A stretch of DNA of 64,000 bases from Antrihabitans auranticaus (GTDB lineage Bacteria > Actinomycetota > Actinomycetes > Mycobacteriales > Mycobacteriaceae). The translations under genes were made by a program, and so were the position numbers. The DNA is taken from positions 1-64,000 of the forward strand of contig NZ_JAEMNW010000012.1 in the NCBI RefSeq assembly GCF_016481275.1, in the 5' to 3' direction. The notes under the pieces are model-generated. The model was not told the DNA's origin. It saw nothing but the letters and a program-made list of their open reading frames with translations, and did no database searches. Below are positions 1 to 64,000 of this stretch, one piece after another (position 1 is the first letter of the stretch; every line of letters begins with the position of its first letter).

Positions 1-1
1 T

Positions 2-502
2 ATCGCTAAGGATGCGATCGTGCGGCCACTCACCACCCCCGACGAGAAGACCACCGACTCCTACACACCCACCGAACAGGTCCAGGACTATGTCCGCGCG
101 TTGTGGGGGTCGTGCATGTTCCCGAACTGCGACGTACCGGCGTGGGACTGCGACCTGGATCATCGTGACCCGTACAACCATGACAATCCCCGTGCGGGTG
201 GCCCGACCACAACGCAGAATTTGGGTCCGTTCTGCCGCAAACATCACCGGGGGAAGACGTTCGGCGGGTGGGACCTCACCAAAGGCGAGGACGGGTCACT
301 GTCGATCACCTCCCCGCACGGCAAAACCTATCCGGTCGCGGAAACCGGTCCGATCCCGCTGCTGGGCGGGACCGAACCCGACCGCCCGATGCCCGACACG
401 GCACCGGACCCGAAGCGGCGCACAAGAATCCAGCAACACGAAGCCCGCACCCGCAGCGAACGCGCCCACAACGAGGGCGACTACGAACCGCCACCCTTCT
501 AA
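2..502 (+). CDS. HNH endonuclease-domain protein (3' part, DUF222/HNH type)
   Basis: The reading frame is open from the left edge, so the N-terminal part lies outside the window and only about 166 C-terminal residues are seen. They hold a complete HNH nuclease core. There is a CMFPNC cysteine pair, then DLDHRDPYNHDNP with the catalytic-type histidine, then QNLGPFCRKHHRGKT closing the zinc/metal site, followed by a hydrophilic tail. This arrangement is typical of the abundant actinobacterial DUF222-HNH proteins, whose DUF222 half would be upstream. They are thought to cut DNA, but their biological role is not settled. Many paralogues occur per genome, often as remnants of mobile elements. The GTG at 20 is an internal codon, not a credible start. 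Confidence 0.85.
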   Translation: MAKDAIVRPLTTPDEKTTDSYTPTEQVQDYVRALWGSCMFPNCDVPAWDCDLDHRDPYNHDNPRAGGPTTTQNLGPFCRKHHRGKTFGGWDLTKGEDGSLSITSPHGKTYPVAETGPIPLLGGTEPDRPMPDTAPDPKRRTRIQQHEARTRSERAHNEGDYEPPPF

Positions 503-572
503 CGAACCCAAGCCCGATCAGCCCGCCACCACCCGGTGACGGGCCAAAGGGCGTGCCTTGAATGCCGGAAGA

Positions 573-1133
573 TCACCCGACTACGGCTCGGTTCAGCGCC
601 GCTGCGCTGACGAGAGCATCCACGATCTCGTCGACGGGTGCGATGTCCGACGCCTTGTGGGCCCGGAAGTCCCAGACCACTTTCTTGCCACCCCGTGCTG
701 CGACGAAGGCGCCGCCGAGTTGCCGGTTGTCCCCGGTCGGTTGGTACGGGTACACCCCGGCGCGGACGAGCCCGATCAGCGGAGCGAGGTTTGCCGGACC
801 TGTTGCTGCGACCCATCCTCGCGTCAGTCCCATTGTGCGATAGAGCGATTGGTCCGTTGTGGTGAGCACAGGGAACCGGGTCCCTGACCTTTTCCGGAAT
901 GTGAACGCCTGGATGGGAGTTCCCAGCCCGATCAGTACCGCGTTGGCGCCGGCGGCGGTGATGTCGGAGTAGCGAGCGCTGAGATCGATGGCCTGCTTGA
1001 GTGCGAACGCGCTGCCGAACTGACGCAGAAAGACCAGCGCCACCGGACCGTCCTGCCAGAAATCCTGAATCTCATGAAAGTGGTGGCGATCGTCGATCAG
1101 CCGTTCGTTGGAGATGACGTCGACCCGGCTCAT
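573..1133 (-). CDS. Peroxiredoxin-like (AhpC/TSA family) protein lacking cysteines
   Basis: 186 residues with a thioredoxin-fold layout like the AhpC/TSA_2 peroxiredoxin-like family: a beta-strand VALVFLRQFG is followed by a helix, and later come strands around NAVLIGLGTP and KKVVWDFRAHKASD. In redox-active relatives the segment after FLRxFG carries one or two cysteines. Here it reads GSAFALKQ, and the whole protein has no cysteine, so a thiol peroxidase role is unlikely. The ATG at 1133 overlaps the stop of the upstream MpaB gene (ATGA), which decides the start and indicates translational coupling. The protein may bind or assist the oxygenase; that role is inferred from context only. Confidence 0.75.
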   Translation of the reverse strand: MSRVDVISNERLIDDRHHFHEIQDFWQDGPVALVFLRQFGSAFALKQAIDLSARYSDITAAGANAVLIGLGTPIQAFTFRKRSGTRFPVLTTTDQSLYRTMGLTRGWVAATGPANLAPLIGLVRAGVYPYQPTGDNRQLGGAFVAARGGKKVVWDFRAHKASDIAPVDEIVDALVSAAALNRAVVG

Positions 1134-2206
1134 CGGTTTGCCTCCTGCAGCGTGCCGCCCTTGCCATGCTGGAGCGCAAGTCCGGGGTTGTGAGTGAACG
1201 GAACCCGTCCGGTTTCCGGGGTATGGCGGAGTGCGTTGTGGGCGTATCCCCACATCTCGTAGCCGACGAACGGCACGATCAGGTGGTCCACGATCGGGTG
1301 GGTGGCAAGCTTGGCGGCCTGTGCGATGACGGCGCTGGACAGCTTGGTGCGCAGCGGAATGTTTGCGAGCCCGCCGATTTCGCGAACGTACGGGCTCAGC
1401 AGGGGAACTGACGACCAGAAGAACATGCGCACGAAGAGGTTGAGCGCTCCGAGCGGCCACACCGGTGTCCACGGTGGTGCAGTGAGGAAGTCGAGGATTT
1501 CCTGCGCTGGGCGGGTGAAGGCCATTGTGTTCTGCTCGGCATCGTTCACCCACGCTTGCACCGCTTCGGGCGTGAGCGGCAGTTCGCCCGCGGGGATGCC
1601 GAGCAGTTCGGCCACTATGTGCTGTTCTGCGTAGAACTGGCGCTCGTCGTCCTCGGTGGCATTCGGATCTCCGTACGTCTTGTAAGCCCGCCACAGCAGC
1701 GCCCACCCGGTGACGTAGGTGAACTTCAGCGCCTCGACGTGGTTTGCGCGAAACTCTTCGCCGGTTGCCGGGATCTCGCCGTTGACGTGCGCATGCTTGC
1801 GAAACAGATCGCGACCGACCTTGTCGGCGGTCGCACTGTCGCCGAAGACCGCGCCGGCGAAGAACAGCAGACTGCGGCGCATCCGCCCGAGCGTGTCGTA
1901 GTAGTACACGGTGTGCTGCCCGACGCCGTACGCGCCGACCGGATCGAGCATGGCCATGAACAGCCCGGACATTGCGCCTATCCCTGCGACCAGTACGTTC
2001 TCGTACACCTTCCAGCTGATCGAGTCCGGGCCGAAGTACCCATCGTCGATTCGCGGGGCCTCGGCCAGGGCAAGCGCCTTCTCGCCGTTGCGTCCGTGCA
2101 GCCTGAGCAGAAAGTCGTACTTCCGGTCGACCGCGCGACGCTCGTCGGGAGTCTTGCTGATCATTTCTCTTATGAAGCTCACGTGCCCCTGCTCTCGGAT
2201 TGCCAC
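1130..2206 (-). CDS. Oxygenase MpaB/DUF2236 family protein
   Basis: 358 residues of the DUF2236 family, which includes the rubber oxygenase Lcp (a b-type haem enzyme) and the mycophenolate-pathway protein MpaB. Visible family features are the YYYDTLGRMRRSLLF segment, the FRKHAHVNGEIP segment with the conserved HxxV/HxH region, and a helix-rich C-terminal half with hydrophobic helices at WPLGALNLFVRMFFW. The substrate cannot be read from sequence. It is the first gene of a two-gene operon with the cysteine-free AhpC/TSA-like gene, overlapping it by 4 bp, and it faces a divergent TetR gene. The GTG at 2206 lies at the edge of the AT-rich promoter. An ATG at 2164 behind AAGAGA is a reasonable alternative start. 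Confidence 0.8.
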   Translation of the reverse strand: MAIREQGHVSFIREMISKTPDERRAVDRKYDFLLRLHGRNGEKALALAEAPRIDDGYFGPDSISWKVYENVLVAGIGAMSGLFMAMLDPVGAYGVGQHTVYYYDTLGRMRRSLLFFAGAVFGDSATADKVGRDLFRKHAHVNGEIPATGEEFRANHVEALKFTYVTGWALLWRAYKTYGDPNATEDDERQFYAEQHIVAELLGIPAGELPLTPEAVQAWVNDAEQNTMAFTRPAQEILDFLTAPPWTPVWPLGALNLFVRMFFWSSVPLLSPYVREIGGLANIPLRTKLSSAVIAQAAKLATHPIVDHLIVPFVGYEMWGYAHNALRHTPETGRVPFTHNPGLALQHGKGGTLQEANR

Positions 2207-2332
2207 TAATATTATGAGCCAATTTGTATTATGACGTTATATGGATGAGAGCATCATGGCAAGAGTCGCCCAGGGCTGGTTCGCCAGCTAGCGTGGTGCT
2301 GATACCAGCGCAGCGCGTAGAAGGGTTTGTCG
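2207..2332. promoter_or_regulatory. Divergent promoter region between MpaB operon and TetR gene
   Basis: AT-rich stretch in a GC-rich setting. It contains the octamer TATTATGA twice in direct orientation (2210-2217 and 2227-2234, 17 bp apart) and the palindrome TAATATTA (2207-2214). The position between a TetR gene and its divergent neighbour makes it the likely operator/promoter region. The repeats are seen directly; binding by the adjacent TetR protein is inferred. Confidence 0.4.
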
Positions 2333-2950
2333 ATGCCGAAGGCGCTGACGCGCGACGAATTGCAGGCGCAGACCCGCGACCTGATCGTCTCCGCTGCCGA
2401 ACGGGTCTTCCTGACGCGTGGGTACAACGCGACAACAATCGCGCAGATTGCGGAGGACGCCGGCCGCACCCACGGGTCGATCTACGGAAACTTCGCAGGC
2501 AAGGAAGAGCTGTGTCTTCATGTGCTGCGCAGCCATTTCGAACATGTCCTCGCAGGCCTCGCGGGTGCCGTTCTGGCCGCCGAAGGCGGGCAGGCCAAAC
2601 TTGCTGCAACACAACAACAGTGGGAGCGACTGCTCGCGCAGCCGGCCTGGATTCGGCTTGCCGCCGACTTTGTGATCGCCACGCGGAGCGACCCGGTTCA
2701 GGAGCAGTCCAACCGCGACACCGTCGGTGCGTTCACTGCTGGAATCGGAATGTTGATTGTGGCCCAGGCGAACTCGCTCGGCATAGACGCCGTAGACCCT
2801 GACCTGCTCGAACACGCGGTCGCCGCGTTGCTTGCGACGGGCGTCGGACTGGCGGTTGGGTTTTCTCTCGGTGCAACGACGCGCGAAATCGCGACGGTGG
2901 CGTTCGTCGACAGCGTCGAGTCGTGGTTTCGCCGGATGGATGTCTACTAA
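2333..2950 (+). CDS. TetR/AcrR family transcriptional regulator
   Basis: 205 residues. The N-terminal TetR DNA-binding domain is clear: a helix ending in VSAAERVFLTRGYNATT, then the helix-turn-helix IAQIAEDAGRTHGSIYGNFAGKE. The C-terminal part (about residues 60-205) is the ligand-binding and dimer domain, with no recognised ligand. ATG 2333 is chosen because AAGGG lies 7 nt upstream; an in-frame TTG two codons earlier is less likely. It is divergent from the MpaB/AhpC-like operon and is its probable repressor. Its 3' end converges on glycerate kinase with a 25-bp gap. Confidence 0.85.
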   Translation: MPKALTRDELQAQTRDLIVSAAERVFLTRGYNATTIAQIAEDAGRTHGSIYGNFAGKEELCLHVLRSHFEHVLAGLAGAVLAAEGGQAKLAATQQQWERLLAQPAWIRLAADFVIATRSDPVQEQSNRDTVGAFTAGIGMLIVAQANSLGIDAVDPDLLEHAVAALLATGVGLAVGFSLGATTREIATVAFVDSVESWFRRMDVY

Positions 2951-2975
2951 CGCTGATCCATGCTGTGCAGTGGGG

Positions 2976-3935
2976 TCAACTGCGCGCAAGCTCCCGTCCC
3001 GCGGCTCTGAGCTCCTCGAGGGTCGAGGCCACGCGGACGTGCGCGAATCGATCGCGGGCAGAGCCGAGGTCGGGGCCGATCGATCCGACGCATGCGACGA
3101 CCGGGGTCGTCCCGCAACGTGACAGGACGGCGGAGATGATCTTTCCCTGACCGGTCTGCGAGTCGAGCCGGCCCTCGCCGACTATCACCATCGACGCCTC
3201 GCGAGCAGCGGCGTCGAAGCCCACGTAGTCGAGAACGAAATCAGCTCCAGAGACCATGCTCGCGCCGTGGTGGGCCCACATGCCGCCCGCGAAACCGCCT
3301 GCGGCGCCGGTTCTTGCGACGCCGGACGGGTTGCGCGGCCACGATTCGGCAAGCTGGCGGAGTCGCTCGGAGAGCACGTGGACTGCATCGGCGTCGGCAC
3401 CCTTCTGCGGACCGAACACGCGCGCTGCGTCGACGAAATGCGTTGTGACATCGGCAAGGACAACGATCCGGGTGTTCCCTGTGCCGCCCGCCTCGGCGAG
3501 GGCCTGCAAGGCGCCGACTCCGCCGTCCGTCGTTGCCGAACCGCCGCACGCCACGACAATCTCGCGTGCGCCGCGCGAAACGGCATCAGCCATCAGCAGA
3601 CCGGTTCCGTACGTGTCGGCCGCAACCGGGCATCGATACCCCTTCGACGGCAGGTCGATTCCGCTGGCCATTGCCAGTTCGATGACCGCAGTTCCGGCCC
3701 GGTTCATGCCGTAGCGCGCTGCGACCGGATCGCCCCACGGTCCGACGGATGCCATGTCGACCAGCTCGAGTTCCATTGGGCCCCGCAGCACTTCGAGCGT
3801 TCCCTCGCCTCCGTCCGCGAGCGGCAACTCGTGCGCGGAACCGCCTTCGTCACGCACTCCCGACGCGATCGCGCGTGCTACTTCCGCCGCGGTGTGTGTG
3901 CCTTTGAAGCTGTCGGGTGCAACAACGATTGTCAT
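2976..3935 (-). CDS. glxK: Glycerate kinase (type 1, GlxK/GarK family)
   Basis: 319 residues, the usual length. The family phosphorylates D-glycerate with ATP, giving 2-phosphoglycerate in the better-known members, and so feeds lower glycolysis. Signature segments are APDSFKGTHTAAEVA at residues 6-20, ADGGEGTLEVL at 40-50, and the glycine-rich VACGGSATTDGGVGA at about 127-141, all typical of the glycerate kinase fold. Start ATG 3935 is the only one near the divergent IclR gene. The promoter carries a perfect ATTGTGA-N8-TCACAAT palindrome shared with the GntP operon at 9.5 kb. With the 2-hydroxyacid dehydrogenase nearby it probably completes a route from hydroxypyruvate or tartronate semialdehyde to 2-phosphoglycerate. 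Confidence 0.92.
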   Translation of the reverse strand: MTIVVAPDSFKGTHTAAEVARAIASGVRDEGGSAHELPLADGGEGTLEVLRGPMELELVDMASVGPWGDPVAARYGMNRAGTAVIELAMASGIDLPSKGYRCPVAADTYGTGLLMADAVSRGAREIVVACGGSATTDGGVGALQALAEAGGTGNTRIVVLADVTTHFVDAARVFGPQKGADADAVHVLSERLRQLAESWPRNPSGVARTGAAGGFAGGMWAHHGASMVSGADFVLDYVGFDAAAREASMVIVGEGRLDSQTGQGKIISAVLSRCGTTPVVACVGSIGPDLGSARDRFAHVRVASTLEELRAAGRELARS

Positions 3936-3949
3936 GGATCAATGTTCGC

Positions 3950-3973
3950 ATTGTGAGTCTATAATCACAATAT
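3950..3973. promoter_or_regulatory. Probable IclR operator (site A)
   Basis: Perfect 7-bp inverted repeat ATTGTGA (3950-3956), 8-bp spacer, TCACAAT (3965-3971), continuing as AT. It lies between divergent glxK and the iclR gene. The same arrangement, TGA-N8-YCACAATAT, is found at 9494-9519 in front of the GntP operon. That IclR-family proteins bind such palindromes is established; binding by this particular regulator is inferred from position and repetition. Confidence 0.65.
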
Positions 3974-4034
3974 GGGTAAGCAAGTTTCTGAAGTCGCAGC
4001 ACTCGATCGCCGAACGCCCGGTAGATTTGCAGCC

Positions 4035-4820
4035 ATGTCAACGGACGACGCGCAGGGATCGTCGAAGCTGCAGCCGTTGCTCGTGCTCGGCAAGATAACC
4101 GAGATTCTCGACGCCTTTTCGCTCACGCGTCCGTCGATGACTCTGGGCGAGATCCAGCAGGCCACAGGGCTTCCGACGTCGACAGTGCAACGCTTGGTGA
4201 CCAACATGGTCGCGCAAGGCTTCTTGGATCGGGTCGGGGACCAGATTCGGATCGGCACGAAAATGGCTTTCTGGGCGGCTCCGGCGGTCAAGGGCCTCGA
4301 TATTCTGGCCATCGTCAATCCGGTGCTGAAGGAGATGCGCGACCGGACGGGTGAGACCGCATGCTTCTTCAGGGAAGAGCAGGGCCACCGGGTCTGTGTC
4401 GCTGTAGCGGAGACGCGGCATGCGCTACGTCGAGACATGTACGTCGGCAAGATCATTCCGATCCATGCCGGTTCGGCAGGCCGAATTCTGCTCGCCTGGA
4501 ATCCGGACCTCGCCGAGAAGGTTCTGGCCGGTCCGCTGGACCCCTTGACCGGGGGCACCGTCACCACCGCCGCGGAGTTGCGGTCACTCATCGCCCAGGC
4601 CAAGGCTGACGGGTACGCGATCAGCGCGGGCGAACGTGAAGACTCCGCCTCTGGACTGTCTGCGCCGGTCTTCGACACCGCAGGGGATGTGCTGGGCGCG
4701 TTGATGATCAGCGGTCCGACGATCCGGATGCCCCGCGCGGTGTGCGAAGAATGGGTCGACCTCGTCGTCGAGTACGCCGAAAAAATCACCCGGACTATCG
4801 GCGGCCGGGTTCCGGCCTAG
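4035..4820 (+). CDS. IclR family transcriptional regulator
   Basis: 261 residues from ATG 4035. The N-terminal winged HTH is visible (MTLGEIQQATGLPTSTVQRL, about residues 36-55), followed by the C-terminal IclR effector domain with CFFREEQGHRVCVAVAETRH and HAGSAGRILLAW. The effector is usually a small organic acid. An in-frame ATG at 3972 would begin inside the palindromic operator and leave no room for a ribosome site, so the later start is preferred. It is divergent from glxK and convergent with the 2-hydroxyacid dehydrogenase, overlapping its 3' end by 26 bp. It likely senses the acid (or a breakdown product) handled by the flanking genes. Confidence 0.88.
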   Translation: MSTDDAQGSSKLQPLLVLGKITEILDAFSLTRPSMTLGEIQQATGLPTSTVQRLVTNMVAQGFLDRVGDQIRIGTKMAFWAAPAVKGLDILAIVNPVLKEMRDRTGETACFFREEQGHRVCVAVAETRHALRRDMYVGKIIPIHAGSAGRILLAWNPDLAEKVLAGPLDPLTGGTVTTAAELRSLIAQAKADGYAISAGEREDSASGLSAPVFDTAGDVLGALMISGPTIRMPRAVCEEWVDLVVEYAEKITRTIGGRVPA

Positions 4821-5811
4821 CGCTCCATGCTTCAGGGTTCACCGGATGCGGCGGAATGCGCTTGTGCGCCATGGCGATCGCATTCTCGGCGCACAACCTG
4901 GCCATTTCGGCGCGGACCGCAACGGTCGCACTGCCGACGTGCGGGAGCAACACCGTGTTGGGCAACTCGGCCAGTCCCGGTGCGAGCGCAGGTTCGTCCT
5001 CGTAGACGTCCAGGCCTGCCGCAGCGATCTCACCCGACTGCAGTGCGGCAACGAGTGCAGCCTCGTCGACGATCGGACCGCGCGCAGTGTTGATCAATAT
5101 CGCAGTCGGCTTCATTGCCCGCAGAACGTCCGAATCGACGAGATGATGCGTGGCGTCGTTCAGCGGAACATGGATGGAGAGAAAGTCGCTCATACCGACG
5201 AGGTCGGTCCAGGAGACATGTTCGACGCGGCCGGCAAACTCGCCCAGTTCGTCGTCGGAGACCGGCCGGTCGCCCGGTGGACGGGGGCAGAAGGCGATTC
5301 GCATACCGAAGGCCGCTGCGCGCCTGGCCGTTGCGCGGGCGATACGGCCGAAACCGGCCAACCCCAACGTCATTCCCGATACATCGTGGCCGAGCAGCAG
5401 GCTCGGCTCCCAGCCGGTGAACTGCCCGTTGCGCACGAAGGAGTCGGCCTCCACGCACCGGCGCGCAGTCGCGAGAATCAGGAGGAGCGCGATATCCGCT
5501 GTTGCGTCGGTCAGCACCCCGGGGGTGTTGGCGACCATGATCCCATTCGCCGTCGCGGCGTCCGCATCGATGTTGTTGTAGCCGACGGCGTAGTTCGAGA
5601 CGCCGGAGATCTGCGCGCCCGCCAGCACGGCCTTGTCGAAACGATCACGAATCTGCGCGACCACGACATCGAAATCGCCTGAAGCACAGGCAGAAGCGAG
5701 ATCATCCGCGCTCAACTGGGTGGCCGGAACCTGAACGGTTCCGGCAGCTCGCAGCAGGGACATGCCCGGCTCGGGGATTTCGGTGGTGACCAGAAAGCGT
5801 GGCATGCTCAC
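4795..5811 (-). CDS. D-2-hydroxyacid dehydrogenase (glyoxylate/hydroxypyruvate reductase type)
   Basis: 338 residues of the D-isomer-specific 2-hydroxyacid dehydrogenase family. The NAD(P)-binding Rossmann motif is GLAGFGRIA. The catalytic triad positions are the Arg in INTARGPIVDEAALV, the Glu in YEDEPAL and the His in LLPHVGSAT. The set best fits glyoxylate/hydroxypyruvate reductases, which reduce hydroxypyruvate to D-glycerate; exact specificity is inferred from the glycerate kinase next door. It is the last gene of the GntP-CaiB-HMGL operon and overlaps the preceding gene by 4 bp. Its own 3' end overlaps that of the convergent iclR gene. Confidence 0.88.
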   Translation of the reverse strand: MSMPRFLVTTEIPEPGMSLLRAAGTVQVPATQLSADDLASACASGDFDVVVAQIRDRFDKAVLAGAQISGVSNYAVGYNNIDADAATANGIMVANTPGVLTDATADIALLLILATARRCVEADSFVRNGQFTGWEPSLLLGHDVSGMTLGLAGFGRIARATARRAAAFGMRIAFCPRPPGDRPVSDDELGEFAGRVEHVSWTDLVGMSDFLSIHVPLNDATHHLVDSDVLRAMKPTAILINTARGPIVDEAALVAALQSGEIAAAGLDVYEDEPALAPGLAELPNTVLLPHVGSATVAVRAEMARLCAENAIAMAHKRIPPHPVNPEAWSARPEPGRR

Positions 5812-6740
5812 TGGCCGATCACCCAGTCGAACGCCTTCGCTTTGGACCGAGCACCCTGAGCTGCCTTCGAGCGGTTGGGCTCACCGAGTTCGGCAAGCAT
5901 CTTCTCTGTCACCTCGACCATGCCGGCGAGGGTTGCGGGCGTGAACCATTCGGGACGGGTGGCGAAAAGGAGGTCCTCGCTCGAGGTGTTGCCGCTCGCG
6001 CCGGGTGCGAACGGGCAGCCGCCCAGTCCGCCGAGCGAACCGTCGACCATCGCCGCACCTGCGTCTATCGCCGCGAGCGTATTGGCCACGCCGAGCCCCC
6101 ACGTGTCATGGCCGTGGAAAACAATGCGGCGCTGCGGTGTTCGTGTACGCACGGTGCCGATCAGGCTGCTGACCTGAGCCGGGACGGCCTGCCCGAGGGT
6201 GTCGCAGATGACGATGTCGGCGGAGCCTGCGGTGCGCTCGTCGTTCGCAATGTCGACGATCCGCTGCTCTGGTACCACCCCCTCGAACGGACAGGTGAAC
6301 GAGGTGGCGATGCAGAGTTGGATGGATCCGCCTGCGGCTTCGGTCAATTCGACAGCGGCAGGCATCGCGGCGAGGCTTTCCTCCGTTGTCCGGCCGATGT
6401 TCGCTTTGTTGTGGGAATCCGAAGCGGAGAAACAGTATTGGAAGTTGCGCGCACCCGCGGCCGCGGCTTTCTCGATGTGCCGCGGTGTCGCGACCCAGAC
6501 CCAGCATTTCTCGAGTTCCGCCGGCGTGAGTTCGGAGATGACCTCGACAGTGTTGGCCATCGGCGGCACCAGGTCTGGTCGTGCCAGCGACCCGATTTCG
6601 AGTGCCGGCACACCGAATGCCAGTAGCTCCCGGATGATTTCGAGCTTTCGCGCGGTCGGCAGCAGTTTGCCCGTCAGCTGCAGACCGTCGCGGAGCGTCA
6701 CGTCGCGCAAGATTGCTTGCGGCTCGTAGGTGAATGTCAT
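5808..6740 (-). CDS. HMG-CoA lyase-like enzyme (DRE-TIM metallolyase family)
   Basis: 310 residues, the normal length for hydroxymethylglutaryl-CoA lyases. The DRE-TIM start motif ILRDVTLRDGLQ appears at about residues 10-21, the metal-binding histidines in VFHGHDTWGLGVAN, and the active-site cysteine loop in GGLGGCPFAPGASGN. The family cleaves 3-hydroxy-acyl-CoAs by retro-aldol or retro-Claisen chemistry to acetyl-CoA plus a keto acid. Co-transcription with a type III CoA-transferase (4-bp overlap) indicates that its substrate is the CoA ester made by that enzyme. It may not be HMG-CoA: the operon also holds a hydroxyacid dehydrogenase and shares an operator with glycerate kinase. Confidence 0.85.
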   Translation of the reverse strand: MTFTYEPQAILRDVTLRDGLQLTGKLLPTARKLEIIRELLAFGVPALEIGSLARPDLVPPMANTVEVISELTPAELEKCWVWVATPRHIEKAAAAGARNFQYCFSASDSHNKANIGRTTEESLAAMPAAVELTEAAGGSIQLCIATSFTCPFEGVVPEQRIVDIANDERTAGSADIVICDTLGQAVPAQVSSLIGTVRTRTPQRRIVFHGHDTWGLGVANTLAAIDAGAAMVDGSLGGLGGCPFAPGASGNTSSEDLLFATRPEWFTPATLAGMVEVTEKMLAELGEPNRSKAAQGARSKAKAFDWVIGQ

Positions 6741-7993
6741 GCCTGCACCGTGCTTTCGTGAGGAATCTGGCTCTCGGTGGTCGCGTCGATCTCGGCGGGT
6801 GACATCCCGAGAACTGTTGCGAGGACTTCGCGAGTATCGGCACCCAGGTCTGGGCCCACATTGCGGATCGGCAGCGATCGACCACCGATCACGGGAACGA
6901 TTCCGGTGAAGCCGACCGTCGCGGGTTCGCCGTGACCGGTATCGACTTGGAATTGCTGGATCATGTTTCGGGCCGCGTACTGCTCGTCGGCGCAGATGTC
7001 GGCTGCGGTGTAGATCGGGCCCGACGGCACGCCGGCTTCGTCGAGTCGCTTCAATGCTTCGTCACGCGAAAGCTCTTGCGTCCATTGCGCAATTGCGGCA
7101 TCGAGTTCGTCACGGCGCTGCCAGCGACCCGCGTTGTTCTGTAACCCGGGGTCGGAACCCAGATCGATACGACCGATCAGCTCCATGTAGCGCCGGAAAA
7201 TCCCGTCGCCGTTGCCGGCGATGATGATGCTCGTGCCGTCGTTGCAGGGGTACGCATTGCTCGGGGCGATGCCCTCCATCCGCCCGCCGACCCGTTCCCG
7301 CTTCACGCCGTAGGCCTGGTAATCGGGTACCAGCGATTCCATGACGGAGAGGATGGATTCGTTCAGCGCGACGTCCATGATGCGGCTCGCGAGCGGGATC
7401 GGAGCCGGCCCCTTCTTGGCCTCCCGCGCGAACAGTGCCATGACGGTGCCGAATGCCGCGTAGATCCCGGCAATGGAATCGCCGATGGAGACACCGACTC
7501 GGACGGGTGGACGGTCCGGATCGCCGACGAGTTCACGCATGCCGCCGAACGCCTCGGCAACGGCGGCGAAACCGGGACGCTGGGACATCGGTCCAGTCTG
7601 GCCGAACGCGGAGATGCGTGTGATGACCAGGTCGGGGTTCACGGCGTCGAGTGCCTCCGGTCCCAGGCCCCACTTCTCGAGCGTCCCGGGACGAAAGTTT
7701 TCGAGCAGCACATCGCAATGCTTCACGAGGTCGAGCACGATTGCACGCCCCGCGTCGGTTTTGAGGTCGAGCACGATGGACTTCTTGTTCCGGTTGATCG
7801 TCCGGTAGAGCATCGATGTGTCACCGGAGTAGAGCCGCCAATTGCGCAGTTCGTCTCCGGTCTTCGGCCGCTCGACCTTGATGACCTCGGCTCCGAAGTC
7901 TGCGAGCATCCGGCCCGCGGTGGGCGCAGCGATGTAGTTGCCGAGTTCCAGCACCCGGACTCCGTCGAGGGGGCGGATTACGTTCTGGTTCAT
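6737..7993 (-). CDS. CaiB/BaiF (type III) CoA-transferase
   Basis: 418 residues. Class features are the N-terminal LDGVRVLELGNYIAAPTAG, the ADFGAEVIKVERP strand-helix, FRPGTLEKWGL, and the catalytic aspartate in GVSIGDSIAGIYAAFG (about residue 170). Type III transferases move CoA between carboxylic acids through an enzyme-bound anhydride on this Asp. It lies 14 bp downstream of the permease gene and overlaps the lyase gene by 4 bp. The simplest reading is that it activates the imported acid, with acetyl-, succinyl- or another acyl-CoA as donor. The specific acid is unknown. Confidence 0.9.
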   Translation of the reverse strand: MNQNVIRPLDGVRVLELGNYIAAPTAGRMLADFGAEVIKVERPKTGDELRNWRLYSGDTSMLYRTINRNKKSIVLDLKTDAGRAIVLDLVKHCDVLLENFRPGTLEKWGLGPEALDAVNPDLVITRISAFGQTGPMSQRPGFAAVAEAFGGMRELVGDPDRPPVRVGVSIGDSIAGIYAAFGTVMALFAREAKKGPAPIPLASRIMDVALNESILSVMESLVPDYQAYGVKRERVGGRMEGIAPSNAYPCNDGTSIIIAGNGDGIFRRYMELIGRIDLGSDPGLQNNAGRWQRRDELDAAIAQWTQELSRDEALKRLDEAGVPSGPIYTAADICADEQYAARNMIQQFQVDTGHGEPATVGFTGIVPVIGGRSLPIRNVGPDLGADTREVLATVLGMSPAEIDATTESQIPHESTVQA

Positions 7994-8007
7994 GTACTTT
8001 CCCGATC

Positions 8008-9444
8008 TCAGAAGACGATGCTAGCGGGCATGATGAGCAGGATTGCGACCACCGAAGCGACAGATACGCCGACCGTGACGGTCTTCAGCGCGCCCCGCGT
8101 GGTCTGACCGAGCAGCGATTGCAGCAACCAGAAGGTGTTGCTGGTGACGTGCACGCCGAACAGGGAGCCGGCGCCTGCGGCAAGCGCAATCAACACTGGA
8201 TCGAGGCCGATGAGCGGCGCGACCGGGGCGAGAATGCCTGCCGACGTGATGGCGGAGAGCGTCACGGAACCGACTGCGACGTGCAGGGCGGCCGCGATCA
8301 CCCACACGACCAGCAGCGGTGCGGCGGTGCTCGCGGTGAAGTACCCGCCGAGGATGTCGCCCATTCCGCTCGCGGCGATCGTCGCGGCCAGAGATCCGCC
8401 GACGCCGGTCAGGATGAGGATCTGGCCGCTTTCCTTGAATCCTGTGGTGATCGCCTTTTCGATGCGCGGGGCGCCGATTGCGTAGCGGCCGATGAAGCTT
8501 GTGCCGATCAGGCCGATGAGTAGTGCGATCACCGGACTCGAGACGAAAGCGACTATGGGGCTGTGAATGTCGGCGACATCGAGGATGGCGCCGGTCGCAA
8601 TCAAAACCAGCGATGCAAGCAGGGGAGCGAGGAGGACGATCAGCGGGGTGTGGCGCCTCGTCTTGGCAGGCGCTGGCTTGACGAGGGTTTGCTGTGCGAC
8701 GCCACCGGAGCCGGTGGGTGCGTCGTCGTCGACTACGGGAACATCAGGCGCAGAGTCGGTTTCGGCAACGTCCTGCGGCGTCGGATCCTCACCGATGAAG
8801 GGTTGTTCGTCGCGCTCGGGGTTCCAGAATCCGTGGTTGAAGAAGAAGGACATGATCGCGATGGAGATTGCAACGGTCGGAATGACAAGGGCAATACCGA
8901 AAAGCAGCATCTTGCCGAGCGGTACTCCGAGCAGTCCGGCGAGCGCGACCGACGCCACGCCGGGCACGGTGAGCACGATGCCGCATTCGAGGCCGATCGC
9001 CATCGCGGTGGCCATGCGGGCGGTGCCGTTCTTTCCGATCTTCGGTGCGAGGTTGCGTGCGAGCGGTGCGGAGATGACGAGTAGCACGTCGAGGAAGATC
9101 GACTGCAGCATCGTCGCGATCGTCAGCGAAAGCGCGTAGGTGATCCGTTTCGGCCCGAAGGTCTTCAGTAGCGCGCCGACCAGGCGCTGGATGGCCCCGG
9201 TCTCCTGGAGCATCGCGCCCATCAGGACGCCGAAGGCGATCAGCAACCCGACCTCGGCCATGATGTCGCCGAATCCCTTGGTGATCGTGTCGATCGTGCC
9301 CTCGACGCCGAGCCCGACGGCTAGGCCCAGATAGGCGGATCCGACGACGAGCGACACCACGGGGTTGAACCTGAAACGCACGATCATCACCACTACGGCG
9401 AGCACCGCGACCGCGGTGTTGATCAATATCGCGAGGTCTGACAT
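8008..9444 (-). CDS. GntP-family organic acid permease
   Basis: 478 residues with about 12 hydrophobic membrane segments and a charged cytoplasmic loop in the middle (roughly residues 220-280, rich in Asp, Pro and Thr). The layout and segments such as FGDIMAEVGLLIAFGVLMGA fit the gluconate:H+ symporter (GntP/GntT) family. Members carry gluconate, glycerate and other hydroxy acids. The start at 9444 (MSDLAIL) is chosen because the open frame further upstream runs across the palindromic operator; a GGGA lies about 9 nt before this ATG. It is the first gene of a four-gene operon with the CoA-transferase, lyase and dehydrogenase, and so defines an uptake-plus-degradation unit. Confidence 0.85.
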   Translation of the reverse strand: MSDLAILINTAVAVLAVVVMIVRFRFNPVVSLVVGSAYLGLAVGLGVEGTIDTITKGFGDIMAEVGLLIAFGVLMGAMLQETGAIQRLVGALLKTFGPKRITYALSLTIATMLQSIFLDVLLVISAPLARNLAPKIGKNGTARMATAMAIGLECGIVLTVPGVASVALAGLLGVPLGKMLLFGIALVIPTVAISIAIMSFFFNHGFWNPERDEQPFIGEDPTPQDVAETDSAPDVPVVDDDAPTGSGGVAQQTLVKPAPAKTRRHTPLIVLLAPLLASLVLIATGAILDVADIHSPIVAFVSSPVIALLIGLIGTSFIGRYAIGAPRIEKAITTGFKESGQILILTGVGGSLAATIAASGMGDILGGYFTASTAAPLLVVWVIAAALHVAVGSVTLSAITSAGILAPVAPLIGLDPVLIALAAGAGSLFGVHVTSNTFWLLQSLLGQTTRGALKTVTVGVSVASVVAILLIMPASIVF

Positions 9445-9493
9445 TTGCTGGTCCCATCGAGTACGGGTGAGTGACCTGAGCCACAGTGTACCC

Positions 9494-9520
9494 ATATTAT
9501 GAACATGAACCCACAATATA
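9494..9520. promoter_or_regulatory. Probable IclR operator (site B) before the permease operon
   Basis: Imperfect palindrome ATATTATGA (9494-9502), 8-bp spacer, CCACAATAT (9511-9519). It has the same half-site and the same 8-bp spacing as site A at 3950-3973 (TGA-N8-TCACAATAT). It lies 50-76 bp upstream of the permease start. The likeness is seen directly; a common IclR regulator is inferred. Confidence 0.6.
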
Positions 9521-9625
9521 AGCAACCCCTGAATCGGGTTCTTGGGTAGAAATGCCCACACCCCGACTCCGAATATGGCAGCTCGTGCCGATGGCGGCGC
9601 GGCGGCGAATTTCTACCTTTGAGTC

Positions 9626-9901
9626 ATGCCCAAATACGTGATCGAACGAAATATGACCGATGTCGGAAGCTCGACCCAGCCCGAGCTGTGCGCAGCTTCG
9701 CAGAAGTCGAACGATGTGCTTGCCAAGCTGTCGCCCCGAGTGCAGTGGCAGCACAGCTACGTGACCGCCGACAAGATCTACTGCGTCTACATCGCAGACG
9801 ATGTTGCCGCGGTGCGGGAGCATGCGAATCTCGCCGGTCTGCCGGCGAACGAAATCAGTGAGGTGGTTTCGATCATCGACCCCACAACCGGGGAAGGCTG
9901 A
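9626..9901 (+). CDS. DUF4242 domain small protein
   Basis: 91 residues. The family pattern is visible: PKYVIERNM at the start, a WQHSYVTADKIYCVYIADD strand pair, then the helix VREHANLAGLPANEISEV. DUF4242 proteins (SCO4226-like) form ferredoxin-like folds, and one structure binds nickel; the biological role is unclear. It stands alone between the GntP promoter and a convergent LuxR gene, with only 4 bp between the two stop codons. Confidence 0.8.
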   Translation: MPKYVIERNMTDVGSSTQPELCAASQKSNDVLAKLSPRVQWQHSYVTADKIYCVYIADDVAAVREHANLAGLPANEISEVVSIIDPTTGEG

Positions 9902-9905
9902 TCGG

Positions 9906-11453
9906 TCAGTTGTGCCGACCGGGCACAACGCCGTGCTCGAAGGCGAAAGCGGTAGCGGCCGAACGAGAATTGACGCCTGTCTTGGCGAAGATGTTCGACA
10001 CGTGACGGTGGACGGTCCGCTCGCTGAGGAATAGTTCCGATGCGATGTCGCGGTTCGACTTGCCGGCCGCAATCATTGTCAACACCTGCGCCTCGCGGGC
10101 GCTCAACCCGCCCGCGAGTACCGCGTCGCGGCCTTGCAACGCCGTGACCTTTGCGGCGTCCAGGCGCGCGCCGAGACGATCGAATACGGCCGCCGCAGCA
10201 TCCCATTCGAGTGCGACGGCGTCTTCGTCGCCGAGCGCTCGCAGCGCGTCGGCAAGCAATAGGCGGGTCCGGGCGGCTTCGTACGGAGCCTCCAGTTCCT
10301 GCCATAGCCGGCAGGCTGCCCGCAGCACCGGAAGTGCTGCCGCGGCGTTGCCGTCGGCCAAAAGCACCGCTCCCCGCGCCCGCGTCGCGGCAGCGTCGAT
10401 GCCCGAACCCGGATGTGTCAGCGCAGTTCTCGAAAGCTCGTCGGTCGCCGTGCGAGCCGTCTCCGTGTCGTGACCGGCGAGTGCAATGTCCACTTGTGCG
10501 ACGGCGAGTCGGGCGCGGCCGAGGCGATCGAGGGTCGCGTCGGCAAGCGCCGCGCGAATGGAGGTCCCCGCAGCATCCTTCCGTCCCTGCGCCAGCCGTA
10601 GCAACGCCAATCCCGGTTGCGGATCGGCGCCGAGCTCGTGTGCCCGGCGCAGTGCATCCTCTGCGCCCGCGAGGTCGCCCCGAAAACGCCGGATCTCAGC
10701 GATCTCGTAGTGCGCTTCGGCCGCCGTCACCGGATGGATCCGAGCGGCGTCGACGCACGCTCGCGTCGCCTCCTCTTCGGCCTGAGACCAGTTGCCGCGC
10801 AACGTCAGTACCTGTGCCCGATGTACCCGGCAGACGCCCGGATAGAGGTTGGCGTCGGGTATCGGCTTGCACCACTGCTCCGCTGCACGCGTGCACTCCG
10901 TTGCTCGCCGCAGGTCCAGCAGTTGATGGCACACGTCCATTTGATGGCAGTAGATCGCGCCCGCCCAGAACGGGTCCAGCTCGCCCGACGACGCCGCGAG
11001 CATGGCCTCATCGAGCAGGCACAAACCTTCTTCGACCCGGCCTTGTTTGATCAGGGTCCGGCCCTCGCTGAGTACGCCAACCGCAACGAGGTTCGGGTCT
11101 GCGTGGCGCTTACCGATCGCCTGCATATCGAGAGCGTGGGTCATCGCCGCGTCTACATCGCCGGTCCCCAGGGCGGCATAGGTTGCGGTGTAGAGCGGAT
11201 AGCCATGGACCGCGCATTCCGGGATGGAATCGACCAGGTGCTGACATCGGCTCGACCAGCCCCGACCTTGTGGCCCATCGCCCTTCAGTCCGAAGTGCAG
11301 ACCGAGGAAGAACGCCGCCATGGCTGCGTCCGCCGGGCGCCCCTCCTCGACGTAGTCGCGGTAGGCAAGGGCGTAGGACTCGAGGCACTCGTCGATGTGG
11401 CCCGACCACCACGCGGACTCTGCACTCGACCTGTGTTCGTCGGCCGCGGACAT
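9906..11453 (-). CDS. LuxR-type transcriptional regulator with TPR-like sensor region
   Basis: 515 residues from ATG 11453 ([10 protein letters not shown]). An upstream in-frame extension lacks coding character. The first 440 residues are an all-helical array of TPR-like repeats (for example [13 protein letters not shown] and [20 protein letters not shown]). The C-terminal 60 residues are the Lux[24 protein letters not shown], then [21 protein letters not shown]. There is no ATP-binding Walker motif, so it is not a complete LAL/MalT protein. It is divergent from the second MpaB gene across a 110-bp gap and is the likely regulator of that gene. Confidence 0.82.
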
Positions 11454-11563
11454 AGACCTAAGGGTAAGGCGGCGGCACCGCTTGTTGCCCATGTCGCACT
11501 GGGATAGTTTCAGGTCGCCGCGTGTATCGACGAGCGGTTCGCAACGTTGCGGAGGTCTGCCTG

Positions 11564-12418
11564 ATGGGTTCAGTCGAGAAGCCAGCGCCGTGCCGTGCGA
11601 CCGACGGTGTGGACACCAGATTCCTCGCGGACGAAATGGCCGTTCTGCCACCGGCCTACGGCGCGGCGAACGTCATCATGCAGTTGGCCAATCCCGCGGT
11701 CGGTTACGGCGTGATGGAAAGCAAAGTTCACAGCGGGAATCTGTACGAACATCCGATCAAACGTGGTCGGACAACACTGACCTACATCGCCGTCGCGATT
11801 GCTGGAACGGCACGGGATCGGGAGATCTACCGCGAGGCCGTCAACCGCGTGCATGTGCATGTGCACTCGGACGCGGCAAGTCCGGTGCGATACAACGCTT
11901 TCGACCCTGGACTACAGCTCTGGGTTGCCGCCTGCATGAGCTCGGTTTTCGAGGACTCGCGACGGCTGATCCGTGGTGGTCGCACTCACGCCGACCCGGA
12001 CGCGATCTATCAGGCAGCATCGGTGTTCGCGACCATGTTGCAAGTGCCGCGAGCGATGTGGCCGGCGAATCATGAAGCGTTCCAGAATTATTGGAACAGC
12101 GAATTGGAAAAGGTGACGATCGACGAGAAGACGCGGAACTATCTCGACGGTATCGCCCGGCTCGCCTTTCTGCCGCGACCGGTCTCCAAGTTGATCGGCG
12201 GATGGAATCAGTTTCTCGCACTCGGCTTTCTGCCGGCGCAGTTGCGCGAGAAGTTGGGGCACGAATGGACCGCGGCTGATCAGCGTCGTTTCGAAGAGTG
12301 GCTGCTCGTCTTCCGGGTGCTCGACCGGTTGACACCGCGGGTGCTGATGCGCGTCGCGATGAAGGCATACGTCTGGGATCTGCGCCTGCGGTATGTAACC
12401 GGACGCGTGATCGTCTGA
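11564..12418 (+). CDS. Oxygenase MpaB/DUF2236 family protein (second copy)
   Basis: 284 residues. Start ATG 11564 is fixed by GGAGG 8 nt upstream (11551-11555). Family features are [19 protein letters not shown], the [20 protein letters not shown] segment and [19 protein letters not shown], all corresponding to the DUF2236 core. It is shorter than, and only distantly similar to, the copy at 1.1-2.2 kb. The reaction is unknown; relatives oxidatively cleave isoprenoid chains. The divergent LuxR gene suggests its own control circuit. Confidence 0.82.
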
Positions 12419-12422
12419 TCCC

Positions 12423-12442
12423 GGTGGTCGCTGCCGACCACC
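12423..12442. terminator. Hairpin between convergent genes
   Basis: GGTGGTCG (12423-12430), loop CTGC, CGACCACC (12435-12442): a perfect 8-bp stem placed 5 bp after the MpaB stop and 8 bp before the stop of the convergent secreted protein. No T-tract follows, so it is a possible bidirectional pause or terminator rather than a classical intrinsic terminator. Confidence 0.45.
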
Positions 12443-12449
12443 CCGCTGC

Positions 12450-12749
12450 TCAGGCCGCAGGGGCTGGGCACCAGGGGCGGAAGTCGTAGATGATCGGCGG
12501 CAGGATGGCTCCGTGGCCCGGCTCCACCGGACCCAAGCAGAAGCCGTAGGTCAGCAGCGCCATCGTGTTGCCGACCGTGAATTCGCCGAGTCCGAGCAGC
12601 ACGCCGTAGATCGGGCAGAGCACCGGTCCCGACGTGCAGGTGGACATATCGACAACTGGCGTGGGTGAAACAGGTTCCGCCTGAGCCGGTGCCGCACCGA
12701 TTACCGCAGCACCGAGGACAGCCGCGACGAACAATCCGCGATACCTCAT
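12450..12749 (-). CDS. Small secreted cysteine-containing protein
   Basis: 99 residues with an N-terminal signal peptide: basic MRYR, hydrophobic VAAVLGAAVIGAA, and an AxA site in PAQAEP. The mature part of about 75 residues has four cysteines (CTSGPVLC, GFCLG and WCP near the end), consistent with two disulfides outside the membrane, and a hydrophobic central stretch. It belongs to no family I can name; similar small exported proteins are common in Mycobacteriales. Start ATG 12749 is chosen for the signal peptide. Confidence 0.7.
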   Translation of the reverse strand: MRYRGLFVAAVLGAAVIGAAPAQAEPVSPTPVVDMSTCTSGPVLCPIYGVLLGLGEFTVGNTMALLTYGFCLGPVEPGHGAILPPIIYDFRPWCPAPAA

Positions 12750-12796
12750 CGCACCAGTTTCGCAGGTACAGAGCTGCGGCGATAGGTTTTCGGCGG

Positions 12797-14008
12797 TTAG
12801 GAGGTGTGAGTGTAGTGCGGCAGCTCGATCGCGTCCGCCGTCGTGAACCACTTCCGCTCGGCGAACGGCCGAAAAGGCCAGCGCTGCATCCACTTCATGA
12901 TGCCAGTTCTGATCGCGATCTCGCTGGTGGTCGGCGGCATGTACGTGTCGAGGTCGTTCGACAGATGCTGACAACTCGCGATGTAGGGCCGCATGAGAGC
13001 TTCGTAGCGCTCGAAAGCTCCGGTGATCCTGTCCGTATCGATCGACTCCGCGGGGCCGAGTTCACCGGCGAGCACATACGCGCCGACGAGAGCCAAACTG
13101 GTGCCCATGCCGCTCAACGGTGACGCGCAGTATCCGGCGTCGCCGACGAGCGTGACCCGGCCGCGCGACACCGTCGGCATGCGTACCTGCGCGAACGAAT
13201 CGAAATAGAAGTCCTCCGCTACAGCCGCCGCGGCGAGCAACTCGTCGCACTGCCAGCCAGCGCCGGACAAGCGTTCCGCGAGCAGGGCGCGCTGTTGTGC
13301 GAGGTCGTGGCGGTCGTACTCGATCGGTTCGGAGCGAAACGCCAGGCCGGCCTTCGCCATCCGCGGATCACGGGACGGCCGCATCGAGGCGTTGACGCCG
13401 GGAGCCTGGTACAGCAGATACCAACCATCGAGGCCGACGGTGTCCGGTGCGGTGAACCACGCGTGGTAGCCACCGAGCGGTTCGACGAATTGCTCCTCCG
13501 GCCCGAACACCAAACGCCGTACAGCGGAGTGGGGACCGTCCGCACCGACGACCATGTCCACCGTCAGGGTCGTGCCATCCGTCAGCGTGACGGTAACCGC
13601 GTCAGGGTTCGGTGTGAGGTCCGAAATCCTTGTGCCGAAACGGTATTCGACGCGATCCTTCGTCGCCTGGTACAGCGCGTCGACCAGATCGCCGCGCAAG
13701 ATCTCCAGCTTGGAGATCAGGCCGTTGCCGTGAAATGCCGTCACCGGCATTTCCGCGCGTCTGCTGCCATCCGAGCGCACCCAGGCCGCGCCTTCCTGTT
13801 TCAATCCCCGCGCGGTCATTTCATCGAGCAGGCCCATGCGTTGCACGACTTCGCGGCCGGCGCCTCGCAGGTCGACGGTTTGCCCGCCGGGGCGGATATC
13901 GTCGGCCAGTTCGACAACGATCACGCGAAACCCGTATTCGGTGAGCCAGTGTGCAAGAGCGGGTCCGGCGATTCCGGCGCCACTGACGAGAATGGTCGGC
14001 ACGGTCAT
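12797..14008 (-). CDS. FAD-dependent aromatic-type monooxygenase
   Basis: 403 residues of the class A flavin monooxygenase (PHBH-like, FAD_binding_3) fold. The FAD dinucleotide motif is ILVSGAGIAGPALAHWL at the N-terminus. The second FAD motif is TLVGDAGYCASPLSGMGTSL at about residue 290. Between them is the DG-like NAD(P)H/FAD segment VVGADGPHSAVRRL. Enzymes of this class hydroxylate or epoxidise aromatic or polyketide-like compounds, and tetracycline-inactivating TetX is a relative; the substrate is unknown. A related copy is at 32818-34017. Its 5' end is divergent from the Imm-5-like gene. Confidence 0.88.
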   Translation of the reverse strand: MTVPTILVSGAGIAGPALAHWLTEYGFRVIVVELADDIRPGGQTVDLRGAGREVVQRMGLLDEMTARGLKQEGAAWVRSDGSRRAEMPVTAFHGNGLISKLEILRGDLVDALYQATKDRVEYRFGTRISDLTPNPDAVTVTLTDGTTLTVDMVVGADGPHSAVRRLVFGPEEQFVEPLGGYHAWFTAPDTVGLDGWYLLYQAPGVNASMRPSRDPRMAKAGLAFRSEPIEYDRHDLAQQRALLAERLSGAGWQCDELLAAAAVAEDFYFDSFAQVRMPTVSRGRVTLVGDAGYCASPLSGMGTSLALVGAYVLAGELGPAESIDTDRITGAFERYEALMRPYIASCQHLSNDLDTYMPPTTSEIAIRTGIMKWMQRWPFRPFAERKWFTTADAIELPHYTHTS

Positions 14009-14070
14009 GGCAGCCAGGGTAGATGCGTGCGGTTCGTTTCGCTCGGGTACTCACGGTGCAGAATGACTCG

Positions 14071-14595
14071 ATGACTGTGGAACTCAGCCTGGCTGAAATC
14101 CGTGCGGTGGCCGCCTATGCGGTCGCCTGCGCGCGGCCGGTGTTGGCGATCTTCGAGGGTGAATGCCCAGGCGACGGTCGTCCGCGGGCTGCGATCGACG
14201 CTGCACAGGAGTTCGCCGACGGCGCCAAGCGGACCAAAGCGCTACGGGACAGCGCGTGGGCGGCGCACCGGGCGGCTCAGGAGACCCGCGATTCGGGGCA
14301 GGCCGCGGCGAGCGATGCGGCGCGGTCCGCAGGGAACACCGTCGGGGCGGCGTTCCTGCATCCCCTGGCCAAGGCCACGCAGGTCAAGCACATCCTCGGA
14401 TCGGCGGCGTACGCAGCGCGTGCGTTCGAACTCGCCGCCGGGGGCGATCCCGCTGTCGGTGCCGGCCACCTCGAGCGGGCGCGGCTTCTGGCGGGTCCGG
14501 TCGTCGTCGATGTGCTGCGGCGCTACCCCGCCGCTCCGGGTGGCGGTGGACGGGTTGGGGAGCTGATCCGGCAACTGGATGCGTCGCTGCGCTGA
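14071..14595 (+). CDS. Putative immunity protein (Imm-5-like helical domain)
   Basis: 174 residues from ATG 14071. It is all-helical and alanine-rich, with the pattern seen in actinobacterial proteins annotated as putative immunity proteins: PRAAIDAAQEFADGAKRTKA, then LRDSAWAAHRAAQETRDSG, then AKATQVKHILGSAAYAARAF. The name comes from similarity to polymorphic-toxin immunity modules. No toxin gene is adjacent, so an immunity function here is doubtful, and the family may have a housekeeping role. It ends 8 bp before the stop of the convergent DUF1801 gene. Confidence 0.65.
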   Translation: MTVELSLAEIRAVAAYAVACARPVLAIFEGECPGDGRPRAAIDAAQEFADGAKRTKALRDSAWAAHRAAQETRDSGQAAASDAARSAGNTVGAAFLHPLAKATQVKHILGSAAYAARAFELAAGGDPAVGAGHLERARLLAGPVVVDVLRRYPAAPGGGGRVGELIRQLDASLR

Positions 14596-14603
14596 AGGAA
14601 AGG

Positions 14604-15017
14604 TCAGCCGGTGACGTCTTGTGCGCGGGTGAACGCGACGGTACGTTCGACGAACTCGCGCAGGACCGCGGGGTCGACGGTGTCGAGTCGCTTGAAGTAG
14701 ACGCAACCCGCGCCGGCCCGATGTGGGCCGACTCGGGAGAGAAGTTCCTCCCGCACTTCGGGTTCGGTGGTCAAGTACAGCGTCAGCTCACGCTTGCGCG
14801 GTGAGAATCCGACGAGCGGTGCGTCGCCCTCCGTGCCACTGGCATACCGGTAGTGGTAATTGCCGAATCCGACGATCGACGCGCCCCACATCTTGGGGAG
14901 CTCGCCGGTAGCCTCCGTCATCAGCTGCACAAGGCGGTCGGAATCCGCGCGTTGCCGCGGATCGGTGATTGCGTCGAGGAACGTCTGTACGTCGACATCG
15001 GTCGGTTGCGTCGCCAT
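14604..15017 (-). CDS. DUF1801 domain protein
   Basis: 137 residues from ATG 15017 (MATQPTDV). The DUF1801 (YdhG/SufE-like fold) pattern is clear: DVQTFLDAITDPRQRADSD, KMWGASIVGFGNYHYRY, VGFSPRKRELTLYL and a C-terminal VYFKRLDTVD. These small alpha/beta proteins are widespread and of unknown biochemical role. It sits alone between the Imm-5-like gene and the ferredoxin reductase. Confidence 0.82.
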   Translation of the reverse strand: MATQPTDVDVQTFLDAITDPRQRADSDRLVQLMTEATGELPKMWGASIVGFGNYHYRYASGTEGDAPLVGFSPRKRELTLYLTTEPEVREELLSRVGPHRAGAGCVYFKRLDTVDPAVLREFVERTVAFTRAQDVTG

Positions 15018-15061
15018 TCCCACAGCGTACGACCGTCAGCGATGGCCGCGTCGGGTCGTGC

Positions 15062-16717
15062 TCACCGCACCCCGAGGCGTTGCAGCTCAGGGATGCTCGT
15101 GACCTTGACCCGTGGCCGACCGGTTTCGGCGCCGGTATTTCGCTCGTGCTGGTCGATAGCCGCCCAACCGCTGCGATCGATGTAATGCGAGCGGTGTAGC
15201 CGCAGCAGGTCGTCGAGTGACCGGCGGTCCCGGTCGGGTGCGGGCAGGCGCCCCGCGCGTGCATCGTCGAGCAGTCGGTCGACGGTCTCGGTGGCGCACT
15301 TCTTGTTCGTGCCGATGACGCCGCTCGGGCCGCGTTTGATCCAGCCCGCCGTGTACGTCCCGTACATGGGCGTACCGGTGCTGCCCAGGACCCGACCCGC
15401 ACTGTTGGGGACGACCCCGCGTGCGTCGTCGAACGGCAGGCCGGGCAACGAAATGCCCCGGTGCCCGATCGCGCGCAATACGAGTCCTGTCTCCAATATC
15501 TCTGTATCGGAGGTAGTTTCGGCGCGTACGGTACCGTCCGTGCCGGCGCGCAGGGTGTTGCGTGCGATTCGAAGACCGGTCGCCCTGTCCGTTCCGAGCA
15601 CCTCCACCGGCGAGCGCAGGTAGCGCAATACCAGTCGCTTGCTTGCGCCGGAGATCGGTCGTGCTGCGAGTTCAGCGGCCAATCGTGTCTTGAGCAGAGC
15701 CGCTGCTTTCTGTTCCGGGGCGCTATCCGGGTCTGCATCGTGCTCCAGGACGACGTCCACGTCGTCGAGCCGGAAGAGAGCTTCCAGCTCCGGACCGGTG
15801 TATGCGGCATCGGACGGGCGACGTCGGCCGAGGACGACAACCTCACGGATTGTGCTCGTGCGCAGCAGCTTCAGAGCATGGTCGGCAATATCGGTGCGGC
15901 TCAGGGTCGCGGGGTCTGCGAGCAAGATCCGGGCGATATCCAACGCAACGTTCCCGTTCCCGACAATGACGGCGCGCTCGCCGGAGAGATCGAAATTGCG
16001 GTCGGCGAAGTCAGGATGTCCGTTGTACCAGGCGACGAACTCGGCAGCAGAGTGGCTACCCGGCAGGTGCTCGCCAGGAATGTCGAGGCGCCGATCAGCA
16101 CTGGCGCCATGGGTGTAGATCACGGCGTGGAAGTGTGCGGCCAGCTCGGCAGGCGAGACGTCGCGGCCGACCTCTATGCCGAGGTGATAACGGAAGCCCG
16201 TTCGCTGCTCGGTCCAGCGAAATTGCTGGCCCGCGTCCTTGGTCGCCTGGTGGTCCGGTGCCACGCCCGCGCGAATGAGTCCCAAAGGCGTTGGTAGCCG
16301 GTCGAACACGTCGACCTCGACATCGACGCCGTGTCTGGTGAGCAAGTCTTCGGCAGCGTAGAGACCAGCTGGGCCGGCGCCCACGATGGCGACGCGGAGT
16401 CGCTCGACACGCTTGGGAGCGGTTCGAGTGGGTTCGATGCGCAGCAGCGGTCGCGGCTGTTGCGGCCGATTCGCAGCGTAGAAGGCATTGATCTCCGCAT
16501 ACCGCGCGAATTCGTCGCCGAGATCGTCGGCGGTGCGGATCGCGTCGACCGGGCACATCGAGATGCAGGCACCGCAGTCGATGCAGGCCTCCGGATCGAT
16601 GTAGAGCATTTCGGCGCTGTCGTAGCCGGGTTCGTCGGGCGTGGGATGAATGCAGCCGACCGGGCACGCGGCGACGCAGGCGGCGTCGTTGCAGCAGTTC
16701 TGTGTGATGACGTGCAT
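15062..16717 (-). CDS. Ferredoxin--NADP reductase with N-terminal 2[4Fe-4S] ferredoxin (FprB-like)
   Basis: 551 residues. The N-terminal ferredoxin part carries two cysteine sets: NCCNDAACVAACPVGCIHP and CIDCGACISMCPVDAI (residues up to about 65). It is followed by an adrenodoxin-reductase-type flavoprotein: FAD motif VAIVGAGPAGLYAAEDLL, NADP motif AVIVGNGNVALDIARILL and a conserved GWIKRGPSGVIGTNKKC near the end. It would pass electrons from NADPH through FAD to its own clusters and on to a partner, most obviously the P450 encoded just upstream, whose stop lies 1 bp from this start. The fusion resembles M. tuberculosis FprB. Confidence 0.93.
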   Translation of the reverse strand: MHVITQNCCNDAACVAACPVGCIHPTPDEPGYDSAEMLYIDPEACIDCGACISMCPVDAIRTADDLGDEFARYAEINAFYAANRPQQPRPLLRIEPTRTAPKRVERLRVAIVGAGPAGLYAAEDLLTRHGVDVEVDVFDRLPTPLGLIRAGVAPDHQATKDAGQQFRWTEQRTGFRYHLGIEVGRDVSPAELAAHFHAVIYTHGASADRRLDIPGEHLPGSHSAAEFVAWYNGHPDFADRNFDLSGERAVIVGNGNVALDIARILLADPATLSRTDIADHALKLLRTSTIREVVVLGRRRPSDAAYTGPELEALFRLDDVDVVLEHDADPDSAPEQKAAALLKTRLAAELAARPISGASKRLVLRYLRSPVEVLGTDRATGLRIARNTLRAGTDGTVRAETTSDTEILETGLVLRAIGHRGISLPGLPFDDARGVVPNSAGRVLGSTGTPMYGTYTAGWIKRGPSGVIGTNKKCATETVDRLLDDARAGRLPAPDRDRRSLDDLLRLHRSHYIDRSGWAAIDQHERNTGAETGRPRVKVTSIPELQRLGVR

Positions 16718-16718
16718 G

Positions 16719-18137
16719 TCACTCGCTCCCGAGTCGCTCGAGCGTGACCGGTAGCCCATCGCCAGGATGCAGTCCGGTGCCGTACTCCATCGGCGGTGCG
16801 TAGTCCCGCGCGACGGACCACCGGTAGTTGCGAAGGAGTTGGTAGAGAATCGTTTTGGCCTGCAAACCGCCGAAATAGAGCCCGATGCACTTGTGCACAC
16901 CGCCGCCGAAGGGCGACCACAGAAAGGGATGCGCGCGATCCTCGCGCCGGTGCGGCGCAAACCGGTCGGGATCGAATTCGTCAGGTTTCGACCAGAACTC
17001 CGGCAGTCGGTGCGTTCCGATGAGTGCGACCATCAGTTTGGTTCCGGCCGGCACGTACTGCCCGAGGATGTCGGTGTCTTTCACGGCCTCACGCATGATG
17101 AGCCCGACGGGCGGATTGATGCGAAGTGCCTCTCGGAAGACACGGTCGAGCAGCGGTAGGTGTTCCAGGTCGTCATAGCCGATTGCGGATTTGCCGTAGT
17201 TGCGAACTTCGGTCCGCAGCCGTTCCTGCCACTCGGGATGCTTGCCGAGGTAATAGGCCATCGTGGTGGAGGTGATGGTGGTCGTATCGTGCGCGGCCAT
17301 CAAGACGAAGATCATGTGGTTGACGATGTCGTCGTCGCTGAATCCGACGCCGTCGGGGGTTTCGGCGCGGCAGAGCACGCTCATCAGGTCGTCGGTCGTG
17401 CTCACGCGCTTCGCGGGCAGCAACTCCCGGAAGTACTCCTCGAGCAGTGCGCGGCCTGTCAGCCCGCGGTGCCAGCCGCCGCCCGGAACGTTGGCGCGGA
17501 CGATCGACAAACCCGCCACGACCGTGTCGACGAACGCCTCGTTGATGCGGTCGGACTGTGCACCCAGTTCGGCACCGACGAAAACCTCGGTGGCGAGGTC
17601 GAGCAGGAGCTGTTTCACGGCGTCGTAGAGCGCGAAATTCGGGCCGGGTTGCCAGGTGGCGATCCCCCGGGTGATACCGGCGTCGAGTCCGATGCTGTAC
17701 CGGCGCAGCATATCCCGCGTGAACGCCTGCTGCATGATCTGCTTGTGCTGCAGGTGCTCTTCGAAATCGAGGAGCATGATTCCGCGGTTGAAGAACGGGC
17801 CGATGAAGTACTCCCACCCCGGGCCGTTCGCGAAGGCCTTGTCCCGATTGTTCACGACGACCTCGATCGCGTCGGGCCCGACGACGAGCACCGATCGGGT
17901 GCCGAGCATCCCTGTCCAGCTCACGGAGCCGAAGCGCCTGTAGCGCTCGCGGATGAGGTCGATGACGTCGTGCTGGATCGCGAGTCCGCGCCCGATCATC
18001 GGTAGCCCCCGGTCGCCCAGCACAGGCTGCAGTCCCGAACCCGGCGGCGGTGTCGCCAACGGCGTCGTGGACCACGGCACGGTTTCTGTGAACCGGACTG
18101 CGCCCGCCCGAGCAAACCGAGTCAACGTTTTCAGCAC
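16719..18137 (-). CDS. Cytochrome P450
   Basis: 472 residues. The start is the GTG at 18137, because GAGGAG lies 7 nt upstream; longer frames would run through the operator and the TetR ribosome site. P450 signatures are the I-helix oxygen-activation motif MAAHDTTTITSTT, the ExxR in FREALRINPP, and the haem-cysteine loop PFGGGVHKCIGLYFGG. The unusual basic N-terminus (VLKTLTRFARAGAVRF) is not a clear membrane anchor, as expected for a soluble bacterial P450. It forms an operon with the ferredoxin/ferredoxin reductase, so the unit carries its own redox chain. It resembles CYP families acting on sterols or terpenoids, but the substrate is not identifiable. Confidence 0.93.
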   Translation of the reverse strand: MLKTLTRFARAGAVRFTETVPWSTTPLATPPPGSGLQPVLGDRGLPMIGRGLAIQHDVIDLIRERYRRFGSVSWTGMLGTRSVLVVGPDAIEVVVNNRDKAFANGPGWEYFIGPFFNRGIMLLDFEEHLQHKQIMQQAFTRDMLRRYSIGLDAGITRGIATWQPGPNFALYDAVKQLLLDLATEVFVGAELGAQSDRINEAFVDTVVAGLSIVRANVPGGGWHRGLTGRALLEEYFRELLPAKRVSTTDDLMSVLCRAETPDGVGFSDDDIVNHMIFVLMAAHDTTTITSTTMAYYLGKHPEWQERLRTEVRNYGKSAIGYDDLEHLPLLDRVFREALRINPPVGLIMREAVKDTDILGQYVPAGTKLMVALIGTHRLPEFWSKPDEFDPDRFAPHRREDRAHPFLWSPFGGGVHKCIGLYFGGLQAKTILYQLLRNYRWSVARDYAPPMEYGTGLHPGDGLPVTLERLGSE

Positions 18138-18164
18138 GACAACACTCCTCGAAGTAACCGCTTG

Positions 18165-18185
18165 AAAAGTACACGGCGTACTTTT
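18165..18185. promoter_or_regulatory. Palindromic operator 1 (TetR type)
   Basis: AAAAGTAC (18165-18172), 5-bp spacer acggc, GTACTTTT (18178-18185): a perfect 8-bp inverted repeat between the divergent P450 and TetR genes. It abuts an equivalent site at 18185-18205. Confidence 0.75.
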
Positions 18186-18205
18186 AAAGTACGTAATGTA
18201 CTTTA
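18185..18205. promoter_or_regulatory. Palindromic operator 2 (TetR type)
   Basis: TAAAGTAC (18185-18192), 5-bp spacer gtaat, GTACTTTA (18198-18205): a second perfect palindrome sharing the 8-5-8 design and core AAAGTAC of site 1. The two centres are 20 bp apart, about two helical turns, so two dimers could sit on the same DNA face. It lies just before the TetR ribosome site GAGGAGG (18211-18217), which suits autorepression plus P450 control. Confidence 0.75.
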
Positions 18206-18223
18206 CAACCGAGGAGGTGCACG

Positions 18224-18889
18224 ATGTCAAGGGTCGAATCGGACGGGCAACGCCGTCGTGGCCGCCCTGCGGGTCCGCCCGTGGACCCCGCTCAGCGGCG
18301 CGAAGAACTCCTCGATGCCGCCGAACGCGTCATCGAACGCGGCGTTCGCGAACCGACGTTCGCGGAGATCGCAGCCGAGGCCGGCTATGCGAGAACCGCG
18401 GTCTACGCCGCGTTCGCCGATCGCGGGGAACTGGCGAAGGCGCTGGGGCGGCGCCATACCGACAGGCTGCTGGCAGCTGCCGACCACGGTGTCGGGCAGG
18501 CCAATTCGATGCGCGAAATGATCAGCGGGACTATCCAGGTGGTTTGCGAGTTCGTCGAAACCTGTTCGGATCTCTATCCCCTCGTCATGCAGATGATCGT
18601 GGTCGAATCTGCCGAGCACGCACAGCGTCCGCTGTTCTCGGAGATCGCTGACTGGGCGTCCTCGATCCTCGAAGGCGCGATGAAACAGGTCGGCGTAGAC
18701 CCCGCGGCGGCGCGCACCTGGGCTGCGGCGATCGCCGGTGCCACGCTGCTCGCGGCCGAGGACTGGAACATCCGCCGGGACAGGTCACGCGAACAGCTCG
18801 TCGACGAGATCACCGACCTCGTCTGGCCGGGGCTTGCCGCCGTCGGTCTGGGCGCGGTCGTCGGCCCGGTGCAGGCGGTGGCTCAGTGA
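18224..18889 (+). CDS. TetR family transcriptional regulator of the P450 operon
   Basis: 221 residues. TetR HTH: RREELLDAAERVIERGVREP, then FAEIAAEAGYARTAVYAAFA; the remaining residues form the ligand and dimer domain. A basic N-terminal arm (QRRRGRPAGPP) precedes it. Start ATG 18224 has an excellent GAGGAGG 6 nt upstream. Divergent to the P450/ferredoxin-reductase operon and separated from it by two tandem palindromes, it is very likely their repressor, released by the P450 substrate or a related lipid-like ligand. Confidence 0.9.
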   Translation: MSRVESDGQRRRGRPAGPPVDPAQRREELLDAAERVIERGVREPTFAEIAAEAGYARTAVYAAFADRGELAKALGRRHTDRLLAAADHGVGQANSMREMISGTIQVVCEFVETCSDLYPLVMQMIVVESAEHAQRPLFSEIADWASSILEGAMKQVGVDPAAARTWAAAIAGATLLAAEDWNIRRDRSREQLVDEITDLVWPGLAAVGLGAVVGPVQAVAQ

Positions 18890-18902
18890 GCGGAGCACGG
18901 GA

Positions 18903-20786
18903 TCAGGGAGCCCGAGCGGGGCCCAGCCGGGCGGCACTTGTGCGGAGCCGAATCAGCAGCCGCAGATCCAGCGCCTGATCGGGCTCACGCCACTGCGTAC
19001 CGATCAGCCGATCGATCGTCTCGAGTCGTTGGTAAAGCGTATTGGCATGTATTGCAAGCTCGTTCGCGGTTGCTGCATGGCGCCGGTCGTTGTTCAGATA
19101 GGACTGCAGGGTCTCGAGTAGCGGAACACCTTTGCGTTCCTCCTCGCGGAGGATGGGGCCGAGGTATTCCTCCGTCACTGCCGCGAGATCGGCTCTTCCA
19201 GTGTGACTCAACAGAATTCGATAGATGCCGAGGCTTCGTGACCGGACCACTCGGGAATCTCGCCCGAGAGTGTCGAGCACGTCGATCGTCTGCTGTGCCT
19301 CGTTGTATGCGCGGGCGAGCCCTTCACCACCGACCGCGGGCTCGGCGATACCCACTGTCGGCAGGGTGTCCGGTTGCACCCATCTGGTCCGGACATCGTC
19401 TGGGTGCAGGGCCGGCACGAGCAGGATCACCCGCGAACCTTGTCCGGCGACGACCGTCCCGGACGGAAAAGCGATGCGCTCCACGGCGGTTCGAGTTCGC
19501 TCAACGTCACGCGCGGATCGTGCGACCACAACCGTGTACTCGGTATTGATATTCAGCCCGGCCAATCGGAACTGCTGACGTATCTCGTCCTGGGTCGGCG
19601 GTGTGCGCGTCAGCAGATCGAGGACGAATGCGTCGCTCGTCCGGCGAGTCGCTTCGCGTGCCGCTCGTTCGGCGGTCAGCGCCAGAGCGATGACGGGACT
19701 TGCGCGATCGAGAACGAGCAGTGCGGACGGGTCGGCCTCCGGCGCGACGATCAGCAGCAGGCCGAGGTGGTCGCCGGCAGCTTGCACCGGGCGCGCGAGC
19801 ACGACCCGGTCACCGCTCGCCACGTTCAGCGTTTGCTCACCGGTACCGCTCGACACGTGCTCGAAGAGGGTCTCCACTGCAGACCGATGCGCACGGAGTT
19901 CGGTAGGCACATCGGAGGGCGCGGCCACGAAGAACGCCGGAAAGTGTGCGGTCGCAGACACTTCTGCGATGAGGTCGTGAAGACCACCACCTTGGAGCAC
20001 GATCTGGGTCAAGGCTTTGTCCCAACGCAGTGTCTGCTCCAATTCGGCTGTGTGTGCGGCAAGATCCGCGTTGACGACGCTGATCTCGTCGAGTGCCTCG
20101 CGATAGCGCCCCATCGACTGGGCGTTGTCGATGGCAACGGCGGCGTGGGCGGCCAACGCAACGAGCAGCGACGTCTCGTCGTCGCTGAACTTTCGCTTCT
20201 GCCTGGAGCCTGCGAGCAGGCCGCCGATCACTGTGCCACCGACCTGCAAGGGCACCCCGAGAAGCCCTCTGATCCCTTCCGATCGCGCTGCCACATCGGC
20301 CCGACCGACATGGGAGATGGTCGGATCGGCGAGGTAGTCCGCGGTACGCGCTGGAATCCCCTTTTCGACGACCTGACCGATGAGTCCCCCGTGGAACGGG
20401 AGCGCCATACCGATCAAGCTCGACGTATGCGCGCCGCTCGCGTAGTTGACGACGATCGCGTCCGGCTCGACCAAGCCGATGTAGCAGACATCCGCGCCGA
20501 GCAGGCGTCGCGCCTGGGTGACGATCTCGGTGATGAGTGCCCGGTGATCGTGCAGTGTCGTGAGCTGTGCCGCGATCTCGTTCAGCGCCGCGAGTTCGGT
20601 TGCGCGTTGCCGCCGTTGCTCGAGCAGAGAATGCAACGCAAACGCGGCCTGGGCGGCCTGCTCGACCGGGCCGGGATCGGTTCCGGACCGGATCAGCCCG
20701 TCCCGATGCGCGCGGAGCGCCTCCGGCCCCGCGCCGTCGAGCAACAGTTGCAACCAACCTTCGTGCACAGGCCCACCTTGCCGCAT
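18903..20786 (-). CDS. GAF-domain PucR/CdaR-type transcriptional regulator
   Basis: About 627 residues from ATG 20786 (a GTG at 20768 behind AAGGTGG is an alternative). An N-terminal helical region is followed by a GAF domain (around DVCYIGLVEPDAIVVNYASG and RGLLGVPLQVGGTVIGGLLA), a central GGDEF-like/PucR middle domain, and the C-terminal PucR HTH (LLETLQSYLNNDRRHAATAN, then ELAIHANTLYQRLETIDRL). Such proteins sense small metabolites and activate catabolic genes. It is divergent from the 3.5-kb indolepyruvate:ferredoxin oxidoreductase gene across 160 bp and likely controls it. Confidence 0.85.
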   Translation of the reverse strand: MRQGGPVHEGWLQLLLDGAGPEALRAHRDGLIRSGTDPGPVEQAAQAAFALHSLLEQRRQRATELAALNEIAAQLTTLHDHRALITEIVTQARRLLGADVCYIGLVEPDAIVVNYASGAHTSSLIGMALPFHGGLIGQVVEKGIPARTADYLADPTISHVGRADVAARSEGIRGLLGVPLQVGGTVIGGLLAGSRQKRKFSDDETSLLVALAAHAAVAIDNAQSMGRYREALDEISVVNADLAAHTAELEQTLRWDKALTQIVLQGGGLHDLIAEVSATAHFPAFFVAAPSDVPTELRAHRSAVETLFEHVSSGTGEQTLNVASGDRVVLARPVQAAGDHLGLLLIVAPEADPSALLVLDRASPVIALALTAERAAREATRRTSDAFVLDLLTRTPPTQDEIRQQFRLAGLNINTEYTVVVARSARDVERTRTAVERIAFPSGTVVAGQGSRVILLVPALHPDDVRTRWVQPDTLPTVGIAEPAVGGEGLARAYNEAQQTIDVLDTLGRDSRVVRSRSLGIYRILLSHTGRADLAAVTEEYLGPILREEERKGVPLLETLQSYLNNDRRHAATANELAIHANTLYQRLETIDRLIGTQWREPDQALDLRLLIRLRTSAARLGPARAP

Positions 20787-20947
20787 GGAGATTCCATCTA
20801 CACGACTTGTCCTTTGATAGACGAAACCTACATGGTTCCTCCGTCTTGTCGCCACTACAGTCGAGAGACTCCGCGAGCAGCAACCCCCGCTCGCGGACCC
20901 CCAATGAAGTGCTGCGATCCAGCGCCTCGACGAAGCGGAGTACGCAC

Positions 20948-23900
20948 ATGACGACTTACCTCGAACATGAAGCTGCGGACGTGTACGACCTGGACGACAG
21001 GTACCGAGTCGGATCTCGGCCCGTCTTGCTGACCGGTGTTCAAGCGATTGCCCGCCAACTCGTCGAGCAGCACGCGCGGGATCTTCGCAGCGGTCGTCGA
21101 ACCGCGACCTTCGTCTCCGGCTACCAGGGCAGCCCCCTCGGCGGCGTAGACAGAATGCTGCTCGGCATGCCCAAGGTGCTCGGCGAGCACGACATCACCT
21201 TCGTCCCGGGATTGAACGAAGAACTGGCGGCGACGTCGGTATGGGGCAGTCAAGCCGACCTCCCGGTGGGTAATGCGACCCACGACGGCGTGGTCGGCGT
21301 CTGGTACGGCAAGGGCCCCGGTGTCGACCGTGCGACCGACGCAATCCGCCACGCAAACATGTTCGGGGTCAATGCACGTGGCGGTGTCGTCTTGTACGTG
21401 GGCGATGACCCGGCCTCCAAGTCCTCGACCGTTCCCGCGGTCAGCGAACGCTCGCTGGCAGCCCTCGGTGTCCCGGTTCTGTTTCCGCGCAACGCGACCG
21501 AGATTGTCCAGTTCGGTATGCACGCTGTCGCTCTGTCGCGTGCGTCCGGCTGCGTCGTGGCGGTGAAGATCGTCGCCGACGTCGCTGACGGCGCGTGGTC
21601 CGTCGACGGGTCGGTGTCCGATCTCGACACCACGATCCCCGAAGTACATTGGCAGGGACGTCCATTCGAGTACGCGCAGCGCGCGATGGTTGTTTCCCCC
21701 GATGTCATCATGGCGGCCGAAGCCGACCTGTACGGTCCGCGCCGAGCTGTCGTGAACGCCTACGGCGCCGCGAACGACATCGACTGCGTCGAGTTGAACC
21801 CGCCGCACGCGGAACTCGGAATCGTTTCGACAGGAACGACTTTCGATGCGATGCGCCAGGGATTGCTCGATCTGGGAGTCGATGATGCCGCGCTGCATCG
21901 CGCCGGCGTTCGACTGTTGCGGCTCGGCATGGCGTACCCGGTCAACCCGCAGCGGATCGCCGAGTTCGCGCGCGGACTCGACCAGATTTTCGTCGTCGAA
22001 GACAAGACAGCGTTCATCGAAACTCAGGTCCGGGAAATCCTTTACGGCACAGCGCATGCACCACAGATCCTCGGCAAGCACGATGCCGCCGGAGCGCCGT
22101 TGGTACCGGTCGGCGGCGAACTGACGGCCGTCCGACTCGTAGCGTCCCTGCGGCGCGTCCTCCGCGATCGCATTCCGCTGAAACCGGCTCTGCCGCTCGC
22201 CCTTCCGTTGGAAGTACTACCGTCGAAACGCACGGCCTACTTCTGCAGCGGTTGCCCGCACAACCGGTCCACCGCAATCCCGGAGGGTTCGATGGGCGGT
22301 GGCGGCATCGGCTGTCACACGCTCGTCACCCTGTCCGGTCGCGAGGACAGTGCGGTCACCGGCCTGACCCAGATGGGCGGGGAAGGTAGCCAGTGGATCG
22401 GGCAGGCACCGTTCACCGATGTGCCGCACCTGTTCCAAAACATCGGCGACGGAACGTTCTTCCACTCCGGACAGCTCGCCGTGCAGGCGTGCGTTGCCGC
22501 GGGGGTGAACATCACCTACAAGCTGCTCTACAACGACGTCGTCGCGATGACCGGAGCACAGGACGCGGAGGGGGCCCTGTCCGTTTCGGAGCTCACGCAC
22601 AAACTGACGATCGAAGGTGTCCGGCAGATCATCGTCTGCGCCGACGAACCGAAACGCCATAAGAAACGACAGCTGGCCAAGGGCACGCTGCTGTGGCACC
22701 GCGACCGACTCGACGAGGCGCAGAAGCTGCTCCGCGAGGTTCCCGGTGTCACGGTGCTGATCTTCGACCAGCACTGCGCCGCCGACGCTCGGCGCAAACG
22801 TAAGCGTGGCGAATTGCCCACGCGCAATACCCGTGTCGTCATCAACGAGGCGGTCTGCGAAGGCTGCGGCGACTGCGGTGTCAAGTCGAACTGCCTGTCG
22901 GTGCAACCTGTCGAGACCGAGTTCGGACGGAAGACCCGCATCGACCAGACGTCGTGCAACACCGACTACAGCTGCCTCGACGGTGATTGCCCGTCGTTCG
23001 TGACGGTCGAAGTGCCCGAGGGGAAGCAGGTTTCGAAGAAGCGGACCGAACCGCCTGTCCTCGCCGATCTGCCGTACGAAGCACCGGTGGCCACGCAGAA
23101 CGTCTTCCTCGCAGGCATCGGCGGCACCGGGATCGTCACGGTCAATCAGGTGCTCGCAACGGCGGCTTTGCGCGCCGGGTTCGAGGTCGAGAGCCTCGAC
23201 CAGATCGGACTGAGCCAGAAGGCAGGACCAGTGGTATCGCACCTGCGGTTCGCTGCGAACGCCCTCGACCCGTCGAACCGCGTGACGCCGGGCAGTGCGG
23301 ACTGCATCGTCGCATTCGACCTGCTGACCGCAACCGACAACAAAAACCTCGCCTACGGAAGTCCTGCGCGGACTGTCGCGGTGGCGTCGACGAGTCCGAC
23401 TCCGACCGGAGACATGGTGTACGACAAGAACGTTCGGTACCCCGCTGCCGACGAGCTCGTGTCGCGCATGGCGACGGTGTCGTCGAAGCTCGTCCAGCTC
23501 GATGCATTGCAGGCGGCCGGGAAGCTGTTCGGCAACAACACAGCCGCTGCGAACTTCCTTCTGGTCGGTGCCGCCGTACAAGCCGGCGGACTGAAGCTGC
23601 CGCCCGCAGCGGTCGAGGAAGCAATCGGCATCAACGGTGTCGCGGTTTCGGCGAATATCGCCGCGTTCCGCTGGGGGCGAGTAGCTGTCGCCGATCCCGC
23701 AGCGTTCGCCGCCGCCACGGCGAGCGGAGAGGTTGCGCCGCGCAGTGTGGCTCCGGCCGAGTTGTTCTCCGGGGCGACGTTCGAGGGTGAGGTCCGCCGC
23801 TTGGTCGAACTTCGCGCCGGTCAACTTGTCGATTTCCAGAATGTGTTGGTCGCCAAGCGATATGTCGACCTGGTGCAGTCGGTGTGGGCTGCTGAGCAGG

Positions 23901-24427
23901 CCGTGACAACGCGGACTTCTTTCAGCGAAGCTGTGGCTCGTGGCCTGTACAAGTTCACGGCCTACAAGGACGAATACGAGGTTGCACGGTTGCTGGTCGA
24001 TCCAGCGTTCCTTGCCTCGGTCGAGGGCGATGTGCCGAACGGGAAGAACCTGACCTACAAGTTGCACCCGCCGGCTCTGCGCGCCCTCGGCCGCAAGAAG
24101 AAGATCGGGCTGCGGCCGAAAAGCCATGGTGCACTGCGGCTTCTGGCTCACGGAAAAAGGCTGCGGGGTACGAAACTGGACCCGTTCGGTTACGCACACG
24201 TTCGCAAGGTCGAGCGGGCGTTGCTTGCTCAGTACACGGAGATGGTGAGTCGGCTCGCCGCAGATCTCGGACCCGACAGCTACGAAGTCGCCGTCGAAGC
24301 AGCCTCGCTCGCCGACGCGGTCCGCGGCTACGAGGGAATCAAACTCGTTGCTGTAGCGGACTATTGCGCGAAGTTGGCCGGATTGGGCATCGACACAGGA
24401 AAACTCGCCGAGCAGGTTGGCGACTGA
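20948..24427 (+). CDS. Indolepyruvate ferredoxin oxidoreductase family protein (fused)
   Basis: 1159 residues. This fused alpha-gamma type 2-oxoacid:ferredoxin oxidoreductase decarboxylates aryl- or branched-chain 2-oxo acids to acyl-CoA, using thiamine diphosphate and Fe-S clusters. The N-terminal domain has SGYQGSPLGGVDRML. The TPP-binding part follows (residues about 415-560; CSGCPHNRSTA, then GGGGIGCHT). A ferredoxin-like insert begins near residue 637 (CEGCGDCGVKSNCLSVQP and CNTDYSCLDGDCPSF). The gamma domain begins FLAGIGGTGIVTVNQVLA. A C-terminal DUF6537-like region completes it. The ATG at 20948 is preferred over an upstream open extension that overlaps the divergent PucR gene. Loss of side chains from amino-acid-derived oxo acids is the probable role. 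Confidence 0.92.
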   Translation: MTTYLEHEAADVYDLDDRYRVGSRPVLLTGVQAIARQLVEQHARDLRSGRRTATFVSGYQGSPLGGVDRMLLGMPKVLGEHDITFVPGLNEELAATSVWGSQADLPVGNATHDGVVGVWYGKGPGVDRATDAIRHANMFGVNARGGVVLYVGDDPASKSSTVPAVSERSLAALGVPVLFPRNATEIVQFGMHAVALSRASGCVVAVKIVADVADGAWSVDGSVSDLDTTIPEVHWQGRPFEYAQRAMVVSPDVIMAAEADLYGPRRAVVNAYGAANDIDCVELNPPHAELGIVSTGTTFDAMRQGLLDLGVDDAALHRAGVRLLRLGMAYPVNPQRIAEFARGLDQIFVVEDKTAFIETQVREILYGTAHAPQILGKHDAAGAPLVPVGGELTAVRLVASLRRVLRDRIPLKPALPLALPLEVLPSKRTAYFCSGCPHNRSTAIPEGSMGGGGIGCHTLVTLSGREDSAVTGLTQMGGEGSQWIGQAPFTDVPHLFQNIGDGTFFHSGQLAVQACVAAGVNITYKLLYNDVVAMTGAQDAEGALSVSELTHKLTIEGVRQIIVCADEPKRHKKRQLAKGTLLWHRDRLDEAQKLLREVPGVTVLIFDQHCAADARRKRKRGELPTRNTRVVINEAVCEGCGDCGVKSNCLSVQPVETEFGRKTRIDQTSCNTDYSCLDGDCPSFVTVEVPEGKQVSKKRTEPPVLADLPYEAPVATQNVFLAGIGGTGIVTVNQVLATAALRAGFEVESLDQIGLSQKAGPVVSHLRFAANALDPSNRVTPGSADCIVAFDLLTATDNKNLAYGSPARTVAVASTSPTPTGDMVYDKNVRYPAADELVSRMATVSSKLVQLDALQAAGKLFGNNTAAANFLLVGAAVQAGGLKLPPAAVEEAIGINGVAVSANIAAFRWGRVAVADPAAFAAATASGEVAPRSVAPAELFSGATFEGEVRRLVELRAGQLVDFQNVLVAKRYVDLVQSVWAAEQAVTTRTSFSEAVARGLYKFTAYKDEYEVARLLVDPAFLASVEGDVPNGKNLTYKLHPPALRALGRKKKIGLRPKSHGALRLLAHGKRLRGTKLDPFGYAHVRKVERALLAQYTEMVSRLAADLGPDSYEVAVEAASLADAVRGYEGIKLVAVADYCAKLAGLGIDTGKLAEQVGD

Positions 24428-24448
24428 GCAGCGCGCGGCTGGGCGGCT

Positions 24449-25366
24449 CTACCTGATCGGAGCCAGCCCGGCCTCGAGGCGCCCGATCTCGATGTGGTCG
24501 CGAAGCAGATCTACGACGCGTCGCACCGCGAGATTCGTTCGCAACGTGGCCCGGGTGCGTACCGCGATTCGACGCGTCGGTGTGGGGTCGATGAGCGGTA
24601 CCGCGACCACCGATCGTGGCAACTCGCCGCAGCCGAGAACGGGCAGCACCGTGATGCCGACCCCCTCCGCGACGAACCTGATCCCGGTCGAGTAGTCGTG
24701 CGTTTCGATGTGGAAGGTCGGTGTGAAACCTGCTGCAGCACAGGCTTTCAGGGTGGCATCGCGGCATGGCCCGCGCGCGACGTCGTTGTCGACCCAGCGT
24801 TCGCTTTCGAGCTCTGCGATCCTGATCTCCGTACGGTCGGCTAGCCGATGGCCTCTCGGCAGTACGACCACGTACGGCTCTTCGAGCAGCGGCGCAACGT
24901 CGTACTCCGTGCTGCTCGCCAATGGGCTGCCCTCGACGAAGATCTCGATATCGGGGTCGGGTGTTGCGTCGACTGCCAACTCGATCAGTCGCAGATCGAT
25001 CCGTAGTCCGGGAAATTCGTTGGTGATCGTCGCGATGATCGGCGGTATCCAGGCCGACCCGGCTGACGCGAAGTAGCAGACCGACAATCGGCCGGTGTGT
25101 CCGTCGCGAATGTCGGCGACAAAGGATTCGAACTCGGCCATTCGCTCCAGGACGCAGCCTGCCTCGTGCGCGACTGCACGGCCGGCGGCAGTCGGAACGA
25201 CGCCGCGCCCCTGCCGTTCGATCAGGCTCAGGCCCGTTTCGCGTTGCAGCGCCGTGAGGTGCTGGCTGACCGCGGATGGGGTGTAGCCGAGGGTTGCTGC
25301 CGCTCCGTTGATGGAGCCGTCGGCCACAACCGCGCGGAAGACGCGAAGTCGATGCAGCTCGATCAT
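24449..25366 (-). CDS. LysR family transcriptional regulator
   Basis: 305 residues from ATG 25366 (MIELHRLRVF). The LysR HTH reads FRAVVADGSINGAAATLGYT, then SAVSQHLTALQRETGLSLIE at residues 9-48; the rest is the periplasmic-binding-like co-inducer domain. A longer open frame upstream is not supported. It is divergent from an EamA exporter gene, 82 bp apart, which is its likely target, a common LysR/exporter arrangement. It converges on the oxidoreductase gene with 21 bp between stops. Confidence 0.9.
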   Translation of the reverse strand: MIELHRLRVFRAVVADGSINGAAATLGYTPSAVSQHLTALQRETGLSLIERQGRGVVPTAAGRAVAHEAGCVLERMAEFESFVADIRDGHTGRLSVCYFASAGSAWIPPIIATITNEFPGLRIDLRLIELAVDATPDPDIEIFVEGSPLASSTEYDVAPLLEEPYVVVLPRGHRLADRTEIRIAELESERWVDNDVARGPCRDATLKACAAAGFTPTFHIETHDYSTGIRFVAEGVGITVLPVLGCGELPRSVVAVPLIDPTPTRRIAVRTRATLRTNLAVRRVVDLLRDHIEIGRLEAGLAPIR

Positions 25367-25448
25367 GGGTGTGAATGTACAGCAATACTGAATTGAAGAT
25401 AAGTAGAAATCGTTTGTGCTTATGTGTTGCGTGGTCGACAGTGGATGC

Positions 25449-26423
25449 ATGACAGCTACCGCGATAGTGCCCGTGACCACGGAAGAAGCCGTTGGGCGGA
25501 CGTGGCGCAACGAGTTGCCCGGCATGCCCAGCCTGCCCGTGCTCGCGGTTGTCACCACGGTCCTGCTGTGGGCGTCGTCCTTCGTGGTTATTCGGTCGGC
25601 CGGTGCCGTGTTCTCGCCGGGGGTCATGGCCCTGGTTCGGCTGAGCGCCGGATCGGCCGTGCTCGTGCTGATCGCGCTGCGCTACCGGCGGCCGCTGCCT
25701 CGTGGTCGCGCGCTCGGTCTGGTCATCGGCTATGGGCTGGCCTGGTTCGCCGGATACACCGTCTTGCTGAACTGGGCCGAACAGCACCTCGATGCCGGAA
25801 CCGCGGCTTTGCTGGTCAACTTCGCGCCGATTCTTGTCGCGGTATTTGCCGGGGTGTTCATGGCCGAGGGCTTTCCGCGACCGTTGGTCGTCGGGATGCT
25901 CATCGCGTTTGTCGGTGTGGTGACCATCGCGGTCGGTGGTTCCGGTGGCGGCGCGAACGACTGGCTCGGCATCGTCCTCGGATTGATCACCGCTGTGCTG
26001 TACGCCGCCGGTGTGCTGATGCAGAAGGTCGCGCTGCGCACCGTCGACGCAGTGACGGCGACGTGGGTCGGGTGTGTGGCGGGATTCCTTGCGGTGCTAC
26101 CCTTTTCGGGCGCCGCCGTGAGCGAGTTGTCGAACGCGCCGGTGTCGTCGATTCTCGGTGTCGTCTACCTGGGCGTCGGGCCGACCGCTATCGCATTCAC
26201 CACGTGGGCGTACGCGCTCACGAGGACCGACGCCGGCAAGATGGCCGCCACATCGCTCGTCGTCCCGGCGATTGCGATCTTGCTGTCCTGGATCTTCCTC
26301 GGTGAAGTCCCGACGATTTTCGGATTCATCGGCGGCGCGCTGTGCCTGGGCGGTGTCGTCCTCACCCGCCGGACTCGGCCGCTGCGCCGGTCGCGGACGG
26401 ACCATCAGGACGGGTCTGCGTAG
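25449..26423 (+). CDS. EamA/DMT family transporter
   Basis: 324 residues from ATG 25449 (an ATG at 25416 is possible). Ten hydrophobic segments form two EamA repeats of five helices each: the first runs from LPVLAVVTTVLLWASSFVVI to MLIAFVGVVTIAVGG, the second from WLGIVLGLITAVLYAAGVL to FGFIGGALCLGGVVL. DMT exporters move amino acids or small metabolites out of the cell; the substrate is not predictable. It is divergent from the LysR gene, and its 3' end overlaps the convergent WYL regulator by 19 bp. Confidence 0.88.
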   Translation: MTATAIVPVTTEEAVGRTWRNELPGMPSLPVLAVVTTVLLWASSFVVIRSAGAVFSPGVMALVRLSAGSAVLVLIALRYRRPLPRGRALGLVIGYGLAWFAGYTVLLNWAEQHLDAGTAALLVNFAPILVAVFAGVFMAEGFPRPLVVGMLIAFVGVVTIAVGGSGGGANDWLGIVLGLITAVLYAAGVLMQKVALRTVDAVTATWVGCVAGFLAVLPFSGAAVSELSNAPVSSILGVVYLGVGPTAIAFTTWAYALTRTDAGKMAATSLVVPAIAILLSWIFLGEVPTIFGFIGGALCLGGVVLTRRTRPLRRSRTDHQDGSA

Positions 26424-27379
26424 AGGGTCGCGATCGTGGCGGCGCGATTACGCAGGATCGTGCGCAGCGATGCCGGCGTCAGGGCTTCGGCGCTCGTTGC
26501 CAGTTGCCACAGTGCCCATTCGGCGTGTCTCGAATCTTGGAAGGTCACTTCCATACGAAGCCAGCCGTCGGGGTCGGTTTCTTCCGTTCGGACGGCGAGT
26601 GCAGTGCCCACGAGTTCCTCGCGCCGCAACGGATCGACCCGAACCAGCACCGCGACCTGGTCGCCGCCGGTCCGGAACCTGGTACTTCGTTCCAGCCAGG
26701 CCCGATCGAGATCGACCCGGTTCGGTCGCTGCGCGGGTTCGGGCAGAGCCTCGGCGGCCAAGACCCGTGACAGCCGGTAGGTGCGATCCGCGCCGGATCT
26801 CGTCGCCAGCAAATATCCCTGGTCGCGCACCGTCACCAGGCCGATCGGGTCCACCGTGCGCCACATGGGGGCCTGGCCGCTCGCCGCGTAGTGGATGCGC
26901 AACTTGTTTCCGGCGAACACCGCGCGCCTGACCTCGGCCAAGACCGTAGCGGGTACGTCGTCGGCGATCTGCCGACGCGACAGCAGGTCGATCTCAGGGT
27001 CGATCAGTAGGCGCTCGGCGGCGGTCGCCGCGGTATCCCGATGACCGTCGGGTAGCGCGTCGACCACCTTCAGCATTGCCGACGCAACCGCCGAGCCGAG
27101 CCCGAACAGCTGGGCGCCGCGGCGCGATCCGGCGACCAGCAGGGCAAGCGCTTCGTCGTGGTTCAGTCCGGTGAGCTCGGTCCGAAACCCAGGAAGTAGT
27201 TCGAATCCGCCGCTCCGACCGCGTTCGGCGAAGACCGGGACGCCCGCGGTCGACAGCGCTTCGATGTCACGCAACACGGTTCGGGTGGACACTTCCAGCT
27301 CGTCGGCCAACTCGGTCGCAGTCAGCCGGCCACGCTGGCGCAACAGCAGCACCAGCGACACCAAGCGGTCGGCGCGCAT
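26405..27379 (-). CDS. WYL-domain transcriptional regulator (YafY/DeoR-like)
   Basis: 324 residues. An N-terminal HTH_11 domain (LVSLVLLLRQRGRLTATELA, then DELEVSTRTVLRDIEALSTA) is followed by a WYL ligand-sensing domain (KLRIHYAASGQAPMWRTVDP, GYLLATRSGADRTYRLSRV) and a WCX-like C-terminal segment. These regulators often act as repressors and some respond to nucleic-acid or nucleotide ligands. It is divergent from the RidA-like gene. Confidence 0.88.
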   Translation of the reverse strand: MRADRLVSLVLLLRQRGRLTATELADELEVSTRTVLRDIEALSTAGVPVFAERGRSGGFELLPGFRTELTGLNHDEALALLVAGSRRGAQLFGLGSAVASAMLKVVDALPDGHRDTAATAAERLLIDPEIDLLSRRQIADDVPATVLAEVRRAVFAGNKLRIHYAASGQAPMWRTVDPIGLVTVRDQGYLLATRSGADRTYRLSRVLAAEALPEPAQRPNRVDLDRAWLERSTRFRTGGDQVAVLVRVDPLRREELVGTALAVRTEETDPDGWLRMEVTFQDSRHAEWALWQLATSAEALTPASLRTILRNRAATIATLYADPS

Positions 27380-27471
27380 ACGAAAACTCTAAGCGAAATA
27401 CACGACACAAGATGTCGTGATTCGCTGGGAGGCTTGTCGCTGGGTACATCGACGAATCGAATGGAGCTGAT

Positions 27472-27873
27472 GTGGTAGCGGAACGAACGGCCATCAACCC
27501 GGTGACGTGGTCTCTGGAACTGGGGTTCAATCAGGGCGAGCTCGTCTCCGGGCAGACCCGGACGCTGTACTGCTCCGGGCAGACGGCCATGAGCGGCGAC
27601 GGAAAACCCCAGCATGACGGTGACATGGGGGCTCAACTAGCGCTGAGTATCGACAACGTTGAGGCCGTGCTCGGCAAGGCCGGCATGGCTCTCGCCAACC
27701 TGGTCCGACTCAACGTCTACACAACCGATGTGGATCTGTTGTTCCAGCATTACGGCGTGCTGGCAGCGCGATTGGGCGCTGCCCAGGTGGCACCGACCAC
27801 AACCATGCTCGGGGTCGAGCGGCTGGCAATCCCTGGCCAGCTGGTCGAGCTCGAGGCAACCGCCGTCGGGTAA
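27472..27873 (+). CDS. RidA (YjgF/UK114) family protein
   Basis: 133 residues from GTG 27472, with GGAG 5 nt upstream. RidA fold markers are TLYCSGQTAMSGDG, ALSIDNVEAVLGKAGM, the strand LVRLNVYTTDVD, and the closing TTMLGVERLAIPGQLVELEA. RidA proteins hydrolyse reactive enamine/imine intermediates. The canonical catalytic Arg seen in RidA proper (near the end, R in a xxRxxV motif) falls at VERLAIPG, so an Arg is present, but subgroup activity is uncertain. It is probably co-transcribed with the DUF488 gene 22 bp downstream. Confidence 0.85.
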   Translation: MVAERTAINPVTWSLELGFNQGELVSGQTRTLYCSGQTAMSGDGKPQHDGDMGAQLALSIDNVEAVLGKAGMALANLVRLNVYTTDVDLLFQHYGVLAARLGAAQVAPTTTMLGVERLAIPGQLVELEATAVG

Positions 27874-27895
27874 ATAGCATGGAGGCGGGTGATCT

Positions 27896-28384
27896 GTGGT
27901 GCTCAGAATGATGGCAGTCGGCGTCTACGGGTTCGATGGTGCGTCGTTCCTGCAGCAACTGGTGCACGCGGACGTCCGCCTCCTGCTCGACGTTCGCCAG
28001 CGGCGAGGCGTGCGCGGACCCGAGTACGCCTGGGCAAATTCGAGGCGGCTGCAGGCGGCGCTCGCCCAAGCCCGGATCGCCTACGAGCACCATCCTGAAC
28101 TGGCCCCGACAACCGAACTGCGCCATGTCCAGTACGCCGAGGACGATCGCCAGGGGGTCGGCAAACGGTCCCGTCGTCACCTTGCTGCCGAATACACCCG
28201 CCGCTATACCGCCGAGATACTCGACTGCGCTGACCTCGCCCGGGTCGTGGCCGCGTTGCCGAGCAGCGGGGTTGCGGCGTTGTTGTGCGTCGAACGCGAC
28301 CCCGAGGCGTGCCACCGTTCGTTGATCGCACAGCGGCTGACCGAGGAACACGGCATCACGTTCGAGCACTTGCGGCCGCTGTGA
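27896..28384 (+). CDS. DUF488 family protein
   Basis: 162 residues from GTG 27896, GGAGG lying 10 nt upstream. DUF488 pattern: VHADVRLLLDVRQRRGVRGP near the start, then YEHHPELAPTTELR, and the C-terminal cysteine motif LLCVERDPEACHRSLIAQRL. The last is diagnostic (CxE...ACHR). The fold is thought to be nuclease- or phosphatase-like, with unknown function. It is in a likely operon with the RidA gene. Confidence 0.85.
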   Translation: MVLRMMAVGVYGFDGASFLQQLVHADVRLLLDVRQRRGVRGPEYAWANSRRLQAALAQARIAYEHHPELAPTTELRHVQYAEDDRQGVGKRSRRHLAAEYTRRYTAEILDCADLARVVAALPSSGVAALLCVERDPEACHRSLIAQRLTEEHGITFEHLRPL

Positions 28385-28407
28385 CGGCGTATGGCGTTCC
28401 GTGCGGA

Positions 28408-29157
28408 TCAGTCGAGCAGACGAGACCGTAGACGGGTCAGTAGGTCCGCGTCGACGCCGATCAGTTCGAGATAATTGGGGAAGCCGCCGTAGTCGGTGTC
28501 GACGACGTTCCACGCGGCGCTGATGAAGTCTTCGTGGACACCGAGCACCTTGTCGGAAACTTGCGTCAGGTCGCCGTTGCGCGCAACCACGAGCGCACGG
28601 AGGGGCGCAATCCCCTCGTTGCTGCGCTCGTAGTCGGCGAGGATGTCGTCGACCCTGATTCCGGCCGCACGCAACAGCGCTGCCATGATCCAACCCGCTC
28701 GGTCCTTGCCTGCAGCGCAGTGGACAAGCACGCCGCCATCCGAATCGGCGACCAGTCGGATCGTGTGCGCCAGCGCCGTCTGCGCGCCTTCGAGGACAGG
28801 AAATCGGCTGTATGCGTGCTCGAGTGCCGCTTCCGCGACAGCTGGCGTGAGTTTCCTGGGTTGCTCGTGCGGCGCCGAGCGGTCGTTGCTGTGGTCGTGG
28901 ATGGGGGTCGAGTGAAGCGTGACGCCGTCGGGTAGCGCGTCGGCACCGTTGTACGCAATCTCGTGGCTACCGCGCAGGTCGACGACGTCGGTGATGCCCA
29001 ATTCGAGCAGGGTGAGTCGCCCATCGTCGTCGAGGTTGCACAGTTCCGACGATCGAAACATGACGCCGGGCTTGATCTTTCGTTCGTCTTCGGTCGAGAG
29101 TCCACCGAGGTCGCGGAAGTTCCAGGCACCGGAAAGGCGGAACTGATCGACCATCAC
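28408..29157 (-). CDS. Tyrosine-protein phosphatase (PtpB-like, Y_phosphatase3)
   Basis: 249 residues. The phosphatase P-loop is VHCAAGKDRAGW (Cys nucleophile, Arg at the end), with the AGKDR form typical of the atypical family that includes M. tuberculosis PtpB. The N-terminal WNFRDLGGL motif and the FRSSELCNLDDDGRLTLLEL segment also match. Such enzymes dephosphorylate phosphotyrosine and, in some cases, phosphoinositides. There is no signal peptide. The divergent neighbour is an APH-type kinase gene, but no functional link is evident. Confidence 0.88.
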   Translation of the reverse strand: MMVDQFRLSGAWNFRDLGGLSTEDERKIKPGVMFRSSELCNLDDDGRLTLLELGITDVVDLRGSHEIAYNGADALPDGVTLHSTPIHDHSNDRSAPHEQPRKLTPAVAEAALEHAYSRFPVLEGAQTALAHTIRLVADSDGGVLVHCAAGKDRAGWIMAALLRAAGIRVDDILADYERSNEGIAPLRALVVARNGDLTQVSDKVLGVHEDFISAAWNVVDTDYGGFPNYLELIGVDADLLTRLRSRLLD

Positions 29158-29302
29158 GATGTCGACGGTAGCCGAGCCTGCCGGCGGTGAGTTGCGACGT
29201 TGCCACTTCTAGTAACTATGGTGCCGCCTCGAACCTCCCTGTGAGTCCTCTCGCTGCATAACGTCACTTACACGGTTGCACGACTCGTAGTGAGGACACG
29301 CG

Positions 29303-30133
29303 ATGGCCACCACCCAGCGTCGATCGAACACCCGGCAATGCCAACGATTGGTAGGCGGCTGGGGCGGCAAGGTCTACCGGCACGGCGGAACGGTCCGCCG
29401 CGAGACCGGACCCTGGACGCCCGCGGTTCATGCCTTGTTGCAGCACCTCGAGTCGGTCGGCTTCGCGGGCGCACCTCGGGTGCTGGGTGTCGATCGGGAC
29501 GGGTTCGAGGTGCTGACCTTCATCGACGGTCAGACGTGCGGAGGTAACGCGGGCTGGCCCGGCTGGGGCCGTGCCGACGAGAACCTGGTCCGCATCGCCA
29601 ACCTGTTGCGTCGCTATCACGATGCGGCCGAGACCTTTCGGCCCGCACCCGGAGCACTGTGGCGAGGTGGCCGTCGTGAGCTGCAGGCGGGGGAGATCAT
29701 CGGGCACAACGATGTCAGCCTCGCCAACCTCGTCGCCGACTCGCACGGTCGCGTGCACTCGCTGATCGACTGGGATCAGGCCGGTCCGACGACTCGTCGC
29801 GCGGACCTTGCCTACGCCGCATGGCAGGTCGTCGGCCTGCACGCGCCCGGCCATGCCCGACATCGCGGATGGACGAGACGGCCCGACGTGGCGCGCCGCC
29901 TCGCGACATTCCTCGACGCATACGGACTCGCTGACCGCGACGGGTTCGTCGACGATGTGTGCAACCGAATCGCTCGATCAGTCGGCGAATTGATCAGCGA
30001 AGCCACGCGAACGGGTGCCTCCGTCGCCGATTTCGTCGCGCTCCTCGAGGGGGACATCGAGTTCGTTCGGGCGAATCGCGCGGCGCTCGAGCATGCGATC
30101 ACTGCGGACGTCCGGGCGCGGCTCGCAGCCTGA
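29303..30133 (+). CDS. APH-family phosphotransferase
   Basis: 276 residues with a protein-kinase-like APH core: catalytic loop IIGHNDVSLANLVADSHGR (Asp and Asn in HND...N) and the metal-binding IDWDQAGPTTRRADLAY, equivalent to the DxD/DFG segment. Start ATG 29303 has GAGGA 7 nt upstream. The family phosphorylates small molecules such as aminoglycosides, homoserine or choline, and many chromosomal members have unknown substrates; no resistance should be assumed. The gene stands alone between the PtpB-like and ACT-domain genes. Confidence 0.82.
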   Translation: MATTQRRSNTRQCQRLVGGWGGKVYRHGGTVRRETGPWTPAVHALLQHLESVGFAGAPRVLGVDRDGFEVLTFIDGQTCGGNAGWPGWGRADENLVRIANLLRRYHDAAETFRPAPGALWRGGRRELQAGEIIGHNDVSLANLVADSHGRVHSLIDWDQAGPTTRRADLAYAAWQVVGLHAPGHARHRGWTRRPDVARRLATFLDAYGLADRDGFVDDVCNRIARSVGELISEATRTGASVADFVALLEGDIEFVRANRAALEHAITADVRARLAA

Positions 30134-30167
30134 TGGATGTCCGGCCGGAGACGGCTAGGATTCCGAC

Positions 30168-30686
30168 GTGCCCCATCTCGTTCTCACGGCCATCGGTGAC
30201 GATCGCGCCGGACTGGTTTCCGCGCTCGCCGACGTCGTCGCCTCCCATGACGGCAACTGGGAAGAAAGCCAGCTGGCCGAACTGGCCGGAAAGTTCGCCG
30301 GCATCGTCGTAGTGCGAATCCCGGCGGACCGCATCGACGAATTCATCTCGGCCACACGCACTCTCGACGGATTTCTCGACGTCTCCGTCTACGTCGGCAA
30401 CGCTCCCGATGCCGCCGATCCCGACGCGACGCGACTGACGGTTGCTGTCCTCGGGAACGACCATCCGGGCATCGTCCACGAACTGTCTGCCGCGCTCTCC
30501 GCACACGGGCTGAGTATCGAGCGGATGACCACCAACACACGGGAAGCGCCGATGGCGGGTGGCCTGCTGTTCGAAGCAACCATCGAGGTTCGAGTCCCGC
30601 CGCCGACCGACTTCGCGGCCGTTCGGGCCGAACTCGAACGCATCGCCGCCGATTTGTACGTCGACCTCGGGATCGATCAGACCTGA
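30168..30686 (+). CDS. GcvR-like double ACT-domain protein
   Basis: 172 residues from GTG 30168 with CTAGGA 7 nt upstream. Two ACT domains are visible: LVLTAIGDDRAGLVSALADV at the N-terminus and LTVAVLGNDHPGIVHELSAA at about residues 90-110, each with the DxxG(I/L)V turn that binds amino acids. This is the architecture of the glycine-cleavage repressor GcvR and related amino-acid sensors. Whether it regulates glycine metabolism here is unknown. Its last 10 bp overlap the convergent AraC gene. Confidence 0.8.
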   Translation: MPHLVLTAIGDDRAGLVSALADVVASHDGNWEESQLAELAGKFAGIVVVRIPADRIDEFISATRTLDGFLDVSVYVGNAPDAADPDATRLTVAVLGNDHPGIVHELSAALSAHGLSIERMTTNTREAPMAGGLLFEATIEVRVPPPTDFAAVRAELERIAADLYVDLGIDQT

Positions 30687-31693
30687 GCGGTGCGACCGAG
30701 CTTTGCGGTCCGGTATGCGCGCGGTCCCATACCGTGCCAACGCCGGAATGCTTGCGAAAAGCTGGAGATCTCGACATAGCCGAGTCGCTCGGCAGTCTCG
30801 CCGACCGTCAGCCGTCCGGAGATCAGCATTTCCTCCGCCAGTCGCTGCCGTACCTCTTCGAGGAGTCCCCGGAACGACGTCCCTTCCGCAGCCAGACGAT
30901 TGCGCAGGGTCCGTGCGCTGATTGCAAGCATGCGTGCAACCTGATCGGAGCTGGGTGGACTGCCGGGGCGGGCCAGCAGGAGGTCGCGCACCTGGCCGGA
31001 CGTGCCGGTGCGAGCCTGACGCTGCTCCAGTAGGTCCCGGCATTGTGCCTGGGTCAACGCGGCGGTGTACTCGTTTGCCTGTGGCAGAGGTCGGTCGATG
31101 AGGTCCTTGGGCAGCAGGACGACGTTCTCGTCGGCGCCGAATTCGGGACGCACCCCGAAAGCCTGTGTGTAGGGCGCGGTGTCGTCCGGTGCCGGGAACG
31201 TGAACCGCGCTTGCATGGTGGGGACCCAGTTTGTGAAGAGCTCTTTCTCCAGCACCCGGATCGCAGCGGCATCGCGCTCGACCGCGAACCGCCGTAGTCG
31301 GTCGGGGGTGTCGGAAGCATCCAGCACGAGCAGAAATTCGTCGTCTGTTTCGCGAGTGCGAATGCGTGAGAACGCGAAGGTCAGGTCCAGATATCGCAAT
31401 CCGACTTCGACGGCGCTGCGCAGGGCCGGGCTACTGATCAGGGCGAACCCGAAAATCCCGTACGTCGTCAAGTGATAGCGGTTGCCGACCTGGAGGCCGA
31501 GATCGTCGGGGTAATCGAGCTCTTCGAGCAGATTGGCGATGACCGTTTGTTCCTGACGCGCCGTCACCTCGGCGTCGGGCTGTCGCAGTAGATCGACGGT
31601 CAGCCCGGCACCGCCAAAGCACAACTGCGCCGGAACTCCGCGCTCGTCGGCCACACCGAGGACGACCAGGATGCTCGTCGGCGTGCGCGGCAT
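30677..31693 (-). CDS. AraC family transcriptional regulator (OruR-like N-terminal domain)
   Basis: 338 residues from ATG 31693. The N-terminal 220 residues are the arabinose-binding-like domain of the OruR/ArgR-type group (RYHLTTYGIFGFALISSPAL is typical). The C-terminal domain is the double HTH: MLAISARTLRNRLAAEGTSF and TVGETAERLGYVEISSFSQA, then the RRWHGMGPRAYR signature. An in-frame ATG at 31750 would leave 6 bp to the divergent LLM start, so the internal start is preferred. It probably regulates the divergent flavin-dependent oxidoreductase. Confidence 0.87.
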   Translation of the reverse strand: MPRTPTSILVVLGVADERGVPAQLCFGGAGLTVDLLRQPDAEVTARQEQTVIANLLEELDYPDDLGLQVGNRYHLTTYGIFGFALISSPALRSAVEVGLRYLDLTFAFSRIRTRETDDEFLLVLDASDTPDRLRRFAVERDAAAIRVLEKELFTNWVPTMQARFTFPAPDDTAPYTQAFGVRPEFGADENVVLLPKDLIDRPLPQANEYTAALTQAQCRDLLEQRQARTGTSGQVRDLLLARPGSPPSSDQVARMLAISARTLRNRLAAEGTSFRGLLEEVRQRLAEEMLISGRLTVGETAERLGYVEISSFSQAFRRWHGMGPRAYRTAKLGRTAQV

Positions 31694-31756
31694 GTCCCAG
31701 TCCACGTCGTCGAGGGTAGCGGGAATTTCGATCGATGATTGAAGGTTCAACTACGC

Positions 31757-32794
31757 ATGGAGAAATTCGGGTTTCTATCGTTCGGAAACTACGGCGCCGG
31801 TCGGGGATCGATGGTCGCCGACGCTCACGCTTCGTTGCACCAAGCCATCGACCTGTCGGTCCGCGCAGACGAACTCGGCGTCAACGGCGCGTACTTCCGG
31901 GTCCACCATTTCGCCCGGCAACAGTCGGCGCCGATGACACTGCTGGCTGCGATCGCGGCACGAACCAAGCACATCGAGGTCGGTACCGGTGTGATCGACT
32001 TGCGCTACGAAAATCCGCTCTACCTGGCCGAGGAGGCCGCCTCGCTGGACCTGATCGCCGATCAGCGCATCGCCCTCGGGATGAGCCGAGGATCGCCCGA
32101 AACCGTGACGCGCGGCTACGAGGCGTTCGGCTACACCACCAGCAAAGACCCGAGAGGCGCAGATATCGCGCGGGAGAAGTTCGACTTGTTCCTCGCGGCA
32201 ATCGACGGAGAGGGCATCGCCGCCGGCGATCCGCGCGTGACAGGCAGCAACCGTCCGCAACCGATCCGACCGCTGTCGCCAGGGCTCAAGAGCCGCATCT
32301 GGTGGGGTTCGGCGACCAGGGACAGCGCCGAGTGGGCCGGCCGTCAGGGCGTGAACCTCATGTCCTCAACGCTGCTCACCGAGGACGCGGGCATACCGTT
32401 CGCGGACCTGCAAGCCGAACAGATCGCGCGATTCCGGGCCGCCTGGGACGAAGCCGGGCATCCGGGCACGCCGCGAGTATCGGTGAGCCGCAGCGTCTTT
32501 CCGCTGATCAACGACCTCGATCGGGCGTATTTCGGCGCGACCGATGCCGATCAGGTAGGAGTCATCGATGGCTACCGATCGACCTTCGGCAAGACGTACG
32601 CCGCCGAACCGGACGTCCTGATCGAGCAGCTGCGCGCCGATGCAGCCGTCATGTCGGCCGATACCCTGATGCTGACCATCCCGGTGGCACTCGGTGTCGA
32701 CTTCAACATGCACGTGCTGGAGTCGTTCGCCACCCATGTCGCTCCGGCGCTCGGCTGGAACCCGGCAAATCAGCGAGTGGGAAGCCGAGTCTGA
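31757..32794 (+). CDS. LLM-class flavin-dependent oxidoreductase
   Basis: 345 residues from ATG 31757. It is a luciferase-like monooxygenase (F420 or FMNH2 dependent TIM barrel): GYGAGRG-like start, HQAIDLSVRADELGVNGAYF, HIEVGTGVIDLRYENPLYL, LDLIADQRIALGMSRGSPE, and the later KSRIWWGSATRDSAEWAG. In Mycobacteriales many relatives use cofactor F420. The substrate is unknown. It is paired with the divergent AraC gene and converges with the FAD monooxygenase, 23 bp between stops. Confidence 0.88.
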   Translation: MEKFGFLSFGNYGAGRGSMVADAHASLHQAIDLSVRADELGVNGAYFRVHHFARQQSAPMTLLAAIAARTKHIEVGTGVIDLRYENPLYLAEEAASLDLIADQRIALGMSRGSPETVTRGYEAFGYTTSKDPRGADIAREKFDLFLAAIDGEGIAAGDPRVTGSNRPQPIRPLSPGLKSRIWWGSATRDSAEWAGRQGVNLMSSTLLTEDAGIPFADLQAEQIARFRAAWDEAGHPGTPRVSVSRSVFPLINDLDRAYFGATDADQVGVIDGYRSTFGKTYAAEPDVLIEQLRADAAVMSADTLMLTIPVALGVDFNMHVLESFATHVAPALGWNPANQRVGSRV

Positions 32795-32817
32795 AACGGT
32801 TGCGCGGTGCGCTCCCG

Positions 32818-34017
32818 TCACCGCGCGATCGGCGCCCGGGAGTCGGGCACACCTGCGTAGTCGGGCAGCTCGACGCCGTTGATCGCGCGCCCGATAAGGT
32901 CGGTGAACCACTCGCTCTCGAAGTCGACGCTCGGTTCGGCGTCCGGTCCGGTGGCTTCACGGCTGTGCACATGCAACCGGCCGATCTCCTGGTTGGCCTC
33001 GACGAACGAGCGCATGTGCCGCTCGTACGCAGCGAACCCGGCTTCCGGGTCCCAGTCGGCGGCGGCCAACTCGCCGGCAAGTAGGTACGCGCCGACCAAG
33101 GCGAGCCCGGTGCCGGCACCCGACATCGGTGATGCGCTGAACGCCGCGTCACCGAGCAGGCCGACGCGACCGCTCGACCAGCGGTCCATCACCACCTGGG
33201 CGACCTGGTCGAGGTAGAAGTCCGGGGTGTCGTCGAGATGCGCGAGGATGCGCGGAGTCAACCAGCCGAAGTCGGCCATCTGCTCGCGCAAAAGGCTCTT
33301 CTGAGCCTCGATATCGCGATAGTCGACGGCGAAGTCGGCCGCGGGAAAAGACAACATGGCCATCGCACGGGTCGGGTCCCCGATGGGCCGCAGACCGGCG
33401 GAGCGACCAGACTCCTGGTAGTCGATCACCCAACGGTCCACGTCGAACTCGTTGGGCACTGTGTAGAAGGCCAGCACGAGCCCGAGGTGGCGGACGTACC
33501 GCTCGCGCGGCCCGAAGACCTGCTCGCGCAGCGACGAGTGCAACCCGTCCGCCCCGATGACAATGTCGAAGCGCTGCCGGTCGCCGCTCGCGAAGAGGAC
33601 GTCGACCCCGTCGGCGTCCTGGGTGAGCTCGGCGATCCGGTTGCCGAAGATGTACGCGACGTCGTCGTGGGTGTCGTCGTAGAGCACCTGGGACAGAGTG
33701 CCGCGCAGGATTTCGATCTCCGAGATGTAACCGTCGCCGCCGTCGTCGTCCGCGCGGTAGGTCTCGAGCACTTTCCCGTCGACGTCCACGGTGTACGCGC
33801 CGGCGGTATCGGTGCGGGCCGCGCGAACCTCCGCGTCCAGCCCCATCCGCCGGATCACCTCTTTCGCGATCCCACGCGCATCGACCGCCTGCCCACCGGG
33901 CCGCAAACCGGGCGCCCGCTCGACCACGGTGACCTCGGCCCCGCGCCGAAAGAGCCAGTGGGCCAACGCCGGTCCCGCGATGCTCGCCCCCGCAACCAAC
34001 ACTTTGATACCGCTCAT
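32818..34017 (-). CDS. FAD-dependent monooxygenase (paralogue)
   Basis: 399 residues of the same class A flavin monooxygenase family as the 12.8-14.0 kb gene: VLVAGASIAGPALAHWLFRR with the FAD motif at the N-terminus, LRPGGQAVDARGIAKEVIRR, IVIGADGLHSSLREQVFGPR, and GLLGDAAFSASPMSGAGTGL in the second FAD segment. The two copies share the PALAHWL and RPGGQ signatures but differ elsewhere, so they are paralogues with probably different substrates. The gene marks the left end of the ordinary catabolic region; the accessory island begins upstream of it. Confidence 0.88.
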   Translation of the reverse strand: MSGIKVLVAGASIAGPALAHWLFRRGAEVTVVERAPGLRPGGQAVDARGIAKEVIRRMGLDAEVRAARTDTAGAYTVDVDGKVLETYRADDDGGDGYISEIEILRGTLSQVLYDDTHDDVAYIFGNRIAELTQDADGVDVLFASGDRQRFDIVIGADGLHSSLREQVFGPRERYVRHLGLVLAFYTVPNEFDVDRWVIDYQESGRSAGLRPIGDPTRAMAMLSFPAADFAVDYRDIEAQKSLLREQMADFGWLTPRILAHLDDTPDFYLDQVAQVVMDRWSSGRVGLLGDAAFSASPMSGAGTGLALVGAYLLAGELAAADWDPEAGFAAYERHMRSFVEANQEIGRLHVHSREATGPDAEPSVDFESEWFTDLIGRAINGVELPDYAGVPDSRAPIAR

Positions 34018-34355
34018 GTTCGCCCCCGCTCACCCGTCCAGGCCACTTTTCGGATCGTACAGCGGCTTGGTTCGCACGGCTAACGAGCCCGGCGAGGATG
34101 ATACGTGGATCCGTGACGGTCGAGGGACTCGTCTGGTGCTCGTCCTGTTGAAAGGTGTTCACCAATGGTCCGGCGTGCGAATCCTGTGCGGCCTTCGTAG
34201 ATTAGGCACGTGTTAACGACTCGCTGGGCACGCATGTGGCAGGCGGTCATTTACGTCGTGACGGTGCTTCTTGCTCGCGTTTGGATGGCGACGACCTGCA
34301 ACGCGTGCCGACACACCGCCGCTCAGTTTCACGCGGCTGTGAGGCGGTCGCCCGG
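34018..34355. other. Intergenic stretch at left edge of the accessory island
   Basis: About 340 bp without a supportable gene. Short frames on both strands lack ribosome sites and known motifs. I looked for a copy of the tRNA-Gly 3' end (an att repeat) here and saw none by eye. Confidence 0.4.
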
Positions 34356-34514
34356 TCAGGTGCTGATCCGCCCGAGGATCGAGCACTTGGCGCAGTACTC
34401 ACTGCGCCCGGCAATCGGTAGGAAAAGTTGGCCGCATTTATTGCACTGCGGGCGGTCAATCCGTCCCCAACCAAACCGCGCGGTCTTGTCGTGCGACGCG
34501 TACGGCCTGATCAT
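34356..34514 (-). CDS. Small zinc-ribbon protein (hypothetical)
   Basis: 52 residues from ATG 34514 (or 56 from ATG 34526, with a weak AGGCG site). It contains two cysteine pairs spaced like a zinc ribbon: CNKCGQLF at residues 24-31 and YCAKCSILGR at 40-49, preceded by a basic/aromatic stretch (ARFGWGRIDR). The CxxC...CxxC pattern and a frame ending cleanly at TGA argue for coding despite the size. It is in the accessory island beside an antitoxin remnant. The function is unknown; small zinc ribbons often bind nucleic acids or transcription complexes. Confidence 0.4.
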   Translation of the reverse strand: MIRPYASHDKTARFGWGRIDRPQCNKCGQLFLPIAGRSEYCAKCSILGRIST

Positions 34515-34796
34515 TTTCGCCTGCATGAAGACTCAGGCATGGGCGTGTTTCGCCGCCGGCTTCCCACGCCGTGCGGCTCGGAGAACCGTTAGGTCGATAC
34601 GGCTGGGCCGCGAGTCCTTTAAACTCGACTAGGCGGTTCATGTCGTCGTTCGAGATCAGGACACATCGGTCAGTACGACCGAGCTGTGCGGGAACGATGA
34701 GGCCGAGTGGTGCTTGTTCGGCGACATCGTCGATCGTCACCCCGCTCCGCACTTCGCTGAGGTCGTCGTGCCGTCCGCCGCAGAATGTCTCGCGAG

Positions 34797-34883
34797 TTAG
34801 CGGAGTCGAACCGGGTCGATCCCGGCAGCGGCAGCGTCCACGACCGTGAGGTAACCGTGGTTCTCGACGGCTACCTCCAGCAC
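34797..34883 (-). pseudogene. Remnant of an AbiEi-type antitoxin N-terminal domain
   Basis: From GTG 34883 the frame reads VLEVAVENHGYLTVVDAAAA, then GIDPVRLR, then an in-frame TAA, after which LARHSAADG continues in the same frame to a second stop. This matches the N-terminal winged-helix of AbiEi-like antitoxins (type IV toxin-antitoxin, AbiE), where the sequence typically continues LRKLARRG... So it looks like a truncated gene with a nonsense mutation. A further frame at 34456-34752 (98 codons, unrecognised) may be another decayed fragment. A 12-bp inverted repeat sits just upstream, as expected for AbiEi autorepression. Assignment rests on pattern recall; no downstream AbiEii toxin is present. 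Confidence 0.5.
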
Positions 34884-34901
34884 ACGATCAAACACTGTCA
34901 G

Positions 34902-34935
34902 GTGCAATACCGTACTTAACGGCACGGTATTGCAC
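34902..34935. repeat. 12-bp perfect inverted repeat, likely antitoxin operator
   Basis: GTGCAATACCGT (34902-34913), 10-bp spacer, ACGGTATTGCAC (34924-34935). It lies 18 bp upstream of the AbiEi-like remnant. AbiEi antitoxins are known to bind inverted repeats in their own promoters, so this is probably a surviving operator. It could also be a hairpin in a transcript. Confidence 0.55.
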
Positions 34936-35300
34936 ACAATGGGTACGTTTCAAACGATGTGGATCGGGATTCAGCAGCACTCGGTGATATGCCTCCTCGG
35001 TCGTTGTACGGACGGTAGGCCGTACGCCGAACTGGCGGTGCTGTCCGGCTTGTCGGCAACGCCGGGACCGCTCGACTTCGTAGCTACCCGCAGCACACAC
35101 GGCAGCAGGCAGTCCAGACGGCCGGGCACTGTCCCGTGGGGAGAGCAACTAGCGCTCCGAGGCCGCAGCTGTGCCCGCATCCGAAAAGCGTGGAGAGTTC
35201 CGCCGGATGCTCATCCGTATTGATGATACGAATGTTCAACACGTGAACTGGCGGGCTGGTGCCGTCCGGTCGTCGGGTCGATCCCCGGAAGGAATATTGC
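34936..35300. other. Leader region upstream of the anti-phage deaminase gene
   Basis: 365 bp with no convincing protein gene; frames on either strand lack family signals. It ends in the ribosome site GGAAGGAAT before ATG 35301. AvcD-type deaminases are known to be held inactive by a small RNA (AvcI) encoded directly upstream, so this stretch is the place where such an RNA would be expected. I cannot recognise AvcI by sequence; the RNA is inferred. Confidence 0.3.
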
Positions 35301-36914
35301 ATGAAGTCCGACAAGGAGAAGGACCGGCTTCTTTCTGGCATCGATGTCGATCGGCCGGAGATCGTGATCGGCCTTGTCGGGGCGATTGGAACGCGACTCG
35401 GTGAGGTGGAGGCCAAGCTCGAGCGCGCGCTCACGAGTGTTGGCTACCGGACGAGCCGTCTTCGAGTGAGCGCGGCGATCACGGAGGCCACCGCTCGCCG
35501 AGCCGCCGAGATACCGGAATCGCTCACCAAGGTCGATCGATTGATGGACCAGGGCGACTTTCTTCGCGAACAGATCAAGCACGGTGGTGCGGCTGCAGCG
35601 CTCGCGATCACCGAGATCGCGGGCGAACGAAACGAGGGTCTTACGGGCGGCGAGTCTCGCGCCGAGCGTGAAGGTTTTGCCACAATCGTCCGACAGTTGA
35701 AGCATCCGAAGGAAGTCCAGCTGCTCCGAGCTGTATACGGACCGAGGTTCATCCTGATCGGTGCTTGGGCGCCGGAGGAGGAGCGACGGAAAGCCACCCA
35801 AGATTCGCTACGCAGCCATCATCCGGGAGAGTCGGCGTCGTTCTATACCGACAATGCCGCGCGGCTGACCGAGCGCGACGAGAAAGACGCCACCAAGCCG
35901 CTCGGTCAAAGCGTACGGAAAACGTTCGAACTGGCTGACGCTTTCGTGGCTCTCATCCCAGGACAAGATTCCGCAGATCAAATCAGCAGGATCGTGGAGT
36001 TGTTGTTCGGGAGCCCATTCATCACACCTACTCGCGACGAGCACGCCATGGCTCACGCGGCAGCCGCAAGCCTGCGTTCATCGGATGCCGGTCGGCAGGT
36101 CGGCGCAGTTGTCGCCGACGAGGACGGTGAGATCTTGGTGACCGGGGTCAACGAGGTTCCCAAACCTGGTGGCGGGCAGTACTGGCCGGACCACAATCCG
36201 GATCATCGAGACTTTCAGTCCGGCTTCGATGTCAACGAACGGCTGAAACTCACTCTGATCACCGACATCCTGGCGAAGTTGCAGCAGGCAGGGGGCTGGC
36301 TGTCGGCGAAGTGTCAGGACGAGGAGTTGAGCAAGCTGGCGCACCGAGCGGTCGTCGACGGACCGTTGACCGACAGTCGTGTGACCGGCATTCTCGAGTT
36401 CGGTCGGGTTGCGCATGCCGAGATGGCGGCGATCTGCACTGCGGCGCGTCGGGGGACTGCGATCGGTGGTGAAACGATGTACTCGACCACCTATCCGTGC
36501 CATGAATGTGCTCGGTTGATCATTGCCAGCGGGATACAACGGGTGGTGTACATCGATCCGTACCCGAAATCTCAGGTGCCGGAGATGTATCCCCATCAGA
36601 TCGTCGACGGAAGTGCTCCGACTACGAATCGATCGGACGTAGTGACGTTCGAACCGTTCCGGGGTGTGGCTCCACGCCTGTATCGATCTGTGTTCATGAT
36701 GCCTGACCGCGGGCGAGAGGACCTGACCGGCGAATACGCGTCGTGGGATGCGGCTGAGGCTGCACCCCGGCTCGTCGCGGACGCCGAAGCCATCCATTCC
36801 GTCATCGACGTCGAGCAGGGGGTGATCGGCGAAACACGGAAAGTGCTCGCTGAACTCGGCTTCCTTCCCGCAGGTGGGAGCCACGCCGACAGCGAGAAAG
36901 CCGTGCAGAGCTGA
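35301..36914 (+). CDS. avcD: Anti-phage dCTP deaminase (AvcD type)
   Basis: 537 residues from ATG 35301 with GGAAGGAAT upstream. The N-terminal P-loop-like nucleotide-binding domain opens IVIGLVGAIGTRLGEVEAKL (degenerate Walker A at residues 24-34). The C-terminal zinc-dependent cytidine-deaminase fold has the HAE motif in GRVAHAEMAAI (His372, Glu374) and the PCxxC motif in TTYPCHECARLI (Cys400, Cys403). This two-domain design is that of anti-phage dCTP/dCMP deaminases, which deplete dCTP in infected cells, and differs entirely from the housekeeping dcd at 43.3 kb. Its neighbours (AbiEi remnant, ubiquitin-like operon, nuclease) support a defence role. Activity control by an upstream RNA is inferred. 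Confidence 0.88.
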   Translation: MKSDKEKDRLLSGIDVDRPEIVIGLVGAIGTRLGEVEAKLERALTSVGYRTSRLRVSAAITEATARRAAEIPESLTKVDRLMDQGDFLREQIKHGGAAAALAITEIAGERNEGLTGGESRAEREGFATIVRQLKHPKEVQLLRAVYGPRFILIGAWAPEEERRKATQDSLRSHHPGESASFYTDNAARLTERDEKDATKPLGQSVRKTFELADAFVALIPGQDSADQISRIVELLFGSPFITPTRDEHAMAHAAAASLRSSDAGRQVGAVVADEDGEILVTGVNEVPKPGGGQYWPDHNPDHRDFQSGFDVNERLKLTLITDILAKLQQAGGWLSAKCQDEELSKLAHRAVVDGPLTDSRVTGILEFGRVAHAEMAAICTAARRGTAIGGETMYSTTYPCHECARLIIASGIQRVVYIDPYPKSQVPEMYPHQIVDGSAPTTNRSDVVTFEPFRGVAPRLYRSVFMMPDRGREDLTGEYASWDAAEAAPRLVADAEAIHSVIDVEQGVIGETRKVLAELGFLPAGGSHADSEKAVQS

Positions 36915-36972
36915 CCCCGTGTCCCGGATCTCTAGATTTGTCGGTGTCGTGTGGTGAGATATCTACAAGGGT

Positions 36973-37241
36973 ATGGTTTGGGTGGATCTGGAGGGTATGT
37001 TGAGCGAATCGCGAATGATGGCCGAGTTTGCCCGAGCCGAGGCACGTGCAAGTAACAATTCTCAGGGTGGTTCTCGACCGGTAATCGTTCGGTCGACCCC
37101 GGTCACCCGCGCGAGTGTCATGCGGAGCAATCGCTCGTCGTCGACCCGAAGCAGCAAGGGTACGACGAGGTAGCAATCGGAACCGTCGAGTATCTGGACG
37201 AACCGGTTGCGGGAACACCGCGACTGGTTCACTGCATGTAA
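36973..37241 (+). pseudogene. Small frameshifted gene after avcD (unrecognised)
   Basis: An ATG at 36973 opens MVWVDLEGMLSESRMMAEFA, then RAEARASNNSQ. Around 37056-37080 the protein-like signal moves into another frame, where DPGHPRECHAEQSLVVDPKQ, then QGYDEVAIGTVEYLDEPVAG, then TPRLVHCM runs to TAA 37239-37241. That frame has no start codon of its own and is open only from 37056. Together they would give a protein of about 88 residues. This looks like a single-nucleotide frameshift in a small gene co-directional with avcD. A sequencing error or programmed frameshift cannot be excluded. I do not recognise the family. Confidence 0.35.
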
Positions 37242-37276
37242 GTCGGCGAGTCAACGGGCCTCACAATGCTGGATAC

Positions 37277-37732
37277 TCATTCCTGTCGCCAGAGCCTTCG
37301 GCGTAGTCGGTCCCACCGCGTACTGTGCTGTTGCTTACCTTCCGGCTTGTGCGACGCGTCGGGTATGTCTAACGGTCCGTCGTCGCTACCGGTCCATTCA
37401 TCGTACTTGAGCGCAAATCGGTCCTGTGTCCGGTTGCGGGCGATCTCGATCGGGGAGAACTGTCGAGCAGGGTGGACGCGCCCACGATCGAGGACGTAGT
37501 GGGACCGGCATGGCAGGGTCCAATTCCCCACGGACGGCCACAGCGAGATGTTGTGCCCGTCGTAGGTGATGGACCACTGTGCCGGGGAGAGCGGGGTGAC
37601 GACCTCCTGGCCGCATCCACAGGCGCAGAGGTGCATGCAGGTGCCGAACTCGATGGACACGTAGAACACGCCGGCGTCAGGGGCGGTCGGGAACATGTCG
37701 ACGAACTCGGGCCTCAGGCGTTCGATCTTCAC
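37277..37732 (-). CDS. DUF6527 family protein of the ubiquitin-like operon
   Basis: 151 residues. A cysteine-rich metal site is evident: CMHLCACGCGQEVVTPLSP (Cys32, 36, 38, 40) and GNWTLPCRSHYVL (Cys75, His78), with a SLWPSVGNW beta segment between them, the pattern of DUF6527. These proteins co-occur with multiubiquitin Ubl and DUF6791-ThiF genes. I recall recent proposals that DUF6527 is the Ubl-processing or deconjugating peptidase of such operons (BubE), but cannot verify this here. The start ATG at 37732 overlaps the E1 stop by 4 bp (ATGA), so it is translationally coupled as the last gene of the operon. The basic tail (RWDRLRRRLWRQE) is variable. Confidence 0.82.
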   Translation of the reverse strand: MKIERLRPEFVDMFPTAPDAGVFYVSIEFGTCMHLCACGCGQEVVTPLSPAQWSITYDGHNISLWPSVGNWTLPCRSHYVLDRGRVHPARQFSPIEIARNRTQDRFALKYDEWTGSDDGPLDIPDASHKPEGKQQHSTRWDRLRRRLWRQE

Positions 37733-38916
37733 TCGCCGGTCTCCTCGTCGGGCGCCTCGTTGGTGACGTCGTTGGTGTAGATCGAGTAGGTCGCGAACGT
37801 CTCACCGGTGCCGTCGGCGTAGAAGCCGAGAGAGCGTTTCCACCGGCCGACGGCGAGCGTCGCGTTCAACGCATTCAGGTCGGCTACTTGGATGTTGCGG
37901 TCATAGTCGTCGCGTTCGACTGCAGGTTTCGGGATCCGCGCCAACGCCGCAGCAGTGTCGCCGCCGGGTGCGGCGAAGACGATCCGGAGCAAACCCGACA
38001 GCTTGGCGTCGATCTCTTCCACACCCATACCGACATCGATGAACGGAATCCCGCGCCGGGACAGATGAGCGGCAATCGTCGGCTTCATCGTCGCGTCGTC
38101 CATCGCGACGAAGACGAAGGTTGCGCCGTCGAGGAGGGCCAAGTTCTCGGCGGTGATACATGTGCGCTCGGTTGCGATGCCGGTGTGCATCCGCCCGTAC
38201 AGATCGGCGAAGTAGTCGACCTTCGCGGGGCGTTCACGCAGCTGGTCGAGGGCCGCTGCACCGGGGGCCCGAAACGCGTTGTGGTTGTCGAAGGTGTCGT
38301 CGTCGACGAGCAGGATGCTCTCGACGGGTGTCTTGGCGACCTGGTCGAGGATGTAGCCGCCGGTGCCGCCGAGTCCGATGATGACGATCCGCTGCTCGAG
38401 GAACACCTGGTTGAGCGCGGCGAGCCCTGCGCGCGAAGAGGCGGTGTCGCGGTAACGGAAGGGCAGGTCGTCTTCGGCTTCCTGCCACGCCGCGCCGGGC
38501 GTGGCGATCACGTTGTCGTCGAGCGCCATCGCGGGGTGGCTCAGAATGCGGACGTAGGCGGTGACCTTTTCGTACTGGGACGGGTAGCCGTCAGGGCCGG
38601 GTTTGCTCGACAACATGAACCGCGCGGCGAGTTCGTCCGAAACGACTCGGGCCTCGGGGTTCGCCAGGCTCAGCGGCACGCCGTGCTCGTTGCACGGTGT
38701 CGTGCCGCCGAACCAGATCCGGTGGTCGGTGTCGGAGACGATCCGCTCACCGCTGACGGTCACGGGGTAGGTGAGGAACCCGTAGGTGACGGTCCTGTCG
38801 ACCGTCACGTACGGGATTTGGCGTATCAGAAGGTGGTTGGCCACGATGCTGACGTCGTATCCGTCGTAGAGGAGACGGCGGAGGTCGCCATCACGAGCGA
38901 GAGGTGCGGTAGACAT
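37729..38916 (-). CDS. E1-like ThiF adenylyltransferase with N-terminal DUF6791
   Basis: 395 residues from ATG 38916. Residues 1 to about 165 fit the DUF6791 domain (IRQIPYVTVDRTVTYGFLTY, then WFGGTTPCNEHGVPL). From about residue 175 comes a ThiF/E1 adenylation domain: IVIIGLGGTGGYILDQVAKT (ATP loop), ILLVDDDTFDNHNAFRAPGA (Asp and Asn/Arg contacts), and FVFVAMDDATMKPTIAAHL. Canonical E1 proteins have two CxxC zinc pairs and a catalytic cysteine; this protein has only two cysteines (Cys75 in DUF6791 and one in ERTCITAENL), so zinc knuckles are absent. It would adenylate the Ubl C-terminus. It overlaps the Ubl gene by 26 bp and the DUF6527 gene by 4 bp. Confidence 0.85.
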   Translation of the reverse strand: MSTAPLARDGDLRRLLYDGYDVSIVANHLLIRQIPYVTVDRTVTYGFLTYPVTVSGERIVSDTDHRIWFGGTTPCNEHGVPLSLANPEARVVSDELAARFMLSSKPGPDGYPSQYEKVTAYVRILSHPAMALDDNVIATPGAAWQEAEDDLPFRYRDTASSRAGLAALNQVFLEQRIVIIGLGGTGGYILDQVAKTPVESILLVDDDTFDNHNAFRAPGAAALDQLRERPAKVDYFADLYGRMHTGIATERTCITAENLALLDGATFVFVAMDDATMKPTIAAHLSRRGIPFIDVGMGVEEIDAKLSGLLRIVFAAPGGDTAAALARIPKPAVERDDYDRNIQVADLNALNATLAVGRWKRSLGFYADGTGETFATYSIYTNDVTNEAPDEETGE

Positions 38917-39175
38917 CGAACACCATCTTGTTCTTGACCTTGACACTGCGGCCCGGGGTGAGCGAGCCCTCACGCTTGTCCTGGTGACCGCGAGTGAACC
39001 GGACCGTCACCTCCTCGCCGTCGCCGACCGGATGGCCGGGATACGTGAGTTCGACGACCTCCTCGTAGGAGATCGTCCGCTCCGCCCACTCGTGCGGTCG
39101 CGTGTTCACCACAATCGTGACCGTGCGGTCGTGGTGCTCGTGACCGACCGTCGTCTCGATCTCGGGTGCCGTCAT
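38891..39175 (-). CDS. Ubiquitin-like protein (single multiubiquitin-type domain)
   Basis: 94 residues from ATG 39175, with GGAG 8 nt upstream. After a short polar arm comes one beta-grasp domain of the multiubiquitin family: TVTIVVNTRPHEWAERTISY, then EEVVELTYPG, then VTVRFTRGHQDKREGSLTPG, then SVKVKNKMVFDVYRTSRS to the end. Relatives carry one to several such domains in tandem; here there is a single one. The C-terminus is ...YRTSRS, with no Gly-Gly, so conjugation would need trimming or use a different terminal residue. First gene of the Ubl-E1-DUF6527 operon and divergent from an XRE regulator across a strong palindrome. Confidence 0.85.
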   Translation of the reverse strand: MTAPEIETTVGHEHHDRTVTIVVNTRPHEWAERTISYEEVVELTYPGHPVGDGEEVTVRFTRGHQDKREGSLTPGRSVKVKNKMVFDVYRTSRS

Positions 39176-39206
39176 AACGCTGCTCCTGTTCTGTATCGAA
39201 TGTAAC

Positions 39207-39232
39207 GCACTGCTCGAAATATCGAGCAGTGC
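39207..39232. promoter_or_regulatory. Palindromic operator in the Ubl/XRE divergent promoter
   Basis: GCACTGCTCGA (39207-39217), 4-bp spacer AATA, TCGAGCAGTGC (39222-39232): a perfect 11-bp inverted repeat. A third copy of the half-site, TCGAGCAGTGC, lies at 39258-39268 just ahead of the XRE gene. Such a palindrome plus half-site suits binding by the adjacent XRE protein with control of both directions. Binding is inferred. Confidence 0.7.
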
Positions 39233-39286
39233 TAGCATAGCAGGCATGACCGACATGTCGAGCAGTGCACGCAATGTGGGGCAACG

Positions 39287-39661
39287 TTGACGGGCGGGCC
39301 CACCGTCGATGTGAAGTCGCTACACGCGGCGATGGACGCAGCCCGCGCGCAGGCCGGCCTGTCGTGGCGACAAGTCGCGAAAGAACTCGGAGTCAGCGCC
39401 TCGACCATCTCTCGGATGGCACAAGGTCTTCGGCCTGACGTGACCGCATTCGCGGCAATGACCACCTGGCTCCGGATGCCGGCCGAGAAGTTCTATCAGA
39501 ACGCTGATCGATCGGATCGAGACCCGGACCTCGTGGCGTCGCTAGGACCGTTGCTTCGAGCACGAAGCGACCTGACCGAGAAGGATGTCTCCTACCTTGA
39601 AGACGTCATCGCAGCAGCCGCCCGCCGATTCAAATCCGAGCGCGAAGAGAGCCCCGATTAG
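39287..39661 (+). CDS. XRE-family HTH regulator
   Basis: About 124 residues from TTG 39287 behind GGGG, or 116 from GTG 39311; the start is uncertain. The HTH is clear: GLSWRQVAKELGVSASTISR, then MAQGLRPDVTAFAAMTTWL. A C-terminal helical tail follows. It is divergent from the ubiquitin-like operon, and the ImmA/IrrE gene follows in an overlapping or tightly coupled arrangement. XRE-ImmA/IrrE pairs commonly act as repressor plus repressor-cleaving metallopeptidase in mobile elements (the ImmR/ImmA paradigm), which suggests that the operon is induced by DNA damage or infection. Confidence 0.85.
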   Translation: MTGGPTVDVKSLHAAMDAARAQAGLSWRQVAKELGVSASTISRMAQGLRPDVTAFAAMTTWLRMPAEKFYQNADRSDRDPDLVASLGPLLRARSDLTEKDVSYLEDVIAAAARRFKSEREESPD

Positions 39662-40238
39662 ACGGCGGACCGCGTGGACACAATCGCGCATGCGTGAGGT
39701 CGCCCAGGAGGAACGCAGCGGCCTCGGGTTGAACGACCATGAGCCGCTCGACCCCTATGCCCTCGCCCGCGAGCACGGCATACCCGTATACACCCTATCC
39801 GACCTGCGCGACCACGATCTGGAACCCGACGCCCTGGACCACTTCCACGGAGCAAGCACCTCGTCGTGGTCGGCTGCTCTAATCCCGTTCGATACGGCGA
39901 GAATCATCGTCGAAAACGATGCGCACTCGCTGGTGCGACGGCGCAGCAACATTGCCCACGAACTCGGTCACCATCTCCTCGAGCACTCCTTCGACAACGT
40001 CATCCTCGGCGAGGACCACAAGCGGCAGTTCGACACCCACCAGGAAAAGCAGGCGAAGTTCATGTCGGGTGAACTTCTGATTCCCGACAAAGCCGCTCGC
40101 CGCGCCGCATACGACAACTGGGACAACGCCCAGGTTGCCCGCGCCTTCGCCGTCAGTGAACAGTTCGCCCAGATGCGAATGTATGGCGCCAGGGTGATCG
40201 CCGAACGGGCCGCAAAGAAATTCGGAATCTCCCGGTAG
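39585..40238 (+). CDS. ImmA/IrrE family metallopeptidase
   Basis: Up to 217 residues. The zinc-protease motif HELGHHLLEH lies in SNIAHELGHHLLEHSFDN, followed by the EKQAKFMSGELLIPDKAA segment whose Glu completes the site; both are diagnostic of ImmA/IrrE peptidases. Homology appears to begin at RRRTAWTQSRMREVAQEERS, before the ATG at 39690, so translation probably starts upstream inside the XRE gene. ATG 39585 would overlap XRE by 77 bp, and the exact start is unresolved. Its likely substrate is the neighbouring XRE repressor. An alternative is that it processes a component of the ubiquitin-like system. Confidence 0.85.
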   Translation: MSPTLKTSSQQPPADSNPSAKRAPIRRRTAWTQSRMREVAQEERSGLGLNDHEPLDPYALAREHGIPVYTLSDLRDHDLEPDALDHFHGASTSSWSAALIPFDTARIIVENDAHSLVRRRSNIAHELGHHLLEHSFDNVILGEDHKRQFDTHQEKQAKFMSGELLIPDKAARRAAYDNWDNAQVARAFAVSEQFAQMRMYGARVIAERAAKKFGISR

Positions 40239-40241
40239 CCT

Positions 40242-40262
40242 TCACCGTGGGATCAACGGTGA
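40242..40262. terminator. Hairpin after the metallopeptidase gene
   Basis: TCACCGT (40242-40248), 7-nt loop, ACGGTGA (40256-40262), beginning 3 bp after the stop codon at 40238. There is no T-tract, so it may be a weak terminator or a protein-binding site. Confidence 0.35.
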
Positions 40263-40422
40263 TATGACCCGCGCCCGGCTCGGTTCGCACGAGCCGGTGC
40301 GGTCCGACAGTGAGTTCGGTGGCCCGCGTCAGTCCAGCACCCGTTCGCAGAACCGAGCCCGGCCAGCTCGCCCCGACGGTTCGGAACTCTCTTCGTCGGG
40401 CTGATTCGGTGCGAGGACAATC

Positions 40423-40704
40423 GTGAATATGCATGGACCCGATTTGCCTCCGGCAGACATGCCGTTCGATATCGACTCTTTCGTGCACCGGTGGCCCACC
40501 GCGGTCGAAAAGAGCGAACTCGTCGACGGCCGCGTGTTGTTGTTCACCGGGATATTCGACGAGCGCGACGCCGTCATCGCGCGGCACACCTATCCGGGTC
40601 GGATCGTGCTGGTCAACCAGGGCGGCAGCCCGGAAGTCCGTCCCGGCGGCGACAGTACCGACCCGCAGTCCGTGGTCGACCGCTACCGCACCGACAGTCG
40701 ATGA
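40423..40704 (+). CDS. Small hypothetical protein upstream of nuclease
   Basis: 93 residues from GTG 40423, with GAGGA 5 nt upstream; ATG 40429 is an alternative. It is acidic and globular-looking: MPFDIDSFVHRWPTAVEKSE, then LVDGRVLLFTGIFDERDAVI, then TYPGRIVLVNQGGSPEV, with a disordered tail. There is no signal peptide, membrane segment or family I recognise. Its stop lies 19 bp before the GTG start of a nuclease-domain gene, so the two are probably co-expressed, and a control or immunity role toward the nuclease is possible but unproven. Confidence 0.6.
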   Translation: MNMHGPDLPPADMPFDIDSFVHRWPTAVEKSELVDGRVLLFTGIFDERDAVIARHTYPGRIVLVNQGGSPEVRPGGDSTDPQSVVDRYRTDSR

Positions 40705-40723
40705 CAGAAGGGACAATCATCTT

Positions 40724-41734
40724 GTGACCGATTGGCTGTCGTCGTTCGTCGACTCGCTGGAGCCCGCCGCTCCCCAAAGGACCGTGGTGTCGGTGCGAAC
40801 CATTCGCGCCGCGATCGAGGCTGCGCTGATGTCTTACACGCGTATCGATCTCGAGGTCGTTCTCGCCGACGAGCTGAAAATGCCATGGACACAGGACGAT
40901 TCCCCCTCGGATCCTCGTTACACGAAACGCGACCTGATTTCGGCTTACACCGAGGACTGGACCCTGCCGCAGCTCATCGGACTGGCGAGGCGCGTCGTCG
41001 CCGAATGCGACGCACCGGCAACCAGCGAGTTGCCGCAGCTCATCGCCGAGTTCGACAAGCGCGGCGGGGTCGCAGCGGCCCCGAAGAACTTGATCTTCGC
41101 CGCGAACGGTCCCAAACCGGAACTCGTCCTCCGCGACGCTGTCAACAACGACATCGAGATCACCAAGAACGCGGAGTTCTGCCTCGTCTTCGACGACCCC
41201 GTCCCGGCAGACGGACTCACGTTCGCGCACATGGTCGACTGGTGGCGGCGGCGCGAGCGCATGGGCGACGACCTCGACGACCGTACGGTCGGGCTGGGTC
41301 TCCATCAACGGCTCGTCGAGAGCCTGGGCGACAACGACGCCGAAAAGCTGATCTTCGACGTCTACTGCCGCCGTTACAGGGCGCACGGCTTCGGAATTCC
41401 CGCCCTGATCCCGCAGGTCTACCTTCACTACGACCCGTACACGAGTCGGCACCGTGGTGACAAGAACAAGCCGCTTGCACGTCAGCGCATGGACTTCCTG
41501 CTCCTCTTCAGCGACCGGCAAAGGGTTGTCATCGAACTCGACGGCAAGCAGCACTACTCCGACGGCAACGGTCGCGCCGATCCGGCCCTCTACGCTCGAA
41601 TGGTCGCCGAAGATCGCCGGCTCCGACTCGACGGGTACGAGGTCTATCGATTCGGCGGTGCAGAACTCACGGCGCCGGACGCGCAAGACATGCTGACGAA
41701 ATTCTTCGACGACCTGCACCGGCGCATGACCTAG
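40724..41734 (+). CDS. Predicted PD-(D/E)XK-type nuclease, abortive-infection-like
   Basis: 336 residues from GTG 40724 (AAGGGA upstream). The C-terminal domain has a PD-(D/E)XK nuclease layout: Asp257 in RQRMDFLLLFSD, then Glu271-x-Asp273-Gly-Lys275 in VVIELDGKQHYSDGNG, followed by a helix with ARMVAEDRRLRLDGYEVYRF, as in DUF559/restriction-like nucleases. The N-terminal 110 residues are a helical domain, perhaps a sensor or adaptor (TRIDLEVVLADELKMPWTQD). I recall similar proteins annotated with AbiJ-type N-terminal domains. Placed in a defence island downstream of a small protein, it is a candidate infection-triggered nuclease. Confidence 0.7.
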   Translation: MTDWLSSFVDSLEPAAPQRTVVSVRTIRAAIEAALMSYTRIDLEVVLADELKMPWTQDDSPSDPRYTKRDLISAYTEDWTLPQLIGLARRVVAECDAPATSELPQLIAEFDKRGGVAAAPKNLIFAANGPKPELVLRDAVNNDIEITKNAEFCLVFDDPVPADGLTFAHMVDWWRRRERMGDDLDDRTVGLGLHQRLVESLGDNDAEKLIFDVYCRRYRAHGFGIPALIPQVYLHYDPYTSRHRGDKNKPLARQRMDFLLLFSDRQRVVIELDGKQHYSDGNGRADPALYARMVAEDRRLRLDGYEVYRFGGAELTAPDAQDMLTKFFDDLHRRMT

Positions 41735-42429
41735 ACACCGGGGTACAGAGTGCCGCAATCGTTTTATCTTGCGATGCCGATGTCGACCACTCGAGCAGGG
41801 GACGGCGCCACCTCTATCGGTCGTCGCACGTGCCGACTTAACCGCGGACGGCACGGGACTTGATGCACGCACCGTCGCCGGGCAGGTCGAGTAGCGCGTG
41901 GACCCTTTCAGATTAACGCGACAGTGCGAAAGCGTCGACAGCCCAGCGACGAAGCAGGTCCAGCTCACAGATCTCACACGCGCCGCGGGTTGCGGATCGG
42001 ATTTCAGCGGGTCTTCGTGAACTCCTCTCGGGATCTGGGCGATATTTCGGCCGATCCCGTTTGCCCGCAGCACTGCTGCTGCGTGTAGTCGCGCGTGAAC
42101 TCCTTTGTGCGCCGGCCGCAACGACTGGCAGCGTGGCTGCGTCGGCTCAGGAAACCCCGTTCGGGTAAACGCAGCACCAGTGCTAACACACCGGATTTCG
42201 CATTCTCGAGGTTCCGTCTGTCGGGCCGCGGATTTAGGATGATCAATAATCGGTCACCACAATCGAACCGTGCCCATCGGGTGCGGCAGCAGGATTGTCG
42301 CGCAGGCGACGATCGACTCGATAGCCGATGCCTAAGGGTGGTGATCTAATCCGGCAATTGCCTCGCACATGGTGAAAGACACTTACGGCAATCGGTGTCA
42401 TTCTGATCAGCTGCCAGCGATTAACCGTC
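41735..42429. other. Gene-free stretch inside the accessory island
   Basis: About 700 bp with numerous stops in all frames and short frames only. A short near-repeat, GTGAACTCCTCTC / GTGAACTCCTTTG, occurs at about 42017 and 42088. No RNA gene, promoter pair or protein family is recognised. It looks like decayed mobile-element DNA. Confidence 0.4.
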
Positions 42430-42849
42430 ATGGCGTTCTGCATGAGGAGTTCTGCACTCATGACGATACTTCTCGTGTCGCCTGTCCGCGCCAGGCCTGC
42501 GTCGCTCCTATCAGCTTGGCTGACCGGTGTCTGCGTATACCCGTGGGGGCGCGTCGTACCGGTCCGTCACGATTGTGTGCGGCCGGTGCGACGCGTGTGT
42601 ACTGCGTCCGGGGACGACCCGCTGGTGGTCTCGCGGCGACGGGGGCCTGATCAGGCCGCCGCCCTGGTGGGATCCTTCGACACGCCCCGGGATGTCCCCC
42701 GGCTGACCGTCGCGCGACTGCGGTCGACGTGGCTGACCTCTGTGCTGACCGACCTCGCACTAGGGGAAGTGTTCGCAGCGGCGGCAATCGTCAGCGGCAA
42801 AGCCTTTTCGGACCTTTCCACATACCTCCCCGCGGCGGAGATCGGCTGA
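42430..42849 (+). pseudogene. Integrase-associated gene remnant
   Basis: A 139-codon frame whose second half looks like protein (SRRRGPDQAAALVGSFDTPR, then LTVARLRSTWLTSVLTDLAL, then IVSGKAFSDLSTYLPAAE). The first half is cysteine- and arginine-rich without a clear fold, and there is no convincing start. The LRSTWLTSVL...LSTYLP pattern recalls the C-terminal part of actinobacterial tyrosine-recombinase-like genes, but the catalytic His/Arg/Tyr are not visible, so this is probably a fragment. The next frame begins 35 bp later with its own strong ribosome site. Confidence 0.4.
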
Positions 42850-42884
42850 CCCGGTTGGCGCTGGCTCGCCGGAGGAGGGTCGTG

Positions 42885-43124
42885 ATGGTGGCGCGCACCG
42901 CAGAAGAGTTGCTCGCCCGGTAAACGCCGCAAATCGCGACTGAGAAATGGTCACTGATCGGGCCGTTCGTGCGGTCGGTGATCCGCGAGGCGTACCCGAC
43001 GAACACGCGTGCGAAAGTGTCGGCCGGCCGGATCGGCGAGGTCACCGCGCTCGTGTCGTGGGCAGTCGACGAAGGATTGCCGCTCGAACCCCCACACGAG
43101 GGAAATACCCCGTTGAGCCGATGA
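42885..43124 (+). pseudogene. Truncated tyrosine integrase-like gene, interrupted at the tRNA
   Basis: ATG 42885 follows an excellent GGAGGAGGG (42871-42879, 5 nt gap). The frame reads MVARTAEELLAR, an in-frame TAA (42921-42923), then TPQIATEKWSLIGPFVRSVI, then REAYPTNTRAKVSAGRIGEV, then TALVSWAVDEGLPLEP, and enters the tRNA 3' end. The pattern (PFVR...V...L...WA...GLPLEP) fits the N-terminal core-binding region of actinobacterial site-specific integrases. One TAC-to-TAA type change would explain the stop, and everything after about residue 70 is missing where the tRNA begins. It is a decayed integrase at an integration site. Confidence 0.5.
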
Positions 43125-43186
43125 CGGGAATCGAACCCGCGTGTCAAGCTTGGGAAGCTTGCGTTCTGCCATTGAACTACATCGGC
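43116..43186 (-). tRNA. tRNA-Gly (anticodon CCC)
   Basis: 71-nt cloverleaf on the minus strand, 5' end at 43186. The acceptor stem GCCGATG pairs with CATCGGC, the discriminator is T, the D-arm is GTTC...GAAC, the anticodon stem CAAGC/GCTTG encloses loop TTCCCAA (anticodon CCC), and the T-arm is GCGGG-TTCGATT-CCCGT. CCA is not encoded. The 3' end faces the accessory region on the left, the usual target side for tyrosine-integrase elements. Upstream of dcd a tRNA-Gly is also found in other Mycobacteriales. Confidence 0.95.
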
Positions 43187-43276
43187 GTGCGCGGCGATCA
43201 GCCTCGCGAGGCCCCACTTTAGCAGCGGTTGCTGCCGGACGCGGGACCCGTACGGGCACCGGCTAGCCTCAGCACT

Positions 43277-43855
43277 GTGCTGCTCTCCGATCGCGATATT
43301 CGCGCCGAGATTTCCGCTGGTCGCCTAGGCATCGAGCCGTTCCGGGCGGACCTTGTCCAGCCGTCGAGTGTGGACGTCCGGCTGGACCGGATGTTCCGTG
43401 TTTTCAACAACACGCGTTACACGCACATCGACCCGGCGCAGCAGCAGGACGAGCTGACGACTTTGGTCGAACCTGGCAAGGGTGAGCCGTTCGTGCTTCA
43501 TCCTGGCGAGTTCGTGCTGGGGTCGACGCTCGAGCTGTGCACCTTCCCCGACGATCTCGCCGGACGGCTCGAGGGTAAGTCGAGTCTCGGTCGCCTGGGT
43601 TTGCTGACGCACTCCACGGCGGGCTTCATCGATCCGGGTTTCAGCGGGCACATCACGCTCGAACTGTCCAACGTGGCTAATCTTCCGATAACTTTGTGGC
43701 CCGGCATGAAGATCGGCCAGTTGTGCCTGATCAGGTTGACCAGCCCGGCGGAGAATCCGTACGGGAGCGCTGTCGTCGGGTCGAAGTACCAAGGTCAACG
43801 CGGTCCGACCCCCTCGAAGGCATATCTTAACTTCGAGAACTGGACGTACGAGTAG
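43277..43855 (+). CDS. dcd: dCTP deaminase (housekeeping; probably dUMP-forming)
   Basis: 192 residues from GTG 43277 (reads as [20 protein letters not shown]), the usual Dcd start in Mycobacteriales. Conserved blocks are [19 protein letters not shown], the trimer/active site [49 protein letters not shown], and [13 protein letters not shown] at the end. The enzyme deaminates dCTP; the M. tuberculosis enzyme is bifunctional and also acts as a dUTPase to give dUMP for thymidylate synthesis, and this close relative probably does the same. It stands alone beside the tRNA-Gly. Confidence 0.96.
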
Positions 43856-44029
43856 TTCTCCTGTTTGCGGGCTCCAAACGACCAAAATGTTCGATAAACA
43901 AACCAGAAGTATGTAATCGTGGCCCTCCACCTACCCAAAGTGTGAGTTACCCCCTAGTATTCGAGTCTGACGTCCTTCGGGGGGACGGCAAACATTCACA
44001 GTTGCTCTCCTGAGGGTTGGTGCATTTTT

Positions 44030-45538
44030 ATGAGCTTTCGAGACCGCGGCGGTGCATCTGTCGACGTCCCAAAGTTTTCGGAAACTCATTGGCACTCCGA
44101 GCGTGAACGGTGGCAGGCCGAATACGGCCGCCGCCTCCAAGTCGCAGACACGCTGATAGTTTGCGCGTCGGTTGCTGTGGCGCAGGTCGTGCGCTTCGGC
44201 GGCGTCGATGAAGGCTCGCTGAGCTGGTTCGGCAACACGGAGGTCGGCTACACGGCGGTCTCGCTTGCCATCGCCGCGATCTGGATCGGCTGCTTGTCCC
44301 TGTTCAGCACCCGTTCGCCGCGAGTGATCGGCGTGGGGCCCGAGGAGTACCGGCGCATCACGTCGGCGACCCTTCGTCTCTTCGGCCTCATTGCCATCGT
44401 TTCGCTGCTGTTCCGAGTCGAGTTTGCTCGCGGATATCTCGCGATCGCACTGCCGCTCGGCTTGCTCGGTCTGATGCTGAGCCGCCGCGCGTGGCGCCGC
44501 AACGTTCTCGTTCGTCGTGCCAACGGCGACTACATGACGTCGGTGCTGGTCGTCGGCGGTCGCGACGCCGCGCGGGCGATGACGACAGCGTTCGCACGCG
44601 ACAAGTCGTCGGGTTTCCGCGTCGTCGGTGTATGCACGCCGTCGCGCCGGCAGGGCGATGCGCCGACCTTTCATGTGGAAGGCCTCGAGATCCCCGTTAT
44701 CGACGATGCGACCTCGGTTGCCGACGCAGCTCGCATGACCGGTGCCGACACGGTCGCGGTAGCCGCAACCGAACGCCTCGGCGCCCAGCGGCTTCGGGAA
44801 CTCCTGTGGGAGCTCGAGCCATTGGGCATCGACCTGGTCGTGAACCCCGGTGTCGTCGACGTCGCAGGTCAGCGGATCGAGGTTCGGCCTGTTGCCGAGA
44901 TGCCGCTCGTGCACGTCGAGAAGCCGCAGTACGACCGCGCCAAGTCGTTCAGTAAGACGTTGTTCGACTTCTGCTTCGCTTTCTTTGCGGTCCTCGCGGT
45001 TGCGCCGGTCCTCATCGCGGTTGCGATCGCGGTCAAACTCACCAGCCACGGACCGGTGTTCTACAAGTCCGAGCGCATGGGTATCGACGGTAAGCCGTTC
45101 CAGATGATCAAGTTCCGCAGCATGTTCGTGGATGCCGACAAGCACCTCACTGCGCTGATGGAAATGAACGAAGGCGCCGGGTTGCTCTTCAAGATGAAAG
45201 ACGATCCGCGAGTGACGGCGGTCGGAAAGGTCCTGCGACGTTTCAGCATCGACGAGCTTCCGCAGTTCTTCAACGTGCTGCGCGGCGAGATGAGCGTCGT
45301 CGGACCGCGGCCGCCGTTGCGTCGCGAAGTAGAGGCCTACGACGGCAAGGTACGCCGCCGTCTGCTGGTCAAGCCGGGCGTGACCGGCCTCTGGCAGGTC
45401 AGTGGACGTTCGGATCTGTCCTGGGACGAGTCGGTCCGGCTCGACCTCTCCTACGTCGAGAATTGGTCGATGGTGCAGGATCTGCTGATCATCAAGAAGA
45501 CCCTCAGTGCGGTCGCGAACAGCGACGGAGCATACTGA
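44030..45538 (+). CDS. Polyprenyl-phosphate sugar-1-phosphate transferase (exopolysaccharide initiation)
   Basis: 502 residues. An N-terminal membrane part has four or five hydrophobic helices (including LFGLIAIVSLLFRVEF and YLAIALPLGLLGLML), then a CoA-binding-like/Rossmann middle domain (SVLVVGGRDAARAMTTAFAR). A further membrane helix (FDFCFAFFAVLAVAPVLIAV) leads into the bacterial sugar transferase domain: SERMGIDGKPFQMIKFRSM, SIDELPQFFNVLRGEMSVVG, PRPPLRREVEAYDG, KPGVTGLWQVSGRSDLSWDE. Such PHPT enzymes attach the first sugar phosphate to undecaprenyl phosphate for capsule or exopolysaccharide assembly. A long leader (about 170 bp) with a CGTCC/GGACG stem precedes it. Confidence 0.93.
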   Translation: MSFRDRGGASVDVPKFSETHWHSERERWQAEYGRRLQVADTLIVCASVAVAQVVRFGGVDEGSLSWFGNTEVGYTAVSLAIAAIWIGCLSLFSTRSPRVIGVGPEEYRRITSATLRLFGLIAIVSLLFRVEFARGYLAIALPLGLLGLMLSRRAWRRNVLVRRANGDYMTSVLVVGGRDAARAMTTAFARDKSSGFRVVGVCTPSRRQGDAPTFHVEGLEIPVIDDATSVADAARMTGADTVAVAATERLGAQRLRELLWELEPLGIDLVVNPGVVDVAGQRIEVRPVAEMPLVHVEKPQYDRAKSFSKTLFDFCFAFFAVLAVAPVLIAVAIAVKLTSHGPVFYKSERMGIDGKPFQMIKFRSMFVDADKHLTALMEMNEGAGLLFKMKDDPRVTAVGKVLRRFSIDELPQFFNVLRGEMSVVGPRPPLRREVEAYDGKVRRRLLVKPGVTGLWQVSGRSDLSWDESVRLDLSYVENWSMVQDLLIIKKTLSAVANSDGAY

Positions 45539-45725
45539 GCGACCTGCAGCGCAGTGGCAGGCTCTTGGTCTATTCGGATAGTCCGTCTATGCTCTGCCCA
45601 GCAGTCGTCAGGACTGGCAGAATTCACTGGGCAACTCGTCGTTACGTACCGGTAGAATCACTGCAGACCACAAGCAACGGGGGCTTGTGTGCATCTAGCG
45701 CACGACGAATGAAAAAGGGCTGTCC

Positions 45726-47159
45726 ATGACTTCGGTTCTCGGGGTATCGGTGGGGGCGAGTGCGATTCGTATCGCGCGCCCCTCCGTTGCTGTCCCCGAA
45801 AACGGTGGCACCGGGCAGTCGTTCGACATCCAGTCGGTGGACGTTACGCGCAGTCGCGCCGAGGAACTCGCTGCCGAATCTATCGGCGTGGCGATGGAAT
45901 CGAGCGAGGAGATCTCGGCGACCAGCGTTGCCTACCGCAGTGCGCCGCAGGCCAAGGCCGTGCGGGCCGCGATGGCGCGCCAAAACCTCGACAACTATCA
46001 GCTCGTTCCAGAGATCACCGCGATCGTCGAACACCTCGAGGCGACCGGTGAGATCGCAGGACTTTCGACCGTCGCCGTGTACGACCTCGGTAGTTCTGGA
46101 CTGTCGATCAGCGTCGTGGACATCGACCGCCGCGAGGTTGTCTACGCCGAGCGCACGTCGGAAATCAGCGGCGATTACTTCGATTCCTTAGTTCGGGAGC
46201 AGCAGATCGCGGCGGGCCGAGTCGGTGCACCGCAGAGCCCTGTCGAATTCGCGGTGCTCGATTTGCTCTGTAAAGACGCAAAAGAACGGCTATCGGCTAA
46301 CTCGGCTGTCGCCACCCCGTCCGATTCCGGACTGATTCTGCTTTCTCGAGACAGTTTCGACGCGTTGATCACGCTCGCGATCGAAGCGTCCGCGCGCCTG
46401 ACCCGTGACGTGATCATGCGGTCGGATCAGCATGTGGAAGCAATCGTCGGGGTCGGCGGCGGTAGCCGGATTCCGCTCGTCAGCAACGTGCTCAAGCGCT
46501 GGACGAGTTTGCCGGTGATACTGCCCGACAATCCCGAGTCGATCGCGGCTCGCGGCGCGGCAATGCTCGCGCGCCCGGCTGCCACCGCAGTGCGACAGGA
46601 CGCCCCCCGAGTCGCAACGTGGTCGCCGATCGCGCCGCTCAAGATGAATCACCGCCGCGAAATCAGCGGTGCGGGTCTCGCAGTCAGTTCGCTCGCGGTG
46701 ATCGCGGCCATCGGCCTTGCACTCGGATACGGCGGTCAGATGCTCGACGGTGCCGCGGACGGCAACGGTGGCCCGACCACTACGCTGCCGCAGGTTCCGC
46801 CGCGCACGACGATCGGCGAGCCGTCTATCGCGGTAGCTCCCGTTCCGACGTCTGTCGCAATGCCCACGACAACGACCAAGCCGCCGGAGACCACGGAAGA
46901 ACTTCAGCGGACGACCGACCAGACGTCGTCGTCGTTGTCCACGACTCCGGCTCCGCCGACCATCGGCATCCCGGGCCTGCCGCCGATCTATCTGCCGACG
47001 ATCCCGCCGGAGCTCATTCCGCCGCCACCCCCACCGCCACCGCCGCTGCCTGAACTACCGCAGTTGCCGCCGCCACCCCCGATGCCGGAGCTGCCTCCGC
47101 CGCCGGTGCTCCCACCGCCGCCCGAGTTGCCGGTCATCAATATCCCGCCGTTCCCCTGA
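45726..47159 (+). CDS. Membrane-anchored Hsp70/actin-fold protein with proline-rich tail
   Basis: 477 residues; AAGGG before ATG 45726. Residues 1-300 are a divergent Hsp70-type ATPase domain: phosphate-1 VLGVSVGASAIRIAR, phosphate-2 VAVYDLGSSGLSISVVDI, and adenosine motif IVGVGGGSRIPLVSNVLKRW. The substrate-binding domain of Hsp70 is absent. Instead there is one transmembrane helix (GLAVSSLAVIAAIGLALGYG, about residues 320-339) followed by a Thr-rich linker and an extreme proline-rich tail ending NIPPFP, probably extracytoplasmic. A related but shorter protein is at 61.5-62.7 kb. Function is unknown; a cell-envelope sensing or secretion-associated role is suggested by the layout. Confidence 0.8.
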   Translation: MTSVLGVSVGASAIRIARPSVAVPENGGTGQSFDIQSVDVTRSRAEELAAESIGVAMESSEEISATSVAYRSAPQAKAVRAAMARQNLDNYQLVPEITAIVEHLEATGEIAGLSTVAVYDLGSSGLSISVVDIDRREVVYAERTSEISGDYFDSLVREQQIAAGRVGAPQSPVEFAVLDLLCKDAKERLSANSAVATPSDSGLILLSRDSFDALITLAIEASARLTRDVIMRSDQHVEAIVGVGGGSRIPLVSNVLKRWTSLPVILPDNPESIAARGAAMLARPAATAVRQDAPRVATWSPIAPLKMNHRREISGAGLAVSSLAVIAAIGLALGYGGQMLDGAADGNGGPTTTLPQVPPRTTIGEPSIAVAPVPTSVAMPTTTTKPPETTEELQRTTDQTSSSLSTTPAPPTIGIPGLPPIYLPTIPPELIPPPPPPPPPLPELPQLPPPPPMPELPPPPVLPPPPELPVINIPPFP

Positions 47160-47169
47160 TCGGGTTGGC

Positions 47170-48471
47170 CTACTTGGCGTGGCGTCGTCTCGGCAATTTG
47201 TGATCGTGCGTCTTGGTGCCGGCCAGTGGCCGAGCCAAAAGGACTGCAATTCCGGTCGTGAGCGGTACGGACAGCGCGAGCGCGATGCCGCCCACCGATG
47301 ACCGCACGATTTCGATCGCGACCGCGTCACCGGTCAGTACATCGACGATCGACCGGTCTGCAGCGCTGAACAGCAGCAGTAGCGGTAGTGCCCCACCTGC
47401 GTACGCGAGTACCAGCGTGTAGACGGTGCTGGCGATGTGGTCGCGGCCGACGCGCATCGCGGAGGTGAAGATGTCTTTGCGTGAGGCGTCGTCGTCGAGG
47501 GCCGCCAATTCGAACGCCGCCGATGCCTGAGTAATGGTCACGTCGTTGAGCACGCCGAGCGAACCGATGATGAAGCCGGCGAGCAACAGTCCGGTGATGC
47601 TCACATTGCCGAGGAAAACCTGCACATTGGCGTTCTGCTCTTCGGACAGCCCGGTGACGTGGGTAAGGGCGATCGCGACGTAGGACAGCACTGCGGCAAC
47701 GATCATCGACGCAAGCGTGCCGAGCAGCGCCGAACTGGTCCGCAGGTTCAGGCCGTGCGCGAGGTAGAGCACGGCATAGAGAATCAGTGACCCGGCCACC
47801 ATCGCGACCGGAATCGCGGGCTTGCCGTCGAGCAGCGCAGGTAGCAGGAAGCCGACGAGCACGGCGAACGCAAAAGCGAGGCCCAGGACCGCGCGCAGAC
47901 CTCGCCAGCGCGCGACGGCGACGATCACGATGACGAAGGCCAGCGCCACGATGGTCAGCGGAAAACCGCGTGCGAAATCGTTGAATCCGTAGGTGGTGCC
48001 CGTCTCGTTTGTGCCGCGCACGAGACGGATGTGATCCCCGACGTCGAGGTCAGGCTGTCCCGGTCCGAGAACGAACTCGGCCTGGTTGGGATCGCCCTGG
48101 ATTTCGAGCAGGGTCCGGGCGCCCGAATTGGGGCCGGAGTCGATGCTGACGACTGTCTGCAGGCACTGATACTGCTGGTAGGGCGAGGGCGGCGCCTTTT
48201 CCGGATTACCGGTGAACACCCGGCCGGCCGAGGCACTTCCGCACGTCGTCAACTCTTGCGCGAGGACGGTGCCCGACTCGGTCTCGTATGCGCCGCCCGC
48301 GGCGGTCTGCATGGGTAATGGGATGTCGACGCTGCGTGTGCTCGGCCAGAGCGCGATCAAGCCGGCGAGCGTGACGATGCCGATGGCGACGAGCAAGCCG
48401 ATGACGACCTTCTTCGCGGTGTCGCTGATTGCGATGGGCTCGTCGTGGCCATGACCGTGCCCGTGGCTCAT
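47170..48471 (-). CDS. YibE/F family membrane protein
   Basis: 433 residues. A histidine-rich N-terminus (MSHGHGHGHDEP) precedes the first transmembrane helix, a large extracytoplasmic domain (about residues 45-165, two cysteines likely paired), and then seven hydrophobic helices with the YibE/F signature GNVSITGLLLAGFIIGSLGV, LNDVTITQASAAFELAALDD and DIFTSAMRVGRDHIASTVYT. The family is widespread and of unknown transport or scaffolding function; the His-rich start may bind metal. It converges with the Hsp70-like gene, 10 bp between stops. Confidence 0.88.
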   Translation of the reverse strand: MSHGHGHGHDEPIAISDTAKKVVIGLLVAIGIVTLAGLIALWPSTRSVDIPLPMQTAAGGAYETESGTVLAQELTTCGSASAGRVFTGNPEKAPPSPYQQYQCLQTVVSIDSGPNSGARTLLEIQGDPNQAEFVLGPGQPDLDVGDHIRLVRGTNETGTTYGFNDFARGFPLTIVALAFVIVIVAVARWRGLRAVLGLAFAFAVLVGFLLPALLDGKPAIPVAMVAGSLILYAVLYLAHGLNLRTSSALLGTLASMIVAAVLSYVAIALTHVTGLSEEQNANVQVFLGNVSITGLLLAGFIIGSLGVLNDVTITQASAAFELAALDDDASRKDIFTSAMRVGRDHIASTVYTLVLAYAGGALPLLLLFSAADRSIVDVLTGDAVAIEIVRSSVGGIALALSVPLTTGIAVLLARPLAGTKTHDHKLPRRRHAK

Positions 48472-48550
48472 TCGCGGTGCCGATCTTGCTCGTCGCCAGG
48501 CATCGGATGAATCGGGGGCTCGCTGCGCACCGGCTAAGCGTAGTGACCCA

Positions 48551-48584
48551 ACAAAAAACCACCGGTCAGGACTGGCCGGTGGTT
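48551..48584 (-). terminator. Intrinsic terminator of the aspC transcript
   Basis: Perfect 9-bp inverted repeat AACCACCGG (48557-48565) / CCGGTGGTT (48576-48584) with a 10-nt loop. On the minus strand the stem is followed by TTTTTTG. It lies about 200 bp beyond the aspC stop, in the direction of its transcription. Confidence 0.7.
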
Positions 48585-48607
48585 GATGGTTTGCTGAAAG
48601 TTTAGTG

Positions 48608-48643
48608 GGGTGGCGGAGAGCAGGGGGGATGTCCCCGCCACCC
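48608..48643. other. GC-rich stem in the aspC 3' region
   Basis: GGGTGGC (48608-48614) pairs with GCCACCC (48637-48643), and inside it GGGG (48623-48626) pairs with CCCC (48633-48636). The 48472-48784 interval holds no protein gene besides this and the terminator; G-runs follow (around 48659-48665). It may be part of the aspC 3' UTR. Confidence 0.35.
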
Positions 48644-48784
48644 GGTCCGGGCGGCCCAGGGGGGGTGGGCGGCCAGAACCGGCACCCATGGTGCCGAGAA
48701 CCAATGTACAGGATAATTGGGGGCTTTTCTCGGGAGGGGCTATGTGTCTTGCTTTTGGGTGCCGGTTGCTTTGCGGACCGCGTG

Positions 48785-50047
48785 CTACTGGGAGTAACTC
48801 GCCAAAAAGTTGCCGAATCGCTCGATCGCCACTGCCAGATCGCGCGCCCAGGGGAGCGTCACGATCCGCAGGTGATCATGGTCCGGCCAGTTGAATCCCG
48901 TGCCCTGCACCATGAGGATCTTCTCCTGTAGGAGCAGATCCTGGACGAGTCGTTCGTCGTCGTGAATCTCGTGGACCTCCGGGTCCAGCCGGGGAAATGC
49001 GTAGAGCGCACCCCGGGGCTTGACGCACGAGACGCCGGGAATCATGTTGAGCCGCTCCCATGCGACATCGCGCTGCTCGAGCAGTCGGCCACCGGGCAGG
49101 ATCAGATCCTCGATGCTCTGATGACCGCCGAGTGCAACCTGAATCGCATGCTGGGCGGGGACGTTCGGGCAGAGGCGGGACGACGCCAGCAGATCGATAC
49201 CTTCGAGGAAGCCCGACGCGTGCTCCTTCGGCCCGGTGATCGCGAGCCACCCGGATCGGTAACCAGCAACGCGGTACGCCTTCGACAGGCCGTTGTAGGT
49301 CAGGCACAGCAAATCGGGCGCAAGCGTCGCCAGCGAGATGTGCTTGGAATCGTCGTAGAGAATCTTGTCGTAGATCTCGTCGGCGAGCAGCAGCAGCCGG
49401 TGCCGGCGCGCGATGTCGACGATCTGCGAGAGCACCTCCGCGGAGTAGACCGCACCTGTCGGGTTGTTCGGGTTGATGACGAGCAGCGCCTTGGTCTTCG
49501 GTGTGATCTTCGCTTCGATGTCGGCGATATCGGGCTGCCAGTCGTTGGACTCGTCGCACAGGTAATGGACGGGAGTGCCGCCCGCGAGACTCGTCATAGC
49601 GGTCCACAGCGGGTAGTCCGGCGCTGGAATGAGGACCTCGTCGCCGTTGTCGAGCAACGCCTGCATCGTGATCGTGATCAGCTCGGATACGCCGTTGCCG
49701 AGATAGACGTAGTCGACGTCTAGTTCGGGAAATCCGGGAACCAGTTCATACCGCGTGACGATCGCCCGGCGCGCCGAAAGGATGCCTTTCGATTCGGAGT
49801 ACCCCTGCGCATACGGCAACGCGGCAATGATGTCGCGCATGATCACGTCGGGCGCATCGAAGCCGAACGGCGCGGGGTTGCCGATGTTGAGTTTGAGGAT
49901 CCGATGACCCTCTGCCTCGAGGCGAGCTGCGTGTGCGTGCACCGGTCCACGAATCTCGTAGACGACGTTCTGAAGCTTGGTCGACTGGTCCAGTCGGCGC
50001 GGCGGCCGATGGTGATGGTGATGGCTCGGTGTGCTCACGGTGTTCAT
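48785..50047 (-). CDS. aspC: Class I/II aminotransferase (AspC/AlaA type)
   Basis: 420 residues from ATG 50047. A pyridoxal-phosphate fold type I enzyme: ILKLNIGNPAPFGFDAPDVI near the N-terminus, VYLGNGVSELITITMQALLD, LLVINPNNPTGAVYSAEV, ADEIYDKILYDD, and the PLP lysine in TYNGLSKAYRVAGYRSGWLA. It corresponds to the gene called aspC in mycobacteria and to E. coli AlaA (alanine-pyruvate type). It makes alanine or aspartate from the 2-oxo acid with glutamate. The N-terminus has a native run of five histidines (TPSHHHHHRPPRR). A terminator lies downstream at 48551-48584. Confidence 0.93.
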   Translation of the reverse strand: MNTVSTPSHHHHHRPPRRLDQSTKLQNVVYEIRGPVHAHAARLEAEGHRILKLNIGNPAPFGFDAPDVIMRDIIAALPYAQGYSESKGILSARRAIVTRYELVPGFPELDVDYVYLGNGVSELITITMQALLDNGDEVLIPAPDYPLWTAMTSLAGGTPVHYLCDESNDWQPDIADIEAKITPKTKALLVINPNNPTGAVYSAEVLSQIVDIARRHRLLLLADEIYDKILYDDSKHISLATLAPDLLCLTYNGLSKAYRVAGYRSGWLAITGPKEHASGFLEGIDLLASSRLCPNVPAQHAIQVALGGHQSIEDLILPGGRLLEQRDVAWERLNMIPGVSCVKPRGALYAFPRLDPEVHEIHDDERLVQDLLLQEKILMVQGTGFNWPDHDHLRIVTLPWARDLAVAIERFGNFLASYSQ

Positions 50048-50215
50048 CGTGCCATCCTTTGTCCACTGGTTTCCTGGTGAATGCAGCACTGGACACTCCG
50101 TTTCGGCGCCCAATATGTGGCCCCGCATTCACCGATCGGATATACATCCCCTCGGAGATCAACGAAAATGCTGGCGAAGGTAGTGGCCGCGGCCGGTTCG
50201 AGAGGGGCAGTACAC

Positions 50216-51103
50216 ATGTCGGAGAAACGTGCGCGCGGGGCGTCGGTCCGGCGCCGCATCGCGGTTGCCGCGGTAGCAGCTGTTGCGGCGTTGTCGGTCG
50301 TCGCCTGCGATTCGGACAAGTCTTCCGACAAATCCGGGAAGGCGGAGACGTCGAGTGCCGAGTCGTCGACCACCTCGGACGGCACCGGGATCGATGTCGA
50401 TCCCAAGTTCAAGATGAAGCCGGAGTACGACGGCGCCTCGAGCTCGGATGGCAAGGCCGGCAAGAAGCTCATGGAGGACAACCAACTCCTCCAGATCCTC
50501 GCCAACAACGTCAACAAGTATCTGACGCTCCCGAAAGACGTACCGATCATCGGCGCCGAATGCGGTACACCGAACGCGTTCTGGGACCCCGAGGCCGAGA
50601 CCATCACGATGTGCTATGAACTGGCCACGCTCTTCGTGGAGCTGTTCGAGGACGATCGGGACCCGGATCCGGAGGGCGCGGCGCTCGCCACCACGGCCGC
50701 GGTCTTCTTTCACGAACTCGGCCACGCGCTGATCTCGCTGTTCGATCTGCCGACCCTCGGCAAAGAGGAAGATGTGGCAGACCAGCTTTCTGCGGTCCTC
50801 CTGCTCAACGAGAAGGATCCCGAACTGCAGTCCTACGCGCTGTACTACGCAAGGGCGTTCGAGCTGCTCGGCCAGATGGAAGACCTGTCGCCGGGATCGT
50901 TCGCCGACGAGCACTCATTGAATGCGCAGCGTAACTTCAACGTTCTCTGCTGGGTCTATGGATCCGACCCCGAAGGCGTCGGCCAGCAGATCACGTCCAG
51001 CGAGCTTCCCGAAGAGCGTGCCGTCCGCTGCGAGGACGAATACCAGCAGATCGAGGACTCCTGGTATCAGCTGCTCGAGCCATACATCAAACCCCAGCGC
51101 TAG
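50216..51103 (+). CDS. DUF4344-type lipoprotein metallopeptidase
   Basis: 295 residues from ATG 50216 with GAGGGG 8-9 nt upstream. A lipoprotein signal (RRRIAVAAVAAVAALSVVAC with a VVAC lipobox) is followed by a Ser/Asp-rich linker. The catalytic domain has FFHELGHALISLFDLP (His166-Glu-x-x-His170) and GKEEDVADQLSAVLLLN, which gives the third zinc ligand. Conserved cysteines in AECGTPNAFWDPE and ITMCYEL likely form a disulfide. This matches DUF4344 putative metallopeptidases, anchored on the outer face of the membrane. Substrates are unknown. The S9 peptidase follows 16 bp downstream, perhaps co-transcribed. Confidence 0.85.
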   Translation: MSEKRARGASVRRRIAVAAVAAVAALSVVACDSDKSSDKSGKAETSSAESSTTSDGTGIDVDPKFKMKPEYDGASSSDGKAGKKLMEDNQLLQILANNVNKYLTLPKDVPIIGAECGTPNAFWDPEAETITMCYELATLFVELFEDDRDPDPEGAALATTAAVFFHELGHALISLFDLPTLGKEEDVADQLSAVLLLNEKDPELQSYALYYARAFELLGQMEDLSPGSFADEHSLNAQRNFNVLCWVYGSDPEGVGQQITSSELPEERAVRCEDEYQQIEDSWYQLLEPYIKPQR

Positions 51104-51119
51104 CACCTAAGCTCGCGCT

Positions 51120-53060
51120 GTGCCCCAGACAGCTCCGTACGGTTCGTGGCGTTCGCCGATCTCCGCTGCCGACGTAGCAGCGGCGGGTCATCCGGTGGCC
51201 GACGGCCGTTTTGTCGGCGATCGGATTGTGTGGGCCGAACTGAATCCGGCCGGTGGCGGTCGAACAGCGATCCGCAGCCTCGCGGCAGACCGCGTCGTCG
51301 ACGTTCTTTCCGCACCGTGGAATGCGCGTACCCGGGTGCACGAGTACGGGGGCAGTGCCTGGACCGTCGCCCCCGACGGTGCGGTCCTGTTCGCCGAGTT
51401 CGGCGATCAGCGCGTCTACCGGCTTGCGCGTGGCGCCACGATCCCGCTGCCGATCACGCCGCGGCCGCCGCACCAGGCGGGCATTCGCTACAGCGAACTG
51501 TTCGTACGTGGCGACGAGCTGTGGTGTGTGCGCGAGACACACGGCGACGTCCTGGCCCGAGATATCTGCGTGGTCCCACTCGACGGGTCCGCGCGGACCG
51601 ATGCCGGGCGGATTCGGTCCGTGGTGGCAGGCTCGCATTTCATCGCCTACCCGCGGATCGCGCCGGCCGGTGCGCGGATCGCATGGGTCGCGTGGGACCA
51701 CCCCCAAATGCCATGGGACGGGACCGAATTGCGGGTCGGCACACTCGATCCGACCGGGCGCTGCGACGGGTGGACGACCATCGCGGGCGGACCCGACGAA
51801 TCGGTGTTGCAGCCGGAATGGGTCGACGACGACACCCTGCTGTTTCTCAGCGATCGGTCCGGTTTCTGGAATCTCTACCGCTGGTCGGACGGCGAGATCA
51901 CTCGCGTCTTCGACGCGGAAGCAGACGTCGGCGGACCGCTGTGGAAGCTCGGAACCCGCTGGTACCTGCAGGTTCCCGACGATGACAACGTGCTGGCTGT
52001 TGCCACGTTCGGTGTCGACTCGTTGCTTCGGATCGATCCCACAACCGGTGCGGTGGAGCGGATCGACCTCGGCGACATCTCGACGATCGAGCTACTGGAT
52101 GTCCGCGGGCAACAGGTTCTTCTACGGTGCGGCGGCGCCCGGACGCCGAGCGGTCTGCGAGTGCTCGACCTCGCCACCCGCGAGCTCACGGACATCCGCC
52201 TGTCGGTGGACGCGCCGCCGGCCACCGCGTACCTGCCGGTCGCCGAGCCGATCACATTTCAGGGCGCGAACCGTGCGGTCCACGCGGTGGTGTATCCGCC
52301 GACGAACCCCGATTGGATTGCACCCGACGGCGAACTTCCGCCGTATGTTGCATTCGTTCACGGCGGTCCGACCGCGCACATCGCACCGGCTCTGAATCTC
52401 GTCGTCGCCTATTTCACGAGCCGTGGTATCGGAATTGTCGACGTGAACTACGGCGGTTCCACCGGTTATGGCCGGGAGTACCGAAATCGCCTCCGCGGGC
52501 AATGGGGCGTCGTAGATGTGGAAGACACGGTCACAGCGGTGCGCGGACTCGTTGCGGCAGGTCTTGCGGATCCGCGGCGGCTGGCCGTCGAAGGCGGTTC
52601 GGCCGGCGGCTGGACGGTGTTGTCCGCGCTGACCAACTCGGATGTATTCGCGTGCGGCGCATCCTATTACGGGGTCGCCGAGCTGACGATGTTCGTCGCC
52701 GAAACGCACGACTTCGAGTCCCGATACATCGACGGGCTGATCGGTCCGCTGCCGGAAGCTGCCGAGCTTTACGAGAGTCGTGCCCCCGTCACGAACGTCG
52801 ACAGGCTGTCGTGCCCCGTCTTGCTGCTGCAAGGTCTCGACGATCCCATCGTGCCACCGTCCCAAGCTGAGCGCTTTCGGGATGCCATGGTGGCCAAGGG
52901 AATTCCGCATGCATACCTCGAGTATGCCGGTGAGGCACACGGGTTCCGGAAGCTGGAGAACCAGATCAGTTCGCGCGAGGCGGAGCTTTCTTTCTACGGC
53001 CAGGTACTGGGATTCGAAACCCCGGATATACCGAAGCTGCAACTTTGGCGAGCGGAGTAG
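51120..53060 (+). CDS. S9 family prolyl oligopeptidase-like peptidase
   Basis: 646 residues from GTG 51120. The N-terminal 370 residues form a beta-propeller (repeats such as ILVTGV-like strands around WNARTRVHEYGGSAWTVAPD and GFWNLYRWSDGEITRVFDAE). The C-terminal alpha/beta hydrolase carries the nucleophile in VEGGSAGGWTVLSAL (Ser494), the acid in LLLQGLDDPIVPPSQAERF and the base in YAGEAHGFRK. This is the dipeptidyl aminopeptidase/acylaminoacyl-peptidase type. No signal peptide is seen, so it is probably cytoplasmic and cuts small peptides. Confidence 0.92.
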   Translation: MPQTAPYGSWRSPISAADVAAAGHPVADGRFVGDRIVWAELNPAGGGRTAIRSLAADRVVDVLSAPWNARTRVHEYGGSAWTVAPDGAVLFAEFGDQRVYRLARGATIPLPITPRPPHQAGIRYSELFVRGDELWCVRETHGDVLARDICVVPLDGSARTDAGRIRSVVAGSHFIAYPRIAPAGARIAWVAWDHPQMPWDGTELRVGTLDPTGRCDGWTTIAGGPDESVLQPEWVDDDTLLFLSDRSGFWNLYRWSDGEITRVFDAEADVGGPLWKLGTRWYLQVPDDDNVLAVATFGVDSLLRIDPTTGAVERIDLGDISTIELLDVRGQQVLLRCGGARTPSGLRVLDLATRELTDIRLSVDAPPATAYLPVAEPITFQGANRAVHAVVYPPTNPDWIAPDGELPPYVAFVHGGPTAHIAPALNLVVAYFTSRGIGIVDVNYGGSTGYGREYRNRLRGQWGVVDVEDTVTAVRGLVAAGLADPRRLAVEGGSAGGWTVLSALTNSDVFACGASYYGVAELTMFVAETHDFESRYIDGLIGPLPEAAELYESRAPVTNVDRLSCPVLLLQGLDDPIVPPSQAERFRDAMVAKGIPHAYLEYAGEAHGFRKLENQISSREAELSFYGQVLGFETPDIPKLQLWRAE

Positions 53061-53191
53061 TTGTTTGCCGGATAGTTTGTGATTCAGCCCGAACGTCTGC
53101 GAATTAGGTTACCCAAATAATTTTCGGCGTTTTTGGCCGCGCTACCTTATGGCTTGGATCACAGGTTGTGTCGTACGAGGAGGAACTTGCC

Positions 53192-56100
53192 ATGGTGGTG
53201 ACCTTGGTGGTTGGCCTACTGGGAACGCTGGTCGTTCTCGGTTTGGCCGCGAAACGGGTCTTTTGGCTGTTCAAGCTCATCTCGACCGGGCAGCCGGTGA
53301 GTGGACGCACCGAGCAGGTGCCGGAGCGGCTTGCGACCCAACTGGTCGAGGTGGCGGGACAGAAGAAGCTGCTCAAGTGGTCGGTTCCCGGCCTTGCGCA
53401 CTTCTTCACCATGTGGGCCTTCATCATCATGTCGACGGTGTACATCGAGGCCTACGGTGCGCTGTTCGACGAGTCCTGGCACATTCCCATCGTCGGCACG
53501 TGGCCGATCGTCGGATTCTTGCAGGACTTCATTGCCGTCGCGTGTGCGATCTCCCTCGGCGTGTTCGCCATCATCCGGGTCCAGAACGCGCCTGAGCACA
53601 AGAAGCGCGGATCGCGGTTCTACGGCTCGCACCTCGGTGGCGCCTGGCTGATCCTGATCATGATCTTCAACGTCGTGTGGACGATGTTCCTGTTCCGCGG
53701 CGCGGCCTCGGCGGCTGGGCACCTGCCGTACACCAACGGCGCGTGGGTCTCGATCGGGCTCGGGAAGCTGCTGCATCCACTCGGCGAAAGCACGAACGAA
53801 TTCCTCGACCGTGCAGGCCTTCTCCTGCATATCGGCGTCATGCTCGTGTTCCTGATCATCGTGCTGAACTCCAAGCACCTCCACATCTTCGTCGCCCCGA
53901 TCAACGTCGGTGCGAAGCGCCTGCCGAACGGGCTCGGTCCTTTGCTGCCGGTCGAATCCGGCGGCAAGCCGATCGACTTCGAGGATCCGGGCGAGGACGA
54001 TGTCCTCGGCCGCGGCAAGATCGAGGACTTCACGTGGAAGGGTCGCCTCGACTTCGCGACCTGCACCGAGTGCGGTCGCTGCCAGTCGCAGTGCCCTGCC
54101 TGGAACACGGGTAAGCCACTGTCGCCGAAGCTCGTCATCATGAACCTGCGCGACCACATGTTCGCGAAGGCGCCGTACCTGATCGAGGGCAAGCCGATGC
54201 CCGAAGAAGGCTCGGTCGATTTCGGCAAGCTCGCAGATGCCGAGCATGCCGACGGCGAGCACCACGTTCCCGAGTCCGGCTTCGAGCGCATCATGGGCCA
54301 CGGTCCGGACCAGGCGCTACGTCCGCTCGTCGGAACCGCCGAACAGGGCGGTGTCATCGATCCCGACGTGCTGTGGTCGTGCACATCCTGCGGTGCGTGC
54401 GTCGAGCAGTGCCCGGTCGACATCGAGCACATCGACCACATCATCGACATGCGCCGCTACCAGGTGATGATGGAATCCGAGTTCCCCGGCGAACTCGGCA
54501 CCGTCTTCCGCAACCTGGAGAACAAGGGCAACCCCTGGGGTCAGAACAACTCCGGCCGGATGGACTGGGCGAAGGACCTGCCTTTCGAGGTTCCGGTCTA
54601 CGACGGCCAGCTGATGCCCGACGTCGAGTACCTCTACTGGATCGGCTGCGCGGGCGCATTCGACGACAAGGCGAAGAAGACCGTCCAGGCCACTGCGGAA
54701 CTGCTCTACCGCGCGGACGTCAACTTCATCGTGCTCGGACTCGACGAGACCTGCACCGGCGACTCCGCGCGTCGTGCGGGTAACGAGTTCCTGTTCCAGC
54801 AGCTCGCCGCGCAGACGATCGAGACGCTGAACAACGTGTTCGAGAACCGGTTGCCGGTGCACCGCAAGATCGTCACGACCTGCCCGCACTGCATGAACAC
54901 ACTGGGCCGCGAATACCCGCAGCTCGACGGGCACTACGACGTCATTCACCACACGCAGTTGCTGAACAAGCTGGTCCGGGAAAAGAAGCTGATCCCGGTC
55001 AAGCCTGCCGAAGCCAACGGACCGTCGGTGACCTACCACGACCCGTGCTACCTGGGCCGCCACAACAAGGTTTACGCACCGCCGCGCGAACTCATCGAGG
55101 CAACGGGCATGGTCTCGGCTGAAATGCCTCGCCACGGTGATCGCTCGTTCTGCTGTGGTGCCGGTGGCGCCCGCATGTGGATGGAAGAGCACATCGGTAA
55201 GCGGATCAACCTCGACCGGGTGGACGAGGCCATCAACACCGGCGCAGGCACGGTTGTCACCGGTTGCCCGTTCTGCAAGGTGATGGTCGACGACGGACTC
55301 ACCCAGCGTGCCGACGAAGGCACCGGTGTCGGAGTCGGAGTGACGGACGTGTCACAGCTACTGCTCGATTCGGTAAAGCGTGGTCAGCCCGAGTTGCCGG
55401 TCCGGCCGAAGCGAGAACGTGTTCGTGCGGCGCGCGCCGCAGCGCCCGCGGTTGCTGTCGAATCGCCGTCCACTGCAGTCGAGTCGCCGTCGACGGGAGT
55501 CGAAGCACCGCCGATCGAAAAGGTCGATGCACCCGCTGCCAAGGGCTTGAAGATGAAGGGCCTGGCGAAAGCTCCCGGCGCCAAGGCGCCAGGTGCGAAG
55601 GCACCGGCCGCACCGGCGGCTCCCGCGGCTCCCGCAGCTCCCGCGGCCAAGGGTCTGCAGATGAAGGGCCTCGCGAAGGCACCAGGCGCAAAGGCGCCGG
55701 GCAAGCCCGCTGCGGCTGCTGCCCCCGCTGCTTCGTCGGCTCCTGCGGCGGAAGCTCCGAAGCCTAAGGGTCTGGGGCTGGCGTCGGGCGCAAAGGCGCC
55801 GGGCAAGGGTCTGCAGATGAAGGGCGCCGCGAAGGCGCCGGGTGCGAAGGCGCCCGCGACACCGACGCCCGCCGCGGCGGAGGCGACTCCGGCAGCACCG
55901 GCGGCTGAGGTCACTGCGCCCGCTGAGACTGCAGCGCCGGTTGCGGCGGAAACGTCGATGCCCACGGTCAAGCCGAAGGGCCTCGCCGTGAAGTCAGGGT
56001 TCAAGAAGCCCGGTGCCCGACCGGGCGCGACGGCCTCGGCGGCTCCCAAGCCCGCCGAACCGGCCGCCGCCGAACCGGCACCTGCTCCGGAAGCCAAGGC

Positions 56101-56236
56101 CGCCGCCGAACCTGCCGAACCGGAAGCGGTCGATACGCCGGCAGAGTCCTCGACTCCCGCCGTGGCACCGCCGCAAGCGAAGCCGGGCGGCCTGGGGTTC
56201 AAGTCGGGAGCGAAGGCGCCGGGCAAGCGCAACTAG
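53192..56236 (+). CDS. Membrane Fe-S oxidoreductase (heterodisulfide reductase-like), long Ala/Pro/Lys tail
   Basis: 1014 residues from ATG 53192, chosen because GAGGAGG (53177-53183) lies 8 nt upstream; the GTG at 53168 precedes this site. Five transmembrane helices occupy about the first 230 residues. Two [4Fe-4S] motifs follow: CTECGRCQSQCPAWN and CTSCGACVEQCPVDIEH. Then come two CCG-type domains of HdrD/LldE-like oxidoreductases (CPHCMNTLGREYP, YHDPCYLGRHN, CCGAGGARMW, CPFCKVMVDD). From about residue 740 the protein becomes a repetitive low-complexity tail. It is the counterpart of the large M. tuberculosis iron-sulfur reductase near aspC (Rv0338c, from memory). It probably passes electrons between a quinone pool and an unknown donor. 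Confidence 0.9.
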   Translation: MVVTLVVGLLGTLVVLGLAAKRVFWLFKLISTGQPVSGRTEQVPERLATQLVEVAGQKKLLKWSVPGLAHFFTMWAFIIMSTVYIEAYGALFDESWHIPIVGTWPIVGFLQDFIAVACAISLGVFAIIRVQNAPEHKKRGSRFYGSHLGGAWLILIMIFNVVWTMFLFRGAASAAGHLPYTNGAWVSIGLGKLLHPLGESTNEFLDRAGLLLHIGVMLVFLIIVLNSKHLHIFVAPINVGAKRLPNGLGPLLPVESGGKPIDFEDPGEDDVLGRGKIEDFTWKGRLDFATCTECGRCQSQCPAWNTGKPLSPKLVIMNLRDHMFAKAPYLIEGKPMPEEGSVDFGKLADAEHADGEHHVPESGFERIMGHGPDQALRPLVGTAEQGGVIDPDVLWSCTSCGACVEQCPVDIEHIDHIIDMRRYQVMMESEFPGELGTVFRNLENKGNPWGQNNSGRMDWAKDLPFEVPVYDGQLMPDVEYLYWIGCAGAFDDKAKKTVQATAELLYRADVNFIVLGLDETCTGDSARRAGNEFLFQQLAAQTIETLNNVFENRLPVHRKIVTTCPHCMNTLGREYPQLDGHYDVIHHTQLLNKLVREKKLIPVKPAEANGPSVTYHDPCYLGRHNKVYAPPRELIEATGMVSAEMPRHGDRSFCCGAGGARMWMEEHIGKRINLDRVDEAINTGAGTVVTGCPFCKVMVDDGLTQRADEGTGVGVGVTDVSQLLLDSVKRGQPELPVRPKRERVRAARAAAPAVAVESPSTAVESPSTGVEAPPIEKVDAPAAKGLKMKGLAKAPGAKAPGAKAPAAPAAPAAPAAPAAKGLQMKGLAKAPGAKAPGKPAAAAAPAASSAPAAEAPKPKGLGLASGAKAPGKGLQMKGAAKAPGAKAPATPTPAAAEATPAAPAAEVTAPAETAAPVAAETSMPTVKPKGLAVKSGFKKPGARPGATASAAPKPAEPAAAEPAPAPEAKAAAEPAEPEAVDTPAESSTPAVAPPQAKPGGLGFKSGAKAPGKRN
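55540..56230 (+). repeat. Coding repeat: KGLxMKG...APGAKAPG units
   Basis: The 3' end of the Fe-S oxidoreductase gene encodes degenerate repeats of KGL(K/Q)MKGLAKAPGAKAPG, most clearly at about 55543-55596, 55651-55704 and 55806-55850, separated by Ala/Pro runs. Each unit carries a pair of basic-hydrophobic patches. The repeats are directly visible; their function is unknown. Confidence 0.75.
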
Positions 56237-56258
56237 CCGGCAACGCGACATTCGCGGT

Positions 56259-56296
56259 CGGCCTATCCTCCCAGACCAGCGCGGGAGGGTAGGCCG
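56259..56296. terminator. Strong hairpin after the Fe-S oxidoreductase
   Basis: CGGCCTATCCTCCC (56259-56272) and GGGAGGGTAGGCCG (56283-56296): a 14-bp stem with one G-U pair and a 10-nt loop, 23 bp past the stop codon at 56236. There is no T-tract, so termination strength is uncertain. Confidence 0.5.
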
Positions 56297-56677
56297 ATTG
56301 TCGGAGCTTGTACAGGGTCGTAAGTCCTGAATTTTCCTGTCGCCCGGTTTCGATACGCACTTGAACGAGAACGGCGTGCGGTATTGCTCAAAGTTTGCGA
56401 ACCCGCGACCCGATTATTCGTTGTATTGCGTTGTTCTGGCGGCGATAAGCTTGTTCTAGTAGCGAATTGGAACTATGGCGACGCGATCTCGATACCCAAC
56501 TGTTACGGTAGCTCGCTTCTCTCCAGCAACTCCGCTACGCTCGCACTACCTAATCGCGTGTCCTACCTCACATTTACGGTCGGGGTGGAAGTGAACAGCA
56601 TTTCGGAGTCGGCGATCAAGTTTCGCGCTCTCGGAGATGGGACATGCGGACCAAGATCCAAGAGACTGGGGTCGAGA
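56290..56677 (+). repeat. Duplicated leader, copy 1
   Basis: This non-coding stretch before the first small secreted gene is repeated, with many point differences, at 57479-57873. The most alike blocks are GTTACGGTAGCTCGCTTCT followed by GCAACTCCGCTACGCTC (near 56500-56550 and 57699-57738), and AAGAGACTGGGG just before each ATG. The conservation over about 390 bp suggests transcribed or regulatory sequence duplicated with the gene. Any frame through it lacks a credible start. Confidence 0.6.
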
Positions 56678-57364
56678 ATGATGTTGCGGAAGACCGTCGC
56701 ACTAGCTGCGATGGTGATCGGAGCTATGGGGGTTGCGTCGGGAACGACGTACGCGGAACCGGTAACCGAGCCGAGTGTGATCAATTACGAGTCGAGACTG
56801 GTCGATAAGACGGTTGTCACGGACTTGGTCGGCGGAACTTTCGAAATAGACCCGGACGCGCAGCTGTTCGCCGTCAAGGATTCGGCTGGTAACGCCGTTC
56901 TTACTGTTCCGCTCGCATTCTCGATCGATCAGGTCGCACACCCTTTACTTCCAGTTGTGAGCAACGCGGGCAAGACGCTGTCTTTGACGCCTGACATGGA
57001 TCCCGCGAAGGCCATGCAGGTCGCGGTCACCCCCGTCGCGTCGCCACTCGAGAACCAACGTGCGCAAGATTCGTTCCTTACGGAGTTGGCGCTCGCAACT
57101 ACTGTTGGCGGGCTGGTCGGGACAGCACTCGGTGTAGTGGCCGGTGCTATCGGGGGTTGCTTACTCGGTCTGCCGTTCTTCGGTGTTGGTTGCATTCCCG
57201 CAGCTATCGTGGGCGCCACAATCGGAGGCATTCTGGGCACGGTCATTGCCGGCGGGCCAACCGTGATCGCAGCCGGACAGGAACTGATCAACACGCTCAA
57301 CGCTCCACCGGGCACAACGAAGTGGAACTATCCGGACCGGATCATCGTGGTGCCGCAGGCCTGA
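56678..57364 (+). CDS. Small secreted glycine-zipper protein, copy 1
   Basis: 228 residues from ATG 56678 (GGGG about 8 nt upstream). The signal peptide is MMLRKTVALAAMVIGAMGVA with cleavage around TTYAEP. The mature part has a beta-rich segment (VDKTVVTDLVGGTFEIDPDA) and a conserved block (PLAFSIDQVAHPLLPVVSNA). A long glycine-zipper hydrophobic region follows (GGLVGTALGVVAGAIGGCLL, then GLPFFGVGCIPAAIVG) with two cysteines, then the closing PPGTTKWNYPDRIIVVPQA. It is probably exported and membrane- or cell-wall-associated, perhaps self-associating; the family is common in Rhodococcus/Nocardia-like genomes but unnamed. It ends at a classic terminator. Confidence 0.78.
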   Translation: MMLRKTVALAAMVIGAMGVASGTTYAEPVTEPSVINYESRLVDKTVVTDLVGGTFEIDPDAQLFAVKDSAGNAVLTVPLAFSIDQVAHPLLPVVSNAGKTLSLTPDMDPAKAMQVAVTPVASPLENQRAQDSFLTELALATTVGGLVGTALGVVAGAIGGCLLGLPFFGVGCIPAAIVGATIGGILGTVIAGGPTVIAAGQELINTLNAPPGTTKWNYPDRIIVVPQA

Positions 57365-57379
57365 CGCGAGGCTTTGGCC

Positions 57380-57416
57380 AAAACGCTCGCTCTCCGATTG
57401 GCGAGCGAGCGTTTTT
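57380..57416 (+). terminator. Intrinsic terminator after copy 1
   Basis: AAAACGCTCGCTC (57380-57392), 10-nt loop, GAGCGAGCGTTTTT (57403-57416): a 13-bp stem running into a T-tract, 15 bp after the stop codon. Confidence 0.88.
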
Positions 57417-57478
57417 GTTCTCGTGGGAGGTCGTCGCCGCCTAAGGCGCAACCAGCCCGCAACGTCAAGGCGCAGCAG

Positions 57479-57873
57479 GCTAGGCTGATTGTGGGATTTT
57501 GTAAAGATGTCTCCGTGAGCGAACTAACCTGTCGTTTGGTTTCGATGCGCCCCGTAAACGAGAACCATTATCGGCATTGCACAATGCTTGCGAACCCGCC
57601 ACCCGTTTACTCGACGTATAGCGTCGATTGATCCGCGTTTGAGCTGTCCCAGTAGCGAGTTGGAACTAAGGTGACGCTAACTCGACACCCAATTGTTACG
57701 GTAGCTCGCTTCTGTATGGCAACTCCGCTACGCTCCCCCTTACATATCCGCCGTGTCCTGCTTCACGTTTACGCTCGGGGCGGCAGTGAACCACACTCGG
57801 AGTTAGCGATCGACTCTCGCGATCTCAGAGACAGGGCGCGTGCGGATCAAGATTCAAGAGACTGGGGCGAGAA
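57479..57873 (+). repeat. Duplicated leader, copy 2
   Basis: Counterpart of 56290-56677, including the blocks GTTACGGTAGCTCGCTTCT and CAAGAGACTGGGG near the start codon. It differs by many substitutions and small indels, so the duplication is not recent. No gene is supportable within it. Confidence 0.6.
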
Positions 57874-58551
57874 ATGATGTTGCGTAAGACCGTCGCAATT
57901 GCCGCGATGGTAATCGGAGCTATGGGGGTTGCGTCGGGAACGACGTACGCGGAGCCGGCTCCGGAGCCGGAGGCCATCAGCTTCGAATCGAAGCTAGTGG
58001 ACAGGACGGTCGTCACCAACCTCGTCGGCGGTACCTTCGAAGTCAATTCGGATACCCAGTCGTTCGCGGTCAAGAACAGTACCGGTGATGTCGTGTTCAC
58101 GATGCCTCTCGCGTTCTCGATCGATCAGGTGGCGCACCCGTTCGTTCCTGCGGTTACGAACGCGGGCAAGACGTTGTCCCTCAAGCCGGACATGGACCCG
58201 GCCAAGGCGACTCCGTTCGTCCGCAATGTCGCGTCGCCCCTCGAGAACCAGCGTGCGATCAACGACTATCTGCAGCAGTTTGCGCTCGCATCCGCGATCG
58301 GTGGTTTGGCCGGCACCGCGGTCGGTCTGGCGATCGGTTGCATACTTGGCGTTCCGTTGATTGCGACGGTCGCCGGATTCCTTGGTGTCTGCGCGGCGGG
58401 CGCCGCTGTCGGCGGCGTTGTCGGCACGATCATCGCCGGTGGACCGACTCTTGCTGTCGCGGGTGTGGACCTCATCAATTCGCTGAACGCCGCTCCGGGT
58501 ACCACGAAGTGGAACTACCCGGACCGCATCGTCGTCGTACCGGCGGCCTGA
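57874..58551 (+). CDS. Small secreted glycine-zipper protein, copy 2
   Basis: 225 residues from ATG 57874, GGGG 6 nt upstream. It has the same architecture as copy 1: signal peptide MMLRKTVAIAAMVIGAMGVA with TTYAEP, FSIDQVAHPFVPAVTNAGKT, glycine-zipper region (GGLAGTAVGLAIGCILGVPL and GAAVGGVVGTIIAGG) and PGTTKWNYPDRIVVVPAA. The signal peptide and C-terminus are nearly identical to copy 1, while the acidic N-terminal mature part and the zipper have diverged. It is followed by its own terminator. Confidence 0.78.
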   Translation: MMLRKTVAIAAMVIGAMGVASGTTYAEPAPEPEAISFESKLVDRTVVTNLVGGTFEVNSDTQSFAVKNSTGDVVFTMPLAFSIDQVAHPFVPAVTNAGKTLSLKPDMDPAKATPFVRNVASPLENQRAINDYLQQFALASAIGGLAGTAVGLAIGCILGVPLIATVAGFLGVCAAGAAVGGVVGTIIAGGPTLAVAGVDLINSLNAAPGTTKWNYPDRIVVVPAA

Positions 58552-58571
58552 TACCAGGCTCGAGACAATCG

Positions 58572-58605
58572 AAAGGCCCGCTCTCCGTTGGGGAGCGGGC
58601 CTTTT
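58572..58605 (+). terminator. Intrinsic terminator after copy 2
   Basis: AAAGGCCCGCTC (58572-58583), 9-nt loop, GAGCGGGCCTTTT (58593-58605): a 12-bp stem plus T-tract. It also lies 19 bp before the stop of the convergent protease pseudogene and may serve both directions. Confidence 0.85.
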
Positions 58606-58623
58606 CGGCGTCTGAGATCGACG

Positions 58624-59938
58624 CTACGAGGTGTGAATCCGCAATCCGGGGTTCTCATCCAGGACGACCTGGAGTGTCGTCGCGAAGAGCATTGGGGGAT
58701 TGCCGAGGGCAGGCCCGATGATGTTGGGGATCTCGCAGATCGGATACTCGGCTACCGACGAGGCGCTGGAGACTCCGAGGGCTTTGCTACCCGTCACGAT
58801 CGTGCCGCCGCTGTCGCCGGGCAGCGCGCAAATGGTCACCGAGAAGGCGTCGTTCAGCTTGCGATCGCCGACCTCGACCGATTGGTCGACCGCGTCGACC
58901 ACGCCGCAGCTGAAGCCGGTCCGGGCACCCGATTTGCAGACAGGCGCACCGACCACGGGTGTGGCGATGCCGTCGATCGCGAGCGGCGTCTGGCCGGGAA
59001 TGCGCACGATGTTGTTGTCGAAACGATCCTTCTGGTCGTCTCCGACGCGGATGATCGCGTAGTCGTGGTTGTCGAGGCTCGTCTTTGCGAAGGTCCCGAG
59101 CCGCGCACCGACCGCATCGAAGGCGCCCAGTTCGTAGACGACCGAGGCGTCCGGCGTTCCGGCAGCTGCGCGATTGGGATCGCAGTGCCCTGCGGTCACG
59201 TTGACTATCTCACCGGCACCGTTGGTCGCGTTGAACCCGAGCGAACAGCGCAGGCCGCCGTTGTCGCTCGAGGAGGCGTAGGAGTCGCCACCGGCGAGCG
59301 CGTTGCGGGGGAGTTCCCCCGCAACATCGGTGGTGGTGCCGAGCGGTTCGGCCGCAAGCGGGTTCGGCATCGTGACGATGCGCGCCGGGGCGAGGAAGTT
59401 CGGCAGCTGCAAGCCACCCACAACGTTGTCGACGCGGACCGCCGATCGAGTTGTTCACGACGTCGATCGCGACAGCCCGTACAGCGTCGGCGATTTCGAC
59501 GGGTTGAGTGGCCAGCCACGCGTCGAATGCGCTCTTCTGGTCCCGTAGCCCTGCCTCGTTAGTCGCAACGGACTTCACGTCGAAACCTGCCCCTTCGACG
59601 AGGGCGCTCGCCGTTTCCAACTGCGCGGAGGGCGCCAGGGCAACGACGGCACGGCCTGTCTCGTCGAGCCATGCACCGGCGAAGGATTCGGGGAACTGCG
59701 TGCGGGCCGTCTGTGCGAACGCGGCGAGCCGCTGTGCGAGATCTGCGCGCTGCATGTACTGATCGGCGGTCAGGTGAAGGTCCCGTGACACGGCCGCCAC
59801 CAACTCCGCGGGCAGACCCGGAATTGCGGGGTCGGGGCCGGGGGCTGGATCGGCGGCTGCAAGGCTACCGGTCGAAGCGAGTATCAGAAGGGCAGCTGAG
59901 CCGAACGTGGCGGCTCGGCGGGCGGTCGACCGTCGCAT
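58624..59938 (-). pseudogene. Secreted S1 family serine protease, frameshifted
   Basis: The N-terminal part starts at ATG 59938 with a signal peptide (RRAATFGSAALLILASTGSL, AAADP) and a pro-domain (DLHLTADQYMQRADLAQRLA, SFAGAWLDETGRAVVAL). After AIDVVNNSI the frame shifts at about 59441-59446 (an extra G in GGCGG). The mature domain continues in the next frame: VNVTAGHCDPNRAAAG (His), DNHDYAIIRVGDD (Asp), CALPGDSGGTIVTGSKALG (Ser). All catalytic residues survive and the downstream frame is intact to TGA/TAG, so the break is recent or an assembly error. The intact paralogue at 60036-61376 shows that the expected fusion is at IAIDVLNS. Confidence 0.85.
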
Positions 59939-60035
59939 GGTGGCCTCTCTATTGCGCTGACCACCCGGCAGCCGGTCAGTCCATTCCGTGCACTATATGG
60001 CCTCGGCTGCGTGATTCCCACCTTTGCGCGCAACC

Positions 60036-61376
60036 TCAGACAGGGCTGAGGCTGGTGCGCAAGTTGATTCCTGGTGCTGCTGTGGCGTTTGCGTCGGCGA
60101 GAATGTCGCGCAGGGAGATGCCGAGGCTGGCCGTTCCACCGTCCGGTGCGAGGACGACATTGGCCATGTTGCAGTCCGGCGCACCATTGGCGTTCGACCC
60201 GCTGGTGATGCCGAGCGCAAGCGTTCCGGAAACAATCGCGCCGCCGCTGTCGCCAGCGAGAGTGCAAGCGGTGCTTGCGAATCCGCGCACGATCCGGCTT
60301 CTACCGTCCGGCGTGAAGAGCTGGGTCTCGACGTGGTCGGCGGCGACTACACCGCAGGTGAATGCGGACGTCTGACCTGATTTGCAGACGGGTGCGCCGA
60401 CGACCGGTTGCGCCGTCCCGGTCACCGTGAGGGTCGTTCCGTTTGCACCGCGGACGTTGGCTCGGTCGAGGCCGGCCGTCACCGCGCGGTCGTTGAGTTC
60501 GATCAACGAATAATCCAGGCCGTTCGCCGGATTGCCGAGTGTCGAGTGGACGAACGAGCCGATCTGCGGGCTGTTGTCGAGGTTGCCCGGATTCGGGCCG
60601 TAGACAGGCGCGCCGCCGCCGGACACTTCGACATTCGGATCACAGTGACCCGCGGAGATGTTCAGTGCGCGACCCGCGTTGTCCATCGCGTTGAAGCCGA
60701 AGGAGCACACCGTGATGTCGGCGAGTGGGGTGTCACGCAGCGCGCCGCGGGCGCTGAGGTAGCTGTCGCCTGCCATCGGTCCGTGGTCGACGTCACCGCC
60801 GCCGCCGGGGGAAAGAATCACCTTCACATTGGCAAGCAGAGTCGGGATGTTCAGGACGCGGCCGGCGGGGCTGTTCGCGATGTCCAGCACCAGCTGGCTG
60901 TTGAGAACGTCGATCGCGATCGAGTTCACCTGCGAGGCAACCTCGCGGGGGAGGCTGGAAATCCAGGTGTTGAGATCGCCCAGCGACCGCTCGAGGCCGT
61001 CTGCGGAAATCGGTGCAAGTTGCGTCTGGTAACCGTCGCGCTGCGCGATCTGTGCTGCCTCGTTGGAGGTAACCGCCACGATCGCGCGTCCGTCGAGCCC
61101 CATCCACGCACCTGCGAAAGCTTCCGGACGAGCCGCGCGGAAGTCGCGCGCATACGTGCCCAGGTCCTGCGCGTGTGCCGCCCGGTCCAGATAGTCGGCA
61201 GCCGAGATATGCAGGTCGCGCTCGATCGCCTGAACCAATTCCGCGGGAAGGTCGTTCGCTGCGAGCTGTGGGCTCCCCGAATTCTCGGGGGCGGCGCCGG
61301 CGACGAAAGTCGGAGCGAAGAGCAGAAGTGCTGCAGATCCGACCACCGCGGCCCGGAGCGCCGTCAACTTACCCAT
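60036..61376 (-). CDS. Secreted S1 family serine protease (alpha-lytic/streptogrisin-like)
   Basis: 446 residues. Signal peptide (LRAAVVGSAALLLFAPTFVA, then GAAPEN), pro-domain (DLPAELVQAIERDLHISAAD, AGAWMGLDGRAIVAVTSNEA), and a chymotrypsin-like protease domain: His in LNISAGHCDPNVEVSGG, Asp in PANGLDYSLIELND, Ser in CTLAGDSGGAIVSGTLALG. Cysteines in the VCKSGQTSAFTCG loop probably form the conserved disulfide. The pro-region would be removed by self-cleavage after export, as in alpha-lytic-type proteases. It is a paralogue of the adjacent frameshifted gene, 97 bp away. Confidence 0.92.
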   Translation of the reverse strand: MGKLTALRAAVVGSAALLLFAPTFVAGAAPENSGSPQLAANDLPAELVQAIERDLHISAADYLDRAAHAQDLGTYARDFRAARPEAFAGAWMGLDGRAIVAVTSNEAAQIAQRDGYQTQLAPISADGLERSLGDLNTWISSLPREVASQVNSIAIDVLNSQLVLDIANSPAGRVLNIPTLLANVKVILSPGGGGDVDHGPMAGDSYLSARGALRDTPLADITVCSFGFNAMDNAGRALNISAGHCDPNVEVSGGGAPVYGPNPGNLDNSPQIGSFVHSTLGNPANGLDYSLIELNDRAVTAGLDRANVRGANGTTLTVTGTAQPVVGAPVCKSGQTSAFTCGVVAADHVETQLFTPDGRSRIVRGFASTACTLAGDSGGAIVSGTLALGITSGSNANGAPDCNMANVVLAPDGGTASLGISLRDILADANATAAPGINLRTSLSPV

Positions 61377-61452
61377 GAAATCCCTTCGCCCTGCTGCAGT
61401 GTGTTCAGGGCCTCACCTTAGGGCACATTCGCGGATTCGCCACACCGCGCGG

Positions 61453-62658
61453 TCAGCGACCGGATTGTCCCGGTGAAAGAAAAATGTCGGTGAAGGGGTT
61501 CGCGAGGCGGGGCGGAGCGCCGGCGTCGGTAGTCGGCCGCTCGGGCTCGGTCGTCGGCGGGTTGGTCGGTGTCGACGGATCCGTGGTCTCCGGCGCCGGA
61601 GTCGTCGGGGGGACGGTCACCGGCGGTTCGGTCACCACAGGTAGCGGCGGCTCGACGACCGGCGGCGGAACAGGGATGGGAGCCTCGACTATGGGCGGGG
61701 CTTGCACCGGAATCGGTTCGGCGACCTGGACGGGCTCGACGATCGGGGCAACGTTCTCGACGGGAAGATCCAGTGGCGGCAGCGCAACCTGCTGGGTCGG
61801 AACGACGGCTTGCGGCTGGGGTGCGGGGGCCGCCTCGACGCTGGGGATCTGTGGCGCTTCGGCCTTCTCGTTGTATTGGAGCGCAACGGCGGCAATACCT
61901 GCGGCAAGTGCGAGAACCGCACCGAACGACGCGGCGAGGAGAACCGGCTTGCGCCGGAGGCGGGCCAACGGCGTAACGACGGCGGCTCCTGTTTCGGCAG
62001 GCTCTTCTTCCTCGGCCGCGACCGGTGGCACATGGCCGGGAGGTTCGGCGAGCGCCGAGTATGCCGGAGCAATGACCATCGGTCCGGAGACCAGCGGTGG
62101 CGCGGCGGGGAATTCCTCGGTCGCCGGGTCGTCGACACCGGCGTTTGCCACCGCGGCAAGCGGTGCGGACGCTGCTACGGCTGCCAACGCGGCGAGTGCT
62201 GCACCGTGTGCCGGTTCATCGCCCGAGTCGACGGCCGCATCGGCTTCCGACATCAGGTTCAGCGAGGAAAGACCGAGGTAGTCCAGCGAATCGCGCAACG
62301 CGTCGACCGCGTCGGACGACCACTGGGCGGGATACGTCGCAAAGATTTCGGAGGGTGCCGTGATCTGCGGGGAGGCAGCGTCGATCAAGCAGAACATCGC
62401 GGTCGCTACGAGGTCCTCGGGTCGATAGGCGCCGCCACCGTCGACAGTTATGCCGTCCGGGTCGCCGACGCGTTCGAGAAATCCGCTGATGGCTTGGGTC
62501 GGCGCGTCGGGTGGTGTACCGCCGAGTTGGCTGTCACCATCATCGGTCAGATAGAGCACACTGTCGCGGACGATGTACTCCGGCTCGGCGTCGTCGGACG
62601 TGACGACAGCAGCGACGCTCTCGTACGTTCCTACTCGCAATCCCAGACCTGTGGCCAT
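61453..62658 (-). CDS. Truncated Hsp70-like membrane protein with proline-rich tail
   Basis: 401 residues. The start GLGLRVGTYESVAAVV resembles the phosphate-1 loop of Hsp70/actin ATPases, and residues 30-150 retain an Hsp70-like beginning (RDSVLYLTDDGDSQLGG, SGFLERVGDPDGI). The rest of the ATPase domain is missing and is replaced by an Ala-rich acidic stretch. One transmembrane helix (PVLLAASFGAVLALAAGIAA) is followed by a Pro/Val/Thr-rich extracellular tail. The layout repeats that of the 45.7-47.2 kb protein in shorter form. The location between the LuxR gene and the proteases resembles the region beside the mycobacterial ini genes. Function is unknown. Confidence 0.72.
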   Translation of the reverse strand: MATGLGLRVGTYESVAAVVTSDDAEPEYIVRDSVLYLTDDGDSQLGGTPPDAPTQAISGFLERVGDPDGITVDGGGAYRPEDLVATAMFCLIDAASPQITAPSEIFATYPAQWSSDAVDALRDSLDYLGLSSLNLMSEADAAVDSGDEPAHGAALAALAAVAASAPLAAVANAGVDDPATEEFPAAPPLVSGPMVIAPAYSALAEPPGHVPPVAAEEEEPAETGAAVVTPLARLRRKPVLLAASFGAVLALAAGIAAVALQYNEKAEAPQIPSVEAAPAPQPQAVVPTQQVALPPLDLPVENVAPIVEPVQVAEPIPVQAPPIVEAPIPVPPPVVEPPLPVVTEPPVTVPPTTPAPETTDPSTPTNPPTTEPERPTTDAGAPPRLANPFTDIFLSPGQSGR

Positions 62659-62801
62659 TACCCCTGCACCTCTACTCGATGGAGTCCGCCGATGCCGGTG
62701 GGCGCAGCGGGTTCCCTCGTTCTGGCCGGCGCGTTGTCGCCGACTCGTGTGTTGTTGTCGCTATTCGATTGTGCCGCAGCCAGGTTTCGATGACGGTCAC
62801 G

Positions 62802-64000
62802 TCAAGGCTGCGTTCGGTCCACCTCGCCGTGACCCATTGCTCGCAGCATCGAAAGCAGTTCGGACCGCGAGCCGGCGCCGATTCGGCGGCGGATCCGCGC
62901 AACGTGGTGCTCAACGGTCTTTGCCGAAATGTACAGGCGACTGCCCACTTCGCGATAGGTGAGACCGAGCACCAAGAGGTCCGCAACCTCGCCTTCGCGG
63001 TCCGAGAGCGGTCCGTTCGCGGGGGTCGCCGGAGCGGGTGCCGACCGGTCCGGGCGCCGTGAGTTCTGCCGCAGCGAGCGCGCCACCTGCAGCAATGCGG
63101 TGGCACCCTGAGTGTCTGCCGCGCGGAGCGCGCCTTCGCTTGCGAGTCGCGCGCCATCCCACGGCAATCCGATCGAGCCGAGAGTCTTCGCGGATCTTTC
63201 TACTTCGGCCGGGTCCGCCTCGCCGCGCAGAACTCGCAGCCACGCCCGTCCGGCTGCGGCCAGCGCGGTCGCGTACGGATCGTCGACCGGACCTTCCGCC
63301 GCCAGTCGCAGTGCCTGAGCATGAGGTACGAGGTCGGCTGGGTTGTCGGCGAGCAGTGCTGCTTGGACGCCATACCAATGAAAGGTGTTCGCCCAGGCAG
63401 GCGGATCGCCCAGGCGGGTCAGGAGGTCGCTGGCCTCGGTCACGAGGTGCGCGACCCGGCGTACGTCGTCGACTCTGATCGCAGCAAGCCACAACTCGCC
63501 GAGCGGCAGGAGCGTGAAGAGGTCGACATCGGCTTCGTCCAGGACACGATGTGCCGAGGTCCACGCATTCACGAGCGCGCCGTGATCGCCGCTGCGGCGC
63601 GCCAGGCCGACGCGGATCGCGTGCGCAAGCAGTAGGTCGCGGTTGCCGAGCTGGGTCGCGTCGAGCGCGTCGACAGTGCCGCGGGCACCGTCGTCGTCAC
63701 CGGTCAGCATCGAGGTCCATGCCGAAAGCAGCTGATAGAGATGCCGGTTGGGACCGCTTGTCACGTCGATTCGGCCGAGGACTGCTTGCGCGCGATCGAG
63801 GTCGCCGCTGTGCAGGCAGAGCTGGACCGCGACTGCGGCCGGGTCGACCGGCATGACCGTCGCCGCGGGGCCACCGGCCGGATTCGATCGCACGAGAACG
63901 CTGATCGCGGCGTGCGCAGGTCCGTCGACGGAAAGTTCCAAGGCCGACCCGAGCGCGGCAATCCCGATGGAGAGGTCGGTCGGCGGACCGCTGTGCTGCG
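62802..64000 (-). CDS. LuxR-type transcriptional regulator (5' end outside window)
   Basis: The frame is open to the right edge, so the N-terminus is missing; about 399 residues are visible. Most is helical, TPR-like sensor sequence (VAVQLCLHSGDLDRAQAVLG, WANTFHWYGVQAALLADNPA). The C-terminal 60 residues are the LuxR HTH: LSDREGEVADLLVLGLTYRE, then VGSRLYISAKTVEHHVARIR. In M. tuberculosis a LuxR-type gene (Rv0339c, from memory) holds the same place beside the Fe-S reductase and the isoniazid-inducible ini genes, so this may be its counterpart. It is divergent to nothing in the window; the Hsp70-like gene follows on the same strand. Confidence 0.85.
   Translation of the reverse strand, partial: QHSGPPTDLSIGIAALGSALELSVDGPAHAAISVLVRSNPAGGPAATVMPVDPAAVAVQLCLHSGDLDRAQAVLGRIDVTSGPNRHLYQLLSAWTSMLTGDDDGARGTVDALDATQLGNRDLLLAHAIRVGLARRSGDHGALVNAWTSAHRVLDEADVDLFTLLPLGELWLAAIRVDDVRRVAHLVTEASDLLTRLGDPPAWANTFHWYGVQAALLADNPADLVPHAQALRLAAEGPVDDPYATALAAAGRAWLRVLRGEADPAEVERSAKTLGSIGLPWDGARLASEGALRAADTQGATALLQVARSLRQNSRRPDRSAPAPATPANGPLSDREGEVADLLVLGLTYREVGSRLYISAKTVEHHVARIRRRIGAGSRSELLSMLRAMGHGEVDRTQP

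Follow-up and report, generated by a model that had tools for sequence, protein, structure and literature searches.

On the minus strand of the window, which is the whole stretch of 64,000 nucleotides analysed from Antrihabitans auranticaus, three overlapping genes at positions 37277–39175 encode a ubiquitin-like protein (Ubl), an E1-like protein combining a DUF6791 with a ThiF domain, and a DUF6527 protein. These genes and the features around them are listed below.

35259..36914, plus strand: neighbouring anti-phage dCTP deaminase (NF041025, 420.5 bits, cut-off 400; PADLOC dCTPase, 1.3e-142)
37277..37732, minus strand: DUF6527 protein, 151 aa, GTG start (PF20137, 1.1e-22)
37729..37732, minus strand: 4-bp overlap of the E1 and DUF6527 genes, from the gene calls
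37729..38916, minus strand: E1-like protein, 395 aa, DUF6791 plus ThiF adenylation domain (PF20590, 4.5e-42; PF00899, 1.4e-10)
38443..38886, minus strand: DUF6791 domain of the E1, in the position taken by JAB in the Bub E1
38891..38916, minus strand: 26-nt overlap between the end of the Ubl gene and the beginning of the E1 gene, of the same length in 34/36 loci
38891..39175, minus strand: Ubl, 94 aa, one Multi_ubiq domain, ending DVYRTSRS-stop (PF14452, E = 1.5e-12, 48 bits, cut-off 24.5; one matched stretch)
39207..39232, no strand: operator-like palindrome directly following the -10, with 11-bp arms around a 4-bp gap (arms of at least 11 in 2/10000 mononucleotide shuffles)
39234..39261, minus strand: promoter-like site directed at the Ubl operon, its -10 preceded by TG (1 found in 36900–39500, 0.4 with sd 0.6 expected by shuffling)
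39287..39661, plus strand: divergent CapH-like HTH repressor (PF13560, 1.4e-8; PADLOC capH weak at 1.3e-3, RmrA models scoring better)
39585..40238, plus strand: CapP-like M78 (ImmA/IrrE) peptidase (PF06114, 8.5e-18; best PADLOC model capP, 1.5e-11)
43115..43186, minus strand: tRNA-Gly(ccc), probably marking the border of the variable region (homology to genome G001 begins at 43115)

The first-pass annotation had described three genes with overlaps of 26 and 4 bp, a one-domain multiubiquitin-type Ubl ending YRTSRS, and an E1 with two cysteines and no CxxC pair. Gene calls and Pfam matches confirmed this anatomy, including the single PF14452 stretch of the Ubl, and placed the two E1 cysteines at positions 75 and 253. 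A profile search, proposed there as a check, matched the DUF6791, DUF6527 and multiubiquitin families in Pfam, and family matches and gene order together support the suggested membership among Bub-type bacterial Ubl operons. In Pfam, the E1 matched DUF6791 and ThiF and no JAB domain. The E1 scored above the cut-off of two PRK06153 models in NCBIfam, both labelled 'hypothetical protein', and in PADLOC at E 0.01 it gave distant E1-E2 matches only (best 1.2e-8), the Ubl and the DUF6527 protein being without a match. As far as sequence goes, the cassette anatomy and the residue conservation described below form the solid part of this analysis.

The HTH repressor and M78 peptidase genes adjoin the operon as they do in CapH+CapP systems; the start of the CapP-like gene at 39585 is a mechanical ORF start, and the true start may lie downstream. 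Related CapH/CapP pairs were found by sequence upstream of seven other loci (L005, L008, L009, L012, L014, L020 and L025) and an annotated M78 gene upstream of four more (L019, L030, L031 and L036), which brings CapHP-like regulators to 12 of 27 loci, the other 15 showing none or different regulator genes. The promoter-like site at 39261–39234 is the only one reading into the operon. The palindrome core, TGCTCGA-4-TCGAGCA, is kept in L005, L008, L009, L012 and L014 and was not found with 7-bp arms in L020, L025 and L036. According to the accessible parts of PMC13373217 (EMBO J), 219 of 544 Bub operons stand next to CapW or CapH+CapP, regulators that respond to DNA damage; the paper adds that phage protection by Bub operons has yet to be demonstrated.

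The stretch 35300–40239, which takes in the dCTP deaminase, aligns collinearly at 81% with a contig of Antrihabitans stalagmiti (L005), indicating that the deaminase gene belongs to the same conserved 5-kb module as the cassette. Similarity to three same-genus genomes starts at or beside the tRNA-Gly at 43115, with the exception of two matches of one genome at 42207–43082. The region may thus represent a mobile defence module.

Distribution of the triad and search for E2 and JAB

Searches with the E1 or DUF6791 yielded 38 related loci, namely the window, 11 genome contigs, 17 plasmid stretches and nine further loci. All three genes are present in 36 of them, which according to record titles and taxonomy lines are distributed over five phyla (Actinomycetota, Pseudomonadota, Cyanobacteriota, Bacteroidota and Bacillota); of the two others, L015 is a fragment and L035 has a DUF6791 gene on its own. 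With loci chosen by their E1, this count shows that the partners travel with the E1 and does not give the frequency of solitary Ubls. DUF6791 is rare, occurring in 3 of 396 genomes of the window's own phylum (window counted) and in 8 of 398 genomes of the phylum of G496, a triad genome (G496 counted). Among 72,556 plasmid records, 115 had E1 matches, 45 of these from Acinetobacter, and the cassette is carried on plasmids of several phyla; the same search of phage records gave zero matches. The cassette is, judged by these matches, not unique to the window, and its recurrence rules out a chance arrangement.

Of 27 triad genomes or records, 16 of them covered by the plasmid alone, none matched Prok-E2_E, while the Citrobacter positive control was detected (1/1). 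The host genome gave no match to Prok-E2_E, Prok-E2_B, Prok-E2_A or UQ_con, the last two searched without a positive control. Profiles of the Bub-type E2 and JAB, as well as two actinobacterial JAB proteins, found nothing in the sequence retrieved around 26 triads, which extends roughly 4 to 6 kb on each side unless the contig ends earlier. The only Prok-JAB match of the host genome lies on contig C19 and the cassette on C4; elsewhere, the nearest JAB matches that could be placed lie some 6.5 kb from the cassette on the L022 plasmid of Rhizobium (below the family cut-off) and some 8.5 kb from it in G496. The earlier statement that the cassette has no recognisable E2 or JAB is supported by these searches.

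The Ubl C-terminus and the relation to Bub operons

In all 36 triads, the window included, the last residue of the Ubl at the stop codon is Ser. Position -4 is Thr in 33 of the 36, so that the C-terminus mostly reads T-x-[RKQE]-S. The overlap between Ubl stop and E1 start is exactly 26 nt in 34 loci and 41 nt in L031 and L034. Within the overlap nucleotides of the 34 loci, residues 7 and 8 of the E1 frame have entropies of 2.56 and 1.87 bits, compared to 0 for the Ser. As the E1 frame is freer than the invariant Ser in the nucleotides they share, the Ser is under selection in the Ubl. A residue that is always removed would need no invariance; the Ubl tag is therefore probably made ready to use and not trimmed, which renders unlikely the earlier option that the Ubl tail is trimmed.

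The first-pass annotation had also called the cassette minimal, with a single Ubl. The single domain in the window stood, but a short Ubl is nothing exceptional in this branch (at most 111 aa in 19 of 27 loci). Domain counts by Pfam cover the window (one), L021 (three) and L022 (three) only. Against PDB sequences, the Ubl matched 9cd2 (E = 4e-5).

The known system closest to the cassette is the Citrobacter Bub operon (PDB entries 9ea4, 9ea5, 9ea8, 9eae and 9eav), which we read via a plasmid relative (L024). It encodes BubA Ubl domains with Prok-E2_E, then Prok-JAB with ThiF (BubCD), and last DUF6527; the Prok-E2_E domain of this Ubl-E2 fusion is BubB in the PDB entries. Both systems have a multiubiquitin Ubl, a ThiF E1, a final gene for DUF6527 and regulator genes of Cap type, and both are carried on plasmids; the E1 of the cassette finds its best match in Bub by sequence as well as by fold. 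The order of functions is the same, Bub adding an E2 (Prok-E2_E) and a JAB. In contrast to Bub, the E1 of the cassette carries DUF6791 in place of JAB and is without a conserved cysteine, and the Ubl ends in Ser and is neither fused to an E2 nor Gly-ended. The working end of Bub-type Ubls lies at or near Gly, as [NE]NG within the E2 fusion in 6/6 fused loci and as TTTEG or TTEGGA in the free-ended Ubls of L044 and L047. The Citrobacter BubA construct ends at Gly229, suggesting that the Bub Ubl is cleaved to expose Gly, whereas here Ser stands at the stop codon. A Ser end is, however, not exclusive to the E2-less branch, since the Ubl of L045, a Bub-type locus with an annotated short E1 and a following E2 gene, ends GQES. 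By its gene content, the cassette is Bub-like, without E2 and JAB and with a Ser-ended tag.

A likeness also exists to the type 6e operons of Iyer et al. 2006 (PMC1779556), described in the available parts of that paper with an E1 'domain X' replacing JAB, and with a solo Ubl in one species. The domain-X branch shares with the cassette a Ubl and an E1 with a non-JAB N-terminal domain, and probably also a metal-binding Cys/His protein; absence of an E2 is not stated for it in those parts. Protein Y is proposed in the same parts to be metal-binding with the motif C-x3-C-x35-38-H-x2-C, close to the C-x3-C-x34-C-x2-H of the window's DUF6527 but with the last two ligands (H, C) in swapped order. 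We infer that domain X is DUF6791 and protein Y is DUF6527. The accessible text further describes the remaining new Ubl families as being without a conserved C-terminal residue, as opposed to the invariant Ser found here. Bil systems, consisting of Ubl, E1, E2 and JAB (PMC12687455, in part), have a bacterial Ubl and E1 in common with the cassette, which is without the E2 and JAB of Bil. Neither DUF6791 nor DUF6527 was named in the literature searched. The invariant Ser tail, the shared overlap, the conserved residue sets of DUF6791 and DUF6527 and the absence of a conserved E1 cysteine are new observations, as are the adjoining CapH/CapP-like pair and palindrome and the setting near a tRNA-Gly and next to the dCTP deaminase.

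Taken at a little under an even chance, and on sequence comparison, we read the cassette as an E2-less and JAB-less sister branch of Bub (type 6e multiubiquitin) that is probably induced by DNA damage.

Possible routes of the activated Ubl

DUF6527 proteins were aligned from 27 loci of the E2-less branch and eight Bub-type loci, the ninth Bub-type locus, L045, giving none. C36, C40, C75 and H78 are invariant in all 35 sequences, as are G39, P66 and S67; of C32 and C36, both singled out for mutation in the earlier note, only the latter is thus conserved. The Cys3His set C36, C40, C75 and H78 constitutes a probable zinc site; C38 and S67 then remain as possible catalytic residues. C38, situated within the CxCGC motif, is present in 33/35 sequences and in all 36 triads (27/27 aligned plus the nine further loci), and is lost only in L044 and L047, both owning an E2. 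No other conserved cysteine of the cassette would be left over once the zinc site is made up. DUF6527 might therefore be the missing transferase, with the Ubl, once adenylated by the E1, passing to Cys38 as an E2/E3-like thioester carrier on the zinc site. We regard this as unlikely: DUF6527 also accompanies an E2 in Bub operons, of which 6 of 8 keep C38, C38 may be a simple ligand, and the AF2 model of the protein is poor (pLDDT 55).

The nearest solved structure to the E1, by sequence and by fold, is Citrobacter BubCD. The adenylation residues (GxGGxG, Arg and Lys; G181, G183, G184, G186, R216 and K232) are kept in 36/36 loci, and R216 and K232 probably correspond to Arg73 and Lys86 of MoeB, two residues named in the available part of PMC12355090. 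No cysteine position of the E1 is conserved. Cys75 occurs in 27 of 37 sequences, the others having H, Y, L, R or F, and C253 in 1 of 36, while the E1 of L020 contains zero cysteines. This argues against Cys75 of DUF6791 as an intermediate, as had been considered. The first-pass view that conjugation cannot take the classical Cys-thioester route stood insofar as an E1 thioester is not general in the family, but not beyond the E1, given that a thioester may still form on Cys38 of DUF6527.

MccB is a ThiF-fold enzyme that activates the non-Gly C-terminus of the short MccA peptide, in a system not known to include a Ubl or DUF6527. Its structure appears in the Foldseek list obtained with E1 residues 154–390, in tenth place and below BubCD. 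Together with the non-Gly C-terminus, the missing E2 and the absence of an E1 cysteine, this might suggest that no protein is conjugated, the product being an acyl-adenylate or a small molecule derived from it, as with MccB, or the Ubl acting as a carrier. Such a role is improbable in our view. Bub, which has the nearest E1 and shares DUF6527 with the cassette, is presented as conjugating in the title of its paper, and BubCD ranks above MccB in the fold search. The annotated neighbourhoods, whose tables are incomplete and partly read 'hypothetical', list neither a rhodanese nor a cofactor gene.

In DUF6791, 11 columns are invariant among 27 sequences, and nine of these held in ten more, L15 and A129 being lost; G19, P35, H65, G71, P74, S103, K105, K117 and Y121 are thus present in 37/37 sequences. 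The five polar residues among them, H65, S103, K105, K117 and Y121, suggest an active or binding site. The domain found no match among PDB sequences (best E 2.1), and comparing small profiles of it with E2 and with JAB was likewise negative. Its predicted order, a helix followed by strands 21–25, 28–37 and 43–51, starts like that of an E2, and E2-E1 fusions occur in related operons according to the accessible parts of PMC1779556. That DUF6791 is a strongly diverged E2 (UBC/RWD), making the protein a conventional E2-E1 fusion whose acceptor has changed, is nevertheless very unlikely, as the further strands and one long helix are unlike E2, there is no conserved cysteine, and the comparison with Prok-E2_E returned a probability of 0.3%. 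Supply of E2 and JAB in trans by the host is most improbable. In its favour, G490 and G496 (2 of 11 triad genomes) have Prok-E2_B matches at other places, and so have 12 of 27 triad genomes or records for JAB; against it, the host genome is without the E2 matches searched for, and the cassette is carried on plasmids of several phyla.

Proposed mechanism and significance

If the cassette is indeed an E2-less sister branch of Bub, the Ubl would be translated with its working C-terminus, making a processing peptidase unnecessary, and the ThiF domain would adenylate the C-terminal carboxylate. The acyl group would then reach a target with neither a thioester on the E1 nor a separate E2 involved. 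The most likely acceptor or transfer site would be DUF6791, which is fused to the E1 and carries the five invariant polar residues. DUF6527, probably of zinc type, may recruit or orient the target or recycle the tag. The CapH-like repressor would silence the operon at the divergent promoter until the CapP-like peptidase removes it after DNA damage, for example upon phage attack. Protein conjugation by the cassette, its chemistry and what it acts against are points that we infer. In a more specific and rather doubtful version, conjugation would be free of cysteine, E2 and peptidase, the Ubl, translated in mature form with an obligatory terminal Ser, being adenylated and passed through a DUF6791 site formed by H65, S103, K105, K117 and Y121, as an oxyester or in another non-thioester form. 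The Ser side chain would participate, for example by closing into an activated ring or by letting the adenylate itself serve directly as donor.

In the textbook ubiquitin pathways, the tag is prepared by a protease and relayed via E1 and E2 cysteines. The E2-less branch retains tag and activating enzyme and is widely scattered over the five phyla. Its conserved residues, the Ser tail, the polar set of DUF6791 and C36, C38, C40, C75 and H78 of DUF6527, make the chemistry directly testable. Should the cassette conjugate, it would show the minimal number of parts for tagging and a chemistry able to replace the thioester. If the cysteine-free reading is true, one tag, one enzyme and one helper would constitute the smallest complete Ubl pathway known to us.

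Surroundings of the Ubl operon

Around the Ubl operon (window 37277-39175, minus strand; Ubl, DUF6791-ThiF E1 and DUF6527 genes), two genes and a variable region are of note:

35259-36914, convergent with the Ubl operon: anti-phage dCTP deaminase (NF041025, above its cut-off)
40433-41734, adjoining the capP-like M78 peptidase gene: gene with weak matches to AbiJ_NTD3 and to the nuclease-like DUF559, both below the Pfam cut-offs
left of 43186: variable region, bounded by tRNA-Gly(ccc)

The dCTP deaminase gene travels with the Ubl operon, being present also inside the Antrihabitans stalagmiti locus (L005), and a relative occurs in a further compared locus, L009. No att-like repeat was detected for the variable region bordering tRNA-Gly(ccc). 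In two compared genomes (G002 and G003), the FAD-monooxygenase gene (window 32818-34017) is located on contigs different from that of the tRNA-Gly.

Bub-type E1s and operons

The E1-loop tyrosine is invariant in all Bub-type E1s compared (8/8; loci L024, L040-L044, L046 and L047), corresponding to residue 370 in BubCD numbering, which is mutated in PDB 9eav. Compared to these, E1s of the triad branch have a shorter loop, in which Tyr338 is almost invariant. Bub-type operons are also present in the window's order, since in the DUF6527-bearing genome G070 of that order a Bub-type JAB match (locus L003, 2324-3187; E 1e-5) falls on the same stretch as DUF6527.

DUF6791 and triads in other settings

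Two features were recorded at other compared loci:

L035, 4022-4735: solitary DUF6791 protein, adjoining VapBC
L028 (Cytobacillus), 1692-9098: genes for a DarT-like ADP-ribosyltransferase and a macro-domain protein 3' of the triad, with a CapK/CapS-like HATPase and MarR pair 5' of it

The solitary protein retains all nine invariant DUF6791 residues, and among the annotated genes of L035 no ThiF, Ubl or DUF6527 partner was found.

Triads on Acinetobacter, Rhizobium, Leptolyngbya and Spirosoma plasmids (L021, L022, L023 and L027) encode a long Ubl of 244-278 aa. Sigma-70-like, UvrD or nuclease genes occur nearby, and on the Rhizobium plasmid the triad adjoins the gene of a calcineurin-like exonuclease for DNA repair and that of YhaN. 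Together with their neighbours, these long-Ubl triads perhaps represent a bigger system tied to DNA repair.
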